DNA of 64,000 bases, from assembly GCA_029834535.1 (NCBI GenBank), contig JAQMWT010000237.1, positions 1 to 64,000 of the forward strand, written 5' to 3'. The translations under genes and the position numbers were made by a program. Every line of letters begins with the position of its first letter. Position 1 is the stretch's first letter. Below, piece after piece: positions 1-64,000 of this stretch. This DNA is from Chrysophaeum taylorii (Eukaryota; Sar; Pelagophyceae; Pelagomonadales; Pelagomonadaceae). The notes below the pieces were generated by a model. The model was given only the letters and a program-made list of their open reading frames with translations. It did not search any database and was not told the DNA's origin.

Positions 1-30
1 GTCTGAGTTAGTAGTTAGTTAGTTAGTTAG
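1..30 (+). repeat. 3' tail of a SINE-S copy
   Basis: The window opens with tandem GTTA/GTTAG units, preceded by a shortened form of the 'tctgaag' end seen in the complete SINE-S copies at 4647-5023 and 48299-48606. The sequence right after it (aaaacgactcc) is also found, without the tail, in the other copia-B copy near 21230. This looks like the end of a retroposon inserted in copia-B. The body lies outside the window. Confidence 0.6.
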
Positions 31-1243
31 AAAACGACTCCGGACATGAAATACACACTGGATCAGTCGATACTGGATCAGTCGATTGTTACAGTTCAGG
101 ATTACTTTATCGAACAGAACACAAAAGATGCGACTTTGACCATACCTTCGAAGTCAACTCTCCCCCTGGCACGGACACTATCTTCAAGCAGTCCATCGCC
201 TTCAGGCATTTTCTTCTGTTGCCCGACTCTTCTGCATTTTCTGCACAGGGCACCGACTCGTCAGCACAGGACACACGCCTGTATCCACCATCATACGCGA
301 TACACTCGCAAACCTCAGTCTCCGCCCAATCATCTCTCGACGATAGCCACTGGCGACTTACACGAGACTACGAACCCCAAGCTACCGCAAATTTAGAGTT
401 CATATTTATGGCCACCTCCAGACAACTTTATCCCGATATCCTCATCGCGCTACGATTATCCGCATATTATTTTAGACGCTCATAGCCTAGCTTCAACTGT
501 CCCACGCTACACTCAGGACGCGAGCTTTGACACGTATGTGACAGGCAACTCTGGTTCCCTCATCTTCCAGAAACAGCTCCGCCTTACTCGCTCTCATTAC
601 GACGATTACCTTACAATGTCGAAACCGATTTGGTTAAATGGTCATATCTCTTCATGGGATCACGCTGGCGCTCCGTCGCATCGTCCAATCTTTACTAGCC
701 CAACATTACCCGCAATAGAATCTCATCCCTACGGCCACTCTCATTATTCGCTTTTCGATCAACTATTGGTCTGCTGCACAATTCACGACTGCCTGACCCA
801 TGATCCCTCCTGTTATTATTCGTTAGACCCCCCCCTCTACTCAGATGCTCCCCCAGCCGCTCATTAGGATTTATCCACCGGCACACACCGTCCCCTATAT
901 CATTAGCCACCGAGCAAGATGACGATCTGATCTCTCGCACAACATTCGCCATACTTCATCGTTAGCCTACTTAGCATCTTCCTCCACTTTTCTTCTTACT
1001 CACGATCGATGCTTTTTCCTTTCTTTGATCACCCGCTCTTTCTCCTTTCTCACTTCACACACTACCTGCGTTTCATTTTCCTCTATCTCTTTCGTGAACT
1101 TCGCACACTTTCTATCTCTTTCATGCACTTCGCACACTTTCCTTTAACGGCTCCTCCTGACTCGACATCCATTTGTCCTTGGCCAGACATTTGTTTTGTT
1201 TGTCCCAGATTTCGCTCATCACCGAGTTCAATCTGCGAGGGCG
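31..1243 (+). other. 3' internal region of a copia-B element
   Basis: This stretch is homologous to 19987-21240 read on the minus strand. Both copies lie just upstream of the same LTR type, so I read it as the region between RNase H and the 3' LTR. Broken reading frames (219-485 and 538-867) resemble the 225-residue frame at 20607-21284, sharing words such as QDTRLYPPS, AIHSQTS and LRLTR-HYDD. This could be a decayed extra ORF or a long 3' UTR, and I recognise no domain. Near 1200-1243 it carries the CCAGATTTCGCTCA...GAGGGCG segment that precedes every copia-B LTR and may contain the polypurine tract. Confidence 0.45.
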
Positions 1244-1435
1244 TAGAGATAGAAAATTCCATTTAGGATTAGGAAACCCCCCCCCCCCCTTAACCACATC
1301 ATTCGCACTTACAACCACTGAATCGTTGTGACGCACGCCGCACTGCTCTTTGCGTCGTTAGAGGACAGGACGAAAGGCAGCACTACCACTGCCACCATTC
1401 TCTACCAGAGGCACACTGATTTTTACTGTTCTCTA
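1244..1435 (+). repeat. LTR of copia-B family
   Basis: The LTR begins TAGAGATAG and ends TTCTCTA, giving a short inverted terminal repeat (TAGAGA/TCTCTA). Related copies lie at 19801-19986 (minus), 14776-14955 plus 2314-2334 (minus, split) and 40182-40367 (plus). Shared features are a TTTAGGRTTAGG block followed by a C run, and the final AGGCACAGTGATTTTTACTG stretch. It abuts the interior of a copia-C LTR directly, so this junction is rearranged. Confidence 0.7.
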
Positions 1436-1745
1436 ATACCTCCCCTCTTCCTTACCCTCCCGCGATTATTTATTTAAAGACTATGAAGATCTCAGTCTGA
1501 AGCTCTCTTCCAACAAGGAGAAGTCCTCCAGGTGCGTACCGTTAGGTACGGGGTTTTCTGCTTAATTAGCAGAAGCTTCGTTCCTCGTTGTCAGTGTAAA
1601 AGCTTCTATGGGACCTAATGTCCCTAAGGAGTTAGGGCCTAAATCCCTACCTTGTGTAGTAGCATGTGACAAGCGGAATGGTCTGTACACGCCTAAGACC
1701 GCACGCGGTCTCTACCATGTACCCGGAGAGGGTCAAATCTCTCCA
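1436..1745 (+). repeat. copia-C LTR, 5'-truncated
   Basis: This matches the last three quarters of the C1 LTRs (60499-60892 and 40493-40900, minus). It carries the same CAGTCTGAAGCTCT, GGTACGGGGTTTTCTG and CCGGAGAGGGTCAAATCTCTCCA-type blocks. The first ~80 bp of the LTR are missing where it joins the copia-B LTR at 1435. The 3' end is CTCTCCA, immediately followed by a primer-binding site. Confidence 0.75.
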
Positions 1746-1759
1746 GGTTATGGGCCCAG
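1746..1759 (+). other. primer-binding site, half-tRNA-iMet type (copia-C fragment)
   Basis: GGTTATGGGCCCAG directly follows the LTR end. It is complementary to the anticodon arm of eukaryotic initiator tRNA-Met (CUGGGCCCAUAACC) rather than to a tRNA 3' end. Drosophila copia is the known precedent for priming by a cleaved initiator tRNA. Confidence 0.75.
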
Positions 1760-2313
1760 ATGCGTAGGTGTGTCAGCCCAACTGTGTTGTGCGTATAATG
1801 GAGTGATCAGTTTACGCCTGATTACGAGTACAATGCGATAATGTGTTTGGCGGTGGTCTACTGTACATATTTGTTATGCGACGGTGCGTACCCACCAGTT
1901 AAGTTGGTTCGTGGCCGAGTTGGGTCGGCCATTGGTCACGTACACTCGCACAACTAATAAAACTAAAATGTTCCTACACATGCCGCGGAAACTTGTGTGG
2001 GTTTTTTCCCTTCATTCCCCAACAAAAGACTGACTGCTCGAGGATTAGTCCGTTCTTCAGTCTCAAGTCACCATGTTTAAATAGCAAATAAATAGTTAAT
2101 CCGTTCTTCAGTCTCAAGTCACCATGTTTAAATAGCATGTTGATTTGTTTTGGTATAGTAAATAAACCCACGTTTAAATATATCGTACTGTATATATGCA
2201 TCCGCACATGAGAAACCCCTCATTCTTATGTGTCGAGCCTGTATGTCAATCCTCTAACGAACACCTGCTACCATAGGTCACAACACTTCTCCTAAGAACA
2301 ATGTCAAGACCTA
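1760..2313 (+). other. 5' leader of a truncated copia-C element
   Basis: This non-coding leader is collinear with the C1 leader (minus strand, 60484 to 60439, then 52956 to 52526). It includes the shared blocks around CCCCAACAAAAGACTG and TTCTTATGTGTCGA. It contains a local tandem duplication (TTCAGTCTCAAGTCACCATG twice, near 2054-2132). An ATG at 2301 corresponds to the C1 gag start, but only four codons remain before the copia-B LTR boundary at 2314. The apparent 69-residue frame beginning there is therefore chimeric. Confidence 0.65.
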
Positions 2314-2334
2314 GAGAACAGCAATTTCAACTTG
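2314..2334 (-). repeat. distal 21 bp of the B1 3' LTR
   Basis: Read on the minus strand this is AGTTGAAATTGCTGTTCTCTA, the terminal part of a copia-B LTR. The rest of the same LTR lies at 14776-14955. The two pieces are separated by copia-A1, whose target duplication CAACT is 2330-2334 and 14776-14780. Confidence 0.7.
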
Positions 2335-2646
2335 CAGAGAAATCTGCTGCCTCTTACCCTTATCCGTCCGTTGAGAACGTGATCTCTTCCTTACCCTTCT
2401 TCTTCCTTTCTACACAATCAAATAGTCCTCTGATTTGTGCCTACGCTCATCATCATGGTCTAGCGCGTCCCGAGGTATGTAGCACTATACACTTTACCTT
2501 TCTCGTGTAGTTCTAGATGCCGCCTGTCGTGTTCTGAGGATATAGGGAACATACCTTTTCATTCCCCGAATTAAATACTTCCAGACGTTCATGATGAGAC
2601 GGGATGGTTTCCCAGGTGACTTACCACTGCTTGCTAATGCTCTGCA
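2335..2646 (+). repeat. 5' LTR of copia-A1
   Basis: This is near-identical to 14463-14775 and to 61702-62013 (minus). It has TGCAGAG/CTCTGCA inverted ends. It is the expected location of the promoter and polyadenylation signal, although I cannot place either with confidence. Confidence 0.92.
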
Positions 2647-2660
2647 GGTTATGGGCCCAG
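2647..2660 (+). other. primer-binding site of copia-A1 (half-tRNA-iMet type)
   Basis: GGTTATGGGCCCAG starts at the first base after the LTR. Its complement is the anticodon arm of initiator tRNA-Met, ending at about position 39 of the tRNA. The same 14 bases follow the LTRs of copia-A2 and both copia-C copies. Confidence 0.85.
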
Positions 2661-3166
2661 GCGGGTCCCTGAGAAACCATGTGTTAAAACGTGCACGTAA
2701 CCTATGGGTTTTGAACAGTTACCGCGCCTGTTCAGCCTCGCCACGTAAACACACTTGTAAATACAACGCCATTACCATTGGGCTGTATATAATACTTTTT
2801 GCACACGTGATCGTGTAACCTTGTGTGCACCTGTTCATAGCATCGTATTGTCATGTCAATGTTGATGTGTGTGTAATTGGCTAACCTGTACTCTTGCACA
2901 CATGTTATGGAATATTTTGGGTACGTCCACTCGTACATTCCATGGCAATGCACTTAACAAGCTCCTTGAGAGCACCAAAACTAACCAGCTGCCTGAGTGA
3001 CTACGCTTAGCGACACTACTCTGGACTCACAGCTTGCACAGTCGTCAAATAGACATCTTTCCATCGAAAACGATGAGTGTACATAGACACCGATAGACAG
3101 ACCCCCTTAGAATGTCTAGACAGTGTCAACTGCGTGACTGAACCCACAGGTTCCCCGTCAACTGCT
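2661..3166 (+). other. 5' leader of copia-A1
   Basis: About 500 bp between primer site and gag. It is conserved in the copia-A2 fragment (61178-61687, minus). I see no gene in it. The frame is open upstream from 3077, but the ATG at 3167 aligns with the start of copia-C gag. Confidence 0.6.
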
Positions 3167-4638
3167 ATGGCAGAACACGCAGCACGAGCCGCACCCAAGG
3201 CGATCACAGGTGCGGATATATTGAAGCTCGAAGCTCCTGTAGTTGAGTTTCTTAACGATGGAAATCGATTTCAGCTTCAGACTCGCAAGGTATCCTTGCA
3301 AATCAAGCACATTAAGCAATTGTTACGGTCCAGTCATGCCGATGCTTTCCTCGAGTACGACTCGTACGAAGCATATACTCGGTCATGCAAGGACTACGAG
3401 ATCCTCCGGAATCAAATTCTCGATCGCGTTTTCCTGGAATGGAAGACCGATAGGGCTGCTGATCTCCGTTTAGCTGTTGATGAATTGCCCCCTGAGTATC
3501 AGGAATGGCATTTCACCAACGAAGCTTTCCCCCACTTACCTGATGCAGAAGTAGCTCAGCTAGCTACTGTCTGTTACGACTATGAAGTCAAGGCATTACG
3601 TCCTGAAATCAATGCCCGTTTCTTAGAAGAGGAACGAATCTTAAATCGCGCGCACCCGAAGGCACTAGCTTTCGACACCCGTGTTCGTGCCCCTGTTACC
3701 ATGTTTTCGTTAACTGCTGCTGACTGGCACACTTATCAGAACACGTATGCTACATTCTTGCATACTTACTTCAATCTTGAAAGTGTTGGAAAACCGGCAC
3801 TTGCGGCCTGGCCCGCCATCAATGAGGTATACAACAAAAGTTATTTACCCAACAAGGCTCGAGCTATTATGCTCATCGCCTTTAGTCACTACGAGTCTGT
3901 TACGACTACTGATGTGTCCTATTTGAAACAGCAATTTAACTCTGCTGTTTATAATCCTAACTGGTATGTCCATGTATTTATCGAAGCTGTCCTAGCATTT
4001 AGGCAAATCTCTTACCAACTTAACCAGGAAGAGACTGACCTTCAATTCGACTTTGGCACTCTAAATAGAAAGATATATGAAGAGATACATCGGCATTATG
4101 CCGATAATACCAGCAACAGCCGTTACGATCGTGGTTGGGTAGATTGGTGTTATATGTACGAAACCCGATCTTCATCTCGGCCTGTGCCAGAAGCTGAACG
4201 ATTGTGTCACCCTACCAACCCTAGTTACATCTTAGAATACTCATTAGACCCTTACGATGTAGTATCAAATGGGTCGAACAAAAGACGCTTAGAACGCCCT
4301 GTTTCCTGGCAACCCTATGTCGAAGGTTTATCATCTCAACCAAAGCCAAAGTTACTACTTACAAACACTTTGGACTCATCAGACAAAAGTCTGACTCAAA
4401 CTGCTAACACACTCGCCTTCATCACTTCGTCTCAACCTGGTACATCTTCCACGTTCAATGCTAGACGCTTGCGTAACTCTAATGATACTCGCCAGCCTTT
4501 CTCTCGCAGCAATTTATCGTATTATCGTCCTGGTGATTCTTACGTCACCAAGAAAACTGCCGGACAGTCCCATGACCGTCCAATTTACCCCCGCAGTTTT
4601 GACAGGTCCTCTCGGTCTAACATGAAATTATTATATCG
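3167..4638 (+). pseudogene. copia-A1 gag, N-terminal part (split by SINE)
   Basis: Encodes the capsid part of Gag. Start 3167 (MAEHAAR) is chosen because it aligns with the MSKEKP start of copia-C gag at 52525; the frame extends upstream to 3077 without support. Shared blocks with copia-C are KVSLQI, FDSYEAYTR/YDSYEAYTR, a FLNLES/YFNLES-GKPALA-WP run, the YE(S/T)V segment and NWY-HVF-E. No CCHC knuckle is visible. The region is collinear with the frame beginning at 5032. The SINE at 4647-5023 interrupts it, and the frame runs on into the SINE to a stop at 4733-4735. Confidence 0.75.
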
Positions 4639-4646
4639 AACAAACC

Positions 4647-5023
4647 TAACCCTGCGATCGCTAACCGTTGGTTGCGATGGAGGACGGCGCCTAACACGCT
4701 TGCTCCCTGCGGCGGCCCCGGCCGTCCCGGAGTGAGACGGTGCCTGCTCGCCTCCCGGGCTGGTCGGTTAGCACCCGGAAAGTCCGCGCTGGGATGGGGT
4801 TTGCTCGGTTGGGCAGAACGCGACGGACAGGTCGATTGTTCGTGGACCAACACGTCCGCGGCCTGCGACGCTTTTGCACGACTTCGCACAAGACCGCGCG
4901 CAGTGGCGGTCCGTCATCAACGAGTCCTCGTCCCTCGCCTCAGCCCGTGATTCCGGATCGGCTCCTGCCTGTCCGGCCTGGCTCCCATGCTCGGGAGAGG
5001 TCTGAAGTTAGTTAGTTAGTTAG
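4647..5023 (+). mobile_element. SINE-S copy 1 (377 bp)
   Basis: A short retroposon with a (GTTA)n 3' tail, flanked by the 8-bp duplication AACAAACC (4639-4646 and 5024-5031). It starts with a ctgcgatcgctaacc block and carries gttgcgatggaggacggcgcc, a GC-rich middle, and the conserved 3' end ctcccatgctcgggagaggtctgaag followed by the tail. Small frames within it (for example 4672-4950) are incidental. It is nearly the same as copy 2 (28835-29234). Confidence 0.85.
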
Positions 5024-5031
5024 AACAAACC

Positions 5032-6326
5032 ACACCTTAAACACCCTGCGAGAACAGTGTAGTGAACTTACAAAGCATGTGACAGATAATGATACCACGG
5101 CTCAGCTACAACAGAATATCAACAAGTTATTTGAGACTCTATTACAATCAGCTGACATTCTGTCAACGACATCTACTGAGGACAACAGTAGTTTACTTCG
5201 TCTAAACGAACAGCTCATGTTTGCAGAAGACATCACTTATGATGTAGATGTTCATCTATCCTCGACCGAAAAGTCGTTAAACTACGTGGAGCCACAACAC
5301 CATACTGTTGTTACTGCTCCCACCCCAAAGGCAACTCCTCCCACTACAAACACACAGGGTAATCCTTCCAATACTGTGCCTAACCTCTTTACCGCTTCCG
5401 CCATCTCGGCTTTACCACCAGCATTATTATCCTCGCTATCTTCACAGGTCCAATCTGCCCTCAACACACCATCACAAGCCGAAACCACAAGGGATGCCGA
5501 TCATACTTCGCTATCGTCATTTGATAAAAAGCACGGCATGGCTGATGAGGCTGACGAACCATCACCACCTGTTCAACCGATTATTATTCCAGCGAATCTG
5601 TTATGGCTGAAGAACTTCTTCACAGCCAGCCTCTCCACTACTTGCCCACATTCGGAAAACGCCTTCCTCGCCAACTACATGAAGGTAAACAGTGTCTATC
5701 CACATTGCTCTTTTCTATATTTTGACTCTTGTGCTACCATCTCATTGATGTCCACTTACGATTTTGCAATACCCAATCATATAATTCCATTGGATTCCAA
5801 ATACGCGCCGATTGTTATTCAGACGGCTACAGGACAACAACGGGCATCACACATGATGTTAACACGTAACATTGTTGTTCCCCTACCAGATCATCCACGA
5901 GTTGGCTATGTTAAGATCGACTTCGCTTTATGTCTTCGGCCAGTGCATGACCGACATCTCGCTATCCTGAGCACGCTCGAGTGGAACCGGACGAACCTGA
6001 CCACTGTGTTCAATGATCGAGCTGAGCCGAAGCTCAGCGCTGTCACGAGCCGCATAGACAAAGATGTACGTATACCCATACACTATGTAGCAGCTAATTT
6101 ACCTACTCTCCCTTGTCTCACTTACAACATCGCGCGCGACAAGCGGCTCGAACTTCGTTCTCTCGCATTTCCCCTCAAGCGATACCATGAAAACAGGGAT
6201 CTACTGGCATACTACAACTACCTACTCCAAAGAGTTTTACCAGATCGCCCGTGGATTCGCCCTTTGGTTCTCAATCTTCGGAAACAGAACAATTTTGTTC
6301 AGCAAAATACGCAGCCATTAACTTGA
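5032..6326 (+). pseudogene. copia-A1 gag C-terminus and aspartic protease
   Basis: Continues the Gag frame after the SINE; removing SINE plus one duplication would keep the phase. The first ATG in this part is 5079. Residues up to about 5560 are a Ser/Thr/Gln-rich linker. The retropepsin-like domain follows: hydrophobic strand then F-D-S-C-A-T at 5721-5738, a T-A-T-G-Q flap-like segment near 5825, R-N-I-V-V-P, the V-G-Y-V-K-I-D-F-A strand, and an L-S-T-L-E-W segment near 5965. The catalytic triad is D-S-C, not D-S/T-G. copia-C has D-T-C at the same place. The TGA at 6324-6326 is in phase with the methyltransferase frame that follows, so a gag-pro-DNMT fusion is likely ancestral. Confidence 0.75.
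5264..5284 (+). repeat. 21-nt repeat, copy 1 (codes STEKSLNY)
   Basis: First of five copies fitting GACCGNAANGTCNNTAAACT plus A. In the gag frame it encodes T-E-K-S-L-N-Y, in a linker between the capsid region and the protease. It is a candidate polyprotein cleavage site. Confidence 0.55.
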
Positions 6327-7500
6327 CTACTCTCACGCCCAGTGTATCTCTCACAAGAGTCCAATCTCCGCAAACCCTCTGTCATGTTACTTTGTTCTGG
6401 TTTGTCAACTCCGGCGTTCCTGTCTCAAGCCACTAATGACTTAGGCTTAAATATCAATGTAAAAGTTGTTGTTGAGTCTGATGATACGCTTGTTCGTATG
6501 TTACGCCACCGTTTTCCTACTGTATTATTATTTGAATCTCTCCCCGCCTTTATTAACCATCTTCACCTAATCTCACCAGAGGAAAGGCACACATTCTATT
6601 GCGATATAATTGAGATCACTCCTCCCTGCACAAACAGGATTTTACTAAAACAGCATAAGACAGAAGACTTACACAGCCTGCTGGACGATTCTCTTTCCGA
6701 CAGCATGTTGTCTGTCATCAAGCTACTCCAGCCCTTGGTACTACTGGCTGAGATGACGCCTCCGCATAAGTACTGTCATCAAGACCACATCACAGTGGCC
6801 AATCTTATCCATACTACACTTGATTACTGTGTCGATGTTGTTGATAGGTTCCCGACCTACCTCTGTGGCGACTACCAATCTAGAGAAAGATGGATATGCA
6901 TCGCACGCAGATATTCTACTGGACCAATTAAACTATTGTCGTGGCCCATCCTCCATCCACGCCCCTTCCTAAAGATCGTGGATGATCTACAAGCTATTCC
7001 CAAGCGCCTTTGGCTACCTAACCACGTATCCAAAGACTGGATCCGGGTGTTCCCCGATCCTCCATATATCCCCGTTCCTAAAACGTTTGCACCTTACTCT
7101 CGCACAGGTTCTGCTCAGCTTACTATGGCTGACCTTGAATCCCTCAATATGTTACTGCTTCGCCTTCACTCACAACAGGCTCACGAGCAACGTACTCACT
7201 CTGTTCAATCCGAGTGTACTTATCATCAGTTGTGCTTTCATCCTATACACGTCAAGGTTTTTACAATCCTCTATAACTTGTTTGCCAGCTTACACACTAA
7301 CTCACCCACTCCTGTGTCCTATTACATAACCGTTTTCGAAACTAACCAACCGTCACACAGGTTACTACTTACAACCTCATCAACATCACACAACTCCTAC
7401 TTCTTAACTGGTGGCCACCATTCCGACGGCAACCTCACCATAGAGAACGCCACCACCAAACATCAAGCTTCCGACATCCCCGCGACCGGGACAGGTCCAT
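6327..7500 (+). pseudogene. C5-cytosine DNA methyltransferase-like domain of copia-A1
   Basis: The open frame is 6342-7535. Motifs appear in the canonical C5-MTase order: motif I V-M-L-L-C-S-G-L-S-T-P-A-F (residues 14-26 of the frame, SAM binding); motif II acidic residue in V-V-V-E-S-D-D (E45); motif IV D-I-I-E-I-T-P-P-C-T-N with catalytic Cys 96; motif VI-like L-L-A-E-M-T-P-P (136-141, standing for ENV); motif VIII G-D-Y-Q-S-R-E-R-W (QxRxR, 179-183). A motif IX-like stretch, A-Q-L-T-M-A-D-L-E-S-L, lies further on. The second Gly of motif I is Ser. It sits between protease and GAG-pre, and 48717-49760 of copia-C has the same motifs at the same place. A frameshift near 7500 separates it from pol. 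The fold assignment rests on motifs alone. Confidence 0.72.
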
Positions 7501-8340
7501 ATATTTGGAGCCGTTTATGGGTTACTTGTGGATAGTCCAAGCCCTTCCCCAAGTTGGCTCCGCTGCCACCTATGGCACCGCCATACAAAAGCTCTTGTCC
7601 AGATGCTCTCTTGTGATGCCTGGCTGCCTTACCTACAAGGCCACCGACAACTCTTTCGACTACAAGGATTCTCATTTTGCTCTGGAAGATCACCACTTAT
7701 CTCATAGTCGCTATATAGGGTACCTTCGTGGAAGTGACCGCAAACTCGGCTCTAAAATCCACTCCATGCTTGCTCCATTGCCAACCGTCCGAGGGTATGC
7801 CAATATTATTTTACTCGACCCTCGCAACGGGAAATTACGCTACCCCACTCGACCGGAGTTGATTCGTGCTAACAACCACACCAAACAACAGGAATCTTTC
7901 CTCTTGTCTCTACGCCATGACCTTTGCTGTGACATGCTCAGCAATGCTCTGCCTGCCGGTACGTACAGCACTCTGTACAAGCACCTTTCGCTCCTCGTTG
8001 CCGATATTAAATCCCTTATGTTGGACCCTACCTTCCAACATACTGCTGCCGTGACGAAGAAATCCTATGTATCCAATTTCATGACCGTTGATCAAGCTTC
8101 CACCACGTGCAGCACAGATACCTTGTCTTTGGCACAAGCTTTTATGATGTCTATTTCCAGCAACTGCTTGACCGAAATGTCGTTAAACTATATATCTTCG
8201 TCCTACGAAGATACTCTCGCTACTCGTGATGATGAGGATGCACCTCCAAGTGACCCTGCTGCGCACCAGGATGACGACGCACCGCCTTCCCCTGCCTTAG
8301 ACACCGAACTCAAGTTCGATGTTCGGCGCAAACGGCACAT
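7501..8340 (+). pseudogene. copia-A1 GAG-pre-integrase region
   Basis: The frame 7505-8590 begins with a segment aligning to copia-C 48286-47779: E-P-F-M-G-Y-L-W versus E-P-V-T-G-F-L-W, H-L-S-H-S-R-Y-I-G versus H-L-S-Q-S-R-Y-L-G, S-D-R-K-L-G-S-K-I-H-S, and R-G-Y-A-N-I. This is the domain before the integrase zinc finger in copia pol. After about 8200 the frame is an acidic and proline-rich linker (DDEDAPPSD, DDDAPPSP) and it loses phase around 8340-8550. The 21-nt repeat at 8170 lies in this linker. Confidence 0.65.
8170..8190 (+). repeat. 21-nt repeat, copy 2 (codes TEMSLNY)
   Basis: Encodes L-T-E-M-S-L-N-Y between the GAG-pre region and the acidic linker before integrase. copia-C has P-T-D-T-S-L at the matching spot but no nucleotide match. 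Confidence 0.55.
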
Positions 8341-8391
8341 TCCCGCTCATCCCATTCCTCGTAAGTCCTCGCACACGGATCCACCGAATAT

Positions 8392-9900
8392 CTCAATGCC
8401 AAAGAACGTGCCAATCGCTTCCACCGGGTGCATCACTGCCCCGACAACGTCGCTGCCAAGGCCCCCAACGTACTTGCTCGCCCTGGATTCTCTGCTTCTG
8501 ACATACCATATCGCGACTTATGCACCGACTGCATCGCACACAACAAGCGCCACCCGCACAAGCATTTCAATGCGACCAAGCCTTCTTTGAGCAAACTCAC
8601 AAAGCCGGCGAAGTCTGGGCGTGCGACGGCGGCTATGTGACCATCCCATCCGAATGGGAGGCTTCACACATATCATCGTCTTCAAGGAACTCATTTCGAA
8701 ATTTCTCTTGGTGTACTTTACACGCACCACCAACGCCACGGAGTTCACTCAAGCTCTGGATTTTGTGTATGACTTCTGTCGTACACAACTCAACGTGCAC
8801 ATGCGCACCCTCTACTCCGATGCCTTCAAGCCCTACTTTAGCCAGCACATTACCTCCCCGTACCGCGTCGATAAGGGCATTCAACTCATCGCCTTCCCGC
8901 CGTACATGCACCACTTTAACTTTGAAGTTGAGTCTGCCATCGGTTTCATCGCCTCCGCCTCCTCAACTCGCCTTCGTTCTCTCCTTAATGCTCACTATCG
9001 TGGCGCCAAGATCGTGGAACCAGCTATCATGTTCCCATGGGCGGTGATACACACCGTTCAAAGCTACAACCTTCTCCCGAACGCCACGCTCGAGCGCATT
9101 CATCATGCTATCATGAGTCCGCTACAGCTACCCTACAACCAACTCAACACTCCCCAACATGACATGCTCAAGATTTTCGGCGCTGAATGTTACCTTTTAT
9201 TGGAGCCCCACGAACACCACAAGTGGGAACCGTGCCGCCGCAAATATATATATCTCTGTTGCGCCAACGCGCAAAACCCGCTCGTCTCCCCGCGCGTCGA
9301 CCATCTCGCTGACGTCGTCCTCAACCCTGAAAACGAACAAATTCGTGTTTCGTCCAAGCTGCAATTCCTCTACATGTTGCAGCATCCTACTCCTGATCCT
9401 GAACTAGCTCCTCCGCCTCACGCTCCTCCCGCGCCTTTCTCGCTCACACCCCACACCGCTATCCAAGACCATGTCATTCAGAGGGGGACAAGGACTCCTC
9501 ATCCTCAGAGGGGGCACTCCCCACCTCCTTCAGCTCCTTCTTCGTCCCCTACTCCTGCCTCTTCTCGCTCTTCTAACACTCTCGCCGACAATTCTGGCTC
9601 TATGTCACCGCCGCCCTTGCTTCCTTCTTACAAAGACCTTTTTGCACAAGATGACCTTATTCTTGTCCCAGGTTCCAAACAGCCTAACATCCGCAAGGCC
9701 ACTTCTATGAAAACTATCCGAGCCCGGTTACAAGCGTCTACTATTGGTGCTTACAAAGCCGCTGGCGGCAAGCTCGCCGATTCCGCTGGGATCTTCGCCA
9801 CCACTTTCTTACGTTCAAGTCTCCCGCCCTCTCCGCCCTTCATCTCCGTGGTGGTATCCTCTGGTCTGCTATCTGCTCAGAGGGGGAACATGCGTTGTTA
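8392..9900 (+). pseudogene. copia-A1 integrase
   Basis: Spread over three phases. A His/Cys zinc-binding region (F-H-R-V-H-H ... L-C-T-D-C-I-A-H) is read near 8410-8560. The first catalytic Asp is in W-A-C-D-G-G-Y-V (near 8610-8640), the second in L-Y-S-D-A-F-K-P (near 8815), and the Glu in F-N-F-E-V-E-S-A (near 8920). The frame 8621-9901 then continues through W-A-V-I-H-T-V-Q-S-Y-N-L-L-P-N, as in copia-C, into a proline-rich linker. Frameshifts near 8545, 8660 and 9780 break it. Two CAGAGGGGG words occur in the linker (9479, 9506). Confidence 0.7.
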
Positions 9901-9934
9901 GCTCGTCTTCTTCTCCCGTTGCGCACTGACTTAC

Positions 9935-12223
9935 TTGCCCGCTACCCGCACGTCGATGGTTACTTCGCCCCACGCCAAGTGCGCATCCAGCATCCCAGCT
10001 GCAACCTTTTTAACTGCGGATGGTTCACCTGCGTGCCCTATTCCTCAGCCCCTTTTATCTGCGTTCACTGAACACGCTGCTGCCTTCGGCACTTCTTCCT
10101 TACAATATGCACTTACGTACCTGGCGCCGATCAGCTTTATTGATCACAACTCCTCCGAGTTTGGCGCTACTTCCGCATCTCTGGCTGACTTGGAGGAATA
10201 CCTTCTGGTCTCTACAGAGTTTATCACCCAGGTCTTACGTACCGACCCTACTATCCATATCCAACTGGAATCTGCCCCTACTACTCCTACTGACGCTGTT
10301 TCCGCTTATCCCGAAGTTGCGCACACTGCCTCGACCGCAACGTCGCTAAACTATAATTCACCAGCCATTGTTGGTCCTGACGAATATAAGGTCCAAGAAG
10401 CGGACGTTTCCATTGACGAATATAAACTTAAGTGCCTCCACGGTTTGTCGCCTGAAAACAGGCACGCCTACCTCAAGGCCATCGCCAAGGAACTCCACGA
10501 CATTATCCGCTTTGGCTGCTTCAAACTTTCCTTACCCGACGGTGTCTCTCGTCCTATTGACAGCAAGATGGTGCTGAAGATTAAAACAGACTCTGCAGGC
10601 AAATACGTTAAGCACAAGGCTCGCCTCGTACTACGTGGCTTCCTAGCATCTCTTGGCGCCGATTTCTTTGGTACCTTCAGCCCCATGGCCACCATGACCG
10701 CAATCCGGGTACTACTAGCTATTGCAGCATACAAGCAATTGCCTGTCTACCATGCAGACGTCCCGAACGCCTTCGTTCAGTCTGACATCGATGCCAACGT
10801 CTATGTTCAGTTACCAGACGGCATCAAGCTTATCGACCCCGATGACGCTAAGTACAAGGGCCGACGTCTACCGAAACTGCTGAAGTCACTTTATGGACTT
10901 CGGCAATCACCATCCCTTTGGAACAAAGAGATAGACGGCTTCTTCCGTAGCCTTGGCTACAAACGCCTGCATTCGGACTCTTGCCTATATGCTCGAGTAT
11001 CCGCACATGCTAAGTTCGTCGTATGCAGTCTGTCTGTAGACGACATTGTTATTGTGTCCAATGACGACCCTCTTCGTACTGAATTACAGGATGCCCTCCA
11101 CAAACGGTATGCTGTAGAGCAGTTTGAACCTGTCCATACCCTCCTAGGCATGCGTGTGTGTCGCACATCTGACGGTTCCATTTCTCTGGATGTGCAAGCC
11201 AAGCTGGATGAACTCTTCGCTGATCACCCAGTCTTGCAGCAACTGACCCCGCTTAAATATCCTATGTCATCGTCCTTCAAGTATAAAGATGGCACTCCCA
11301 GCTCTGAAACAGAGTTGTACATCAATTCGCACTTTGCCACCCTCCTTGGCAAGCTGGTGTTCATGCAAGTTGCCTGCAGACCTGACTTCTCGCAAGCCTT
11401 GGGCAGATGTTCGCGTGGTATGCATGCACCCACGTATGTTCACGTCCAAATGCTAGAGCATTTGCTTCGCTACCTCAAGAAGCCGGAAAACCGCTCACTT
11501 CGCCTCTGGTTCCATCCTAAAGGTAATGCCATTGAAGCTCACCTTCGCACTGTCTCCGCTAATCGAATTGATCTATCCACTGTGGTCGACTACCAACCGC
11601 AGGATGTATCTACTGGACAGTTTGACCCCTTAGTTGCCATGGTTGACGCTGACAATGCCCCTTCCTTAGCACAGGAAGATAGGAAATCTACCACCGGGTT
11701 TGTCTTCTATCTTTTCAACTGCCTTATTGGTTGGAAAAGCAAACTTCAACCGATTGTCTCCTGCTCAACTCACGAAGCTGAGTTGATTGCCCTCAGTATT
11801 TGTGCTGATGAAGCTGTTTGGCTACGCAAGCTGCTGTTGGAACTCTCCTTTGTCGTCAACCCCACCTTCTACGTCAACAATGCTAATGGTGAGAACACCG
11901 CTGACCCTGTTGACTTCGATGACAATGACAACCCAATTGCTGAAGATATGCGCTTCATCAGAAGCCTACCTCTCTTGTCTGACAATGCTGCCGCTGTTCA
12001 CACCTCTAATAACCCAGATGGGTCCTCTCGATCCAAGGCACTGTCGACCAGATGGTTTAAAATCCGTGAGTACATCTCGCTACAGAAAATACGAGTCCAT
12101 CATGTTCCCGGCAAGCTGAACGTGGCGGATGGTTTTACAAAGCCACTTGCTGCTGAGTTCTCCACTTTTCGTTCTCTACTCGGTATGCATCATGCCTCTG
12201 ACGACAAGCCTTTACAGGATTGA
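9935..12223 (+). CDS. copia-A1 reverse transcriptase and RNase H
   Basis: A 762-residue frame. The RT part (from about residue 190) has F-K-L-S-L-P-D, K-H-K-A-R-L-V-L-R-G-F, F-S-P-M-A-T-M-T, H-A-D-V-P-N-A-F-V-Q-S, L-Y-G-L-R-Q-S-P and the catalytic S-V-D-D-I-V-I-V (VDD at 11036-11044). RNase H follows with V-D-A-D-N-A-P-S, D-R-K-S-T-T-G-F, H-E-A-E-L-I-A-L, L-L-S-D-N-A-A-A-V-H and A-D-G-F-T-K-P-L-A. All catalytic acidic residues appear present. The upstream part (to about 10330) is linker, and a frame change near 10000 separates it from integrase. The stop at 12221-12223 is followed in phase by eight or nine codons, the fourth 21-nt repeat, and a second stop. Confidence 0.85.
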   Translation: MPATRTSMVTSPHAKCASSIPAATFLTADGSPACPIPQPLLSAFTEHAAAFGTSSLQYALTYLAPISFIDHNSSEFGATSASLADLEEYLLVSTEFITQVLRTDPTIHIQLESAPTTPTDAVSAYPEVAHTASTATSLNYNSPAIVGPDEYKVQEADVSIDEYKLKCLHGLSPENRHAYLKAIAKELHDIIRFGCFKLSLPDGVSRPIDSKMVLKIKTDSAGKYVKHKARLVLRGFLASLGADFFGTFSPMATMTAIRVLLAIAAYKQLPVYHADVPNAFVQSDIDANVYVQLPDGIKLIDPDDAKYKGRRLPKLLKSLYGLRQSPSLWNKEIDGFFRSLGYKRLHSDSCLYARVSAHAKFVVCSLSVDDIVIVSNDDPLRTELQDALHKRYAVEQFEPVHTLLGMRVCRTSDGSISLDVQAKLDELFADHPVLQQLTPLKYPMSSSFKYKDGTPSSETELYINSHFATLLGKLVFMQVACRPDFSQALGRCSRGMHAPTYVHVQMLEHLLRYLKKPENRSLRLWFHPKGNAIEAHLRTVSANRIDLSTVVDYQPQDVSTGQFDPLVAMVDADNAPSLAQEDRKSTTGFVFYLFNCLIGWKSKLQPIVSCSTHEAELIALSICADEAVWLRKLLLELSFVVNPTFYVNNANGENTADPVDFDDNDNPIAEDMRFIRSLPLLSDNAAAVHTSNNPDGSSRSKALSTRWFKIREYISLQKIRVHHVPGKLNVADGFTKPLAAEFSTFRSLLGMHHASDDKPLQD
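10333..10353 (+). repeat. 21-nt repeat, copy 3 (codes TATSLNY)
   Basis: Lies between the integrase linker and the conserved pre-RT block (V-G-P-D-E-Y-K). The aligned copia-C protein lacks this peptide (it reads H-L-T-T-T-H-D-P-S-T-V-G-S), so the site looks inserted or specific to copia-A. Confidence 0.55.
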
Positions 12224-12240
12224 AGATGCCTAACTCTAGT

Positions 12241-12261
12241 GACCGCAACGTCGTTAAACTA
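12241..12261 (+). repeat. 21-nt repeat, copy 4 (pol/ORF3 junction)
   Basis: Lies 17 bp after the RNase H stop. Read in the pol phase it gives V-T-A-T-S-L-N followed by TAG instead of a Tyr codon. C1 has a related sequence at the same junction (43106-43126, minus), giving S-E-M-T-L-N then TAA. Confidence 0.6.
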
Positions 12262-12307
12262 GCCCTGGCCTTACCTTCTTTTGCCACAATTTTTTGTACG
12301 CGTGTGA

Positions 12308-14305
12308 GTGTCGCTCATGTCTTTTTCTTGGCACTCCCGTGGCCGTGGCCGTGGCATCTCTCCAGTCGTTCGAAGGACAATTCCACGCTCGCTCTCCACG
12401 ACCGAGCCTTCTCCCAAGTTGTCTCAAAAGCGACAACCCATAACCACTGTCACTCCTGCTACCTCCCAGGCTGCTACTGTCTCACCGACACCAGCTGAAC
12501 ATATTTTACTACAATCCCTAACACTCCAGGATGGCCTCAACATGGATTTTGCCCTGATTGAACGAGGATTCTCTCTCTCTGAGAGCTTCCGTACTCCTGC
12601 TACTCCCTTTCTCTCTTCTTTTATGCGAGCGGAAATCTCTACGGCACTCAACTCGATCTATGAATCTGCTGACTTTTCACTGTTTGTGGAACTAACAACA
12701 TTCATATCCATGCGCCTACCCATTACTACATTTTGGGAAGCTGCTCCTGCTATTGCTTCTATTGGCTGCTACAGAGGCCCCAAACGTGAACGTTTCATTC
12801 TGTCATCCTACTGTACGCAATGCCTCAACGATTTGGGGCAACCTACATTTCTTGCCTCCACCACATATAATTCGAAGTCACAAGCACCTAGTGAACTCCC
12901 CACTGAAGTGCTGAGTCACCTCAACACAGATGACCACAAGAAGAATGGTCACATTCCCATCTCAACTATCACCATTAACATTTGTTGCGCTTGTCACAAC
13001 ACCGATCAGGTGCCCATACAACCTATCGTATGTGCACGTAATGCTACTTCCTTCCAACCCCCCTGTGATGGGTGCTCAGCTGGTCATATGCGCGCAACCA
13101 TCATACGCACGTATCATTTGCCAAAGGAGCTACATACTCTCTTGACTAGCAGTCTAACGCAACATCCGTCACTTGCTCATTTAGTCTTATCAGTAACCGA
13201 TGCAGCCACAGACTCCACCACTCAACTGCCATTCGCACTGGATCTTCGGCTTATTACTCAGATGCACCTGGAGCATCTTAACTTTCTTGTAACTCTCGTG
13301 CGAACACAGGCTCGTAAAACTCAGGCTATGTTCAAGCCCGCCAAATACCACCATGTGATTAATACTGCTGTCCAATCGTGGGCACAACATCTTGACGACT
13401 ACGTATCATCCTCAGATGATACAAAGCCGCCATCACTCCTGGATGTAATGTTCGGCCCCACCTATACTCCGGCAGAACATCAAGACTTTCTGCACTTTCT
13501 AAACACGAAATACCCCCTACTTGCACAGCATGTGTTGACCGAAACGTCATTAAACTACTCACTTCCCACATCAGAATCTACTCTGGAAATGTCTTCGCCA
13601 TCGACACACCCTGCCCCTTCTGCCTCGCCTGATGATGTCGATGCCTTGCGTCAACAAATCGAGCAACGCCAGGAAACTCTTCGCCTACATATGCGCAAGG
13701 TCAACACCCTCAGCGCTGAGAATCTATCTCTGCGCACAGATCTGCAGGCTGCCATTGCTTCAATTACCTCCCTGGAGAACCGGCTCTTTCCTCCTACAGC
13801 CAATGCACACGTGTTGCTCGTAACACTGCTCAAGATCACAGAGCTACTGTCTCGCTTAACTCTAACAGGTCATGACCAATATGCCGCCAACCATTCCTCC
13901 CCGGACGATCACCTCCATCGTCTGCGTGATAATTTGCTCTCGTGTATTCAAAGCACCCCCTTCGCATGTGAATCGGAAGACTCTTCTATCTTCTCGGATC
14001 CGTTCGCTGAGTCCAACTTCTTGGAAAACCAACTGGACACCCTAAAACTTGACTCACTAGTGCCATCCCTACTGAATGCTTTACTTGCACTCACGTTTCG
14101 TATGGTACCACACCATTCTGCTATTGGTGTTCACCACCTTACAGCAGAAGCTGACGAAGAAGATACTGATACCCTCGAACCAGTAACGATGCCCACCACC
14201 TCAGATAGCCGCAACACACTGTCTGTTATACCGGTGTTTCGTAGTGCTCTGTTTAAAAGCGTCAAGTCGACTCTCAACTCACCAAGTTCAAGTCCTAAGC
14301 CCTAG
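12308..14305 (+). CDS. copia-A1 ORF3, unknown protein with CXXC motifs and coiled coil
   Basis: A 665-residue frame after RNase H, in the same phase as pol but separated by three stops (12221, 12260, 12299). The N-terminus has an RGRGRG stretch (residues 11-16) in a basic Ser/Thr/Pro-rich region. Cys pairs are Y-C-T-Q-C (169/172), I-C-C-A-C-H (226/229), C242 and C-D-G-C-S-A-G-H (253/256/260). A region near 440-500 with many Leu/Glu/Gln residues looks like a coiled coil. No transmembrane helix or signal peptide is obvious, so it does not look like an envelope protein. The copia-C frame at 41364-43070 shares the Cys/His layout and coiled coil. The function is unknown; nucleic-acid binding is one possibility. 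Confidence 0.7.
   Translation: MSLMSFSWHSRGRGRGISPVVRRTIPRSLSTTEPSPKLSQKRQPITTVTPATSQAATVSPTPAEHILLQSLTLQDGLNMDFALIERGFSLSESFRTPATPFLSSFMRAEISTALNSIYESADFSLFVELTTFISMRLPITTFWEAAPAIASIGCYRGPKRERFILSSYCTQCLNDLGQPTFLASTTYNSKSQAPSELPTEVLSHLNTDDHKKNGHIPISTITINICCACHNTDQVPIQPIVCARNATSFQPPCDGCSAGHMRATIIRTYHLPKELHTLLTSSLTQHPSLAHLVLSVTDAATDSTTQLPFALDLRLITQMHLEHLNFLVTLVRTQARKTQAMFKPAKYHHVINTAVQSWAQHLDDYVSSSDDTKPPSLLDVMFGPTYTPAEHQDFLHFLNTKYPLLAQHVLTETSLNYSLPTSESTLEMSSPSTHPAPSASPDDVDALRQQIEQRQETLRLHMRKVNTLSAENLSLRTDLQAAIASITSLENRLFPPTANAHVLLVTLLKITELLSRLTLTGHDQYAANHSSPDDHLHRLRDNLLSCIQSTPFACESEDSSIFSDPFAESNFLENQLDTLKLDSLVPSLLNALLALTFRMVPHHSAIGVHHLTAEADEEDTDTLEPVTMPTTSDSRNTLSVIPVFRSALFKSVKSTLNSPSSSPKP
13537..13557 (+). 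repeat. 21-nt repeat, copy 5 (codes TETSLNY)
   Basis: Inside ORF3, between its helical middle and the coiled-coil part, encoding V-L-T-E-T-S-L-N-Y-S. The aligned stretch of copia-C ORF3 lacks it. Confidence 0.55.
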
Positions 14306-14462
14306 GACACCCTACTATGCTCTTGACGCTTCTTATGTGACCTCTGCGACCATCAAGACTGTATGCCCCTTCCCTTTTTTTTCCCCTTCTCCTGTTTTCA
14401 TCATCATCTTTCTCAATATATACTCTTCAGTCGCACCTTGCGCTTAAGAGATCTCGAGGGGG
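14306..14462 (+). other. copia-A1 3' UTR and polypurine tract
   Basis: A pyrimidine-rich non-coding stretch ending in CTCGAGGGGG. The GAGGGGG at 14456-14462 directly precedes the 3' LTR and is the likely plus-strand primer. C1 has GTTGAGGGGG at the same place. Confidence 0.7.
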
Positions 14463-14775
14463 TGCAGAGAAATCTGCTGCCTCTTACCCTTATCCGTCCG
14501 TTGAGAACGTGATCTCTTCCTTGCCCTTCTTCTTCCTTTATACACAATCAAATAGTCCTATGATCTGTGCCTACGCTCATCATCATGGTCTAGCGCGTCC
14601 CGAGGTATGTAGCACTATACACTTTACCTTTCTCGTGTAGTTCTAGATGCCGCCTGTCGTGTTCTGAGGATATAGGGAACATACCTTTTATTCCCCGAAT
14701 TAAATACTTCCAGACGTTCATGATGAGACGGGATGGTTTCCCAGGTGACTTACCACAGCTTGCTAATGCTCTGCA
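14463..14775 (+). repeat. 3' LTR of copia-A1
   Basis: 313 bp with the same TGCAGAG/CTCTGCA ends as the 5' LTR and only a few differences from it. It is followed by the target duplication CAACT (14776-14780). Confidence 0.92.
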
Positions 14776-14955
14776 CAACTGTGTTACCCTTCAGCAGAGT
14801 GAGCGCAGTGGTAGTCTGCCCTCGTATCTGTCTCATATAACGAGGACAGCCGGTGTGAATAACACAGCGTTTTCTTGAATCAAAAGGTGCTAAAAAGTAA
14901 GAGAGCTAACCCTAGGATAGGGGGATACTAACCCTAATTCGAATTTCTATCTCTA
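14776..14955 (-). repeat. 3' LTR of copia-B1, main part
   Basis: On the minus strand it starts TAGAGATAG (14955 downward) and continues at 2334-2314 past the copia-A1 insertion to the terminal TTCTCTA. It differs from the other copia-B LTRs, so this element is older than A1. Confidence 0.7.
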
Positions 14956-14997
14956 CGCCCTCACAGATTGAACTCGGTGAGCGAAATCTGGATCAAA

Positions 14998-15524
14998 CTA
15001 AGCAGGAAGCGGCTTGCCATCGACGAGAACATAGAGAGTGCTCTGGACGGAGTCGTACGGTGGAACAGCAGTAGAAAGAGTAACTTGATGAGATGGTGGT
15101 GAAGAAGATGTAGAGTGAACACCGTAGGCGTTTTTGAACTTGTGGAATAAATTGCGTGGAAGAAGCTTTGAAAAGTGATCGGCTACCTGGTAGTGAGTAG
15201 GACACCAGAGAGGACGAATGACAGAGTTGGCCTGGTAGTCACGAATGTGAAATTCTCGTAAATTGACACGACGAGAAGGAGCATTGACTATAGGGTGATT
15301 AGCGACATGCAATGCGCTAGCGTTATCAATAAGCAGGGGAATAGCGTGAGCTTGCTCACGTGAAAACAGATCAGGGTGAGAGGAGAAGATCTTTTGGAAC
15401 CATTGACATTCATCAGCGGCTGTGCTAGCGGCGATGAGTTCGGCTTCCATGGTGCTTTTGGCAGTAAGAGTTTGGCGTTTGCTAGACTAGAATACGAGAT
15501 TGCCAAAGACGAAAATACATGCAC
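14998..15524 (-). pseudogene. copia-B1 RNase H
   Basis: The frame 15450-14998 contains M-E-A-E-L-I-A-A-S, L-L-I-D-N-A-S-A-L-H and A-D-H-F-S-K-L-L, the usual C-terminal RNase H segments of copia pol. The preceding part (S-K-T-L-T-A-K-S-T) lies in another phase up to about 15524. The region between 15525 and 15722 also looks like decayed pol but has no continuous frame. The end of this frame is only about 40 bp from the LTR, so the long 3' tail seen in other copia-B copies is missing here. Confidence 0.65.
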
Positions 15525-15722
15525 CAGAATGAGATCTTAAGCGAGGGTCATAACGGTCAGCGAAACTGGCATCAGTAAAACAAATTATGGGCGAACGAGG
15601 ATGATGCAATTCTGGGTAGTTTCCGATCAGATGCTGAATAAAGGGCGTAATAGAGGGGCTGCCGGATGAACTGAATAGTCGAGAGAATCATTCGGAGTAC
15701 CCTTCAAATAGCGAAGTAAAAC

Positions 15723-16874
15723 TTACAAGTGGAGAAGATGGGTCTGCTCAGGGTTGTGCATACCCTTACAGCATTTGTTGCACAGAGTGGTGATATCTGG
15801 GCGACATGTGACAGACAAGTAAATACTAGTGCCACAGTAGTGAGGAAAATGCTTGCGTAATATTTCTAAAGTGGGAGCCAAGTCGGAGAGAAGTTTAACA
15901 GAAGGTTTTTGAGTGTGAATGTCCGAGTAGGGGACGTCAGTAGTATGGAGGTTGAGTTTATGCTCGGCGAGCATCTTGTTTATCTTCGCGGCTACATTCA
16001 TAGTAAGGTGACCAGCGGAGACGTTGTAGTGTACATCGATACCAAGGAAGGATCGGATGTTATCATGCCATGTACCTTTGCCATATTCCTTCTCCAGAGC
16101 GGTTCGAAGAGATGTGATTTTGGCAGTGTTGGTACCAGTGATCAATAAGTCATCGACAGTGATCAATAAGTCATCGACAGAGACGGATAGAAGAGCCCAT
16201 CTGTTGATAGATCGATCCCAGCTGATATAGAGGCAAGTGTCGACTTGTGAGCGTTCGAACTCATGTTGAAGAAGAAACGAGTCGAGCTCAATGTTCCACA
16301 ACAAAGCTGACTGTTTGAGACCATAGAGAGCCTTGACGAGTCGGGGAGCTAACTTGGACTCTGGGTGGTTTTTCTGTATCTGCTGGATAAGGTTGTGCGA
16401 GACACGTATGCCTCGAGGTAAGTCTATCCATACCGGGCGATCGAGTGCCGATTGGATGAATGCCTTGGGAATGTCTGCGTGCGCGACCGGGAGCCTGTGC
16501 TTCACAGCGATGGCGAGCAATAACCGGTTGGTGGCGAGCATCGCGGTCGGTGAAGATGTGGCATAAAAGTCACTGCCGACACGTGCCAATAAACCTCGGG
16601 CAACTAGACGAGCTTTATAGCGGTCTGGGGTGCCGTCAGCAAAATACTTGATCTTCAGCACGACTTTCGTCGAGATAGACGAACGGTCTGGCGGTAAAGG
16701 TTCAAGCTTAAAGACGAGGTTGCAGCACAAGCCCTCAGTTTCCTTGCGAATCGAAGCAATGTGCCTGAGCTTGTCTTCTTCGCTGAGTCCTTTGAGTTCG
16801 ACAATTTTCTCAGGTTCATAGACAATATCTTCAGCAGTCACGAGTTGTAACACGACATGGTCGATGTGCTGCAA
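15723..16874 (-). pseudogene. copia-B1 reverse transcriptase
   Basis: 383 residues with Y-K-A-R-L-V-A-R-G-L-L, H-A-D-I-P-K-A-F-I-Q-S, L-Y-G-L-K-Q-S-A, and the catalytic motif V-S-V-D-D-L-L-I-T immediately repeated as V-D-D-L-L-I-T. Copia RTs have one such motif. The extra seven residues come from an exact 21-bp duplication at 16137-16178. Later segments include F-L-G-I-D-V and T-C-R-P-D-I-T-T-L. The duplication in the palm probably kills activity. Confidence 0.8.
16137..16178 (-). repeat. 21-bp tandem duplication of RT catalytic motif
   Basis: Two exact adjacent 21-bp units (16137-16157 and 16158-16178) each encode V-D-D-L-L-I-T on the minus strand. Confidence 0.9.
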
Positions 16875-16877
16875 GTC

Positions 16878-18386
16878 CTAGTCCATGACTTCTTGGAGAA
16901 TGTCTTGGTTCGGATCACTTTGACTTAGAAAGAGGTGTCCGAGTTCGCCAGGATCATGCATGAAGGCATGTCTGTGACGAGAAGCTAGTGGTAGTGCTGA
17001 TGCGCTGAGACGTCCCATAAGAGAGAGGAACTCACACAACAGAATTCTTGGTTCCATTGACGCGCATAGTACTCTGCCGGTGACAGTTTGTCGTGGCACA
17101 CATAGTTCTCGAGAACAGAATTGTCGTTGTCCAGGTGGTCGACCAATACAGATGAGTGGTACGGCTTCCTTGGGAAGTCAACGTACAAGAGTTCTGCGTC
17201 GGTTTCTCTCTACGGATCCAGTGGAGTGCCGCCCATGATACCATAGTCTTGGGTGGTATTTGCTAGGAGACATCCTTTCGGGACATCATCTGGCGGCTAA
17301 GTATCCCTTCTAATGTTGAGATCAGATGCGATGCTGACGGCATGGCCCTGGTGCAGAGCGCTGACACTGATGAGGAACATCAATGTGCTGGACATGTTGG
17401 CTGTGGCGCGAGCCGTGGATTGCTCCTGCTGGTATTTCCAGTTGCGACCATACTCCGAAGCGATAATGCGTCTGGTGAAAAGTTTTCCATCGTCGACACG
17501 TTTCGCTATATATAGTTGATCCTTGGGAGTGCGGAATCCGCGCTCGTCATTGAGATCTGCTTTGAGTTCGTCACTCTGGTTGCGATGTACGACAACTGGA
17601 GTAAAACCTGAATCATCGAGAACAACCTCTAGGCGATCCTTTCGTTTGGGCATCGGAATGCTACCGTCCGGCGGAGGTGGCCGGTTGAGGAACGAAAAAT
17701 CCTGTTCAGGTGTCTCGTCGCTGACGGGACTTGGATCAGTAGCGGAGGTTGGATCCGGTTCTTTGTGCTCGTCGTCATCGTCGGGTTTATCATCCTGGTC
17801 GTCATCATGAGTCTCGCCCTCATTTTCCGATTCCTGTCTGATTTCCGGCATTTGCGGTTCACTTATAGCTGGAAGCGGGTCCTCTTGCCGTGCCTCTGTT
17901 GGGATCTGCGTGAGTGCTTTGATCCGTTCGATCTCCTTGTTGCGGTTGACTGGCATGTCTGCATCAATGTGGAAGTCGTTAGAGGTGACGATTTTTCCAT
18001 ATTGCCCCTGATGTACAAGCAGGATAGAGCCATGAACATCACGGATAAATCGGTCTGTGCCGGGGAGGTTCGGGAGGTTATTGTTGCTATGAAGATAAGA
18101 GGCGGAGACGCTGGAGGGTTCCAATTTGTGACTGTGAGGATAGACGAAGGTGACAGGTTCACCAAAAGGAAGGAGCTTCAGGGGCGGTGCCATGGGTGAC
18201 ATGATGCGCCGGGGGACGGTGCAGGTCATGTTAGTGCGCGAGGGCAGTCCATGAGAGCGCGGATTGTCGGCTTGGATCTTATGCAGCAGAGCAAACGGGT
18301 GATAATACTCGGCGGCAATCGGCTTTCCTTCGATGCGGACACTGCGAAGGTTAAGGAGGCGGACTACAGTGCCTCGTGTGTTTTCC
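16878..18386 (-). pseudogene. copia-B1 integrase C-terminus and acidic linker
   Basis: The frame 18229-17297 opens in the integrase C-terminal region (F-G-E-P-V-T-F-V-Y-P-H, preceded in phase by E-Y-Y-H-P-F-A-L-L-H-K-I-Q). It continues into a strongly acidic linker (D-D-D-Q-D-D-K-P-D-D-D-D-E) and a basic segment toward RT. Smaller frames 17244-16878 carry the remainder up to RT in shifted phases. The 5' side is cut by SINE-S copy 3. Confidence 0.55.
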
Positions 18387-18606
18387 TAACTAACTAACTT
18401 ACTAACTTCAGACCTCTCCCGAGCAGGGGAGCCAGGCCGGACCGACAGGAGCCAGTCCGGAATCACGGGCCTGTAGACGAGGAGTGCCGAAAGGTCGGTC
18501 GGCGGAGAGTGACCATCAAGCTTGTCGCCATGCGACGAGGAGACCGCGATGTGACTGACAACCAACTCGTCGATAACCTTCCGTCTTCGCCCCCCGGCCA
18601 TACCCT
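18387..18606 (-). mobile_element. SINE-S copy 3, 5'-truncated
   Basis: On the minus strand it ends in tandem GTTAG units and shares the 3' half of SINE-S (conserved ctcgggagaggtctgaag end; cacatcgcggtctcc middle as in copies 4 and 5). The 5' part is missing. It interrupts the B1 integrase just after L-G-I-Q. I could not find a target duplication. Confidence 0.7.
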
Positions 18607-19333
18607 GGATACCGAGTTGCACCTTGAGCGGATGAAAAGCTTCGGAGCGGAAAGTGGAAAAGGCATCAGATGAGATGATTTTCACACTTACATCGAATCC
18701 GACCGTAATAACATTGACCACGTAGAGGATGCCAGCCCGAGCGTCCTGCGCGTCTAGTTTCCTCAGGAATTATACCCATTTGTGTGCCGAAATAACACAC
18801 ACAAAATGCATGATGTAACGAAAGCCACCATCGCATTTGCTGATGCTCGGGTATGAGACATCCATATGGAGATATTGGCCAGGAGAATAGGCTAGTTCAT
18901 CCTGTGACCAGGAAGTGTTCTCGTGACGGAAGCTGACATGCGATTGACAGCGCTTGCATTCGCTGCAGTCTTGCAGATACCGATCATCACCTGGGCGGAG
19001 ATTCGTTACATTTGCGGCAATCGTGCGGCGAAGAATCTCTGGTTGCTGGTGATGTATGCGGTGCCAGCGAGTGACCAGAGGCACTCTTTTAGCGTGCTGA
19101 CTGGTGCCGGGCTTGTGCAAGGGGGGTAGTGCGGCGGTCGACGCGCTAGGGGGGCTGGGTCGCTTGTCAACTCGGACGTTGGCAACGGTTGCCTCGGCGA
19201 GAAGCGTCTCGAGGTTTTTCGATTTGCTTGGTTTGCGGATCGCATCATAGTGAGTATCTGCTACGGCATTGAAGAGGGAGGTGAGGTTGAGGTCCTCCTC
19301 TGCTAAGAGACGGCTGGAGATGCTTAGGAAGAA
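18607..19333 (-). pseudogene. copia-B1 integrase core
   Basis: The frame 19120-18770 has a zinc-finger-like R-W-H-R-I-H-H ... C-S-E-C-K-R-C and the first catalytic Asp in L-H-M-D-V-S-Y. After an in-frame TAA the same phase continues through S-S-D-A-F-S-T-F-R-S-E-A-F (second catalytic Asp) to L-G-I-Q, where the SINE starts. It is also in phase with the GAG-pre frame upstream through another TAA near 19334. Confidence 0.65.
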
Positions 19334-19738
19334 TTATGCAACCTGGTTGATGTCTCCGGGGCTGGGGATGCCATTGCGTATTGTTGCCCATTCGATGTGA
19401 AAGTTCACGTGGTGGTGCGATTCGTGGAGTGCGAGGACAGCGCTGTACTTTGCCTGCAGCATGTGGTGCGGGACGGCGTTGGCCAGTGCCTTAAACGCGA
19501 AGTACGGCGGGTGCTGTTGGAACAGACGTAGCAGTGCCGGGTCCGAGTGGTGTCCGAACTTCGCGATTTCATTGAGAGTCGCATAGCGGACGTGGTCGGG
19601 AGAGATCAGCAGTAGTGCGTTGGAGTAGCTCGTGTGGGTTGGGTACGAGCCAGTGACCGAGTAACACTTGGTGCTTTTCTGAAGCGTGTCTCCGATGTGG
19701 CCGACATAGTCCGCGTAAGTGGGACGTGCTTTGGACAT
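19334..19738 (-). pseudogene. copia-B1 GAG-pre-integrase region
   Basis: 134 residues starting at an ATG 62 bp after the LTR. S-Y-S-N-A-L-L-L-I-S and the following block align with G-Y-A-N-I-I-L-L-D-P of copia-A1. The absence of gag between LTR and this frame shows an internal deletion. Confidence 0.55.
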
Positions 19739-19800
19739 TATGAGTCCCGCGGGGTCATCGAGTGTGATTCGCCCTTGTGAATCGATCGCGGCAAAGCCGG

Positions 19801-19986
19801 TAGAGAACAGTAAAAATCACTGTGCCTCTGGTAGAGAATGGTGGCAGTGGTAGTGCTGCCTTTCGTCCTGTCCTCTTACGACACAAAGAGCAGCACGGTG
19901 TTCGACACAGCGATTTTGGGTGTTTAGGTGTGAGTGTGAGACTAAGGGGGGGGGGTCCTAACCCTAAATGGAATTTTCTATCTCTA
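19801..19986 (-). repeat. copia-B LTR upstream of B1
   Basis: 186 bp, TAGAGATAG to TTCTCTA on the minus strand, with the GGGTTAGGACC plus C-run block. On its far side lies a copia-B 3' internal region (19987 onward), so this LTR sits between the tail of one copia-B element and the pol of another, as in a tandem pair sharing one LTR. Confidence 0.75.
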
Positions 19987-21410
19987 CGCCCTCGCAGATT
20001 GAACTCGGTGATGAGCGAAATCTGGAACAGACAAAACGAATGTCTGGCCAAAGACAAATAGACGTTGAGTTGTGAGGAGGCGTGGGAGGAGAAGCGTGCG
20101 AAGTGCACGAGAGAGGTAGAGTAGAGCGGAATAGCAGGTGAGAGTGAGTGAGAAAGGAGAAAGAGCGCGAAGTTGAATGTGGAATAGGTTGAGAGGGGGA
20201 GCAGAATGAAAAGAATATTGCAAGAAGAGGTGAATGATCAAGGAAAGCAAAAGGCATCGATCGTAAGGAAGAGGCAACGTGGAGGAAGATGCTAGGTGGG
20301 CTAATGGCGAAGTATGGCGAATTCTGTACGAGAGATCAGACGTGAAGAACAAGCGAGTGTAACAGTGTCATAGTTGAAGTCGAAAGTTGTACGCAGTAAG
20401 TCGTGGGCGTTCCGTGATGTAAGACGACGATGCGTGCGGGTGGATAAATCCTACGTGGCTGGGGGATCCTCGTAGTAGAACAGGTGGTCTAACTGATTAC
20501 AACAGTAGGGATCATGGGCCAGGCAGTCGGGAATTGTGCAGCAGACCAATGATTGATCGAAAGGCGAATAGTGAGAGTGGCCGTAGGGATGAGATTCTAT
20601 TGTGACTCAAGTTGGGCTAGCAAAGGTGTGACGATGTGACTGAGCGGCAGCGTTATCCCATGAAGAGATACGACCATTGAACCAAATCGGTTTCGACATG
20701 GTAATGTGATCGTCGTAATGGTAGCGAGTAAGGCGGAGCTGTTCCTGGAAGATGAGAGAACCAGGATTGCCTGTCACATACGTGTCAAAGCTGTCGTCCT
20801 GAGTGCAGCGTGGGACAGCTGAAGCTAAACTAGGAGCGTCTAAAATAACATGTGGATAATCATGGTGCGATGATGATATCGGGATAAAATTGTCTGGGGG
20901 TGGCCATAAGTCTGGTGGAAGTTGCAAGTGGCTATCATCGAAAGATGATGGGGCTGGGACTGAGGTTTGCGAGTGTATCGCGCATGATGGTGGATACAGG
21001 CGTGTGTCCTGTGCTGGAGAGTCGGCGCCCTGTGCAGAAACTGCCGAAGAGCTTGGCAACAGAAGAAAATGCCTGAAGGCGCTGGACTGTTCGAAGATAT
21101 TGTCCTTGCCTGGGGAAGAGTTGACTATGAAGGTATGGTCGGAGTTGCATCTTTCGTGTTCTATTCGGCAACGTAATCCCGGACTGTGACAATCGACTGA
21201 TCCAGTATTCATTTCATGTCCGGAGTCGTTTTTCACCAGAATCAAACTTCCCTTGATGTACAAGCGCGAGGAAGCGTGGTGCATCCCTGGTGAATCGTGC
21301 AGTGACTGAAAGATGAGACATTCGACAGGAAGGTGTTGTCGATATGCGAGAGCTGTACAGTATAAAACGTGTTGGGAGCGTATGTTTCAAGAGAGGATTA
21401 ATCTGTGGAC
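19987..21410 (-). other. 3' internal region of a second copia-B copy
   Basis: Homologous to 31-1243 (plus). The longest frame, 21284-20607, is 225 residues, Ser/Pro/His-rich, with no domain I recognise. It shares several blocks with the frames at 219-867. Another frame, 21429-21214, ends F-L-A-L-V-H-Q-G-K. These are probably remnants of an extra ORF in the copia-B family. The homology stops where repeat E starts near 21411. Confidence 0.4.
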
Positions 21411-22494
21411 GGGGGATGTCCCCGAGCAAGAAACGCGACGCGGCGAGGTGGAAATCGGTTGACTCGGCTGTTTATTGTGAGCGTCGAAACCCTCATTCGG
21501 CAGGTTTTGGCGCGCAGCGTCGCCCCCCGAGGCCTGTTTACACGCAACCTAAGTCCTCGGCACGTACCACCGAGGGCTGGACGGCCTGGACGGCGGCGCG
21601 CTCTATGTGGACTTGTACTTTGGTTGCTATTTGTGCATTCAGTGCCGACGATGCCGCGTAAGTTTCGTCTCCGCGTCGACGACCCAGTTGTTGCTGCAGT
21701 CTTTCAAACGCCCACCGGCCGACGCGCCTGGTCCGATTGCTGTTTGAAAGAGACTCTCGAGAAACGCGGGGTTGCTGGCGTCACCGAACTCTCGTGCAAT
21801 CGATCCTCGGCATCAACCGCAAACACAGCAAGCCCGAGATCCTCCAACATAAGGAACGCGTTCGCATGCCAAGCTTCCGGCCGACGCTCGACGCCTTTTA
21901 AGCCTTAATCGTCAAAAAAGTCACCGACGTCATCGCCGCCTTTGAGAGAGGCGAGGTCGACGATCACATGCACGTCGACAAGGTTGCTGTTGGGCTCTTC
22001 TTCATCAAGAATTTCGAGCAGCGCCTCGCCAGTGCAGAGTGGCCCAAGGAGTACGCCACCAAGGTACGCGAGGCGCAGTAGAAGAAGGAGGAAATCGCGC
22101 GCGCGCTGGAAGAGCTGAAGCAACACACCTACAACTCCCTTCGCAAGCTCACCACCATAGAACTGTACACGTACTTCTCCCGGATCGACTTCAAAGGCCG
22201 CAGCAAGCTCACGTTGAAGGCCCAACGTTTTGACAAGCGGTGTGGCCGCCTCGAGCTCGGCCCGCCACCGGCCGAGGAATCCAAGGCTCCGACCAACGTT
22301 TCCGAAAAAATCGTCCACCGTCATATCAGTCTAACGCTTAGTATGTATCTAAGACGCTGTGTGACGTGGTACTAGTGAGGGTAAGGCACAATAAACCTGC
22401 CTATTTCTGAAGCGCCAAAAGTTTAGTATGTATGTGACGTGTTATGGGTGAGGGTAAGGCTGTATAAACCTGCCCATTTCTGAAGCACGGGATG
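21411..22494 (+). repeat. repeat E, left copy (inverted partner of 27945-29449)
   Basis: About 1.1 kb repeated in inverted orientation at 27945-29449. It begins in the middle of the right copy's sequence (ccccgagcaagaaacgcgacg) and ends cccatttctgaagcacgggatg. The last 170 bp contain two diverged direct units (gtatgtat...gagggtaaggc...aacctgcc-atttctgaagc). It holds the decayed gene at 21651-22322. Its final GGATG is the target site of copia-D. Confidence 0.75.
21651..22322 (+). pseudogene. unknown basic/coiled-coil protein gene in repeat E, left copy
   Basis: ATG at 21651 opens M-P-R-K-F-R-L-R-V-D-D, followed by Q-T-P-T-G-R-R-A-W. A phase change near 21790 leads to L-G-I-N-R-K-H-S-K-P-E-I-L-Q-H and S-F-R-P-T-L-D-A-F. 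Then come a stop, K-K-V-T-D-V-I-A-A-F-E-R-G, and a helical part (K-V-A-V-G-L-F-F-I-K-N-F-E-Q-R-L, E-E-I-A-R-A-L-E-E-L-K) after another stop. The right copy carries the same peptides and the same phase change, so that change predates the duplication. An open frame also exists on the opposite strand (22324-21905), but the peptides above look more protein-like. Family unknown. Confidence 0.4.
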
Positions 22495-22569
22495 TGTCAG
22501 GATGCTATGACACTTACCCCTGCACCACGTCCCCATTATAGTTCTCACATCCCCATTTCAGTTCTCACA
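22495..22569 (+). repeat. 5' LTR of copia-D (75 bp)
   Basis: Differs from 27159-27233 at only a few positions. Ends TGTCAGG ... TTCTCACA. Unusually short for an element that carries its own pol. Confidence 0.85.
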
Positions 22570-22585
22570 TGGTACCAGGTGCTCG
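22570..22585 (+). other. primer-binding site of copia-D
   Basis: TGGTACCAGGTGCTCG begins at the base after the LTR. The leading TGG is what a site complementary to a tRNA ...CCA 3' end should have. I cannot name the tRNA. Confidence 0.6.
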
Positions 22586-22671
22586 TTCACGATCGAGCCT
22601 GTGCTTGACTTCGTGGCGACTCCTCCGCGGCTTCAGTTCATTGCTACGTGTTCGGTTCGTTTCGTCTGCCA

Positions 22672-23420
22672 TGTCCTCGATCGAAATTAACGATAGCAAG
22701 CTTTCGCAAAACTTGATGCCTTCAGCGGTGAGCGACATTTTTTTTCACCCATGGCCACGTCGTCTCGCGAACATGATCACCTCTACCGGCGATCACATTA
22801 TCTCGACCAACGATCCTTGGACTAGCATCTCAGCATCTCGCTGCTCTGAAGAAGACTTTCGCGTCAAGCAACAACGTTGATATGCATGAAAACCGCGACA
22901 TGAACTTCACGCGAACAACATGACAACCGCGACATGAACTTCACGCGACTTTCCAAGCGCATTACCGATGTCTACATGGGCCGTGGGGATCGCGTAGCGA
23001 ACTTCCTCAACAAATTCATCATCGGAGTTCAAGTTACTCGGCATTGTACCTATCGCCGGAGTTCAGGTTGCTCGGCATTGTACCTGATCCGACGCACCCT
23101 CGAGTGTGTCCTCGCATTTGACTACGTGCATCGTGCTTCAAGCCTTACTGGCTTTATTTTTTTCTTTTATCGTCTCGCGTTTCGTACCGACGACGGTGGT
23201 TGTACTCTTGAGAAGTTCAACAACAATCAATTTAGATGGCATGCACAACCACTTCCGCCGCGCTATCCGCCGCGTCGTCAGCCACGACTTCAGACTCTTC
23301 CAACTGACCTACCCTAGACGCCGCCCTTTCCCAACAACCTGGCTCTACTCGATTCCGACGCACTACCCAATGTCATTTTGGCGGCTGCAAGGATCACTTT
23401 AAGAGAGACTGCCGCACGTT
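22672..23420 (+). pseudogene. copia-D gag with zinc knuckle
   Basis: ATG at 22672 (M-S-S-I-E-I-N-D-S-K-L). The phase changes near 22740 and again later. A segment K-R-I-T-D-V-Y-M-G-R-G-D follows, disturbed by two local tandem duplications (near 22890-22947 and 23024-23084). At 23371-23412 lies C-H-F-G-G-C-K-D-H-F-K-R-D-C, a 14-residue knuckle with its second Cys at position 6 instead of 4, so it is probably damaged. Downstream is an Asn/Thr/Pro-rich linker. Confidence 0.6.
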
Positions 23421-25589
23421 TCAAAGTTCCTAGCTATTCCACGACAACGCGCCACCCACCATCGCCGTTCTTCTCAACAGCGCAACACTCCCAATGACTC
23501 CAACAACACCCAACAACACCAACCCACCAACACCAACACCAGTAACACTACCTTTTCTGCTCCTATGCCTACTCCAACCTTGACTGATTCTAGTTCCACT
23601 CCGCCGCTTTTCTTAATACCACCACCTATTACACATCTTTGCACCTTTCTGCCAATCAAGATAATTCCAAGTCAGCGTGTGTACCGCCGATTTTCTGACG
23701 CAGGCACATCAACAACCCCTCAACAACCCCATCCCACGGAAGCCCCTCGTTTTTGTGAAGGAGAAGTGTTTTTGTGGAAGCCCCTCGTTTTTGTTTTTAG
23801 CTCCCATTGCACAGGAGCCCTTCGTTCTGTATTTTCCGCTATTCGTTGCTCCTCTCCTCGTTCTGTATTTTCCCCTCGTCGTTGCTCCCCTCCTCGTTGT
23901 CTTTTCAGAATTTTCACCTCGTCGTTGCTCCCCTCCTCGTTCTGTATTTCGCCTATTCGTTGCTCCACTCCCCGTTGTGCATTTTCACCTATTCGTTGAT
24001 CCACTCCTCGTTGTGCTTATCGGTTCTGGTAAAACCAGCGAATCACGTTCCATCGCGCATTTCACCCGCCACAACTAAGCTGTGCCTGTCAATTTTTCGC
24101 GTGCGCAGCTTTCGTGCTTCCTATGTGGTTGGATCGCTCATCTTCGGGATCCTGGACCGAAGCTTCTTTGCTGTGTTATTCGGCTTCTTCGTCTACGGTA
24201 TCAACACAATGTTGTGGTTCTCCTTCGCGCACTCTCACCTTTTTCGCCGCTTTACCTTCAAAATTCGGTTTTGCTATCGCAGTGAATTCCGTGCTCAGCA
24301 CCCGCGACGCTATCTGCAATGTTCTTACGTCTGCGACGCTATCTGCAACGTTCTTACGTGCCACAACTGTTTCGCCACTATCGCCACCTTCTACCGCAGT
24401 CTATCCGAGTATGACGAGCAAAGCTCGCCGCTTGCTCCTCCAACGTTGGCCCATATGGCAACTTCGTTCTTGCGAATGCGAAAACGGGCCACTTTATTAT
24501 CTGCCACAGCAGGCTGGCATACAGCAGCCTGGTCTCCCCGTGTTCGTTCCTTACACCGCTGGCGCGTCAGAAGTCTTCCATCTTCGCGTACAGGACGCGG
24601 TCGTGCCCATGGCAACTTGCTCGCACCACAACAACCCAACACCCAACAATCGCATCAAACCGTTTTACGCCTGTTTTTTTTGCTTCTGTCGCCTCCGACC
24701 ATCGTCATAACCTGGTCACCATACAACATATCTGCCCCAAGGCAACGTTCTCATCAGACGTCTGGTACACTGCCATCATATATACCAGCCTGTGTTCCCG
24801 CTCTCTTTACCCCGCTGCGATTCTCAGTGGCCACAATCGCCTAACGCAAGTCATCCCAGGCACTTTTGTCGCTATTGTTCTTCAGACCTCGCTTTTGCGG
24901 ACAGTTTCGCTTATCCGATTTCCTGCAATGTCAACCACCGAAGGAACTTCAACGTTGTTCCGACTTTCTCGATTCCAAGCTCTCGTCTACTGTTGCCCCA
25001 TTGTCACCTGTTCCTGCTGTTGCCCGATTGTCACCTGTTCTTCCGCTGTTGCCCCCTTGTCCCCTGTGTTTGATGAGAATGCGCCGCTTTCACTGGGACT
25101 GATCACCCCATCACGTGAACCGACCATTCTACGAGCTCATGAACTCCGACGAACCAAAGAGAGAAAACAACAAACAGTGCACAACAAAGTCGAGCCAACC
25201 AGAGCCGACAAAACAACAAGCATGCAAAACAAAAAGCATGCAAAACAAAGTCGAGCCAAACGGAGCCGACCGCGCAAAGTCGACAAAAAGCGCACATTAT
25301 TCAGAAACAAATGGAGAGCCAACTCAAACCCACAATACTGGCGTTTTACCATGCACTGTCGATTCTGTGTCATCTTGTCATTCCCTTCAATTCTGTGTCA
25401 TCTTGTCCTTCCCTGTACGTTAATTATTCTAGCTTTCGTTTGTTAGTTCATTATGTCTTCCTTCCCCTCTGTCTCGTCCAGCCCATCCAAATCCTGCACG
25501 TCGGTTACAAGCCCTTGCCACAGAATATCATTCCCTCGGCCAGCTCGGTTGCTCGGATGTTGTTCGTGTCCCTTCTACTTTTTCTGGCA
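23421..25589 (+). pseudogene. copia-D protease/integrase region, decayed
   Basis: No continuous frame supports a domain with certainty. Around 23830-24010 a tandem array of about 36-bp units (CGTTGCTCC-CTCCTCGTT core) has expanded inside the coding region, producing the Cys/Ser-rich frames there. A 30-bp duplication lies at 24300-24360 and 27-bp units at 24985-25065. Around 24440-24500 a segment R-S-C-E-C-E-N-G-P-L-Y-Y-L-P resembles the GAG-pre domain. A His/Cys-like piece is near 24845-24880. The integrase catalytic triad could not be traced. Confidence 0.4.
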
Positions 25590-26220
25590 CCATCTGCCCT
25601 TTGAAGTGGGTCCACCGCACGATGTATGAATCCGGCCGCTTCAAATCGTACACTGCTCATCTCGTTGTCCGCGGTTACACCCAGGTTCACGGCATTGCTT
25701 ACCACGACACGTACCGTCCTGTAGATGTCATCTCTGCTTTCATACAAGCCCCTGTCTGGCGTTGCTGTTCACGACTGGGATTTGCATAAGTTGGATGTCA
25801 GCTCCGCTTTTATCCAAGCTCCCATCGACAAAGACATCTATGTCTGGCCACCCGAAGGTTATGCTCCTCGCCAACCCACCGATGGTTTCAAAATCATTTA
25901 CACGCTCCGTCGCTCTTGGTATAATTGCAAACAAGCTTGTCGTAATTGGTGGCTTTATTTGGAACGCTTTCTCGTCAGTGACTGTGGCTTCGTCCGCGGA
26001 TCTGGTGACACTTGCCGTTACAAGCTCGTGCTTAATTCTACCGTCGTCCTACGTCTCGTTCTTGTCGTTGATGATCTTCTTGTGGCGCACCCTCGTCCTT
26101 GCCTTGGTCATTACCCAGCCTTCTTCCTCCGTTTCCGAACCTTCACTGATGTTAACGAGCTTGATCTGACCACTTACGTTGGTCTCCGCATTACGCGTGC
26201 TCGCGCACAACCAGACTTGA
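25590..26220 (+). pseudogene. copia-D reverse transcriptase
   Basis: The N-terminal RT block reads F-K-S-Y-T-A-H-L-V-V-R-G-Y-T-Q-V-H-G, then V-D-V-I-S-A-F-I-Q-A-P. After a phase change the same motif recurs as L-D-V-S-S-A-F-I-Q-A-P-I-D-K-D-I-Y-V, followed by P-P-E-G-Y. The finger-palm motif is thus partly duplicated (near 25725-25830). The catalytic block is V-V-D-D-L-L-V-A (near 26060-26085). The C-terminal thumb is replaced by a duplicated Leu/Pro-rich stretch (near 26220-26310). Confidence 0.75.
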
Positions 26221-26314
26221 CTCCCGCTCCAAAGTTCTTCCTCTTTCTGCGGCTGCTTCTCCTGCACTTGGCTCCCCCGCTTGTCCTGCACTTGGCTCCC
26301 CCGATCACGTCTTC

Positions 26315-26932
26315 ATGGCTGCATCCCTTGATATCACTTGGACCGTCACTCAGTGTGCGCGTTTTTCAGACAATCCTGGTAAACCCCACTGGCACGCCTT
26401 ATCTCATACCCTCCGTTATCTCAATGGTACTCAAGATCTTGCCCTTGTTCTTGGTCGCGATTCTACCCTTCGTCTCTGTGGTTATTCCGACTCCAGCTGG
26501 GCCGACGACCCTGATGCCCGCCACTCAACTCCTGGCTTTTGTTTTCTCCTTGCTGGCTCTATGATATCCTACTGCTCACGCTCGCAGTACCTCCTCGCCC
26601 GCTCCTCTTTTGAAGCTCAATTGCTCGCTCTTTACGCCGCTACTGCTGAGCTCTCTTGGCTTCTCAAACTTTTTGATGCCCTTGATCTCCCTCGTCACAC
26701 GGTCCCAATGTATGTCGATAACAGCACCACCGTCACCCAAGTCCGTCTCCAATGTCTCATGCGGCGCACCCGCCATATTGCCATTCGCTTTTACAGCACC
26801 GCTGAATATCATCGCAACCACATCATTGATCTCCAACACAATCCCCGCCTTGACAACCTTAGCGATATCTTCACCCGTAGTACGGAAGCTCCTCCCCTCC
26901 TTCGGCTTCGTGCTCGTTACCTCACCTCGTGA
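26315..26932 (+). pseudogene. copia-D RNase H
   Basis: A 205-residue open frame with the copia connection segment T-W-T-V-T-Q-C-A-R-F, L-R-Y-L-N-G-T-Q-D, then G-Y-S-D-S-S-W-A-D-D-P-D-A-R-H-S-T, S-S-F-E-A-Q-L-L-A-L, Y-V-D-N-S-T-T-V and L-S-D-I-F-T-R. Catalytic acidic residues are in place. It is followed by a ~93-bp tandem duplication (26878-27065) of the region around the stop codon. Confidence 0.8.
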
Positions 26933-27158
26933 CTTCACCCTGATATCTCCTGTCTCTTTCTGCCACACAGTAGTACGGAAGCTTCTCCCTTCCTCCGGCT
27001 TCGTGCTCGTTACCTCACCTCGTGACTTCACCCTGATATCTCCTGTCTCTTTCTGCCACACTGCCTCTCCTGACGTCTTCCTTCCAGCTTCTCCTCTGTG
27101 AGCGTCTCACTTACCCCTTTTTCCTTCTTCATTTTCTTTCTTTTTTTTCCAGCACCTG

Positions 27159-27233
27159 TGTGAGGAAGCTATGACACTTACCGCTGCACCACGTCCCCAT
27201 TATAGTTCTCACATCCCCGTTTCAGTTCTCACA
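27159..27233 (+). repeat. 3' LTR of copia-D (75 bp)
   Basis: TGTGAGGAAGC ... TTCTCACA with a 6-bp perfect inverted end. Preceded by a pyrimidine-rich stretch and not by an obvious polypurine tract. Confidence 0.85.
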
Positions 27234-27238
27234 GGATG

Positions 27239-27944
27239 AACTTGTATCCTGTTGATGGAATCAGCAGCTACAAATCGAAAAATCCGTCCGTCTACAAAGA
27301 TATGCGGCTAGCCGTTTGGAATTGCAAAATCAGTATAAAGTACACAGAATCTTGGTATGTCAGATATGCTGCGATCCGTTAAATCAGCATGTCTGAGCCA
27401 TTAAACGGCATCTTCGAGCAAGGTTCCAACTTCGTAAGACTAGGAAAAGGAGCGCCAGCGAGCGACAGCGTCGTGCTACCGCGCGGCCGCAACACGCGGA
27501 AAGGCAACGCGACCAAGCGCGAGAGCGTTGTGCTACCGGGCAGCCGCAACACTACGAAAAGGACCGCGAACGGCCGCGACGGCGCTACCGCGCGGCCGCA
27601 ACACTACGAAATGTAACGGCCGTCCGTCCGACCGACAGCGTCGTGCTACCGCGCGGCCGCATTACTACGAAATGGAACGGCCGTCCGTCTGACCGTTCGT
27701 CTGTCCGTCGTCCGTCCGTCCATAGTAGACAGCGTCGTGCAACCGCGCCGCCGCAACACGCGCATACTCATGTTTGAGCAAAGGCTGAAGAATTAATAGC
27801 CCCCATCAACAGCCCCAGTGTTAGCCCTTCTTAATAATAACAATCCGGTTGATGGAATCAACAGCTACAAATCCGGTTGATGGAATCAACAGCTGTAAAT
27901 CGAATAATCCAAGCGGCCGTCCAACGTCCGTCCGACCACTATTT
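27239..27944. repeat. spacer with GCGGCCGC-rich satellite units
   Basis: The stretch between copia-D and the right copy of repeat E. From 27440 to 27795 it contains diverged units built around gtcgtgctaccgcgcggccg, alternating with runs of ccgtccgt. The same array recurs in the same orientation at 29880-30385. Short direct repeats of ggttgatggaatcaacagct lie near 27250 and 27847-27897. No gene is seen. Confidence 0.6.
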
Positions 27945-28114
27945 CATCCCGTGCTTCAGAAATGGGCAGGTTTATTTAGCCTTACCCTCACCCGTAACAC
28001 GTCACATACATACTAAACTTTTAGCGCTTCAGAAACAGGCAGGTTGTTTGTGCCTTACCCTCACTAGTTCCACGTCCCACAGCGTCTTAGATACATACTA
28101 AGCGCTAAACTGAT

Positions 28115-28799
28115 ATGTCGGTGGACGATTTTTTCGGAAACGTTGGTCGGAGCCTTGGACTCCTCGGCCGGTGGCGGGCCGAGCTCGAGGTGGTCGCACC
28201 GCGTGTCAAATCGTTAGGCCTTCAACCTGAGCTTGCTGCGGCCTTTGAAGTCGATCCGGGAGAAGTACGTGTACAGTTCTATGGCGGTGAGCTTGCGAAG
28301 GGAGACGTAGGTGTGTTGCTTCAGCTCTTCCAGCGCGCGCGCGATCTCGTCCTTCTTTTGCTGCGCCTCGCGTACCTTGGTGGCGTCGTCCTTGGGCCAC
28401 TCTGCACTGGCGAGCCGCTGCTCGAAATTCTTGATGAAGCCCGGGACGCGCACGAGCCCGACAGCAACCTTGTCGACGTGCATGTGCTCGTCGACCTCGC
28501 CTCTCTCAAACGCGGCGATGACGTCTGTGATTTTTTCACGTTGAAGGCATTAAAGGCGTCGAGCGTCGGTCGGAAGCTTTGTATGCGAGCGCGTTCCTGG
28601 TGTTGGAGAATCTCGGGCCTGCTGTGTTTGCGGATGATGCCGAGGGTCGATTGTACGAGAGTTCAATGACGCCAGCAACCCCGTGTTGCTCAAGAGTCTC
28701 TTTCAAAGGGCAATCGGACCAGGCGCGTCGGCCGGTGGGCGTTTGAAAGACTGTAGCAACAATTGGGTCGTCGACGCGGAGCCGAAACTTACGCGGCAT
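28115..28799 (-). pseudogene. unknown protein gene in repeat E, right copy
   Basis: ATG at 28799 (M-P-R-K-F-R-L-R-V-D-D-P). The same phase change as in the left copy leads to L-G-I-I-R-K-H-S-R-P-E-I-L-Q-H. A further change leads to V-A-V-G-L ... F-I-K-N-F-E-Q-R-L-A-S-A-E-W-P-K and a helical region, K-K-D-E-I-A-R-A-L-E-E-L-K-Q-H-T-Y. The opposite strand is also open (28115-28669, 184 residues); which strand was coding is not settled. Family unknown. Confidence 0.4.
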
Positions 28800-28834
28800 C
28801 GTCTTCACTGAATGCACAAATAGCAACCAAAGTA

Positions 28835-29234
28835 ACTAACTAACTAACTTCAGACCTCTCCCGAGCATGGGAGCCAGACCGGACCGGCAGGAGCCGGTAC
28901 GGAATCACAGAGGAAAAGCACGCAGTTGGGGCAGAGGCAAGGGACGAGGACGGACTTGTTGATGGTGGACAGCCACTGCGCGCGGTCTTGTGTGAGGTCG
29001 TGCAAAAGCGTCGCAGGCCGCGGACGTGTTGGTCCACGAACAATCGACCTGTCCGTCGCGTTCTGCCCAACCGAGCGAGCCCCATCCCAGCGCGGACTTT
29101 CTGGGTGCTAACCGGCCAGCCCGGGAGGCGAGCAGGCACCGTCTCACTCCGGGACGGCCGGGGCCGCCGCTGGGAGCAAGCGCGTTAGGCGCCGTCCTCC
29201 ATCGCAACCAACGGTTAGCGATCGCAGGGGTTAG
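28835..29234 (-). mobile_element. SINE-S copy 2 (400 bp)
   Basis: Minus-strand copy flanked by the 12-bp duplication GCAACCAAAGTA (28823-28834 and 29235-29246). Same 5' block (gcgatcgctaaccgttggttgcgatgg), GC-rich middle and (GTTA)n tail as copy 1, so both belong to one subfamily. Confidence 0.88.
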
Positions 29235-29449
29235 GCAACCAAAGTACAAGTCCCTATAGAGCACGCCGCCGTCCAGGCCCTCGGTGGTGTTTGCCGAGGA
29301 CTTAGTTTGCGTGAAGCTCTGAACAGGCCTCGGGGGTCGACGCTGCGCGCCAAAACGTGCCGAATGAGGCTTTCGACGCTCACAATAAACAGCCGAGTCA
29401 GCCGATTTCCACCTCGCCGCGTCGCGTTTCTTGCTCGGGGACACCCGGG

Positions 29450-29879
29450 GCGAGTACGACCAAGGTGCTGGTGCGACGGGACCGACGGGACCTGCGAAGG
29501 ATGCTCGTCGCCCAGCGCTTCTAGGGTTGGGCGAAGGCCGATGATTTTGAGTTTTATTGTGACACGATGGACGCATGACGTCACGAGGCCCTGGAGAGAG
29601 AGATTTTTCTGATGCGCCAGATGTAACTATATAAGAATTAAATACTCATGTTGGGTTGAAGCTTTAAATATCTTGCCGATCTTAGCATATCTTGCGTGCT
29701 TGCCCGTAGAAATGATGGCGACGCCTCGTGGGACCAGCCACGGCTTCTCGTGCGTAAAGAGCGCCGCGGCACCGAGAGACACGCGCGGCTTGCGCGGCAC
29801 CGCCCGAGCGAAGCTGAGAAGCAGCAGAAGCACCGCGACCTCGACGCGGACCAAAAACGACAGCGCGTGCGAGCGTGCG
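29450..29879. other. no gene recognised
   Basis: Contains the 5' extension of repeat E and a stretch leading into the GC-rich satellite. Open frames here have skewed Arg/Ser composition and no family resemblance. Confidence 0.4.
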
Positions 29880-30385
29880 GCAAGACTAGGAAAAGGAGCG
29901 CGACCGACCGCGAGAGCGTCGTGCTACCGCGCGGCCGCAACACGAGGAAAAGCAACGCGACCGAGCGCGAGAGCGTCGTCCTACCGGGCAGCCACAACAC
30001 TAGGAAAAGGACCGCGAGCGGACGCGATGGCGTCGTCCTACCGTGCGGCCGCAGCACTATGAAATGGAACGGCCGTCCATGTTCCGTGTTCCACCGTCCG
30101 TCTACTATTCCTCCGTCCGTCTATATATGTCCGTCCGTCTACTATATTACAGGATAATCGTGCGTCGTGCTACCGCGCGGCCGCAACACAGAATGGAACG
30201 GCCGTCCGTCCGACCGACAGCGTCGTGCCTACGCGCGGCCGCAAAATTGCGAAATGGAACGGCCGTCCGTACGACCGTTCCTCTGTCCGTCGTCCGTCCG
30301 TCTATAGTATACAACGTCGTGCTACCGCGCCGCCGCAACACGCGTACGCTCATGTTCGAGCAAAGGCTGAAGAATTAAACATGTC
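29880..30385 (+). repeat. GCGGCCGC-rich satellite array, second copy
   Basis: Direct repeat of 27440-27795: both open aagactaggaaaaggagcgc, both carry units around gtgctaccgcgcggccgcaa and ccgtccgtc runs, and both close with gagcaaaggctgaagaattaa. Frames in this array are by-products of the repeat. Confidence 0.7.
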
Positions 30386-30475
30386 TGAGCAAGGCTTGAA
30401 GAATTAATTGTTAACGAAGCTTCGAACCTCTGCGCGGCCGTCCGTCCGTCCGTCCACTCAAGAAAAACTAATAGG

Positions 30476-30690
30476 GTGATGTAGCTATTAGGGGGGCGAC
30501 AACGTTGGATTCTGTATGTATTTGGGGGGCGACCTTAAAAAAACATGGTGTTTTTGGGAGGGGCGACCGTAAAAAAAGTGCTGATTTTGGGGGGGCGACC
30601 TTAAAAAAAGTGGACGTTTGGGGGGGGGCGACCTTAAAACCATGCGTCGAAATTGGGGGGGCGACCTAAAAAAAGTGGCGGTTGAAGAGT
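30476..30690 (+). repeat. tandem GGGGGGCGACC repeats
   Basis: About six units of 40-45 bp, each with a run of 5-9 G, then CGACCTTAAAAAAA and a variable spacer. The G runs could form quadruplexes. No gene. Confidence 0.8.
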
Positions 30691-30715
30691 CGCACTCTTT
30701 TGGGGCTTGGTGGGT

Positions 30716-30768
30716 CTAGGTATGTGGTGGGTTTGGGTATGTGGTGGGTTTGGGTATGTGGTGGGTTT
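30716..30768 (+). repeat. 17-bp tandem repeat
   Basis: Three near-identical units of TATGTGGTGGGTTTGGG immediately outside the gypsy-1 3' LTR end. Confidence 0.85.
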
Positions 30769-30769
30769 G

Positions 30770-31102
30770 TATAGTGGTTTTCTCAGATACCCGCCCCCTC
30801 TTGGCCGGACCAGAGGCCTCAACAACCCTTTCTCCCAACCCGAACCGCGGGTGAAACCACCACACGCCCGATCTCAGCGTAACACTCACGCCATCACGAA
30901 AATCGGACAATCAAATGAGGGTAATAGCAAGAAGACAGCAAGAAAGCAATACAAATGCCTGGTACATTGGGCTCAGTGGAAGCGCAGGTGAGGATGTCAA
31001 GATGACACCCCCCCCATAATTGCAAGGTCAGTACCAGGGCAACAATCAGGGTAAGTCAGGTGGCAGGCAGGCAAGCGGGGGGGGATGGGCGTTACTGCCA
31101 CA
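30770..31102 (-). repeat. 3' LTR of gypsy-1
   Basis: On the minus strand it begins TGTGGCAGTAAC right after the purine tract TTAGGGGGCTCC and ends ACCACTATA. It matches gypsy-2 in length (333 versus 331/328), TGTGGCRG start and a TCTTGCTGT...CTTGCTAT block. The end is set by comparison with the ccactaca remnant next to the primer site at 40172. Confidence 0.65.
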
Positions 31103-31137
31103 GGAGCCCCCTAATTGAGATGAAGTCATCCTCGACT

Positions 31138-32560
31138 TCAAGGGCGACGAAGGTCACGCTCGCGAATGGTACGATAAGCTCGGTCAGCTACATCAGCAGG
31201 AACTTTGTTGCTGTGGAGGCCGAAGTTACTGACGAGGACGTCGATTTCATCCGGGCGAAAATCAGTCACACAGGGATCACAGCCCTCCATATTTGGTCGC
31301 AGGCGTGTGAAGCTACCTCCGTCAGGGTCCTTGTATTCTGGTCTTAAGCGTCGCTCGGCCAGGGGCGTAGTAGGATCAAAAACACGAGGATCATCGCGCG
31401 GTCCCAAATCGGTATAGTAGTGAAGTGCAACTGTATCATTGTCGTGATCATATTCTTCATAGACTTCGGCAACGTAAATACGCTTCTTCCACGCGTTGGG
31501 TCGTCCTTTAACCCTGGAAATCACGAACTTGCAATTTTTGAAACGGTCGTGGTCTGAAGGTAAATGCAGAGGAGCTGAAGAAGTGTCGATGGTTGGCACT
31601 TTCAAAGGCACAATCTGTTGTACAGATACTACAACCGACTCAGCATCATCGTCGTTGACGTCCTGAGTTTCGTAAACGACGGGAGAGATCTTTCTGGTAA
31701 CTATGTAAGGCCCGCGCCAAATGGGCCGTAGCTCGTGGCGCGTCTTAGGCACGAAACGCAGAACATAATCACCTGGGGAAAACTGGATGTCAATTCGGTG
31801 GGCATCATAGTTGAGTTTTCGGCTCTCCTGTGCTTTTTGGTGAGCTCGTGTAACGAGTCGACTATAAAATTCAAACTTGTTCTTAAAGTCCATCAAAATC
31901 TGCTGACGCGATTGCGGTAGATTACGCTGTTCGCTCAAAATTTTGTAATCGGGTGGTAACAGGGGTTGCTTGCCGGTACGCATCATAGGAGGTGAAATCT
32001 TCGTTCCCGGAATGTACATTCTATTGTACGTGAATGCAACATATGGGGGGAAATTCGACCAATCTGGCTGTCGCTGTTCATCGATCGCAGCTCTCAAGAA
32101 GGCTTTGATAAATCGGTTGACACGTTCCGTGTGGTTACTCTGAGGGTGATACGGAAGGGTAGTACGATAACGTACGTTGAATTGACGAACAAACGTGCGA
32201 AATAACCTGTTCGCGAACTCACTTCCATTATCCGTGACTATGCACCGTGGGAGGGAGACATCCCTCAAGTAAAATCTTGTACACAAACGCGTTCAAAATT
32301 GAATAATCATGCTTGGTGTTGATCAGAGCCAACTTCAAGAAATGCGACGCTCCATCGTACATCGCGAGTATGTACGTGTACATGTCAGCGCCTCGCAGAG
32401 GTCCAATCAGATCTATACCTAGGACATAGCAATCTCCGACGCGATTCGGTTGACAGAGCAAGCCATGACGCTTAGGCATGGTGGATCGAATCTTCTGGCA
32501 AATAATGCAAGCATTGATGAACTCATTAACTGACGATGAGACGCTTGGCCACCAATACCG
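31138..32560 (-). pseudogene. gypsy-1 integrase with conserved C-terminal domain
   Basis: The zinc-finger part is read across the TAA near 32558 (R-Y-W-W-P-S, then C-I-I-C-Q-K). The first Asp is in V-L-G-I-D-L-I-G-P-L. After a frameshift near 32270 the frame 32286-31138 has V-T-D-N-G-S-E-F (second Asp), H-P-Q-S-N-H-T-E-R-V-N (Glu) and the gypsy C-terminal K-T-R-H-E-L-R-P-I-W-R-G-P-Y. About 130 residues follow (K-K-R-I-Y-V-A-E-V-Y, D-T-V-A-L-H-Y-Y, C-V-T-D-F-R-P-D-E-I-D-V-L) that match the gypsy-2 C-terminus. Confidence 0.85.
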
Positions 32561-35082
32561 TTATAGGATTTGATTCGCTGTGGAGTCTCGTCCTACACGC
32601 CCTCCGAACAATCCTCGGTGATGCATAGCGATTACACGCTTTCGCATCGACTGAGGGACCACTATAAGACGTTGAGAATCCGAATCATCGACCTTATACC
32701 ACACGTTGTTATCAGCTTCGTACGGTACGGATGACTGCTCGTCTTGATCTTTCTGCTCAGAATCCAGATTTCGTCTGATTCGCTTGCATGTGTCATCTTC
32801 AGCTTGTTCTTTCGCTATCTCATCGAGAGTGATCTCATCCTCAGCTCGATCCGCAAAAGGGAGACGTTCGACGGAATCAACTGGCTCAGACTCGTACGAG
32901 AACTGGGGCGGTTGTACATTCTGTCGCGTACTAACTGCTGCCATAGCTGCGGTGGGTCCGCTGTCCGTCGGTATAGGCATCGTCACCGAAGAGAAGGTGA
33001 AGCAAGCTGTGCCAGGTACATCGGTGGGGATTTCTTGGAAAATCAAAAAAGCTTCATTGATCCGTTCCCCGTCTTCGTCTTTCTCGATCAATTTGTCGAT
33101 AGGGTTGCGCGACAGACAATCCGGAATAAGCATGCCAGGGGAGCTTCCAGGCTTGTATCCGAGCTCCCGGTCGAACGCAGCAAGCCGCATAGCCCATCGT
33201 GCTAACTGTCCAGACGTATGATTCAAATCCCGCAGAAATGTTAAATTACGATGATCCGTCTCTAACTTCGTCTGATGACCTTCGATATAAAATCGGAAAT
33301 TTTCGAGAGCAGAGAGTACTGCGAGGAGTTCCAAGCGCCGAGGATCGTACTTCCTCATCGACTTAGGCACGGTTCGACTCCAGTACTCAATAACTCTCTC
33401 TTCGATTCTTTCTCTTCCATCGTCGTCAACGACTGGTACTTTTTGAAATAGGTAAGCACCAAACCCATGCGCGGAAGCATCAGTTCGAATGTAAAAAGGC
33501 AACGAGTAATCAGGATGGTAGACGCCCTTCGACGTGACAATAGCCTCGATGATGGCATCCCAAGCTTCCTGACACTCTTTCGTCCACTTGAATTTCACGT
33601 CCGGCAACGTCAGTTGTCTTAATGGCTCTGCAACTTTCGCAAAATTCCTTACATAACGCCGGCAAAAGCTCCCCATTCCAAGGAAAGATCGCACTTGCTT
33701 CTTAGGGTCAGCATCCGACAAAGTGCCAGGAATTGGCATGTGTCTGATGGCTTCTAAAGATTTTGGTGATGGAAGAAGTCCGTTCGGGGTAGATAAATGA
33801 CCCAAAAACTCAATGACTTCTTGCATAAAATGAATCTTCTTGATCTTGGCGCTGTACCCCTTCAAGGCGAGATGGGGAATAACTTGCACAAGGCACTGCA
33901 AGTGAGTCTTTGTATCTGCGTGACCGGCGAGAATATCGTCGATGTATGCCACGAGATCACGATATAGCCATTGCGACAAGTCGGTGTTCAACTGCTTGCA
34001 AAACAAACTTCCGGCTGGTTTGACTCCCAAAGGTAGGCGCATGTAGCTGTACGCTCCCAGAGGACTAGTGAAGGTGACCACATCTTGTGCATCTAGCGAC
34101 AATCGTAAATTGTGATAGCCCCAACGAATATCCAAACTGGAACGACAAAACTTGTCGATGAGAAACATCGGCGCGTCAGCCATGCTCACACTCGGCCAGC
34201 TATCATCCTTGAGCAATGCATTGAGGCGCCGTATGTCGACAGCTGCTCTGTAGGCATTGGAAGTGCCAGGCTCAGCACTTTTCTTAGGCAACATCAAAAT
34301 AGAGAACCCCCATGGAGAATTCGCGGGACGAATAACTCCGTCTCGGGCCCACGCTTCAATCTGCATCCGCAAACATTCCGTCTTTTCTTTCGACAACCGA
34401 TATGGCGAGAGTTTGACGGGAGTCGGGTTCTCTTCTTTGAACCGGAGCGTCACTTCAGGTGAATCAACAGGTCTCATCACATCATCGAAAAATGCCCACG
34501 AATACGAGATTAAATGCTTCATCATCAGCTTCTCGTCATCATCTAAAGCAGGATGCTCTGTAATACCCAATTCAGTCATCACCTCTTCGACCTGCGCGAC
34601 GGCCGGAGGGATGACCTGCATGCTCTCCTGACACGCTAGATGAGGAGGCATCACCGGTAAAGGTTGACCATGTTCGTCGTGAGGCGCGTCCGCCCACGGA
34701 ACGTCGTACTTATTGAAATACGCTGGTCGCTCTTTCGCGGTGCCTTCTTCTTCAGCAGTTGCGGAGGGCTGGTTGTCGACTTGGTTGCTCTGCATAACAG
34801 CAGTGGCGACGGTGCCCCCTGCAAAAGAGGAAGCCGTCCCAGGCGACGTAACTGAAGGTGGTGGCGGGGTGGTGGTGGCAGCAGCTGATGGTGCAGGACT
34901 CGCAGGAGAATAGAGTTCATCGGGCGCAATCCACGACACACTTCGAGTGGCAGGGTCGAGCGTTGGAATGCGCGACTCTACAGCAAAAGGTGAAAACCGT
35001 AGAATATGGTGATCAGGTTGGGCTAGCGTAGTCGTCGCAATATTCCGCAACTTACCCAAATTTCGAAGTGAAGGGTCAAACG
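32561..35082 (-). CDS. gypsy-1 reverse transcriptase and RNase H
   Basis: Part of the frame 35329-32561, after the DNMT end. A Pro-rich linker leads to K-Y-D-V-P-W-A-D-A-P, then RT: D-G-V-I-R-P-A-N-S-P-W-G-F, Y-R-A-A-V-D-I-R-R-L-N, the catalytic Y-I-D-D-I-L-A-G, and F-L-G-M-G-S-F-C-R-R-Y. RNase H has R-T-D-A-S-A-H-G-F-G-A-Y, R-R-L-E-L-L-A-V, L-E-T-D-H-R-N-L-T-F-L and I-P-D-C-L-S-R-N-P-I-D. Catalytic residues look intact. Strong match to gypsy-2. Confidence 0.9.
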
Positions 35083-35941
35083 AATTGTGCACTGCTAGCG
35101 CAATCCGCGTCATAGTCGCGGGTGGCACCATACTGCCAATCATCTTCATAGCTGCTGTCTCTGAAACTGTCTCTTCCCATTGCCACGTAGCAGGAACGGT
35201 CATAATTTCCTGGTGCATCTGCAACGTGAGTGGATGGGTGTTCGAGAAATGAGGTCCTAGGTGGAGCTTATTGCGCGTCACTGTGAAGGCAGGGCCGATA
35301 GCCGGGCGCGTAGATGAGAAACTGTTCACTATAATGAGCGGGTGACCACCAGTAAATCCCTACGCTGGCCCAAAACGGTCCCCTAAATTTGATGGTACAC
35401 GCGATAATAGCGGCAGGTTCAAGCGAACATTGCACGCACGTAGGCGTGTGCGCGAGCACAGCAACTCTGGTGTGATACTATAGAAATCGACAATACGCGG
35501 CACATAAAATTGGTGATGCACAAAAGGGATCACTGATGGTTCCTGCTCGAGTGTCCATCGTCCAATCAAATAAGGTGCGTTGCGGAAGTGACGCAGGACC
35601 CAAGAAGTAATAGTAGCACCCTTGCGTGCGTCCCTGTAGTGCAAATTGGCAGTCGATCCATAGATACACGGCGGACTGGCGTGGAAATAAGAATGCTTCC
35701 AACAATCTGAATGTAAATACGACAACACCAAGTCGTATGTACGACGATGAGATTTCCCCAACTCATGCAAAACATAGGGAATCTTCGGGAAATTGAGCTC
35801 AAAGGTGGCTCGGGCTTGAGGACAAGCATCCAAAGCCAGGACAATGCGAAATGAACTGCCATATAGCTCACTGCATCGCCGGATACCCAACGTTGATCCT
35901 CCAGCGCCAGCAAAGTAGACGACGACAAAGGTGTAGGTGAT
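35083..35941 (-). pseudogene. C5-cytosine DNA methyltransferase domain of gypsy-1
   Basis: Domain of about 286 residues inside the gag-pol frame. Motif I is V-V-V-Y-F-A-G-A-G-G-S-T-L-G-I, close to the classic F-x-G-x-G. Motif II is V-L-A-L-D-A-C-P-Q-A-R-A-T-F-E-L-N-F-P. Motif IV is H-A-S-P-P-C with the catalytic Cys codon at 35666-35668. A motif VI-like L-E-Q-E-P-S-V and a VIII-like S-R-T-R-L-R-A follow. After an in-frame TAG near 35357 the same phase gives a IX-like H-P-L-T-L-Q-M-H-Q-E-I and motif X K-M-I-G-S-M-V-P-P (for IGNAVPP). Its motifs differ from the copia-A/C version, suggesting a separate capture. gypsy-2 lacks it. Confidence 0.85.
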
Positions 35942-37783
35942 GGGTATCCAAACCAAGGAGGCGTGCTTAGATAGCAGCTCCTTAGCGGTCGCCTCCATCT
36001 CCATTTCTGGTGTTTTTTTCACTTCTTCATCTGGAGGTGGCTGAGGAGGAGGTCTGTCACTCAAGACATCCTCCTCGACTTCATAGTCGTCAACAGCAGC
36101 CGTAAGAGTGGCACGACACACGAGATCAGTGGCTTCTAGTTGCATGTTGACACATCCTTCATGCGGCATGATCTCGCCTTCGACTACCGGGACTTCGGGG
36201 TCGATACCAATGGGTTCGTCACCAATGTGCTCCACAGCCACATGAACTTCGTTGGGCTCGTCAGCGCAATACGATGAATAGGAACCAGGTACAAGGCGGA
36301 GATCTTGGAGGAGTGACCGATGAGGTCGGAATACGTGACCCTTTTCCAGCGGCACATCGCACTCCATCTCCAAGAAGTACGGTTGGCTTGGAAGAAGAAA
36401 TCGAGTACTCGTCACGTACGCGAAATGAGGAATGATATCTTCCTCGTCTGCCGGGCGTTTAAGTTGGTCTTCCGCTTTTTCAGCAGCCTGATCACCGGGA
36501 AGAACGTGATGGTGACTCGCTCTGATACGAATAGAGCGCAATAGACTGTCATAACTCCACGGTTTACCAACTGGCGTCCAGGTTTGGATATTTCCGTATT
36601 GCACAGCAAGCTTAGCTGTCGGGAACATCTGCATTACCTGCGGAGTCGCATCGAATGCATCATTGTAAAGGACAATTCCATGCTGGTCTTGTGGCGAGGC
36701 GGAAGTCCGATTCTTGAGAACTCCAATGGTCACTTCAGAACGCCGATAAATAGCTCGCTCTGTCGCATAATCCAAAATCGGACCCAAGAGTCATAATTCT
36801 CGTGCTCCTAATCGTAATTGCCCATTCGTTTGACCAACGAAGAACATGAGCAGCATGGATGTCGTTGGCACCAAGGAGATCCGGAGAATGACCCATTCTC
36901 GAATAGCAGCTCCCGAACCTCCTGACCCATTTATAGTACGAATCGTAGGGAGTAGCTGACGATAGATGATTTTGCCGTCACGATCAAGTTTGGGATACAA
37001 GCGGTGATCGATGTAGGGGGAATCAGCCATGCCATCCAAACCGGCAGCGATGATGGAATATTTCGAACCATCTAACGAAGAGACAGCCACAGGCACATAC
37101 GTCAAAGAGGCGGATCTCGTGCCATCGTACCTCACGGCTTTATTTTCACGATGGTCGGTATCCTGAGTGGTATTCAACGCAGTCTGAGGGCAGAAACTCT
37201 CGAAATCCGGAGAGATGGAAGGGTGAGCGGCATAACGCTCGGCGCAGTCGTCCCTCGGTGGCACTATATCCATAGCGATCAAGGTATCTTGTCCCACACG
37301 AACAATCGTATACCCCAATTCGTCACGATTATCTTCGTCTTCCGAGGGACCTCTAGATGCAACTCCAGTCACTTCGGTACTTTGCTCCTGCTCCTCCACC
37401 CATGCATCTTCAGTGATGACCAAAAAGGAAGGAGGTTCCATGGAGTCTCCAGGGGAATAGCCTTCTGCTGAGAAGCCATCATCATCGCCCCCAACATCGT
37501 CGTCGTCATACACGTTGCCCTCTATGAGCTCAGAATACTGCACAGTGCAGTAGTCCGCTCGCTTCGTGTCATCCTGATCTTCGCCGAGCACTTCAAGCCA
37601 CTGAGCGGCGACACCATCATTGCGCTGGCTAGGGTTCGCTCTCTGAGACTGTTGCCCTCTACCCGGTGGAGCCGTCTGCTGTGCCTGACGAATCAAGTTC
37701 ATCGTGTTGAGAGCCGTAGTCAGATCCTCCAGGCGCACCGAGGTCTGAGCGGTCCGCTGCACTGCGGGCTGCCTTCGGACCAC
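35942..37783 (-). pseudogene. gypsy-1 protease-like region and linker
   Basis: The frame 37783-36791 is Gln-rich and acidic, then enters a retropepsin-like segment: Y-S-I-I-A-A-G-L-D-G-M-A-D-S-P-Y-I-D, where D-G-M-A stands in place of D-(S/T)-G-A. L-P-T-I-R-T-I-N-G-S-G-G and hydrophobic strands follow. After an in-frame TGA the phase continues as L-L-G-P-I-L-D-Y-A and a long acidic linker (frame start 36787) into the DNMT. The protease call rests on position and weak pattern; it could be a decayed protease or another domain. Confidence 0.5.
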
Positions 37784-37786
37784 CTG

Positions 37787-39703
37787 TTATTGAGAGCCTG
37801 CAACCAAACGCTGTTGAGTGCCTGCAGCCAGCTGCTGTTGACCTGCACCTGGCACCTGTGCTGCTGTGTAGACCACCTGCGGCTGTTGCACAACGCGCGG
37901 CGCTAGCTGAGTCACTGAAGCCTGTCCTGCTGCAGCTAAAAGCGTCCGTCGGTATTGCTCCTGTCCCTCTGGCGTTGCTGGAAAACCCGCATTCGTCAAC
38001 GTCTGAGCAGCACGCCTCTTCCTCAAGGGATTGTCCGGCACAGGACACACACCGTTGTCGTGGTTAAAACTACCATGCCGGCCGCAACTGAGGCACGTCG
38101 TAATTGCTTGACGCGTATGGTTATCTATCCCCTGTGGTAGCCAGGTTCCAACTCCCGAGTCAGTAACATAACCAACCCGTTGGACTGGCTGCAACTGCTG
38201 CCTCTGCTGCTGCTGCTCTCTCCTCATCCGTGGTGCGCGCTCCTTTCCCTTCTCCTTCTTAATCGCCTCTTCGATGTTGGCAGTAGGGTTGGCTTCCAGA
38301 ATATTGGAAATCTGGATGGTCAATTGAATGACATCGCTGAGGGTGAGAGTAGATGCTTTCATATGCGGTGATGCCTGAGCAAGTTCGACGCTCGTCCGCA
38401 AGCGCTCAGAATTGAGCCCAGCAATGAAGTGCGAACGGATCGCAGTAGGATCAGTATCACGACCTGACATTGCTCGCCACTGGCCGAATTTCTGCACCCA
38501 TCACGCAATATACTTATTCAATGACAAATTCCCCTGCCGTAAATTGAACCAATCACGTTCAAGCTCCTCAACCGTAGCCCGAGGTGGACAAGGAAGCTTC
38601 GTCGCTTCTTGCATAGCATCCAGACAGTCCTCATCATGCTGGCGCAACTCTTTCAGTGTGATGGTCCCATCCTTGTATTGTTTCCTCATCTGCGGCCGTT
38701 CAGCTTCCCATTTGCGATAAGCTTCCATAGGGGCGAGTTGATACTCGCCTCCAATCACATTCATCGCTATTGAGGGTTTATCAATCTTGCCTTCCATCAT
38801 ACGCCGCAATTGCATCCACCATGCGTCCACCTCATCACGGTCCTTAGTAATTTGCCCAGTGAGATTCGAAAACGTGATACGTGTCATACCAGCAGCTCCC
38901 TTCTTGACATGAAGTATCTCTTCTTCGTCACGAGGACGCGCCGAACCGGGGTCAGTATGATGGTGCGGGGTAGGCTCCGGTCGACTTCGCGGTGGTTGAT
39001 CGTCGGTCAATGCCGATACAGCGTCATCTTCTTCGGGCGTAACACGAGTAGCATCCGGAGAGGTTGGCCGTGCCTCTCGAGCATGCGCCCGCATGGATTC
39101 CTCCACCATTCGTCGAAGTCGATCGTTGTCGATCCGCTGCCGCTCCGCTTCTGAGCGTTGTTGTTGTGTGTCGCGGCGGGTGCTCTCAAGTTCACGTATG
39201 ACTTGCTCGATCTGCGACTGGTACATCTCGAGTCGTTCGGCGATGGTCTGCACAACCTCGGGGTCGACACCCACGCGAAAATCTGTCGCTCTCGTATTCG
39301 CGGATGGTGGCCTAGGAGGTGCACTCTCCTCTGGTCCACGCATCGCCGTAAACGGTTCGGGTTCCGCTCGAGATGACCCCGTAGTATTCATCGCACGTTC
39401 GTAGGGTCGTGCGTACGGGAACGTCGGCTCACCCGGTCTTGAAGTTGCGTCTGGCGCAACCGTAGCTCCCCCTTCACCGGCGCGTGGATCCGGAAGGATG
39501 ACCACGCTTGGGGGACTGTCGAGGCTATCAGATGATCTTGCCTCTCTTCCGATGCCGCTTTCCTCGGCTTCCGGCCGTTGAAGGGGCGTGCTGAACGGTG
39601 TTCTTCCAATAGACGCAAATGGACTCCCTGCACTGAATCGTTGCAGACGCTCCTGTGCGCCCCGAAACCACTGCGGTCGTTCTGTCATTGGCCTTTCTGC
39701 CAT
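37787..39703 (-). pseudogene. gypsy-1 gag
   Basis: ATG at 39703. The N-terminal half is Pro/Arg/Glu-rich with a predicted coiled coil (V-V-Q-T-I-A-E-R-L-E-M-Y to R-R-M-V-E-E-S-M). The capsid-like part has D-A-W-W-M-Q-L-R-R-M-M-E and R-D-W-F-N-L-R-Q-G-N-L-S-L-N-K-Y. An in-frame TGA near 38498 is followed by H-F-I-A-G-L-N and a zinc-knuckle-like C-L-S-C-G-R-H-G-S-F-N-H-D-N-G-V-C (spacing CX2CX7HX4C). The C-terminus is Gln/Ala-rich, ending at TAA 37784-37787 in phase with the protease frame. Confidence 0.75.
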
Positions 39704-40181
39704 GACCGCGCTTTGCCCGGATAATAGGATTAATCCGAACGCTCACAACTCGCTTGTTGTACTCTTTTTCGTCAGACGACAATTGCCGGCAGCCGTCTGA
39801 CTGCGCGCTGTACCGGTGCGCTGGACTTACGGAAGTTTTTGCCTTGCGCGTGAAGGCTATGGACGGCCTTCCCGGTGCTGTCGCTCGCCGTCAGGGAGGT
39901 GGTCTGCCTCGCGCGAGCTAGATTAGGGCTTACTTGTTTTTTGCCTAGGTAGGTCTTACAATGCTTTGCCTGGTGGAGTCGTAGTGGCTCCGCTCCCCGT
40001 TCGATCCGAATCACGTAAAATGAACCCCGCGGCGGTACCCGTGATCCCCTGGATCTTCACCCACAAATGCGTCGGCTTCGCACTCACTCGACCGTTACGA
40101 ACCGACTCGCCGCCGAAAAACAGGAGGCCGATAGTCCGGGAGTTGGACTATCGATTCCCGTTTCTGAGACCACTGTAGTGG
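39704..40181 (-). other. gypsy-1 leader and primer-binding site
   Basis: Non-coding leader of about 470 bp. At its 5' end (40172 downward) TGGTCTCAGAAACGGG is a good candidate primer-binding site for a tRNA 3' end. The preceding ccactacag (40181-40173) matches the end of the 3' LTR. I see no gene. Confidence 0.55.
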
Positions 40182-40367
40182 TAGAGATAGAAAATCCCAT
40201 TTAGGGTTAGGACCCCCCCCCCTTAGTCTCACACTCACACCTAAACACCCAAAATCGCTGTGTCGAACACCGTCCTGCTATTTGTGTCGTTAGAGGACAG
40301 GACGAAAGGCAGCACTACCACTGCCTCCATTCTCTACCAGAGGCACAGTGACTTTTACTGTTCTCTA
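40182..40367 (+). repeat. lone copia-B LTR
   Basis: 186 bp, TAGAGATAG to TTCTCTA, plus orientation, very similar to the LTR at 19801-19986. No copia-B internal sequence adjoins either side. The flanks (agtgg and ggttt) do not form a target duplication, so it is either a rearranged end or an old solo LTR. Confidence 0.75.
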
Positions 40368-40492
40368 GGTTTGGACCCAGTCCGGTACTGGTAGAGAAAC
40401 GTCCACCGAAAGACATCGATCTCGATCGACGTCTCGGACAAAGACTCAGGATTTCCAGGCAAGAGCAATCTCCTGAAGTTCCTGCAAGTTTT
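40368..40492. other. unassigned junction sequence
   Basis: 125 bp between the lone copia-B LTR and the C1 3' LTR. It is not the copia-A gag continuation expected if C1 were a simple insertion, nor recognisable gypsy-1 LTR sequence. Confidence 0.4.
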
Positions 40493-40900
40493 TGGAGAGA
40501 TTTGACCCTCTCCGGGTACATGGTAGAGACTGCGTGCAGTCTTAGGCGTGTACAGACCATTCCGCTTGCCACATGCTACTACACAAGGTAGGGATTTGGG
40601 CCCTAACTCCTTAGGGACATTAGGTCCCATAGAAGCTTTACACTGACAACGAGGAACGAAGCTTCTGCTAATTAAGCAGAAAACCCCGTACCTGACGGTA
40701 CGTACCTGACGGTACGCACCTGGAGGCCTACTCCATGTTGGAAAAGAGCTTCAGACTGGGTTCTTCATAGTCATAAAAATATAATTGCGGAAGGGTAAGG
40801 AAGGAAGGAGGGAAAGCCGTATTACGGAGAGAAAACCCTCTTGTAGAGATAGGTGTGAAATGTTCCAGTGTCGCAAACAATAATAGTGTAGCTCTCTGGA
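40493..40900 (-). repeat. 3' LTR of copia-C1
   Basis: 408 bp. Longer than the 5' LTR partly through a tandem duplication of gtacctgacg. Preceded (40901-40907) by the purine tract GAGGGGG on the minus strand. Confidence 0.88.
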
Positions 40901-41017
40901 CCCCCTCAACGTGTGAAAATGGTTTGTGCATTTCAGACGTTCTTGAAGCGGAACTTGTGCAATATACATGAGAACAGTGAACAATGGAACAAACAACAAC
41001 AGAACAGGACAAATTAA

Positions 41018-43070
41018 TTATGACGTCGAGCGTGTTGTGATGTTACGCAAAGAAGCAGTATCGGTATCCACATCATCAGATGTGTGGTCCAATTCATCCT
41101 CGCTATTATCGTCCAGTTCCTTTAACTCTGGAGAAGACGAATTATGATCATCGGAGGATAGGTCGTAAGCAGTGTTGGTATTGTGCGTAGTCATTGCATC
41201 ACTCAAGGTGACCAAGGGTGATATGACAGACGAAAGGAAAGACATAGCAGCGTCTGGTGTAAGAGCGTGTAGATCCAATGCAGGAATAACACGATCATGT
41301 GCATCAGACATAGCTGTGTGGAGGTGATGAGCTGCTGCATCGATTTGAACTCGCTGTGCCTCATTATACGTATCTGGAGGGAGCTGTCCAATAGACGAGA
41401 TAAGCGACCGAGAGATGATATGGTTTGTATACAGCAGAGGTCGGTATTATAGTGTTCTGATGCATCTGAAGACTTAACAAAATGTTATCTAGTAACGAAG
41501 CATGTTTAATGTTCTCGGTCACTTGAGTATTAAGGGCTTCGTTGTTTTCTTGCAACTGTGTGAGAGACGTTAGAGCAAGCGATAGTTGATGTTCTCGTGC
41601 CATCAATTGCTGTTCGGTGTTAGTGAGACGTAGGGATAAGGACTGAATCTCTTCTTTTAATTGGTGTAAGGATGCAGCCATATTGTCGTTAGCTCTATCT
41701 GGCGTGGGCTCAGCGGGTGGATTATCGATCGGCGCTGGTGACACATCTTCAGAAGCGGTATTATTAGAGAAAGTGTCAATGATATGGGATGGGTAGCCAA
41801 CCTGGATTAATACGTTTTTAAATGCTAGTTGTTGATAAGGTGGAAGTTGGTGAAAGTAGTGAAGCATTGGCGGTACCGTCTCGGAAGAAGTTGCGTCAAG
41901 TTGATGAGACACATCGTTAACAAAGCGTTCGATGAGCACGTTAAGTAACTCCCCAGGATTGGTAACCACGCAGGTTTTATCTTCCACCGATTGTAACAAA
42001 GACCAAGCTGCCACAAGAATCTCAAGATTTACACTCGAAATGAAGGGCAGCTGCAATAAGAGCATGGTGTTAGCGTCAGGATTGACAAGAATTTTATAAG
42101 CATCAACGTTATGGGATGTTGCAGTCTGCATGATTGCCTCTTTGAGCAGCTTGTTAATAGCAATGGACTTTCCAAGGCGTAGGATTATAGCGCGTATGTG
42201 GGCAGCTGGATCATTATAACACGAGAGCTGGAAGGGCCGCTGATTGTTGCAAATTAACGCTATCCCATGATTCGACAAGTTACACATCACACAAATCCAC
42301 AAAAAGAAAGGGCGCGGTACATCGAAGCAGTGCGATGCATGTTGCTCAGACGCGAGATGATCCTCAATAATTTGGCGAATCCTGTCAGTTTTAAGCTCAT
42401 CTTCAGTACAGATGATGAGCACGAAGGGTGTGCCTGGCACATCAGTTTTGTTGTAGCACTTTGTACACGTCACATGCACTTTGACAACTCCTTTAATGGG
42501 TGGAAAGCGGTGAAAGCGAATGCCTTCATTAGGAGATATAGCGGGGGCGTTCCGAATGCGCTTTGCTTTGACGCACAGCAGTGAACTAAGATATTGGATA
42601 TCGTCCACAAAGTCTGTCTGTTGTGCTTCGGTAAGCAGCTGCTGCACAGACTTAAGCCAACACTGAGGATTATTATGTTGGGGGATGAGGAAATTCGGTG
42701 GGGATGCACCCAGGGCGGATATATTCCCTGACATCATCGCAAGTGCGTCAAATCTGCAATGTTTAAGCAGGGAGTACTCAGACTTTGATGGTTGCGATTT
42801 ATACGGTTGTTGGACATTTGTCTTGGGTGCCTTAGGCGTAACGGGCGTAGATTGATGTCCTTGAGCCACCGACAAATAGGTTTGATGCTCCCGATTAGGG
42901 GAACTAGTCGGTGCGACGCTTTGAGTTAGAGCATTAAAAGGTGGGGATAGTGACAGTGCACCACCACGACCACGGTTCAGGGTAGAGTGGCGTCGGCTCG
43001 CAGCATCTTTGTTTTTAGTGGGATTCATCATGAGAGGGATCTCCACATCACATCTGTTATTGCATTTCAC
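41018..43070 (-). pseudogene. copia-C1 ORF3, unknown protein with CXXC motifs and coiled coil
   Basis: Main frame 43070-41364 (568 residues), with a C-terminal acidic part in another phase (41311-41018), hence one frameshift near 41360. The likely start is the MMNPTK methionine pair a few codons in. Basic N-terminus with N-R-G-R-G-G. Cys/His pattern: V-T-C-T-K-C-Y-N, then I-C-V-M-C-N ... I-C-N-N-Q-R-P-F-Q-L-S-C ... A-A-H-I-R-A-I-I-L. This aligns with copia-A1 ORF3 (I-C-C-A-C-H ... V-C-A-R-N ... F-Q-P-P-C ... A-G-H-M-R-A-T-I-I). A coiled coil follows (L-K-E-E-I-Q-S-L-S-L-R-L). No membrane helix. Conservation between two diverged families argues for a real protein; its role is unknown. Confidence 0.7.
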
Positions 43071-43105
43071 ATTTTAGCGAGCCAGTATTCCTTTACATAG
43101 CAGGG

Positions 43106-43126
43106 TTAGTTTAAGGTCATTTCGGA
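43106..43126 (-). other. copia-C1 counterpart of the 21-nt junction motif
   Basis: Lies in the RNase H phase about nine codons after its stop. Encodes S-E-M-T-L-N followed by TAA. copia-A1 has T-A-T-S-L-N then TAG at the same junction. Confidence 0.5.
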
Positions 43127-43144
43127 CATAATGAAGGGTAATGA

Positions 43145-44598
43145 TTAACCATCTTGTTGAGCTATGGGTTGTTGTAAGCCGAGTAACGTGCGAAATCTGC
43201 TGAAGAGCGGAGCTCCAAAGGGTTTAGTAAATCCATCGGCGATATTTTGGGTACCGGAAACATGATGTAGACGTATACGACTGTACGTAGTCACGAATAC
43301 GGAACCAGCGTGTGCTGATGGCTTTGGCCTTAGTCGCACTGTCGGAATTGTTGGAAAGATGAAAAGCAGGGGCAGAATCTCCCAGTATAGGACTGTTACG
43401 TATGAACGACATGTCCGATGGGAGGGGATTGTCGTGAGCATCATAGTCTAGTAGCAAGTCTTTCCCTGAAGATTAGCGGAGATAGAAGTGAGGATTTATA
43501 GCGAATGCCATTTCTGTTAACAATTTGCGTAACCAGACCACATCATCGGCACACATATTAAGGGCGATAAGCTCACTCTCATGCGTAGGAGTAGCTGTAA
43601 TAGGCTGCAACTTAGACTTCCAAGTAATGAGAGAACCAAACAAAAAGATAGCGTAGCCGGTTGTAGATTTGCGGTCTTGTTCATAAGAGGGTGCATTATC
43701 GGCATCTACGAACGCGACCAGCGGATCAAAATTACCTGAATTAACTTGTTCTTTAGTGTAATCCAGCATGGTGGCCATGTCAGTACGATTACCGATAAGA
43801 AGTCGAAGATGGTCCATTAGAGCGGAAGAACCAGAGTAGTACCAGAGGCGAAGATTATGCTTTTCGGGCTTGCGCAAGTAGCGGAGCGTCCCTGTTAGTA
43901 CTTGAACATGTAGAAATGCTGGATTATGCATTCCTCGAGAGCAACGACTAAGACTTTGTGATAGATCGGGGCGACAGGCCAATTGGACAAACGCGAGCTT
44001 GCCGAGTAGAGTAGAAAAGGTATGAAGGATGAACTTGTCCATATCAGAAGATGGCTCTCCAGTTTTATACGTGGCTGATGGTGACATCGGTGTGGAAGTG
44101 GGACGTGGCTGCATTAAAATGGGGTACTCTTCGAACAATGCATCAAGTTTAGCCTGACAGTCCAGTGATATAGAGCCATCAGTTGTACGCGTTATGCGCA
44201 TGCCTAGGAGAGTATGGACTTCATCGAAGGTGTCGACTGAGTATTCCTTTTTCAGGGCTTGCTGGAACTCACGACGTAGAGTTTCCGAAGTGCAAGTAAT
44301 GACGACGTCGTCTACTGAGAGCGTGCAAATTAGAAATGTAGCGTCAGCTTGGACTTTAGCGTAAATGCATGTGTCTGTTAGAATCGTGTATAGCCTAATG
44401 AATCAAAGAAGCCGTATATGGTTTGATTCCAAAGGGCAGGGCTCTGACGTAATCCATAGAGAGATTTAAGTGGCTTTGGGAGACGACGGCCTTGGTATTA
44501 GTATCTTCGGGATCGAGAAGGTAAATGCCTTGTGGCAGTTTGACATGGACATGAGAGTCGATGGGAGCTTGAACTAAAGCGTAAGGTACGTCGACATG
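43145..44598 (-). pseudogene. copia-C1 RT C-terminus and RNase H
   Basis: The catalytic S-V-D-D-V-V-I-T is read near 44300. The frame 44201-43473 continues with G-M-R-I-T-R-T-T-D-G-S-I-S-L-D, C-R-P-D-L-S-Q-S-L, then RNase H V-D-A-D-N-A-P-S-Y, D-R-K-S-T-T-G-Y and H-E-S-E-L-I-A-L. A stop near 43473 separates it from 43444-43145, with L-G-D-S-A-P-A-F-H and I-A-D-G-F-T-K-P-F. Phase changes near 44400-44590 break the link to the upstream RT part. Confidence 0.75.
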
Positions 44599-46556
44599 CT
44601 AGACGGGAAGTCGCAGATGAGCTGCTAGCGCCAGAACACAACGGATGCCAGTAAGCTGTGCCATAGGGCTGAATGTGTTGAACAAATCGGTGCCCAAGGA
44701 GGCTAAGAAGCCTCGTAGGACCAGGCGTGCTTTATGCTTAATGTACTGACCAGCAGCGTTGGTTTTTATACGTAGGACGAGGCGGGTGTCAATGGGCTTT
44801 GAGTTGACCATTGGCAGTGCTAGTTTAAAGCAGCCGAACTTAACAATATCAAAAATCTCTTTGGAGATGGCGGCGACATAAGCTTTGCGATCAGCGTCTG
44901 AGAGACCTTTGAGGCAGTTCATCTCGTATTCATCAATTTTGATATCGTTGGCTTGAATCTTGTATTCGTCCGAACCAACAGTGCTGGGGTCATGAGTCGT
45001 CGTCAGATGAGTAATTGCGTAAGAAGCGACATTATCGTGAGGATGAGCGTGATCGGGATCTTCGACGAGTTGAACAACTAGTAGAGGAGCATCACCAAGG
45101 TGAGTCTCAATGTAATGCGATTGCACGGTGATATAGTCTTCGATGGCGGAGAGGTGAGGCTCGGAGGCACCGTAAGAAGCGTCATTATGATCCAAAATGG
45201 AGTGGGGCGTGAACAAAGCATAAACATATTGAGCGGGAGGAACTTGAAAGGCGTGAGCATGTTCAGAAATTAAATGAACGAGAGCTTGAGGAAGGTGAAA
45301 GTCTGCAAGGTTGACGTCGTCGCAGAAGTGAACGTGAGGAGCATCAGGCGATGGGTGGCTATGGCTCCTATGACACATAACTGAAGAGGACTGTGAAAGC
45401 GCTTGGTGCACACGGTGATGAAGGGATGATGTAAATTCCCCCTCTGGAGGTATAGCCGTCCAGTGGATGCCATGAGCAAGATGAAGGGAGTGGAGGGCGG
45501 GGTCGCAGAAAGTGATGTACTGCTTGGAGAGGTCATACTCGAAGTCGGCAAGCGTACCACCGGCTTGTTTGTAAGCGGCAACAGTAGGCGAGGCAATACG
45601 AGTAAGAACATCCTTGAGATTGGTTTTGCGACGAGGTTGAGGGTGATGAGGACCACGGGTGAGACGTAGGACATCCTGGGAATAGAGAGACCGACAAGAT
45701 GGTAAAAGTGGCAAAGTGTTGGAGGACACTTCAGATGTAGGTGTGGTGGCGGAAGTAGCGGGTGCAGAAGCAGCTGGAGCACATGCGGGAACGGGAGAGG
45801 GAGCATGGAGATGAGAAGAAGGAGCCCCCCTCTCGTGATCAGTGTCGGTAGGCATAGCATTCCCCCTCTGCGTCGCATCATTGAGGGTGCTGTGAACAGA
45901 GAAGGGAATGTCGGGTGAAGGTGCTGGAGGTGGATGCTGTTCATAATCAGGAGGAGATTTAGACATAAGATGAGGAAAAGTCAGTTTAGAGGAAACACGG
46001 ACTTGGCCATTTTCAGGATTAAGGACAACATCGGCTAAATGATTAACATGGGGTGTTATTAAAGGGTTTATAACATTAGCACCACATAAGTAGATGTAAG
46101 GACGACATCGAGGCTCATGTTTATGAAATTCGTTAGGTTCCAAATGCAGATAACAAACAGAACCAAAAGGTTTGAGGTAGTCCTGTTGGGGAACATTACA
46201 TTGGTCTAACAAAACTTGTTGGGGGCTTAGGACTTTATTATAAATACGTTCGAAGGGAACGTTAGGGAGGAGATTATACGATTGGATGGCATGTATAACA
46301 GCCCACGGGTAGTGTGGTGCCGGATCTGTTAGGGGGTGACCTTTATAGGATACATTAAGCATATGCCGGAGTCGTGTAGACGCGGCAGTGGCTATGTGAC
46401 CAACAGCGGCTTCTACTTCATGATTAAAGACATGTAAGTAAGGGGGGAACGCGGACATATTAATACCATGTTCCACACGAAAGGGAGTTGTAACATGCTG
46501 AGATAAATAGGGTTTAAAGGAATCACAATAAATTTGTTTTAGTTGTACATGAACAT
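44599..46556 (-). pseudogene. copia-C1 integrase C-terminus, linker and RT N-terminus
   Basis: A 625-residue frame from 46476. F-N-H-E-V-E-A-A-V-G holds the integrase Glu; Y-P-W-A-V-I-H-A-I-Q-S-Y-N-L-L-P-N follows, then a Pro/Ala-rich linker with Q-R-G-N and E-R-G-A. V-G-S-D-E-Y-K and the RT start (F-K-L-A-L-P-M, K-H-K-A-R-L-V-L-R-G-F, F-S-P-M-A-Q-L-T) come next, ending at L-R-L-P-V. Two CAGAGGGGG words (45438-45446, 45862-45870 as complement) fall in the linker. Confidence 0.78.
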
Positions 46557-46569
46557 AAGTAGAACAAAA

Positions 46570-46940
46570 CTAACTAACTAACTAACTTCAGACCTCTCCC
46601 GAGCATGGGAGCCAGGCCGGACCGACAGGAGCCAGTCCGGAATCACGGGCCTGTAGACGAGGAGCGCCGAAAGGTGGGTCGGCGGAGAGTGATCATCAAG
46701 CTTGTCGCCATGCGACGAGGAGACCGCGATGTGACTGACAACCAACTCGTCGATAACCTTCCGTCTGCGCCCCCCGGCCATACCCCGTCCCACTGCGAAC
46801 GTTCCGGCTGCCAACCGGCCCGCCCGAGAGGCGAATAGGTGCCAACCCACGCCGGGAGGGCGGATGCCCTCGCAAGGCTCAGGATTCATGAGGCACCGTC
46901 CTCCATCGCAACCATGCGGTCGGCGATCAGGGTAAGGGGA
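46570..46940 (-). mobile_element. SINE-S copy 4 (371 bp)
   Basis: Minus-strand copy in the C1 integrase, flanked by the 13-bp duplication AAGTAGAACAAAA (46557-46569 and 46941-46953). Nearly complete: gttgcgatggaggacgg at the 5' part, the cacatcgcggtctcc-type middle of the second subfamily, (GTTA)n tail. Confidence 0.9.
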
Positions 46941-46953
46941 AAGTAGAACAAAA

Positions 46954-47388
46954 ATTACGGACAAACTCAGGGGCGTTACAAAATTCGCTGGAGTTAGTGC
47001 TACGACAAAAGTACACTAACAAAAATTTATAAATGGGACACTTAATAACAATGATATGTCGAAAGGATCCCCATTCTGAGAGAACGGGTACGTAACCACC
47101 GTCACATGCCGAGGCTTCACCAGGTTGAAAAATTTTTTCGAATGATGGTTGCTTGGTAAGGTGATGTGGATGCGGAAAGTGTTTTTTATGAATCGTACAA
47201 TCCACACCGAACTTACGGTAGGGTACGTCAGATGGGTGGTGTCCAGGACTGGCAATAACCTGAACAGCTTTTATAGCTTGAGAATCACTAGAATGGTGGA
47301 TGTTGTGAAAATTGGTAGCTCGTTGTTGCGCATCTCGAATGCGAGGGTGCCCTGCATGCTTTCTTATCGAAGGGCGCATGCTTCTCAT
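46954..47388 (-). pseudogene. copia-C1 integrase N-terminal half
   Basis: H-Q/Y-R-K-F-G-V-D-C-T-I-H and F-P-H-P-H-H zinc-binding-like residues, then A-C-D-G-G-Y-V with the first catalytic Asp, H-I-I-V-I-K and K-F-L-L-V-Y-F. It matches copia-A1 (A-C-D-G-G-Y-V, H-I-I-V-F-K, K-F-L-L-V-Y-F). Cut by SINE-S copy 4 just before the second Asp region. Confidence 0.75.
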
Positions 47389-48286
47389 GGAGCTGTCTTG
47401 GCGTTATAAGAGGGAATTTGTTTTTCTTTAGTAGGAGATGTATATCTGCGGATGAGTGTGTTAGAGAGGAAGAGATGAGCTACCGAATCGAGATGAAAGA
47501 GGGAAGGAAGTTCGTGGTTAGAAGCAAGATTATCACAACATGAGAGAGTTTTTATTGGAGATGTAGAACATTGTAATGGAACTCTGGTGTAATATTAAGG
47601 ATGTATCTGTTGGGAATATATTTGTGAAGAAAGTCGACCTATAGTTTTTGGTTAGAGAGGCGTGATCAGGGTCAAACGATGGTGATAGCGTTAATTTACG
47701 CAAGTCATAGAACAAGCTGACACAAATGTTTATAAATAGTATGATATGTTCCAGCCGGAATAGCATTAGCGATGTATGTCACAGCATAGGTCCGGGACAA
47801 AGACAAAGGAAATTGATTTGAGTTTGGTACGCTGTGAAGTTATTGGCGCGTGCCAATTCGCGAGTTGAGTAGTGTCGAATGCGATCGAGTTGTGGATCGT
47901 ACACGAGCATATTAGCAAATCCACGAATGTTAGGAGTAGGAGTGTATATAGAATGAACTTTGGCACCCATCTTCCTATCGCTTGATGTAACAAAGCCCAG
48001 GTATCTGCTTTGGGACAGATGCATGTCACTTAAAGCAAACATTTTATCGATAAATTCGAGACGATTTTCCTGAGGGTAGAAGACAAAAGAATCGTGAAAT
48101 ACAGGAGAAGTATAGGGGGCCAGTGCTTGTACTAGACGACGCGTGTCTTGATTTTCATTATTATTATGGTATGCTTGGCAAAGCCAAAGAAAGCCAGTAA
48201 CAGGTTCGAGAGAAGCAGTCTTATCGATTCCGGCATCATGTGTTAGGAAGGTATAGGTTTCGCCAAAAGCATTTATATGTGCCTGG
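47389..48286 (-). pseudogene. copia-C1 GAG-pre-integrase region
   Basis: E-P-V-T-G-F-L-W-L-C, H-L-S-Q-S-R-Y-L-G-F, S-D-R-K-M-G-A-K-V-H-S and R-G-F-A-N-M align with copia-A1. The frame ends at 47779. Remaining sequence to 47400 is in other phases, with P-T-D-T-S-L near 47600 matching the place of the 21-nt repeat copy 2 in copia-A1. The frame's apparent start at 48336 lies in the neighbouring SINE and is not native. Confidence 0.6.
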
Positions 48287-48298
48287 TATTTAGAAGAG

Positions 48299-48606
48299 CT
48301 TGCGAGGGCATCCGCCCTCCCGGCGTAGGTTGGCACCTATTCGCCTCCCGGGTGGGCCGGTTGGCAGCCGGAACGTTCGCAGTGGGACGGGGTATGGCCG
48401 GGGGGCGAAGACGGAAGGTTATCGACGAGTTGGTTGTCAGTCACATCGCGGTCTCCTCGTCGCATGGCGACAAGCTTGATGGTCACTCTCCGCCGACCGA
48501 CCTTTCGGCACTCCTCGTCTACAGGCCCGTGATTCCGGACTGGCTCCTGTCGGTCCGGCCTGGCTCCCATGCTCGGGAGAGGTCTGAAGTTAGTTAGTTA
48601 GTTAGT
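48299..48606 (+). mobile_element. SINE-S copy 5 (308 bp)
   Basis: Plus-strand copy between the DNMT and GAG-pre parts of C1, flanked by the 12-bp duplication TATTTAGAAGAG (48287-48298 and 48607-48618). It starts at cttgcgagggcatccgccc, about 60 bases into copy 4, i.e. 5'-truncated, and ends in (GTTA)n. Confidence 0.9.
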
Positions 48607-48716
48607 TATTTAGAAGAGGAGTTAGAAGCTGTTATGTCTCCGCCTGTATGTCTTCTACCGGTGATGTACATGATGGAGGAAGTAGAGGATTTATTTAAGA
48701 ATAACCTGTGAGATGG

Positions 48717-49760
48717 TTAGTTAGATTCGATCGTTGTAATACGAAAGGACACAGGTAATGTGATAGATTTAGGGAATAAACGTCCCATAATATTATAGAG
48801 GAGCACAAAAGCCTTTAGTTCAATAGGAGATCTTATGCAAGCAAGTGGTTTTCTTGAATTAGTCAAGAATCCCAGGCGAAAGTTAGAAATGCCCTCCATT
48901 TCATCTTGACTGGGATGTTCGACTGTTTTGTTAGAGTGCAGACGAAGGAACAGCATAGTTAAGGTTTCAAGCTCAGTCACAGTTAAGCGCACGGATCCTG
49001 TACGACGAAAGATGTTGTAGGTTTTAGGTGTGGACACGAATGGTATGTTGGGAAAGACCTGCGTCCAAGGTTCGTCGACTATTAACTTGCGACTGATGGA
49101 ATTAGCGTGGTCTGCAATGTCCAGAAAGGAAGTGACTCGTTTGTTAGGCCAGGAAAGCAGATCAAGACGGCCGGTGTTATATTTGCGTGCAACGAGGATC
49201 CATCTTTCTCTGGCTTGATAATCTCCACACAGATAGCATGGAAATCGGTCACATATATCCACCGTATAGTGCATCGTTGAGAAGATGAGATTAGCAACTC
49301 GTATATGATCTTCATACGATGCGGAGTGTGGTGGTGTCATTTCCATGAAAAGAACAAGCGGCTTTAAAAGCTCAAGTACACTTAGAGCACTTGGAAACAA
49401 GGAATCATCCATATCACGCTCGAAGGTGGAAATGGATCTCCCATTGATTATGTTGCGATTTGTGCATGGTGATGTCAATTCCACTATATCAGTGTAATAT
49501 CGTGCACGTTCAGCGTCCGATGCTCGATGGAGATATGTCAGAAACTTGGGTAGGGATGGGAAAACTTCGATGGAACTACAGAAACGTCTTCGTAGCATGT
49601 GCGTGAGATTGTCGTCGCTCTCAACAAGAACTTTAACGTTGATGTTGATTTGCAAGTCATTAGAAGCGCAAGCCAAGAATGCAGGAGTGGACATCCCAGA
49701 GCAAAGTAGAGTTACAGTAGGTGTTCGTGAGCTAGGAGACGTAGTTACTGTGTGAAGCAA
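48717..49760 (-). CDS. C5-cytosine DNA methyltransferase-like domain of copia-C1
   Basis: 347 residues. Motif I V-T-L-L-C-S-G-M-S-T-P-A-F (residues 16-28); motif II acidic residue in V-L-V-E-S-D-D (E47); motif IV D-I-V-E-L-T-S-P-C-T-N with the likely catalytic Cys 99; motif VI-like F-M-E-M-T-P-P (138-144); motif VIII G-D-Y-Q-A-R-E-R-W (Q182-R186); IX-like S-V-R-L-T-V-T-E-L-E-T-L (256-267). Motif X is not clear. It aligns with copia-A1 throughout, and the conserved residues are the catalytic ones. It lies between protease and GAG-pre; SINE-S copy 5 separates it from GAG-pre. It was probably a domain of the polyprotein, not a free enzyme. Confidence 0.75.
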   Translation of the reverse strand: MLHTVTTSPSSRTPTVTLLCSGMSTPAFLACASNDLQININVKVLVESDDNLTHMLRRRFCSSIEVFPSLPKFLTYLHRASDAERARYYTDIVELTSPCTNRNIINGRSISTFERDMDDSLFPSALSVLELLKPLVLFMEMTPPHSASYEDHIRVANLIFSTMHYTVDICDRFPCYLCGDYQARERWILVARKYNTGRLDLLSWPNKRVTSFLDIADHANSISRKLIVDEPWTQVFPNIPFVSTPKTYNIFRRTGSVRLTVTELETLTMLFLRLHSNKTVEHPSQDEMEGISNFRLGFLTNSRKPLACIRSPIELKAFVLLYNIMGRLFPKSITLPVSFRITTIESN

Positions 49761-49778
49761 ACGTGTGGTAACCTTGCG

Positions 49779-51650
49779 TCATACGGGAGGTGGGAAATGC
49801 TTGCGTATGTAAGGCAGCTGCGAATGCATTGACTCCAAGATGGTTTTAAGCCATGGGACGTAAATTACGCGTTCCATGAGGGTGGAATATAGTTTAAGCA
49901 TTTCGCGTTGTTCATTAAAAGCACATAGTCTGAACTGTAGTGAGCGAAGTTCCATTTTACGCGCTTTTGCTTGTTGTAGCGAATAAATTGGTAGAGTAGG
50001 CAACAGGTTATTAAGTCTAAACAAAGTAATCTTGACATTATCATCAATTTTACTCTGGATAGATGATTGTCCTTTAAATTCAACTCCATAAAGATGTATA
50101 CCAAGTTTATCTTCTCCCCATTGAGTCATGCTGATGATGTGCAGATCGGGATCGTTATGGTCGTTTTGCTTGGGTAGGAAAAGCGCAACGTCTAGCTTTA
50201 CATATCCCACATTTGGATGCTTTGGGAGAGCGGGAATGACAGTCCTTATAATCATAGCATGTGTGATACTCTGCGTATCCGTAGCAGTCTGGATAGCAGG
50301 TGATAAGGACTCGGGTAGCTTTACGATGTGGATAGGATCAGCATAACGTTTAAAGTTAATTACATGTTGAGAAGCACATGTGTCAGCATATCCTGGCGTA
50401 GTCATTAGCGGCAAATTGTACTCGTTGTACAGTTTAAGCATTGTTGCATAACAGGCATGTGTTGAGCTTTGACCAAACACGTACTGTGTCATGAAACTTT
50501 GCGTTTGTTCGGAAGGCACAACGACGAGTGTAAAACCAGTGTTTAATTTTGGTAGCAACACAGGGGGATCTGTACCATCTTCATTATCTTCATTGGTTAA
50601 ATTACTGGGGAGCTCAGAGTGCGAGGAAGTTTCCCGAGCTTGACGACGAACGATAGCATTCTGAGCTTCAGCATTTACGTGCTGCAATAGCGGCTGAGGG
50701 ATGTTATCGATTTCATCATCTTTAATGGACAGAAAAGTGTGGAACATTTTCTCTGTATCAGCAGTCCCCCTCTGCTCCGCATCACTGGGGGACGCTTCAG
50801 GAGCAGATGTTTCAGCTTGATACTTTTCTTCTGAAACATGAGATTCCTTATCGGCTTCTAAGAGGCTCATTATGGTATTGGACATAGTATCAACTCGAGA
50901 TAAGTAGAGATGAACTTGGGTGGCTTCGTCAGGATCTAAGGACTGTGTCGAAGCTTGAGAAGCGGTTGTCCAGAGGGTGCTCAGTAAGCTTTTCATTTCC
51001 TCCTGTACCATTTTAGAGTCGGTAGAGGGGTTGGGATTCGCTTCCTGTAGTTTACCAAACAGATGGCGAAGACGATCAACTTGATAAGTAGCCCGGTCCA
51101 TAAGAGACATATTAGAGCGTGCATTGCGGTTAGAGGAGGGTGAGTAGACAGGACGATCGAAGCTGGTACCTTTGACGTTATAATTTGAAGGTGGACGATA
51201 GTACGACGTGTCACGAGGTAAAATTGTCGATGCTTTATCTTTTGCATTACGAAGCTTACGAGCGTTGAAGCCAGACTGCCCAGCTACAGTAGCTAACAAC
51301 GAGTAAGCATTGGTTAGAGAGTCGTGGGATTGATGAATAGTATCCATCAATAATACCTTAGGTGGCTTGGTCGCGGTAGTACCAGGGATGTAAGGGATCC
51401 AGGAAGCGGGTTTATCCAAGCGTCGGTTAGAGGAAAACTTTGTTTCATTATATATCTTTAACAAGAACTCCAATAACGGACGATCGTCGTTAGGATCAAC
51501 TAGCTTTAACAATTCAGGATCGTGAATCGAGTTGTTCCCAGAGCGTGTCTCGTAGAGTTTACACCATTCCAATAAAGATTGAGAATAGCGCTCGTGATCC
51601 GAGGGATTAGCATATGGACGGTAGATCTCCTCGTGAGCTTTGAGAGTCAC
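49779..51650 (-). CDS. copia-C1 gag C-terminus and aspartic protease
   Basis: 623 residues. N-terminal part continues gag after a frameshift (H-E-E-I-Y-R-P-Y, aligned with Y-E-E-I-H-R-H-Y of copia-A1). A basic segment (R-N-A-R-S-N-M) and a helical linker follow. Protease: Y-A-D-T-C-A-S-Q-H-V-I with D-T-C at 50376-50384, a T-A-T-D-T-Q-S flap-like segment, V-G-Y-V-K-L-D-V-A-L and I-S-M-T-Q-W. The third triad residue is Cys, as in copia-A1. A CAGAGGGGG word lies at 50766-50774 (complement), coding Q-R-G. Confidence 0.78.
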   Translation of the reverse strand: MTLKAHEEIYRPYANPSDHERYSQSLLEWCKLYETRSGNNSIHDPELLKLVDPNDDRPLLEFLLKIYNETKFSSNRRLDKPASWIPYIPGTTATKPPKVLLMDTIHQSHDSLTNAYSLLATVAGQSGFNARKLRNAKDKASTILPRDTSYYRPPSNYNVKGTSFDRPVYSPSSNRNARSNMSLMDRATYQVDRLRHLFGKLQEANPNPSTDSKMVQEEMKSLLSTLWTTASQASTQSLDPDEATQVHLYLSRVDTMSNTIMSLLEADKESHVSEEKYQAETSAPEASPSDAEQRGTADTEKMFHTFLSIKDDEIDNIPQPLLQHVNAEAQNAIVRRQARETSSHSELPSNLTNEDNEDGTDPPVLLPKLNTGFTLVVVPSEQTQSFMTQYVFGQSSTHACYATMLKLYNEYNLPLMTTPGYADTCASQHVINFKRYADPIHIVKLPESLSPAIQTATDTQSITHAMIIRTVIPALPKHPNVGYVKLDVALFLPKQNDHNDPDLHIISMTQWGEDKLGIHLYGVEFKGQSSIQSKIDDNVKITLFRLNNLLPTLPIYSLQQAKARKMELRSLQFRLCAFNEQREMLKLYSTLMERVIYVPWLKTILESMHSQLPYIRKHFPPPV

Positions 51651-52525
51651 TCGATTATGGAATCATTAAATTGGATTGATGCTTCATCATTATTTAATTG
51701 CTTTGCCTGAGATTGGAAAGCAAGGAGTTGTTCGACAAATACATGGGCATACCAATTAACATTTAAAGACATTCGATTAAACTGAGATTTGAGCTCAGTG
51801 ACATCTGTACAAGACACTGTCTCATAGTAATGGTGAGCTAAAAGCATTACTACACGTAGTTTATTAGGATGTGCAGTAAGTGCATATATCTTCTTTAATT
51901 GAGGCCACATAGCGAGTGCGGGTTTGTCCTGTGATTCCAGATTTAAAAATGTGTACAAGAAACCAGCATAAGTTTCGCAGTGTTTGATCCAGTCGGTATT
52001 AGAGAGACCTTTAAAGGATATGTTAGTTAGAGATGAATCATACACAATTGATTTAGGGAATCGGGTATCTAATAAAGCGAGGACACGTTTAACATCCTCA
52101 TTTAATTCGGGACGAACGAGATTGTATGACTCTTGGTAGTAAAGTCGTTCGAGATTATTACGGACATCAACTGATAGTTGATGTGATGAGTTGACGTGCC
52201 AAGTTTTAAGATGATCAGGCAGGGCATCTTCATCAGGTAAGTTTAAATCGTTTACTTGTTCAGCTTTCCATTGAGCGAAGATGATATCAACTTCTTGTTC
52301 TAGAAGTTGGTTATACTCCGGAGCATTCCGGGTGTAAGCTTCATATGAATCGAAGCAGAATAACGCGTCCACGTATGGCCTTGTCATATGCCTGCGAAGC
52401 ACCTCAATTTGTAAGCTCACCTTGGTTGAGTTGTCTTGGAAACGCAATCCTGCGTTAATTTTATCAACGAGGATTTGTTCTTGTTTGTAGATATCCGTAG
52501 TGGATATTGGTTTTTCTTTTGACAT
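51647..52525 (-). CDS. copia-C1 gag, N-terminal part
   Basis: 292 residues starting at the ATG after ggtcacaacc. K-V-S-L-Q-I, F-D-S-Y-E-A-Y-T-R, F-L-N-L-E-S, D-K-P-A-L-A-M-W-P and N-W-Y-A-H-V-F-V-E match copia-A gag. It overlaps the next frame by four bases (ATGA). Homology shows this is a frameshift in a single ancestral gag and not a natural junction. Confidence 0.8.
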   Translation of the reverse strand: MSKEKPISTTDIYKQEQILVDKINAGLRFQDNSTKVSLQIEVLRRHMTRPYVDALFCFDSYEAYTRNAPEYNQLLEQEVDIIFAQWKAEQVNDLNLPDEDALPDHLKTWHVNSSHQLSVDVRNNLERLYYQESYNLVRPELNEDVKRVLALLDTRFPKSIVYDSSLTNISFKGLSNTDWIKHCETYAGFLYTFLNLESQDKPALAMWPQLKKIYALTAHPNKLRVVMLLAHHYYETVSCTDVTELKSQFNRMSLNVNWYAHVFVEQLLAFQSQAKQLNNDEASIQFNDSIIE

Positions 52526-52956
52526 GGTTGTGACCTATTAAAGAATAGGTTATAGGATTGATAGACATATTCGACACATAAGAATGAAGGGTTTCTCGAG
52601 TGCGGGTTATATGTACAGTACGCTATTTTAAGCGCGGGCTTATTTACAAGACCAAACAAATCAACATGTTATTTAAAAACAAGATGACTTGAGACTGAAG
52701 AATGGATTAATTCTCGAGCAGACAGTCTTTTGTTGGGGAATAGGAGGAAAAACCCGTACAAGTTTCCGCGGCTTGTGTAGGAAAAAATTTTAATTTTATT
52801 GGTTATGCGAGTGCATATGACCAGTGACGGACCCAACTCGGCCACAACCCAAATTAACTGGTGGGCGCATACCGTCACACAGCAAATATGTACAGTAGAC
52901 CACCGCCAAACACATTGTCGCATTGTACTCGTGATCAGGCGTAAATTGATCACTCC
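52526..52956 (-). other. copia-C1 leader, proximal part
   Basis: Non-coding leader collinear with 1760-2313. Its distal 46 bp and the primer site are at 60439-60498, beyond gypsy-2. 52952-52956 (ACTCC) is one target-duplication copy. Confidence 0.7.
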
Positions 52957-53287
52957 TGTGGCGGCAACTCCTGACCGCTAAGGCTTACCCCCCCCTCTCT
53001 CGAGGCTCGATACCCGTTCAACGGGGCACCTTTCCCGATCTTTTTAGTGACATCATACCTCTCTTTTGTGAGAAGCATTCTTGCTGTATTCTTGTAGTTT
53101 CCTTGCTATCATATACCATCTCTCCATATTGTTGAGAGGCTTGGTGAGCGTGAGCAAGGTGTGTGTGGCGAGCTTATCCGACCCCGCGTTCGTGTTTTCC
53201 TCGTTCGGTGAGGTCTAGGACGAGTCGGTGAGTACCCCCTTTGTCACCCGGGGGTCGGGAAGGTTTTTTTTTTTCTGTGCCGCCATA
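52957..53287 (+). repeat. 5' LTR of gypsy-2
   Basis: Starts TGTGGCGGCA and ends TGCCGCCATA, a nearly perfect inverted end. Includes a T run before the end. Few differences from the 3' copy. Confidence 0.92.
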
Positions 53288-53289
53288 CG

Positions 53290-53305
53290 TGGTGGAGTAC
53301 ACGAG
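53290..53305 (+). other. primer-binding site of gypsy-2
   Basis: TGGTGGAGTACACGAG begins two bases after the LTR and has the TGG expected opposite a tRNA CCA end. The tRNA is not identified. The rest of the leader to 53717 has no convincing gene. Confidence 0.6.
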
Positions 53306-53717
53306 ATCGTGCGACTACATCGGTCGCCGACGAGCGAGTGCTGCCGTACGTGTTGTATTACGTGGTCCGGATTTGTACGTGAGCCCTGATCAAGCACACG
53401 GAGTTCCATTGGACCGGTTTGCGTTGAGAATATACGCGAACGTTGTTTGTGTTCGTACGATCCGAGTGACGACGAACACGCGTGCGAGTTGGAAATCGCA
53501 GCGCATTCTCCCGGGAATTGATTTTGGTATAGCTGAACGGTGGAAGCTGTTTACCGAGTGGGATCGCTACCCACGGGCATTTTTGAATTGCCAGCGGATT
53601 GGACTTCCGCGAGTGCTGTTTTTACAGCGACAGATAGCGTTGTTGGAATCAACGTGAATTACTTCGAGTGATCGGATCCGGACGTGTTTCGAATTCTTGA
53701 TCGATATTTGATACAGT

Positions 53718-55448
53718 ATGGAGATAAACGCAGACGTGCGCGAGGAAGAATCTCCTCCAGTTCTTCCCGCCGCCCCTGCGATAGGCCGCGCGGAAGGTGA
53801 ATTAAGAGAGGCCGAGGCAGTCGACGTTGCTGACGTGCCCCCTGATGTGCCTCCGGATACTGCCATTTTTTCGCCGTTGAGTCCAACGACTCCGGATCGT
53901 GGCGAGCGTGTTACTATTGAGCGCGGATCTGCAGCCCGAAGTCGACTTCGTGAAGACCTCGAGCGGAGACGTCGCGAAAATGAACGATTAGCTGAGCTTT
54001 TTGCTCGTGAAAGGGCTGAAGCGAAAGAGGAAGCGGCTCGACGAGAAGTTGATATGCTCAATGATGCATTACAGCAAGAGATTAAGACCTCGAAGACCCT
54101 ACGCGAAGAGGCTGAACGATTTCGTCGTGAACGAGATGAATTGTTAGCCGAACGTGCGCGTCGGGAGAGTAGCCGCGAACGACCCGTGAGTCGACCCGAA
54201 CCGGAATCGCCCGTGAGGCCGCCTGAACCGGAAAGGAACACTGAAACGGGGAATGAACCTCCGCCCCGAGTCGATACGGAGAATGAGGGTAGGGCGGACG
54301 TTGAGAATGAATGTACGAAAATTTTATGGGAATCATCGCGGGGAATATCGCAGACGGTTGCCAACGCCTTCGAAAAGGGCAACTTGAGCCGATCCCATCG
54401 ACCCACTTCCAGTTTGAAGCCTGATAACTTCAAACTCGTCATCGACGGCCGAGACCAACGGCAATTTAATTTGGATTCGGCGGCGATGATGCATACTTTA
54501 GCAGATGACCATTACTCGGTCGAGAAATTACGTTACTTACTACCTGTGCATCTACGGGACACCGTTGCACCAATTTTTGAGGAACACTTGCAGAAATACG
54601 AGGAGCTCTGCGATGAGCTACCACACGGTCCGTCGTTTTACTTGAAATCAGATACTGACGATGAAGAGCATGGAGTCTCGGTTCGTCGTATCCGTCGTCT
54701 TAACAAGACGTATTGCGACAAGATTTTGGATTATTTTAGATCGACTTGCCGACCTCCGCGCACGCAGCAGGAGCTGCTTGACAAGCTGCGGAAGGTCACC
54801 CAGGCTTCAGTTCCGAAGAAGTCTGGGGAGCGGCACGTTCAAACGTATTGTACCAGATTCCAATCTGAAGCCTTGGAGTTTTGTTCCGTGTCCAGCCGCA
54901 CGATGGATGATGTCGATATCCTTGACCAGCTTATCAGTGGATTGACGTCCAAGGAGTTGAGGACCCGTGTGCGGACTATGAGGAGCGGACATCCTGATAG
55001 TTACGTGACTTTTAAGTCGATGGTAGCGCTTATTACGCGGCTCGAGAACGACTTGCGAAAGTTGATGGAGGAGGAGAAGGACCAAGGCCCACCTAATCCG
55101 AAATCGAATAAACCGCCGCGAGGGCGGGGAGGTCGAGCTATGGCCTCCGATCAACAAGCCAAGCAAGATGCGGATAAACCGTTTGGGAATACGGATCCGC
55201 TGATTTTACGAGATCCTTTTTTGTGGGGCAAGAGAACGTGCCCGCACTGTGGGTTCTTCTGGACCACCCATGATGAAGATGAACACGGAAGTCGCGTAGT
55301 TTGCAACCGCGATCCGGATCGTTACTACTGTGCGATGTGGAAGCGAATTCGTAAGCAGAAGAAGCAGCCCATATCGCGGTCCGATTGGGCAAAGCGTCAC
55401 GATGCATCTCATGCGAACGCCACGCACGGATCGGACGGAGCCTTCTAA
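53718..55448 (+). CDS. gypsy-2 gag
   Basis: 576 residues. A long charged coiled coil (about residues 70-150: L-R-E-D-L-E-R-R-R-R-E-N-E-R-L-A-E) precedes a Pro/Glu-rich hinge. The capsid-like part has N-L-D-S-A-A-M-M-H-T-L and F-R-S-T-C-R-P-P-R-T-Q-Q-E-L-L. The C-terminus is basic with a knuckle-like C-P-H-C-G-F-F-W-T-T-H-D-E-D-E-H ... C. The layout coiled coil - capsid - knuckle resembles gypsy-1 gag. It overlaps the pol frame by about 119 bp. Confidence 0.8.
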   Translation: MEINADVREEESPPVLPAAPAIGRAEGELREAEAVDVADVPPDVPPDTAIFSPLSPTTPDRGERVTIERGSAARSRLREDLERRRRENERLAELFARERAEAKEEAARREVDMLNDALQQEIKTSKTLREEAERFRRERDELLAERARRESSRERPVSRPEPESPVRPPEPERNTETGNEPPPRVDTENEGRADVENECTKILWESSRGISQTVANAFEKGNLSRSHRPTSSLKPDNFKLVIDGRDQRQFNLDSAAMMHTLADDHYSVEKLRYLLPVHLRDTVAPIFEEHLQKYEELCDELPHGPSFYLKSDTDDEEHGVSVRRIRRLNKTYCDKILDYFRSTCRPPRTQQELLDKLRKVTQASVPKKSGERHVQTYCTRFQSEALEFCSVSSRTMDDVDILDQLISGLTSKELRTRVRTMRSGHPDSYVTFKSMVALITRLENDLRKLMEEEKDQGPPNPKSNKPPRGRGGRAMASDQQAKQDADKPFGNTDPLILRDPFLWGKRTCPHCGFFWTTHDEDEHGSRVVCNRDPDRYYCAMWKRIRKQKKQPISRSDWAKRHDASHANATHGSDGAF

Positions 55449-57291
55449 TGAAATTCAAACGGCCCTCACCGATCTTGGAACCACAATGGCGACCATGGTG
55501 AGCGAGGTCAGAAGCATCAAGGATACAACGTCGTTTTTTACACGACAGCGAGACGGACGATCACCTTCTAGACGATCGTCACGCCGACATCGAAGCCAGA
55601 GCCCTAATCGAAAAGCCCATACTGCTCAAGACAGCCCGAGTCCTTGCCGTCACCGGAGCTCAAGTCGCAATTCGCGCCGGCGCCGACGTCATCGACATTA
55701 CGATGACGAGTACGACGACGGCAGATATCAGGATAGTTCGGGACATTCAAGCGCATCTTTCGCGTTCCAATCTTTATGCGACGCGCCGCCAATGTCGGGG
55801 GTTGTCTTTTACCCGACGGCGCGCCCTGCCCGAGTCTCCGATGATGTTGCCGATGTCGCTGTGACGAGCAGCCATCGTTTGCAACAGGAGCAACATACCA
55901 CCAACGCTCGGATCGTTCGGTGGCCTTCTACATCGTATGTGGAAGCAATGTCAGATGCTACTTGGGATTCTCCGCACTACTGGGAAGACTCAGATTCGGA
56001 GACTGACGAACCCATGCCGCAGGTTCCAGTGTTCCCCCATTCGTCAATGTGCATGTCTTGCAGGGCAGTTCACGATGATGACGTTAGACCTTTCGAGTTG
56101 ACGTCGGGGACGACGTCTTCTTTTCCTACGGGGCCCCCCGAGACCGTTTTAGCCGTTTTAGCCGATGTTCTAGCCGATACCGCTTTAGTCGCAGCAGAGC
56201 AGACCACAGCGGCGCCGATGGAGGAGAAGTTGACGGGAATGTCCGATTTGATGGACGAGAAACGACGATTACCAGAAGTTCCTATGCTTCCGCTTCCAAC
56301 TGATGCGCCGGGGACGGCTCATGTTTTTTCTGCTGCCCCCCCCCGACAATCAAAAGTGGACGTTCCGCCGGATCCTGAACCTGAACAGGAGCCGAAAGTA
56401 AGGAGCGAGCCGAATGTGCGCGTCGAAGGTGAAAAGATCAATAAGAGCCACCCTGAGGTGAGGTTCAAATACGAAGAAAAGTTCGATGTGCCATGGAAGG
56501 ATGCACCGCGCGATGCGGACGGTGTATCGTTACCGCAGATTCCCGAGCACGTCAAGGACAATGATGCGATGAAAGTCGTAATTCCGACGAAGGAAGAAGT
56601 TGAGAAGGTTGTTCGAGATCTAGGAATTCCCGACAACCCGCATCTGGATGATGATGCGAAGATGATGTTGAGCCATTGCGTGCAATACGCGTGGGCTTTC
56701 TTTGATCCGATTATGAGACCCGTGGACTCGCCACCGGTTTCTCTACGCTTTAAAGACGCAGACCCACGACCGATCAAGATGACGCCTTATAGGTTGACGC
56801 CAGCAAAGCTCGAGTGTCTCAGAAAGCAGATCACTGAGTGGTGTCGCGATGGAGTCATCCGACCGGCGAACTCTCCGTGGGGATTTCCTGTACTGATGCT
56901 GCCTAAGAAGGGAGCCGAGGCCGGGACGTCGAATGCTTTTCGTGCTGCCGTTGACTTGCGTCAGCTCAATGATCAGCTGGTCAATGACAGTTGGCCGAAT
57001 ATTCGGCAAGATGATGCTTTGGCTTTTCTTGCCATGCGCCGTTGGCGGACGTGCATTGATATTCGATGGGGTTATCATAACTTACGTTTGGACGCCGCTG
57101 CTCAGGACGCTGTTACGATGGTTAGTCCACTTGGAGCCCATAGTTTCTTGCGCTTGCCTCTAGGAGTAAAAACAGCAGGAGCTCTCTTTTGTAAGCAGAT
57201 GGCTAGCGATTTGTCCACATGGATGTATAAGGACTTGGTCGCGTTTGTCGACGATATTATGATGGGATCGGATGAATGCTGTGCCATTTAG
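55330..57291 (+). CDS. gypsy-2 pol, linker and reverse transcriptase
   Basis: 653 residues. The first ~400 are an Arg/Ser-rich (S-R-R-S-S-R-R-H-R-S-Q-S) then acidic linker with no D-S/T-G triad and no methyltransferase motif. From F-D-V-P-W-K-D-A-P the RT matches gypsy-1: D-G-V-I-R-P-A-N-S-P-W-G-F, F-R-A-A-V-D-L-R-Q-L-N, R-W-G-Y-H-N-L-R-L, catalytic F-V-D-D-I-M-M-G. The frame stops at 57291 because of a small deletion/frameshift; 57276-58211 continues. Confidence 0.88.
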   Translation: MRCGSEFVSRRSSPYRGPIGQSVTMHLMRTPRTDRTEPSNEIQTALTDLGTTMATMVSEVRSIKDTTSFFTRQRDGRSPSRRSSRRHRSQSPNRKAHTAQDSPSPCRHRSSSRNSRRRRRHRHYDDEYDDGRYQDSSGHSSASFAFQSLCDAPPMSGVVFYPTARPARVSDDVADVAVTSSHRLQQEQHTTNARIVRWPSTSYVEAMSDATWDSPHYWEDSDSETDEPMPQVPVFPHSSMCMSCRAVHDDDVRPFELTSGTTSSFPTGPPETVLAVLADVLADTALVAAEQTTAAPMEEKLTGMSDLMDEKRRLPEVPMLPLPTDAPGTAHVFSAAPPRQSKVDVPPDPEPEQEPKVRSEPNVRVEGEKINKSHPEVRFKYEEKFDVPWKDAPRDADGVSLPQIPEHVKDNDAMKVVIPTKEEVEKVVRDLGIPDNPHLDDDAKMMLSHCVQYAWAFFDPIMRPVDSPPVSLRFKDADPRPIKMTPYRLTPAKLECLRKQITEWCRDGVIRPANSPWGFPVLMLPKKGAEAGTSNAFRAAVDLRQLNDQLVNDSWPNIRQDDALAFLAMRRWRTCIDIRWGYHNLRLDAAAQDAVTMVSPLGAHSFLRLPLGVKTAGALFCKQMASDLSTWMYKDLVAFVDDIMMGSDECCAI

Positions 57292-58211
57292 CGCAGCGAG
57301 GATATAGTGGACGAACTTCCAAGTTCCACCTCCTCAAAGATGAAATCGAGTTTTTGGGACATATTTCGACTCCGGAAGGCTTGAAGCCGAATCCCAAGAC
57401 GTTAGAAGCGTTGCAGCAGATGCCGATTCCCGGTACGTTGCCCAATACGTCCCCGAAGATCCAGATTCGATCTTTCATTGGTATGAGCAACTATTGCCGC
57501 CGATATGTGGAGAATTATTCGAAGATTGTGGAGCCGCTTCGGCGATTGTGTCTTGAAGGCGTTAAGTTTGAGTGGACGCCTGAGTGCCAAAAGGCATGGG
57601 ACACGATCATCGAAGCTTTGGTGGATTCTCGTGGAGTTTATCATCCTGACTACGATCTTCCTTTTCAGATCCGCTCGGATGCTTCCAAGGATGGTCTGGG
57701 TGCGTATCTTTTTCAGCTCGTGGAAATCAAGGACGAAACCGGCAAGGTGACACGAGAGGAACGAGTAATTGAGTATTGGAGCCGAGCTGTGCCGAAAGAG
57801 ATGCGGAACTATGAGCCTCGCCGGCTAGAGCTCCTGGCAGTTATTCTTTCTGTTGAGCATTTCCGCTCTTATATTGAAGGTCACAAGACGATCCTTGAAA
57901 CAGATCATCGCAACTTGACGTTCTTACGAAAGGCGATGCACTCGTCTGGGCAGTTGGCTCGATGGGCGATGCGGCTCGCCAATTTTGATCCTGGATTGGG
58001 TTACAAGCCAGGGAAGTCGCCGGGAATGAGCATCCCTGACTGTCTCTCTCGCAATCCTATAGATCATGTCATCGAGACGGACGAGTTTGGTGAACCCTTG
58101 AACCACGCGTATCTACTGTGCCAAGAACTTCCTCGTTCTGTTGATGAAGGAGTACCTTTACATGGGTGCCATGTCATTCTGTCGTTTGTTACGACTGAGT
58201 TACCTGTGTAG
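57276..58211 (+). CDS. gypsy-2 RT thumb and RNase H
   Basis: F-L-G-H-I-S-T-P-E-G-L, S-F-I-G-M-S-N-Y-C-R-R-Y, then RNase H R-S-D-A-S-K-D-G-L-G-A-Y, R-R-L-E-L-L-A-V, L-E-T-D-H-R-N-L-T-F-L and I-P-D-C-L-S-R-N-P-I-D. The TAG at the end is in phase with the next frame, so it is a nonsense change rather than a true terminus. Confidence 0.88.
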   Translation: MLCHLAQRGYSGRTSKFHLLKDEIEFLGHISTPEGLKPNPKTLEALQQMPIPGTLPNTSPKIQIRSFIGMSNYCRRYVENYSKIVEPLRRLCLEGVKFEWTPECQKAWDTIIEALVDSRGVYHPDYDLPFQIRSDASKDGLGAYLFQLVEIKDETGKVTREERVIEYWSRAVPKEMRNYEPRRLELLAVILSVEHFRSYIEGHKTILETDHRNLTFLRKAMHSSGQLARWAMRLANFDPGLGYKPGKSPGMSIPDCLSRNPIDHVIETDEFGEPLNHAYLLCQELPRSVDEGVPLHGCHVILSFVTTELPV

Positions 58212-58238
58212 GAAGAAGAAGAGGATCTCGATGATCCG

Positions 58239-60080
58239 GTGCATTTGGTCACGTCTCATGCTACGAGACAACGTCAGAAGCAACGTCTGCAGACCCAACA
58301 TAGTATTTTCCGTGATGCCGATGATTACCAAGAGTACATCGACAAGATCCCGGATAATTTAACTTTGGAAGAGATAGCCAAAGAGCAGATCACTGATGCT
58401 ACTTGCGAGGACATTCGTTATCGCATGGCTCTGGGCCATTCTCCTCGTCGGTACGGGGCCAATTATCGCTATCAAGTGGTGAAAGGAGTTCTCTACCGTG
58501 CCGCACCCGACTTGCACCCGATGATAGTCGCACCCCGAACTTTACGGACGCGCATCATCCGATTGTACCATGACACACCTCTCAATGGTGGTCATATGGG
58601 TCGTCAAAGTACAGTGCAGTCGATACTTGAACGTTTTTGGTGGCCCCGTATGTCTAATGAGGTGGGTGCTTACATTGCTGGTTGCATAGTGTGCAAGAAA
58701 GCTCGTACGCCTGAACCAAAGAGAGCAGGTCTGCTTCAGCAACCGGTGTATGATGGTGATTGTGTCGTCCTTTGTATGGATTTGTTTGGACCTTTGCCCA
58801 GTGCTGGTCCCGAGACATATCTCATCGTTTTTTTTTATCCATTTTCTCATTTCTTGATTCTCGACGTACTACACCATAAGACTGCTGAGTCAATCCTCGA
58901 GTCTTTTGTCGCGAATATATTACTCAAAGGTTATCTACCTCAGAGGATTCGTACCGACAATGGGAAAGAGTTCGTCAACAAGTTGATGGAAGAGTTTTGT
59001 CATCTTTTCAATGTTCGGTATAGTACCACGATTCCGTATCATGCTCAGGCTAATCCTGCGGAAAGGGTCAACCGCTTTATCAAGGCTTTCCTCCGTGCGT
59101 GCCTTCAAAACCGCAAGATCACGGAATGGCCCGAATTCGCGGAGTACATTGCTTTCTGTTATAATCGTAAATTTATTCCGGGGACTCAGATCTCACCTTT
59201 CATGCTTCGTCTTAACCGGCAGCCTTTATTGCCAACCGATTACACGATCATGGATCTTGATGTCCGCCGCCTGCCGAAAACTCGCTCCGATGTTGTGGCA
59301 GAGACTCGCGAGAGGCTGAAGTTCTATACCGCTACGGTGAACGAAGCTCGTGAGAAGGCTCTTCGTAAACAACGTCTCGCCTATAATGCGGACCATGTTG
59401 ATGTGGAGTATGAAGAAGGTTCACATGTTCTGCTCTACATCCCTTTTCTTCAGAACAAGCTTCGACCGGAATGGCGCGGTCCATTCGTTATTTTGGAACG
59501 CTTGTCCCCGGTCACTTACAGGAGTGAGTCTCTTGATTATCCCCCCGAACGCCGCTGTGTTCATGTTAGTCAGATTACCCCTGTGATGGTTTCTCCAGTG
59601 GTCGATCGAGCTGTGCCCAAGCCCAAGGAGACCTTTCGGGATGATTACAAGCATGGTATGTTCGTTATCTTTCGGATTCCGGATAATAAACGGTCCGATT
59701 GGCGAAAGAAGATTTATGTCGCTGAAGTTTATGAACCCTATGATTTTGTGAATGATCGAGTCGCTCTGCATTTCTATGCTGATCTCGGTCCCCATGACAA
59801 GGTTTCTTATTACAAGCCTACTTCACATCTCTCTACTCGCAAGCTTAAGCCGGAATACAAGGACGTGGACGGTCGCAGTTTCACCGACAAGACCAAGGTC
59901 AACAACAGTACCACTCCTTGTGTCACCGACTTCGCCCCGCATGAGATCGATGTGTTGATTCCTAAGTTCACTTTGCGTGGTGGACGCGTTCCTGAACCTG
60001 TCGTTGAACGTGCCTACAAGAAGATTCGTTCTCGAGATGCTCATTCAGCCAAGGCTCGTGCTTCTCGCCGGACTCGCTGA
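58239..60080 (+). CDS. gypsy-2 integrase with conserved C-terminal domain
   Basis: H-D-T-P-L-N-G-G-H-M-G and C-I-V-C-K-K form the zinc finger; catalytic residues are in C-M-D-L-F-G-P-L, R-T-D-N-G-K-E-F and N-P-A-E-R-V-N. The gypsy C-terminal segment N-K-L-R-P-E-W-R-G-P-F follows. A further ~140 residues (K-K-I-Y-V-A-E-V-Y, R-V-A-L-H-F-Y-A-D-L-G, L-K-P-E-Y-K-D-V-D-G, C-V-T-D-F-A-P-H-E-I-D-V-L) are shared with gypsy-1 at the position where other gypsy elements carry a chromodomain. Confidence 0.9.
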   Translation: MHLVTSHATRQRQKQRLQTQHSIFRDADDYQEYIDKIPDNLTLEEIAKEQITDATCEDIRYRMALGHSPRRYGANYRYQVVKGVLYRAAPDLHPMIVAPRTLRTRIIRLYHDTPLNGGHMGRQSTVQSILERFWWPRMSNEVGAYIAGCIVCKKARTPEPKRAGLLQQPVYDGDCVVLCMDLFGPLPSAGPETYLIVFFYPFSHFLILDVLHHKTAESILESFVANILLKGYLPQRIRTDNGKEFVNKLMEEFCHLFNVRYSTTIPYHAQANPAERVNRFIKAFLRACLQNRKITEWPEFAEYIAFCYNRKFIPGTQISPFMLRLNRQPLLPTDYTIMDLDVRRLPKTRSDVVAETRERLKFYTATVNEAREKALRKQRLAYNADHVDVEYEEGSHVLLYIPFLQNKLRPEWRGPFVILERLSPVTYRSESLDYPPERRCVHVSQITPVMVSPVVDRAVPKPKETFRDDYKHGMFVIFRIPDNKRSDWRKKIYVAEVYEPYDFVNDRVALHFYADLGPHDKVSYYKPTSHLSTRKLKPEYKDVDGRSFTDKTKVNNSTTPCVTDFAPHEIDVLIPKFTLRGGRVPEPVVERAYKKIRSRDAHSAKARASRRTR

Positions 60081-60110
60081 GGGCAGCTCGTGTTCTCACC
60101 AGGGGAGTCC

Positions 60111-60438
60111 TGTGGCGGCAACTCCTGACCGCTAAGGCTTACCCCCCCTCTCTCGAGGCTTGATACCCGTTCAACGGGACACCTTTCCCGATCTTTTTAG
60201 TGACATCATACCTCTCTTTTGTGAGAAGCATTCTTGCTGTATTCTTGTAGTTTCCTTGCTATCATATACCATCTCTCCATCTTGTTGAGAGGCTTGGTGA
60301 GCGTGAGCAAGGTGTGTGGCGAGCATACCCGACCCCGAGTCCGTGTTTTCCTCGTTCAGTGAGGTCTAGGACGAGTCGGTGAGTACCCCCTTTGTCACCC
60401 GGGGGTCGGGAAGGTTTTTTTTTTTCTGTGCCGCCATA
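60111..60438 (+). repeat. 3' LTR of gypsy-2
   Basis: 328 bp, same ends as the 5' LTR. Preceded by the purine-rich ACCAGGGGAGTCC, the likely plus-strand primer. Confidence 0.92.
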
Positions 60439-60484
60439 ACTCCATTTATACGTACAACACAGTTGGGCTGACACACCTGCGCAT

Positions 60485-60498
60485 CTGGGCCCATAACC
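60485..60498 (-). other. primer-binding site of copia-C1 (half-tRNA-iMet type)
   Basis: Minus strand GGTTATGGGCCCAG directly after the LTR end, identical to the sites of copia-A1, A2 and the 1746 copy. The rest of the distal leader is 60439-60484. Confidence 0.85.
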
Positions 60499-60892
60499 TG
60501 GAGAGATTTGACCCTCTCCGGGTACATGGTAGAGACTGCGTGCAGTCTTAGGCGTGTACAGACCATTCCGCTTGTCACATGCTACTACACAACGTAGGGA
60601 TTTAAGCCCTAACTCCTTAAGGACATTAGGTCCCATATAAGCGTTTACACTGACAACGAGGAACGAAGCCTCTGTTAATTAAACAGAAAACCCCGTACCT
60701 GACGGTACGCACCTGGAGGCCTACTCCATGTTGGAAAAGAGCTTCAGACTGGGTTCTTCATAGTCATGAATAAGTAATTGCGGAAGGGTAAGGAAGGAAG
60801 GAGGGAAAGCCGTATTACGGAGAGAAAACCCTCTTGTAGAGATAGGTGTGAAATGTTCCAGTGTCGCACACATAATAGTGTAGCTCTCTGGA
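60499..60892 (-). repeat. 5' LTR of copia-C1
   Basis: 394 bp. The 5' end (TCCAGAGAG) is fixed by the break in copia-A gag: A2 reads ...gaccgat and the LTR begins at the next base. Confidence 0.88.
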
Positions 60893-61177
60893 ATCGGTCT
60901 TCCATTCCAGGAAAGCGCGATCGAGAATTTGATTCCGGAGGATCTCGTAGTCCTTGCATGACCGAGTGTATGCTTCGTACGAGTCGTACTCGAGGAAGGC
61001 ATCGGCATGACTGGACCGTAATAATTGTTGAATATACTTAATTTGCAAGGATACCTTGCGAGTTTGAAGCTGAAATCGATTTCCTTCGTTGAGAAACTCA
61101 ACTACAGGAGCTTCGAGCTTCAGTATGTCCGCACCTGTGATCGCCTTGGGTGCGGCTCGTGCTGCGTGTTCTGCCAT
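60893..61177 (-). pseudogene. copia-A2 gag fragment
   Basis: ATG at 61177 (M-A-E-H-A-A-R). About 95 codons nearly identical to copia-A1 gag, to E-W-K-T-D, where the C1 LTR interrupts it. The remainder of A2 is not in the window. Confidence 0.88.
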
Positions 61178-61701
61178 AGCAGTTGACGGGGAACCTGTGG
61201 GTTCAGTCACGCAGTTGCCACTGTCTAGACATTCTAAGGGGGTCTGTCTATCGGTGTCTATGTACACTCATGCGTTATCGATGGAAAAAAAAGTCTATTT
61301 GACAACTGTGCAAGCTGTGAGTCCAGAATAGTGCCGCTAAGCGTACTCACTCATGGCAGCTGGTTATTTTGGTGCTCTCAAGGAGCTTGGTAAGTGCATT
61401 GTCATGGAATGTACGAGTGGACGTACCCAAAATATTCCATAACATGTGAGCAAGAGTACAGGTTAGCCAACTTACACACACATCAACATTAACATGACAA
61501 CACGATACTATGAACAGGTGCACACAAGGTTACACGATCACGTGTGCAAAATATGCTATATACAGCCCGATGGTAATGGCGCTGTATAAACAAGCGTGTT
61601 TGCGTGGCGAGGCTGGACTGGTGCGGTAACAGTCCAAAACCCTTAGGTTACGTGCACGCTTTAACACATGGCTTCTGAGGGACTCGCCTGGGCCCATAAC
61701 C
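61178..61701 (-). other. copia-A2 leader and primer-binding site
   Basis: Collinear with 2647-3166. The primer site GGTTATGGGCCCAG is 61701-61688 on the minus strand. Confidence 0.8.
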
Positions 61702-62013
61702 TGCAGAGCATTTAGCATGCAGTGGTAAGTCACCTGGGAAACCATCCCGTCTCATCATGAACGTCTGGAGGGTTAATTCGAGGGATGAAAGGTATGTTCC
61801 CTATATCTTCAGAACACGACAGGCGGCATCTAGAACTACACGAGGAAGGTGAAGTGTATAGTGCTACATACCTCGGGACGCGCTAGACCATGATGATGAG
61901 CTTGAGCACAAATCAGAGGACTAATTGACTGTGTAGAAAGGAAGAAGAAGGGTAAGGAAGAGATCACGTTCTCGACGGACGGATAAGGGTAAGAGGCAGC
62001 AGATTTCTCTGCA
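61702..62013 (-). repeat. 5' LTR of copia-A2
   Basis: 312 bp, TGCAGAG to CTCTGCA on the minus strand, same length as the A1 5' LTR. The 62014 junction is with unrelated sequence. Confidence 0.88.
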
Positions 62014-62358
62014 GTCGTTTACCTTCGTCTGGGCACGCGACTTCTTGTTTTCTTTCTCGGCGTCGTGGTCAACCGACGTCGGCGTGTTGCCACCACGCTC
62101 CCGCTCGACCTGAGCGAAGCCCGCATCGATACCGTGTTCGTTTCGAAGTCGAAGGACGCTCCGGAGTCTCAGTGCGACATGCAGAACCGCTGAAAGCTTG
62201 ATCACGGCGGCCCTTGTTTTGTCAGTGAACACTTATGTTTGCTCTCTAACAGTACAAGCTTAGTCAACCAAGATGCGGATTGACCAAACTTTAAGTGACC
62301 AAACTTGTTGAGGGTTTACGGTGACCAAACATATATGGTGGTTGGAAACTTGACTTTC
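62014..62358. other. short coding-like remnant and TGACCAAACTT cluster, left part
   Basis: On the minus strand a frame from 62232 (M-F-T-D-K-T-R-A-A-V-I-K-L) runs for about 70 codons and is cut by the A2 LTR; I do not recognise it. From 62281 the plus strand carries TGACCAAACTT twice and TGACCAAAC once. The opposite orientation of the same motif clusters at 63440-63690. Confidence 0.35.
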
Positions 62359-63411
62359 CCCTTTACTAAATCAGTTTAGTAATGTAACGAGCATTACTTA
62401 CCACATTTTGAATAAAGTAATTCGCAAAGTAAAAGTCGAGCATTACAGCGGGTCCCGCGTAAAGTAAAGGTAAAGGCTGCTCGGGCTGAAAATTTAAGTT
62501 TGCCGTATTTCTATTCAGGCCCCAGCCTCGTGCAGGGACGGAGCACTACGCAACGATGTGATGAGAGGACTCGCATGCTTTTAAGGGTTGATCGTCTCGT
62601 CGCCTTTGTATGGGTATGATCTCGGACTTTAACTCGAACTTCTTGAGGATGTGGCCGTACTTGTCTCGGGCCTACTTAATCAACTCCTTGTTCATGCGCA
62701 GGGTCACGACGTTGCCCTCAGTCATGACGATTTTGGCAGCTGAGATGATGCGCTCGCAGAAGCTCTCAGCAGGCAGCGCGCCGATTTTGCACTTCGAGAC
62801 TCGTGCAACGTCTCGAAGGTAGCCGCACTCCTGGTTGCCTTCTATTCGCGTGTAGAGCTTGCCGACGTTGAGCAACATCATGTCCAAGAGCTTGGCATCC
62901 TGGAGGTGTCGGAGGAATTCGAGAGGTCGTCAGGAAATTCCTTGAGCCACTCGATGTTCGAGCGTACTGGACCCACTTCGTGAAGACGCGTTCGAACTCC
63001 ACCTTGAAGTCCGGCATCGCCTCCTCCGATTTATCAGGTTGCTGCTGCTCTTCGGGCTGAGGAATGGCTTCGGCCCAACAGTCGGGCTCGATGTCGCCAT
63101 CGTCATCTGAGTCGGACGCAGGCGCAGTCGCATGAAGGAGTTGCCGTCCTCCTCCTCACCGTCGCCATTAGTACCACCCTCGATCTCATCCTCCACGTTG
63201 TGGCATGCCATCGGAGGCGACTGCTCCGCTTCGGCCGGCCTGGCCGTCGCATGCGGGGTCCGTAACGCAGACATCGTCTACAGACCCCGCCACGTCGCTC
63301 AAAACGACTCGTCGACATGGGTGACGTACGGATGTAAAAAAAATACTTTACCATCATTTTGAAACGACTGTAAAGTAATGGTAAAGTAAAGTAAAATAGG
63401 TAAAGTAAAGG
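62359..63411 (-). mobile_element. hAT-like DNA transposon remnant
   Basis: The ends carry CCCTTTACT ... TTACC and GGTAAAGTAAAGGG, a rough inverted pair rich in GTAAAGTAA words. Inside, minus-strand coding pieces (62540-63017) read F-K-V-E-F-E-R-V-F, then in another phase L-L-N-V-G-K-L-Y-T-R-I and Y-L-R-D-V-A-R-V ... E-S-F-C-E-R-I-I-S-A-A. The last segment resembles the hAT transposase dimerisation domain (A-x-x-x-x-S-E-R-x-F-S-A-A). A TAG interrupts it near 62670. An acidic frame (63274-62930) lies upstream. I did not find an 8-bp target duplication. Confidence 0.45.
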
Positions 63412-63700
63412 GATTTCGTAATATTTATTAGGGATCCGTCAAGTTTGGTCAAAAAGTTTGGTGAATTTCTTTCATGTTTGCTCGATTTTGATGTATGATT
63501 AAGGAAAAACTCACATGTGTGGTCACTTTCCAGAGAAGTTAGGTCAGTTAAGTTTGGTCACTCCGAAGTTGCATTAAGTTTGATCAATCAACCCTTCAAG
63601 TTTGATTAATTTCCTCGTAAGTTTGGTCAACAAGTTTGATCACTACTCCTCAAACTTCCACAGTATTGACCAAACTTCGGCTTTTAAAATCAAACTTAAG
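63412..63700. repeat. AAGTTTGGTCA motif cluster, right part
   Basis: Several copies of AAGTTTGGTCA or AAGTTTGATCA and two of the complement. Mirrored by the copies left of the hAT-like remnant, so these may be subterminal repeats of a larger DNA transposon. Confidence 0.5.
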
Positions 63701-64000
63701 GAGGCTTTTTAAGGGGGCGCGTGCGCGCTTTTGGTGCGAAAATTCTTTAAAATGGTGCGAAAATGCTTTAAAAACGAGAGCTAGGTGCTGCAGCTACACA
63801 GAATCTACCGTGGCGTTACACGCGCGGCATGGACACCCCCCCATGGCCGCCTTAGAAGGAGGTCCGTCCTAACACAGCACGGCGATGCGCATGGAGAGCG
63901 GGCAGCGACACGCGGCCCCGAGAGCAGATTCCCACGGCTTGGCGTACTTAAGCTGGGCCCATTCTCGTACCTTCCATCGTTCGTAGAAGCCACCCAAACC
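63701..64000. other. no gene recognised
   Basis: Two tandem units of ggtgcgaaaatnctttaaaa near 63735-63772, otherwise GC-rich unique-looking sequence without a supported frame. Confidence 0.4.

Follow-up and report, generated by a model that had tools for sequence, protein, structure and literature searches.

In the genome of the microalga Chrysophaeum taylorii two copia retrotransposons, copia-A1 and copia-C1, carry an additional domain in their polyprotein, which raises the question whether these elements have captured a C5-cytosine methyltransferase and what such an enzyme would do for them. Both elements lie in one stretch of 64,000 nucleotides (contig JAQMWT010000237.1, positions 1 to 64,000), here called the window. 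A sequence-only reading had proposed that they share the same domain and that it contains the C5-methyltransferase motifs I, II, IV, a VI-like motif and VIII in the right order. Both proposals were borne out. The two frames are present and share 48% identity over 340 aligned columns, and LLCSG (motif I), VESDD (II), PPC or SPC followed by TNR (IV), EMTPP (VI) and CGDYQxRERW (VIII) were located in this order in each of them (Table 1), with the motif numbers customary for C5-methyltransferases. The limits of about 350 residues given at that time do include the catalytic half but are too short: the whole domain has about 560 residues, uninterrupted in three genome copies of family C (L005, L012, L030) and one of family A (L053), and in copia-A1 it extends to about position 8086 in another frame. 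What the earlier limits enclosed was therefore the catalytic half together with some of the recognition region. Neither window copy is intact, so that the C-terminal half is out of frame in copia-A1 and in pieces in copia-C1. Families A and C are 51% identical in the first and 46% in the second half, and segments resembling motifs IX and X were seen by eye at equivalent places, STRELARANN...ANAIP in C and TRPELIRANN...SNALP in A. The Pfam profile PF00145 did not match this part of either family; a database relative, P0011, has two PF00145 stretches.

Table 1. Coordinates of copia and Gypsy-type features in the window
Feature	Position	Strand	Evidence or remark
copia-A1 5' LTR	2333..2646	+	TG...CA, CAACT just outside; 308/314 aligned positions equal to the 3' LTR
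copia-A1 Gag-Pro frame, end part	5016..6326	+	protease-like DSCAT 5724-5738 (motif only); closed by TGA 6324-6326
copia-A1 methyltransferase, N-terminal half (motifs I, II, IV, VI, VIII)	6327..7532	+	89% identity to genome copy L053, 410 columns
copia-A1 motifs LLCSG; VESDD; PPCTNR; EMTPP; CGDYQSRERW	6387-6401; 6471-6485; 6621-6638; 6750-6764; 6864-6893	+	
copia-A1 methyltransferase, C-terminal half, different frame	7478..8086	+	tblastn of genome copies; continuous frame in L053
RYPTRPELIRANN and SNALP in copia-A1 C-terminal half	7838-7876 and 7940-7954	+	motif positions
copia-A1 GAG-pre/integrase region	8371..9898	+	SH3_retrovirus E 1.9e-5, 24.9 bits, under cut-off 27; tblastn pieces
copia-A1 reverse transcriptase and RNase H	9902..12220	+	RVT_2 E 4.2e-42, core 10529-11197; RNase H by position alone
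copia-A1 3' LTR	14463..14775	+	CAACT also at outer end
Family E remnant, C-terminal part of methyltransferase region	18998..19798	-	91% identity to L047, 267 columns
Integrase and reverse transcriptase of family E remnant	19000-15897	-	whole E piece 19798-15897
Gypsy-type element G1	32561-37786	-	RVT_1 and RNase H; methyltransferase domain ahead of reverse transcriptase
G1 methyltransferase domain, broken by one TAG	34763..36019	-	PF00145 E 0.01 each half, both under cut-off
G1 motifs FAGAGGSTLG; SPPC; PLTLQMHQEI; GSMVPP	35885-35914; 35666-35677; 35204-35233; 35120-35137	-	
copia-C1 SH3 and reverse transcriptase, two frames	43476..46569	-	RVT_2 E 4.5e-9 (above cut-off) and 1.1e-6 (28.9 bits, under 31.6)
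copia-C1 methyltransferase C-terminal half and following part, frame broken	47334..48324	-	tblastn with L012
IRHYSTRELARANN and ANAIPAG in copia-C1 C-terminal half	47839-47880 and 47750-47770	-	motif positions
copia-C1 methyltransferase, N-terminal half	48720..49778	-	TGA adjoining at 49779-49781
copia-C1 motifs LLCSG; VESDD; SPCTNR; EMTPP; CGDYQARERW	49695-49709; 49611-49625; 49455-49472; 49329-49343; 49200-49229	-	
Second Gypsy-type element	53712-60080	+	related to L074; methyltransferase stretch absent

Copia-A1 spans 12.4 kb (2333-14775) with LTRs which are 98% identical and a 5-bp target duplication, and the matching LTR pair, its TG...CA ends and the CAACT on both sides mark it as a fairly young, complete insertion. 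An LTR pair for copia-C1 was looked for and not found. The domain had been placed between protease and GAG-pre. The DSCAT motif indeed lies upstream, but protease and GAG-pre are both assignments by eye, recognised by Pfam in neither case, and the Gag-Pro frame of copia-A1 yielded no Pfam domain above cut-off. Behind the domain the SH3_retrovirus match of copia-C1 (E 3.2e-5) is also under cut-off, and the integrase core was matched with just E 0.064 in copy L012. Between A and C the reverse transcriptases share about 60% identity, and the elements of A, C and a third family, E, belong to copia and not to LINE, DIRS or Gypsy. An extra open reading frame follows the RNase H of copia-A1 (12308-14305, plus strand), and a similar one near copia-C1 (41364-43073, minus strand) is distantly alike (24% over 482 columns, E 6e-9). 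A further copia-like element at 23801-26932 on the plus strand (RVT_2 E 3.6e-12), 22-32% like A where aligned, contains no detected methyltransferase piece.

In the direct Pfam scan both window frames remained without PF00145, with a single unrelated 12-bit match, and the longer copies L053 and L012 did not match this profile either. The profile check which had been proposed for the domain thus failed for the frames themselves but succeeded for their closest database relatives. These are short proteins or fragments, P0006 (MMETSP, 392 aa) and P0007 to P0014 (ENA, JGI, MMETSP), which share EMTPP and QxRxR with the copia domain. P0007, P0008 and P0011 score 23.0, 41.8 and 61.4 bits with PF00145 (cut-off 22) and P0006 stays below with 20.2 bits; relatives match PF00145 at E values of 1e-10 to 1e-16. 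Across 11 sequences down to 25% identity 22 columns are invariant, including the cysteine of the PC motif, the glutamate of motif VI and the Q, R and R of QxRxR. The glutamine after PC found in eight of nine relatives is a threonine in A and C, and in motif I, LLCSG, the single glycine of the FxGxG loop is retained and the canonical GxG is absent. The replacement of ENV by EM had been regarded as distinct. It is real and fixed in these families (EMTPP in all 30 C and all 21 A copies, the glutamate of motif VI being kept and the asparagine of ENV replaced by methionine), but it also occurs in the relatives from other data sets and therefore marks a lineage, not these two elements. As the standard Pfam model misses the A and C frames, EMTPP should be useful for finding more such domains.

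Structure prediction likewise points to a methyltransferase. Two models of low confidence (pLDDT 55 and 49), used for the fold class only, suggest a Rossmann methyltransferase, in agreement with the earlier proposal, and all 50 matches listed in each of two Foldseek searches were C5-cytosine methyltransferases or their complexes, one of them a C5-carboxymethyltransferase and some of them DNMT2 structures. For the relative P0011 fibrillarin-like methyltransferases also appeared among the fold matches. A profile match among the relatives and a Rossmann fold were thus both obtained. Searches of PDB sequences added little, since phmmer with P0004 gave unrelated matches only and the top match of profile A3, a cytosine methyltransferase, was not significant (E 0.066). 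Viral contigs scanned with profile A3 gave 32 pattern matches with none confirmed, so that no viral source is seen in those contigs. By homology, fold class and kept catalytic residues the A/C domain is a divergent C5-cytosine methyltransferase with predicted activity, ordinary in its fold and unusual in its place and sequence.

A search of the genome with PF00145 yielded 124 matches, among them those of copia family E. That A and C share the domain, as had been proposed for two families, is correct, but the count of families is thus higher than two. The E domain scores 33.4 and 34.2 bits with PF00145 and is homologous to the A/C domain (323 profile columns, probability 97.9, E 4.9e-13), with the motifs IAGGLHQEGF, FTLPCQHLS, VENVPPNP and SKxRYLAV. 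In the 18 E loci read (L033-L050), which were found by a Pfam model favouring canonical motifs, PCQ is present in all 18 and ENV in 17, L037 having ENA; about 37 further rows were assigned to E by profile range only. The frame of L047 shows a protease-like SLIDGGAS followed by the methyltransferase domain, and downstream of it L077 is 36% identical to the copia-A1 reverse transcriptase over 312 columns. Since E is homologous to A/C and has PCQ and ENV, the ancestral copia enzyme probably had these motifs as well, with EMTPP belonging to the A/C lineage and its outside relatives. When family E was compared with 5.8 billion proteins, none of the 7997 candidates scored reached E<=0.01.

The window also contains a Gypsy-type element with such a domain, G1, where PF00145 is weakly matched in two frames either side of the TAG (profile 7-71 and 262-321), and LALDA and LEQEP are read between FAGAGGSTLG and PLTLQMHQEI. 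The G1 domain is 93% identical to L073 over 420 columns, and all three Gypsy copies examined elsewhere in the genome are above the PF00145 cut-off (34.0 bits for L073, 24.0 and 24.6 bits). A profile comparison of the copia with the Gypsy domain gave no match (probability 0.3 and 0.2). This failure is weak evidence because host DNMT2-like and DNMT5-like proteins, good PF00145 matches, fail as well: A3 against the host DNMT2-like L031 stayed at noise level, and E against the host DNMT5-like protein failed too. In a small tree with these host rows and E. coli Dcm as references, in which deep forks are weak and long branches flagged, the copia rows and four relatives grouped at 91/87 (not starred) and the Gypsy rows at 100/99. 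Given the mismatch of the profiles and the separation in the tree, the two domains are likely to represent separate captures; a very deep common origin may nevertheless lie behind them. The second Gypsy-type element of the window, at 53712-60080, looks like an internal deletion.

In the genome searches 115 of 1130 initial candidates were scored for family C and 103 of 1401 for family A; 30 C loci, the top protein matches, were read, and from the 103 scored A loci 20 were chosen for spread. In 28 of the 30 C loci the matched frame is free of stops. The domain is under purifying selection in the A and C copies, with pN/pS values of 0.085 (C first half, 30 copies), 0.148 (C second half, 28 copies) and 0.187 (A first half, 21 copies), which lean low because the C loci are top matches and the A loci were hand-chosen and mostly stop-free. 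The neighbouring parts are similar, with 0.106 for the end of Gag-Pro (29 copies) and 0.183 for the stretch behind the domain (22 copies). The PC motif is present in 30/30 C and 20/21 A copies, one A copy being gapped there, QxRER in 30/30 and 20/21, RERW in 29/30 and 20/21, and LLCSG in 29/30 and 17/21, respectively. The motifs had been described as among the best-conserved residues, and for family A this proved right: the five motif blocks of the N-terminal half have a variability of 0.0128 versus 0.0619 for the rest of this half in 21 copies, and 245 of 20000 shuffles of the blocks gave a value as low. The 30 C copies are much alike, and among them the difference is unclear (0.0044 versus 0.0141, 3238 of 20000 shuffles).

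The domain also has a usual place in the element. At no fewer than 50 of the best 150 RVT_2 places (of 1670 candidates), a lower bound because each list holds the best-scoring copies only, an A or C domain lies at most 8 kb upstream of the reverse transcriptase on the same strand. The median distances are 4278 (A, 32 pairs) and 4274 (C, 19 pairs) with a range of 3767-6289, and the exceptions are one domain on the wrong side of the reverse transcriptase and three on opposite strands. This pairing used 115 C rows, 103 of 108 A rows (secondary fragments omitted) and 55 rows taken as family E, which formed no pair among these 150 places, presumably because E reverse transcriptases are outside the 150 best. 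In one copy domain and reverse transcriptase are both listed at a frame length of 1691 residues.

Another finding was that an in-frame TGA divides Gag-Pro from methyltransferase-Pol in both A and C. In family C this UGA is in frame in 29 of 30 loci, the exception, L017, reading the same neighbourhood in another frame. In family A it was found in 18 of the 20 loci reaching the site, a count that includes the window copy and consists of 17 loci recognised by pattern and of L068, read from its frame; L056 is damaged at the site, L060 has a different sequence there, and L071 stops short of it. The context is mostly TGACGC in C, and TGACTA or TGAATG among others in A. The conserved UGA is a candidate site for readthrough or reinitiation.

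Traces of methylation in the copies were sought as decay of CG. Overall, C-to-T changes were little raised at CG and gave no strong signal, with 0.0268 (CG), 0.0234 (CHG) and 0.0235 (CHH) in family C and 0.0433, 0.0404 and 0.0324 in family A; in the first half of C the order is reversed, CG being lowest (0.0091 versus 0.0192 for CHH). Changes seen in a single copy, which are nearer to recent mutation, lean the opposite way to this overall lack of a CG rise: 16/1500 cells at CG, 33/5892 at CHH and 6/1831 at CHG in A, and 28/6989, 70/24967 and 18/4835 in C. The observed/expected ratio of CpG is 1.02 in the window, 0.95-1.08 in five transposon loci and 1.26-1.46 in four gene loci. The small rise at CG and ratios near 1 show no trace of strong and persistent methylation at CG; methylation that is weak, transient or in another sequence context, or little deamination, may be compatible with these data. 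The host genome is small (70.8 Mb). The 24 loci read from the PF00145 search (L031-L050 and L073-L076) comprise the 18 of family E, four of Gypsy type and two non-transposon loci, the latter being DNMT2-like (L031) and DNMT5-like (L032) by motifs assigned by eye; L032 (contig C621) has a frame of 2086 aa, matches PF00145 with E 7.9e-18 and includes a RING-like stretch. The genome also gave 84 light-harvesting protein matches, so that the host is photosynthetic. On contigs C88 and C539 runs of such matches with equal score on the same strand, about 1.2 kb apart, are likely tandem genes, and AAF in two transit peptides, seen by eye, would presumably indicate a red-type complex plastid.

Our preferred explanation, to which we give a probability of roughly 0.55, is that copia captured a C5-cytosine methyltransferase, which enters the particle together with the reverse transcriptase and there methylates the cDNA of its own element. 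Homology, fold class, conserved catalytic residues, purifying selection, usual place and high copy number of the domain are the observations at hand. A full enzyme with catalytic half, recognition region and motif IX/X half would have been captured by a copia retrotransposon, probably once, before A, C and E split, and its position between protease and integrase would have been held since. In A and C it would stand at the N-terminus of a methyltransferase-integrase-RT-RNase H protein, made by ribosomes passing or restarting at the conserved UGA. Within the particle it would methylate cytosines of the newly made cDNA, the element's RNA being the next most likely substrate. A copy could then carry its marks on integration and be taken for host-like DNA, or escape an attack on unmodified DNA, and the marking would perhaps limit later expression of the element's own family. 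Not every copy needs the domain, as the Gypsy element at 53712-60080 lacks it, although a copy with such a deletion may receive help in trans. The wider picture, to which we would give even odds, is that both LTR superfamilies took up C5-methyltransferases independently, copia once before the A/C/E split and Gypsy apart from it, that the A/C methyltransferase-integrase-RT protein behind the conserved UGA is a dose-controlled self-methylating machine, and that EMTPP is a new A/C active-site signature common to relatives elsewhere.

Other explanations overlap with this one, so that their odds need not sum to 1. An action on RNA, either the genomic RNA of the element or its tRNA primer in the way DNMT2 acts on tRNA, would fit a domain that travels with an RNA-templated replication complex and has DNMT2 structures among its listed fold matches, and PMC5890265 raises an RNA substrate for the LINE type. 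It appears unlikely, as no DNMT2-specific feature was found, the profile comparison with the host DNMT2-like L031 was at noise level, and those retrotransposon DNMTs for which PMC5890265 gives activity act on DNA. Activity could be lost, since motif I is without GxG and motif VI is EMT instead of ENV, and the missing direct profile match would agree with a fold kept in Pol for nucleic-acid binding or for structure; this we consider rather unlikely, because the PC cysteine, the motif VI glutamate and the QxRxR residues are invariant in the 11 sequences and hardly vary among copies, and family E has PCQ and mostly ENV. With more than 100 scored copies each of A and C, and 18 E and four Gypsy-type loci among those read, stray enzyme is plausible, which could act in trans on host chromatin and reshape host silencing for the element or serve self-restraint. 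This would be compatible with methylation of the cDNA, but it seems quite improbable in view of a CpG ratio near 1 in the window, of CG decay that is not strong, and of no feature seen that would target host loci. Chance resemblance, another SAM-dependent methyltransferase or an assembly chimera, for which one could quote the lack of a direct Pfam match, the low model confidence and the fibrillarin-like matches of P0011, is close to refuted by the occurrence in several families, the usual spacing to the reverse transcriptase in at least 50 places, the PF00145 matches of the relatives and the C5-methyltransferases in all 50 listed Foldseek rows.

Host DNA methylation is a main weapon against transposons, and an element carrying the enzyme inverts this logic. 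Several copia families with conserved active sites make capture look recurrent in LTR elements, and a genome of this size, with domain-bearing elements and one without the domain side by side, is well suited for testing the purpose of the enzyme. DNMT-bearing retroelements as such are already known; new are the copia carriers, in several families, and the presence of two LTR superfamilies in one genome. As far as the open-licence literature shows, copia was not previously an established DNMT carrier. The accessible portions of PMC9998398, PMC12477816, PMC12730594 and PMC5670126 describe no copia carrier, and one clause of PMC12344493 puts DNMT3 members in LTR Copia and DIRS. Taken literally this would be the same combination, but the clause describes no element and cites a 2018 paper (PMC5890265) whose text says Gypsy.

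That 2018 paper reports DNMT-bearing LINE and DIRS elements in Symbiodinium and Gypsy elements in Klebsormidium, with copia in Symbiodinium lacking any DNMT domain, and finds that the DIRS type methylates CG in yeast, with inconclusive results for the others. SymbioLINE-Dnmt is likewise a high-copy retroelement with an orphan DNMT, but it is a non-LTR element and has the domain in a reading frame upstream of that for the reverse transcriptase. SymbioDIRS-Dnmt3 resembles the copia elements in having the methyltransferase in the Pol frame, in many copies and in a microalgal genome; its activity on CG was shown in yeast. It differs from them in being a DIRS element with a tyrosine recombinase. 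KnitGypsy-Dnmt3 of Klebsormidium nitens is also an LTR element and has, within Pol, a C5-methyltransferase that evolves under purifying selection. It is a Gypsy element, with a domain of DNMT3 type by the tree of that paper, whereas the carrier here is copia, and the copia domain stands apart by the long stretch that separates motif VIII from the motif IX/X-like part, by EMT instead of ENV in families A and C, and by its position before integrase and reverse transcriptase.
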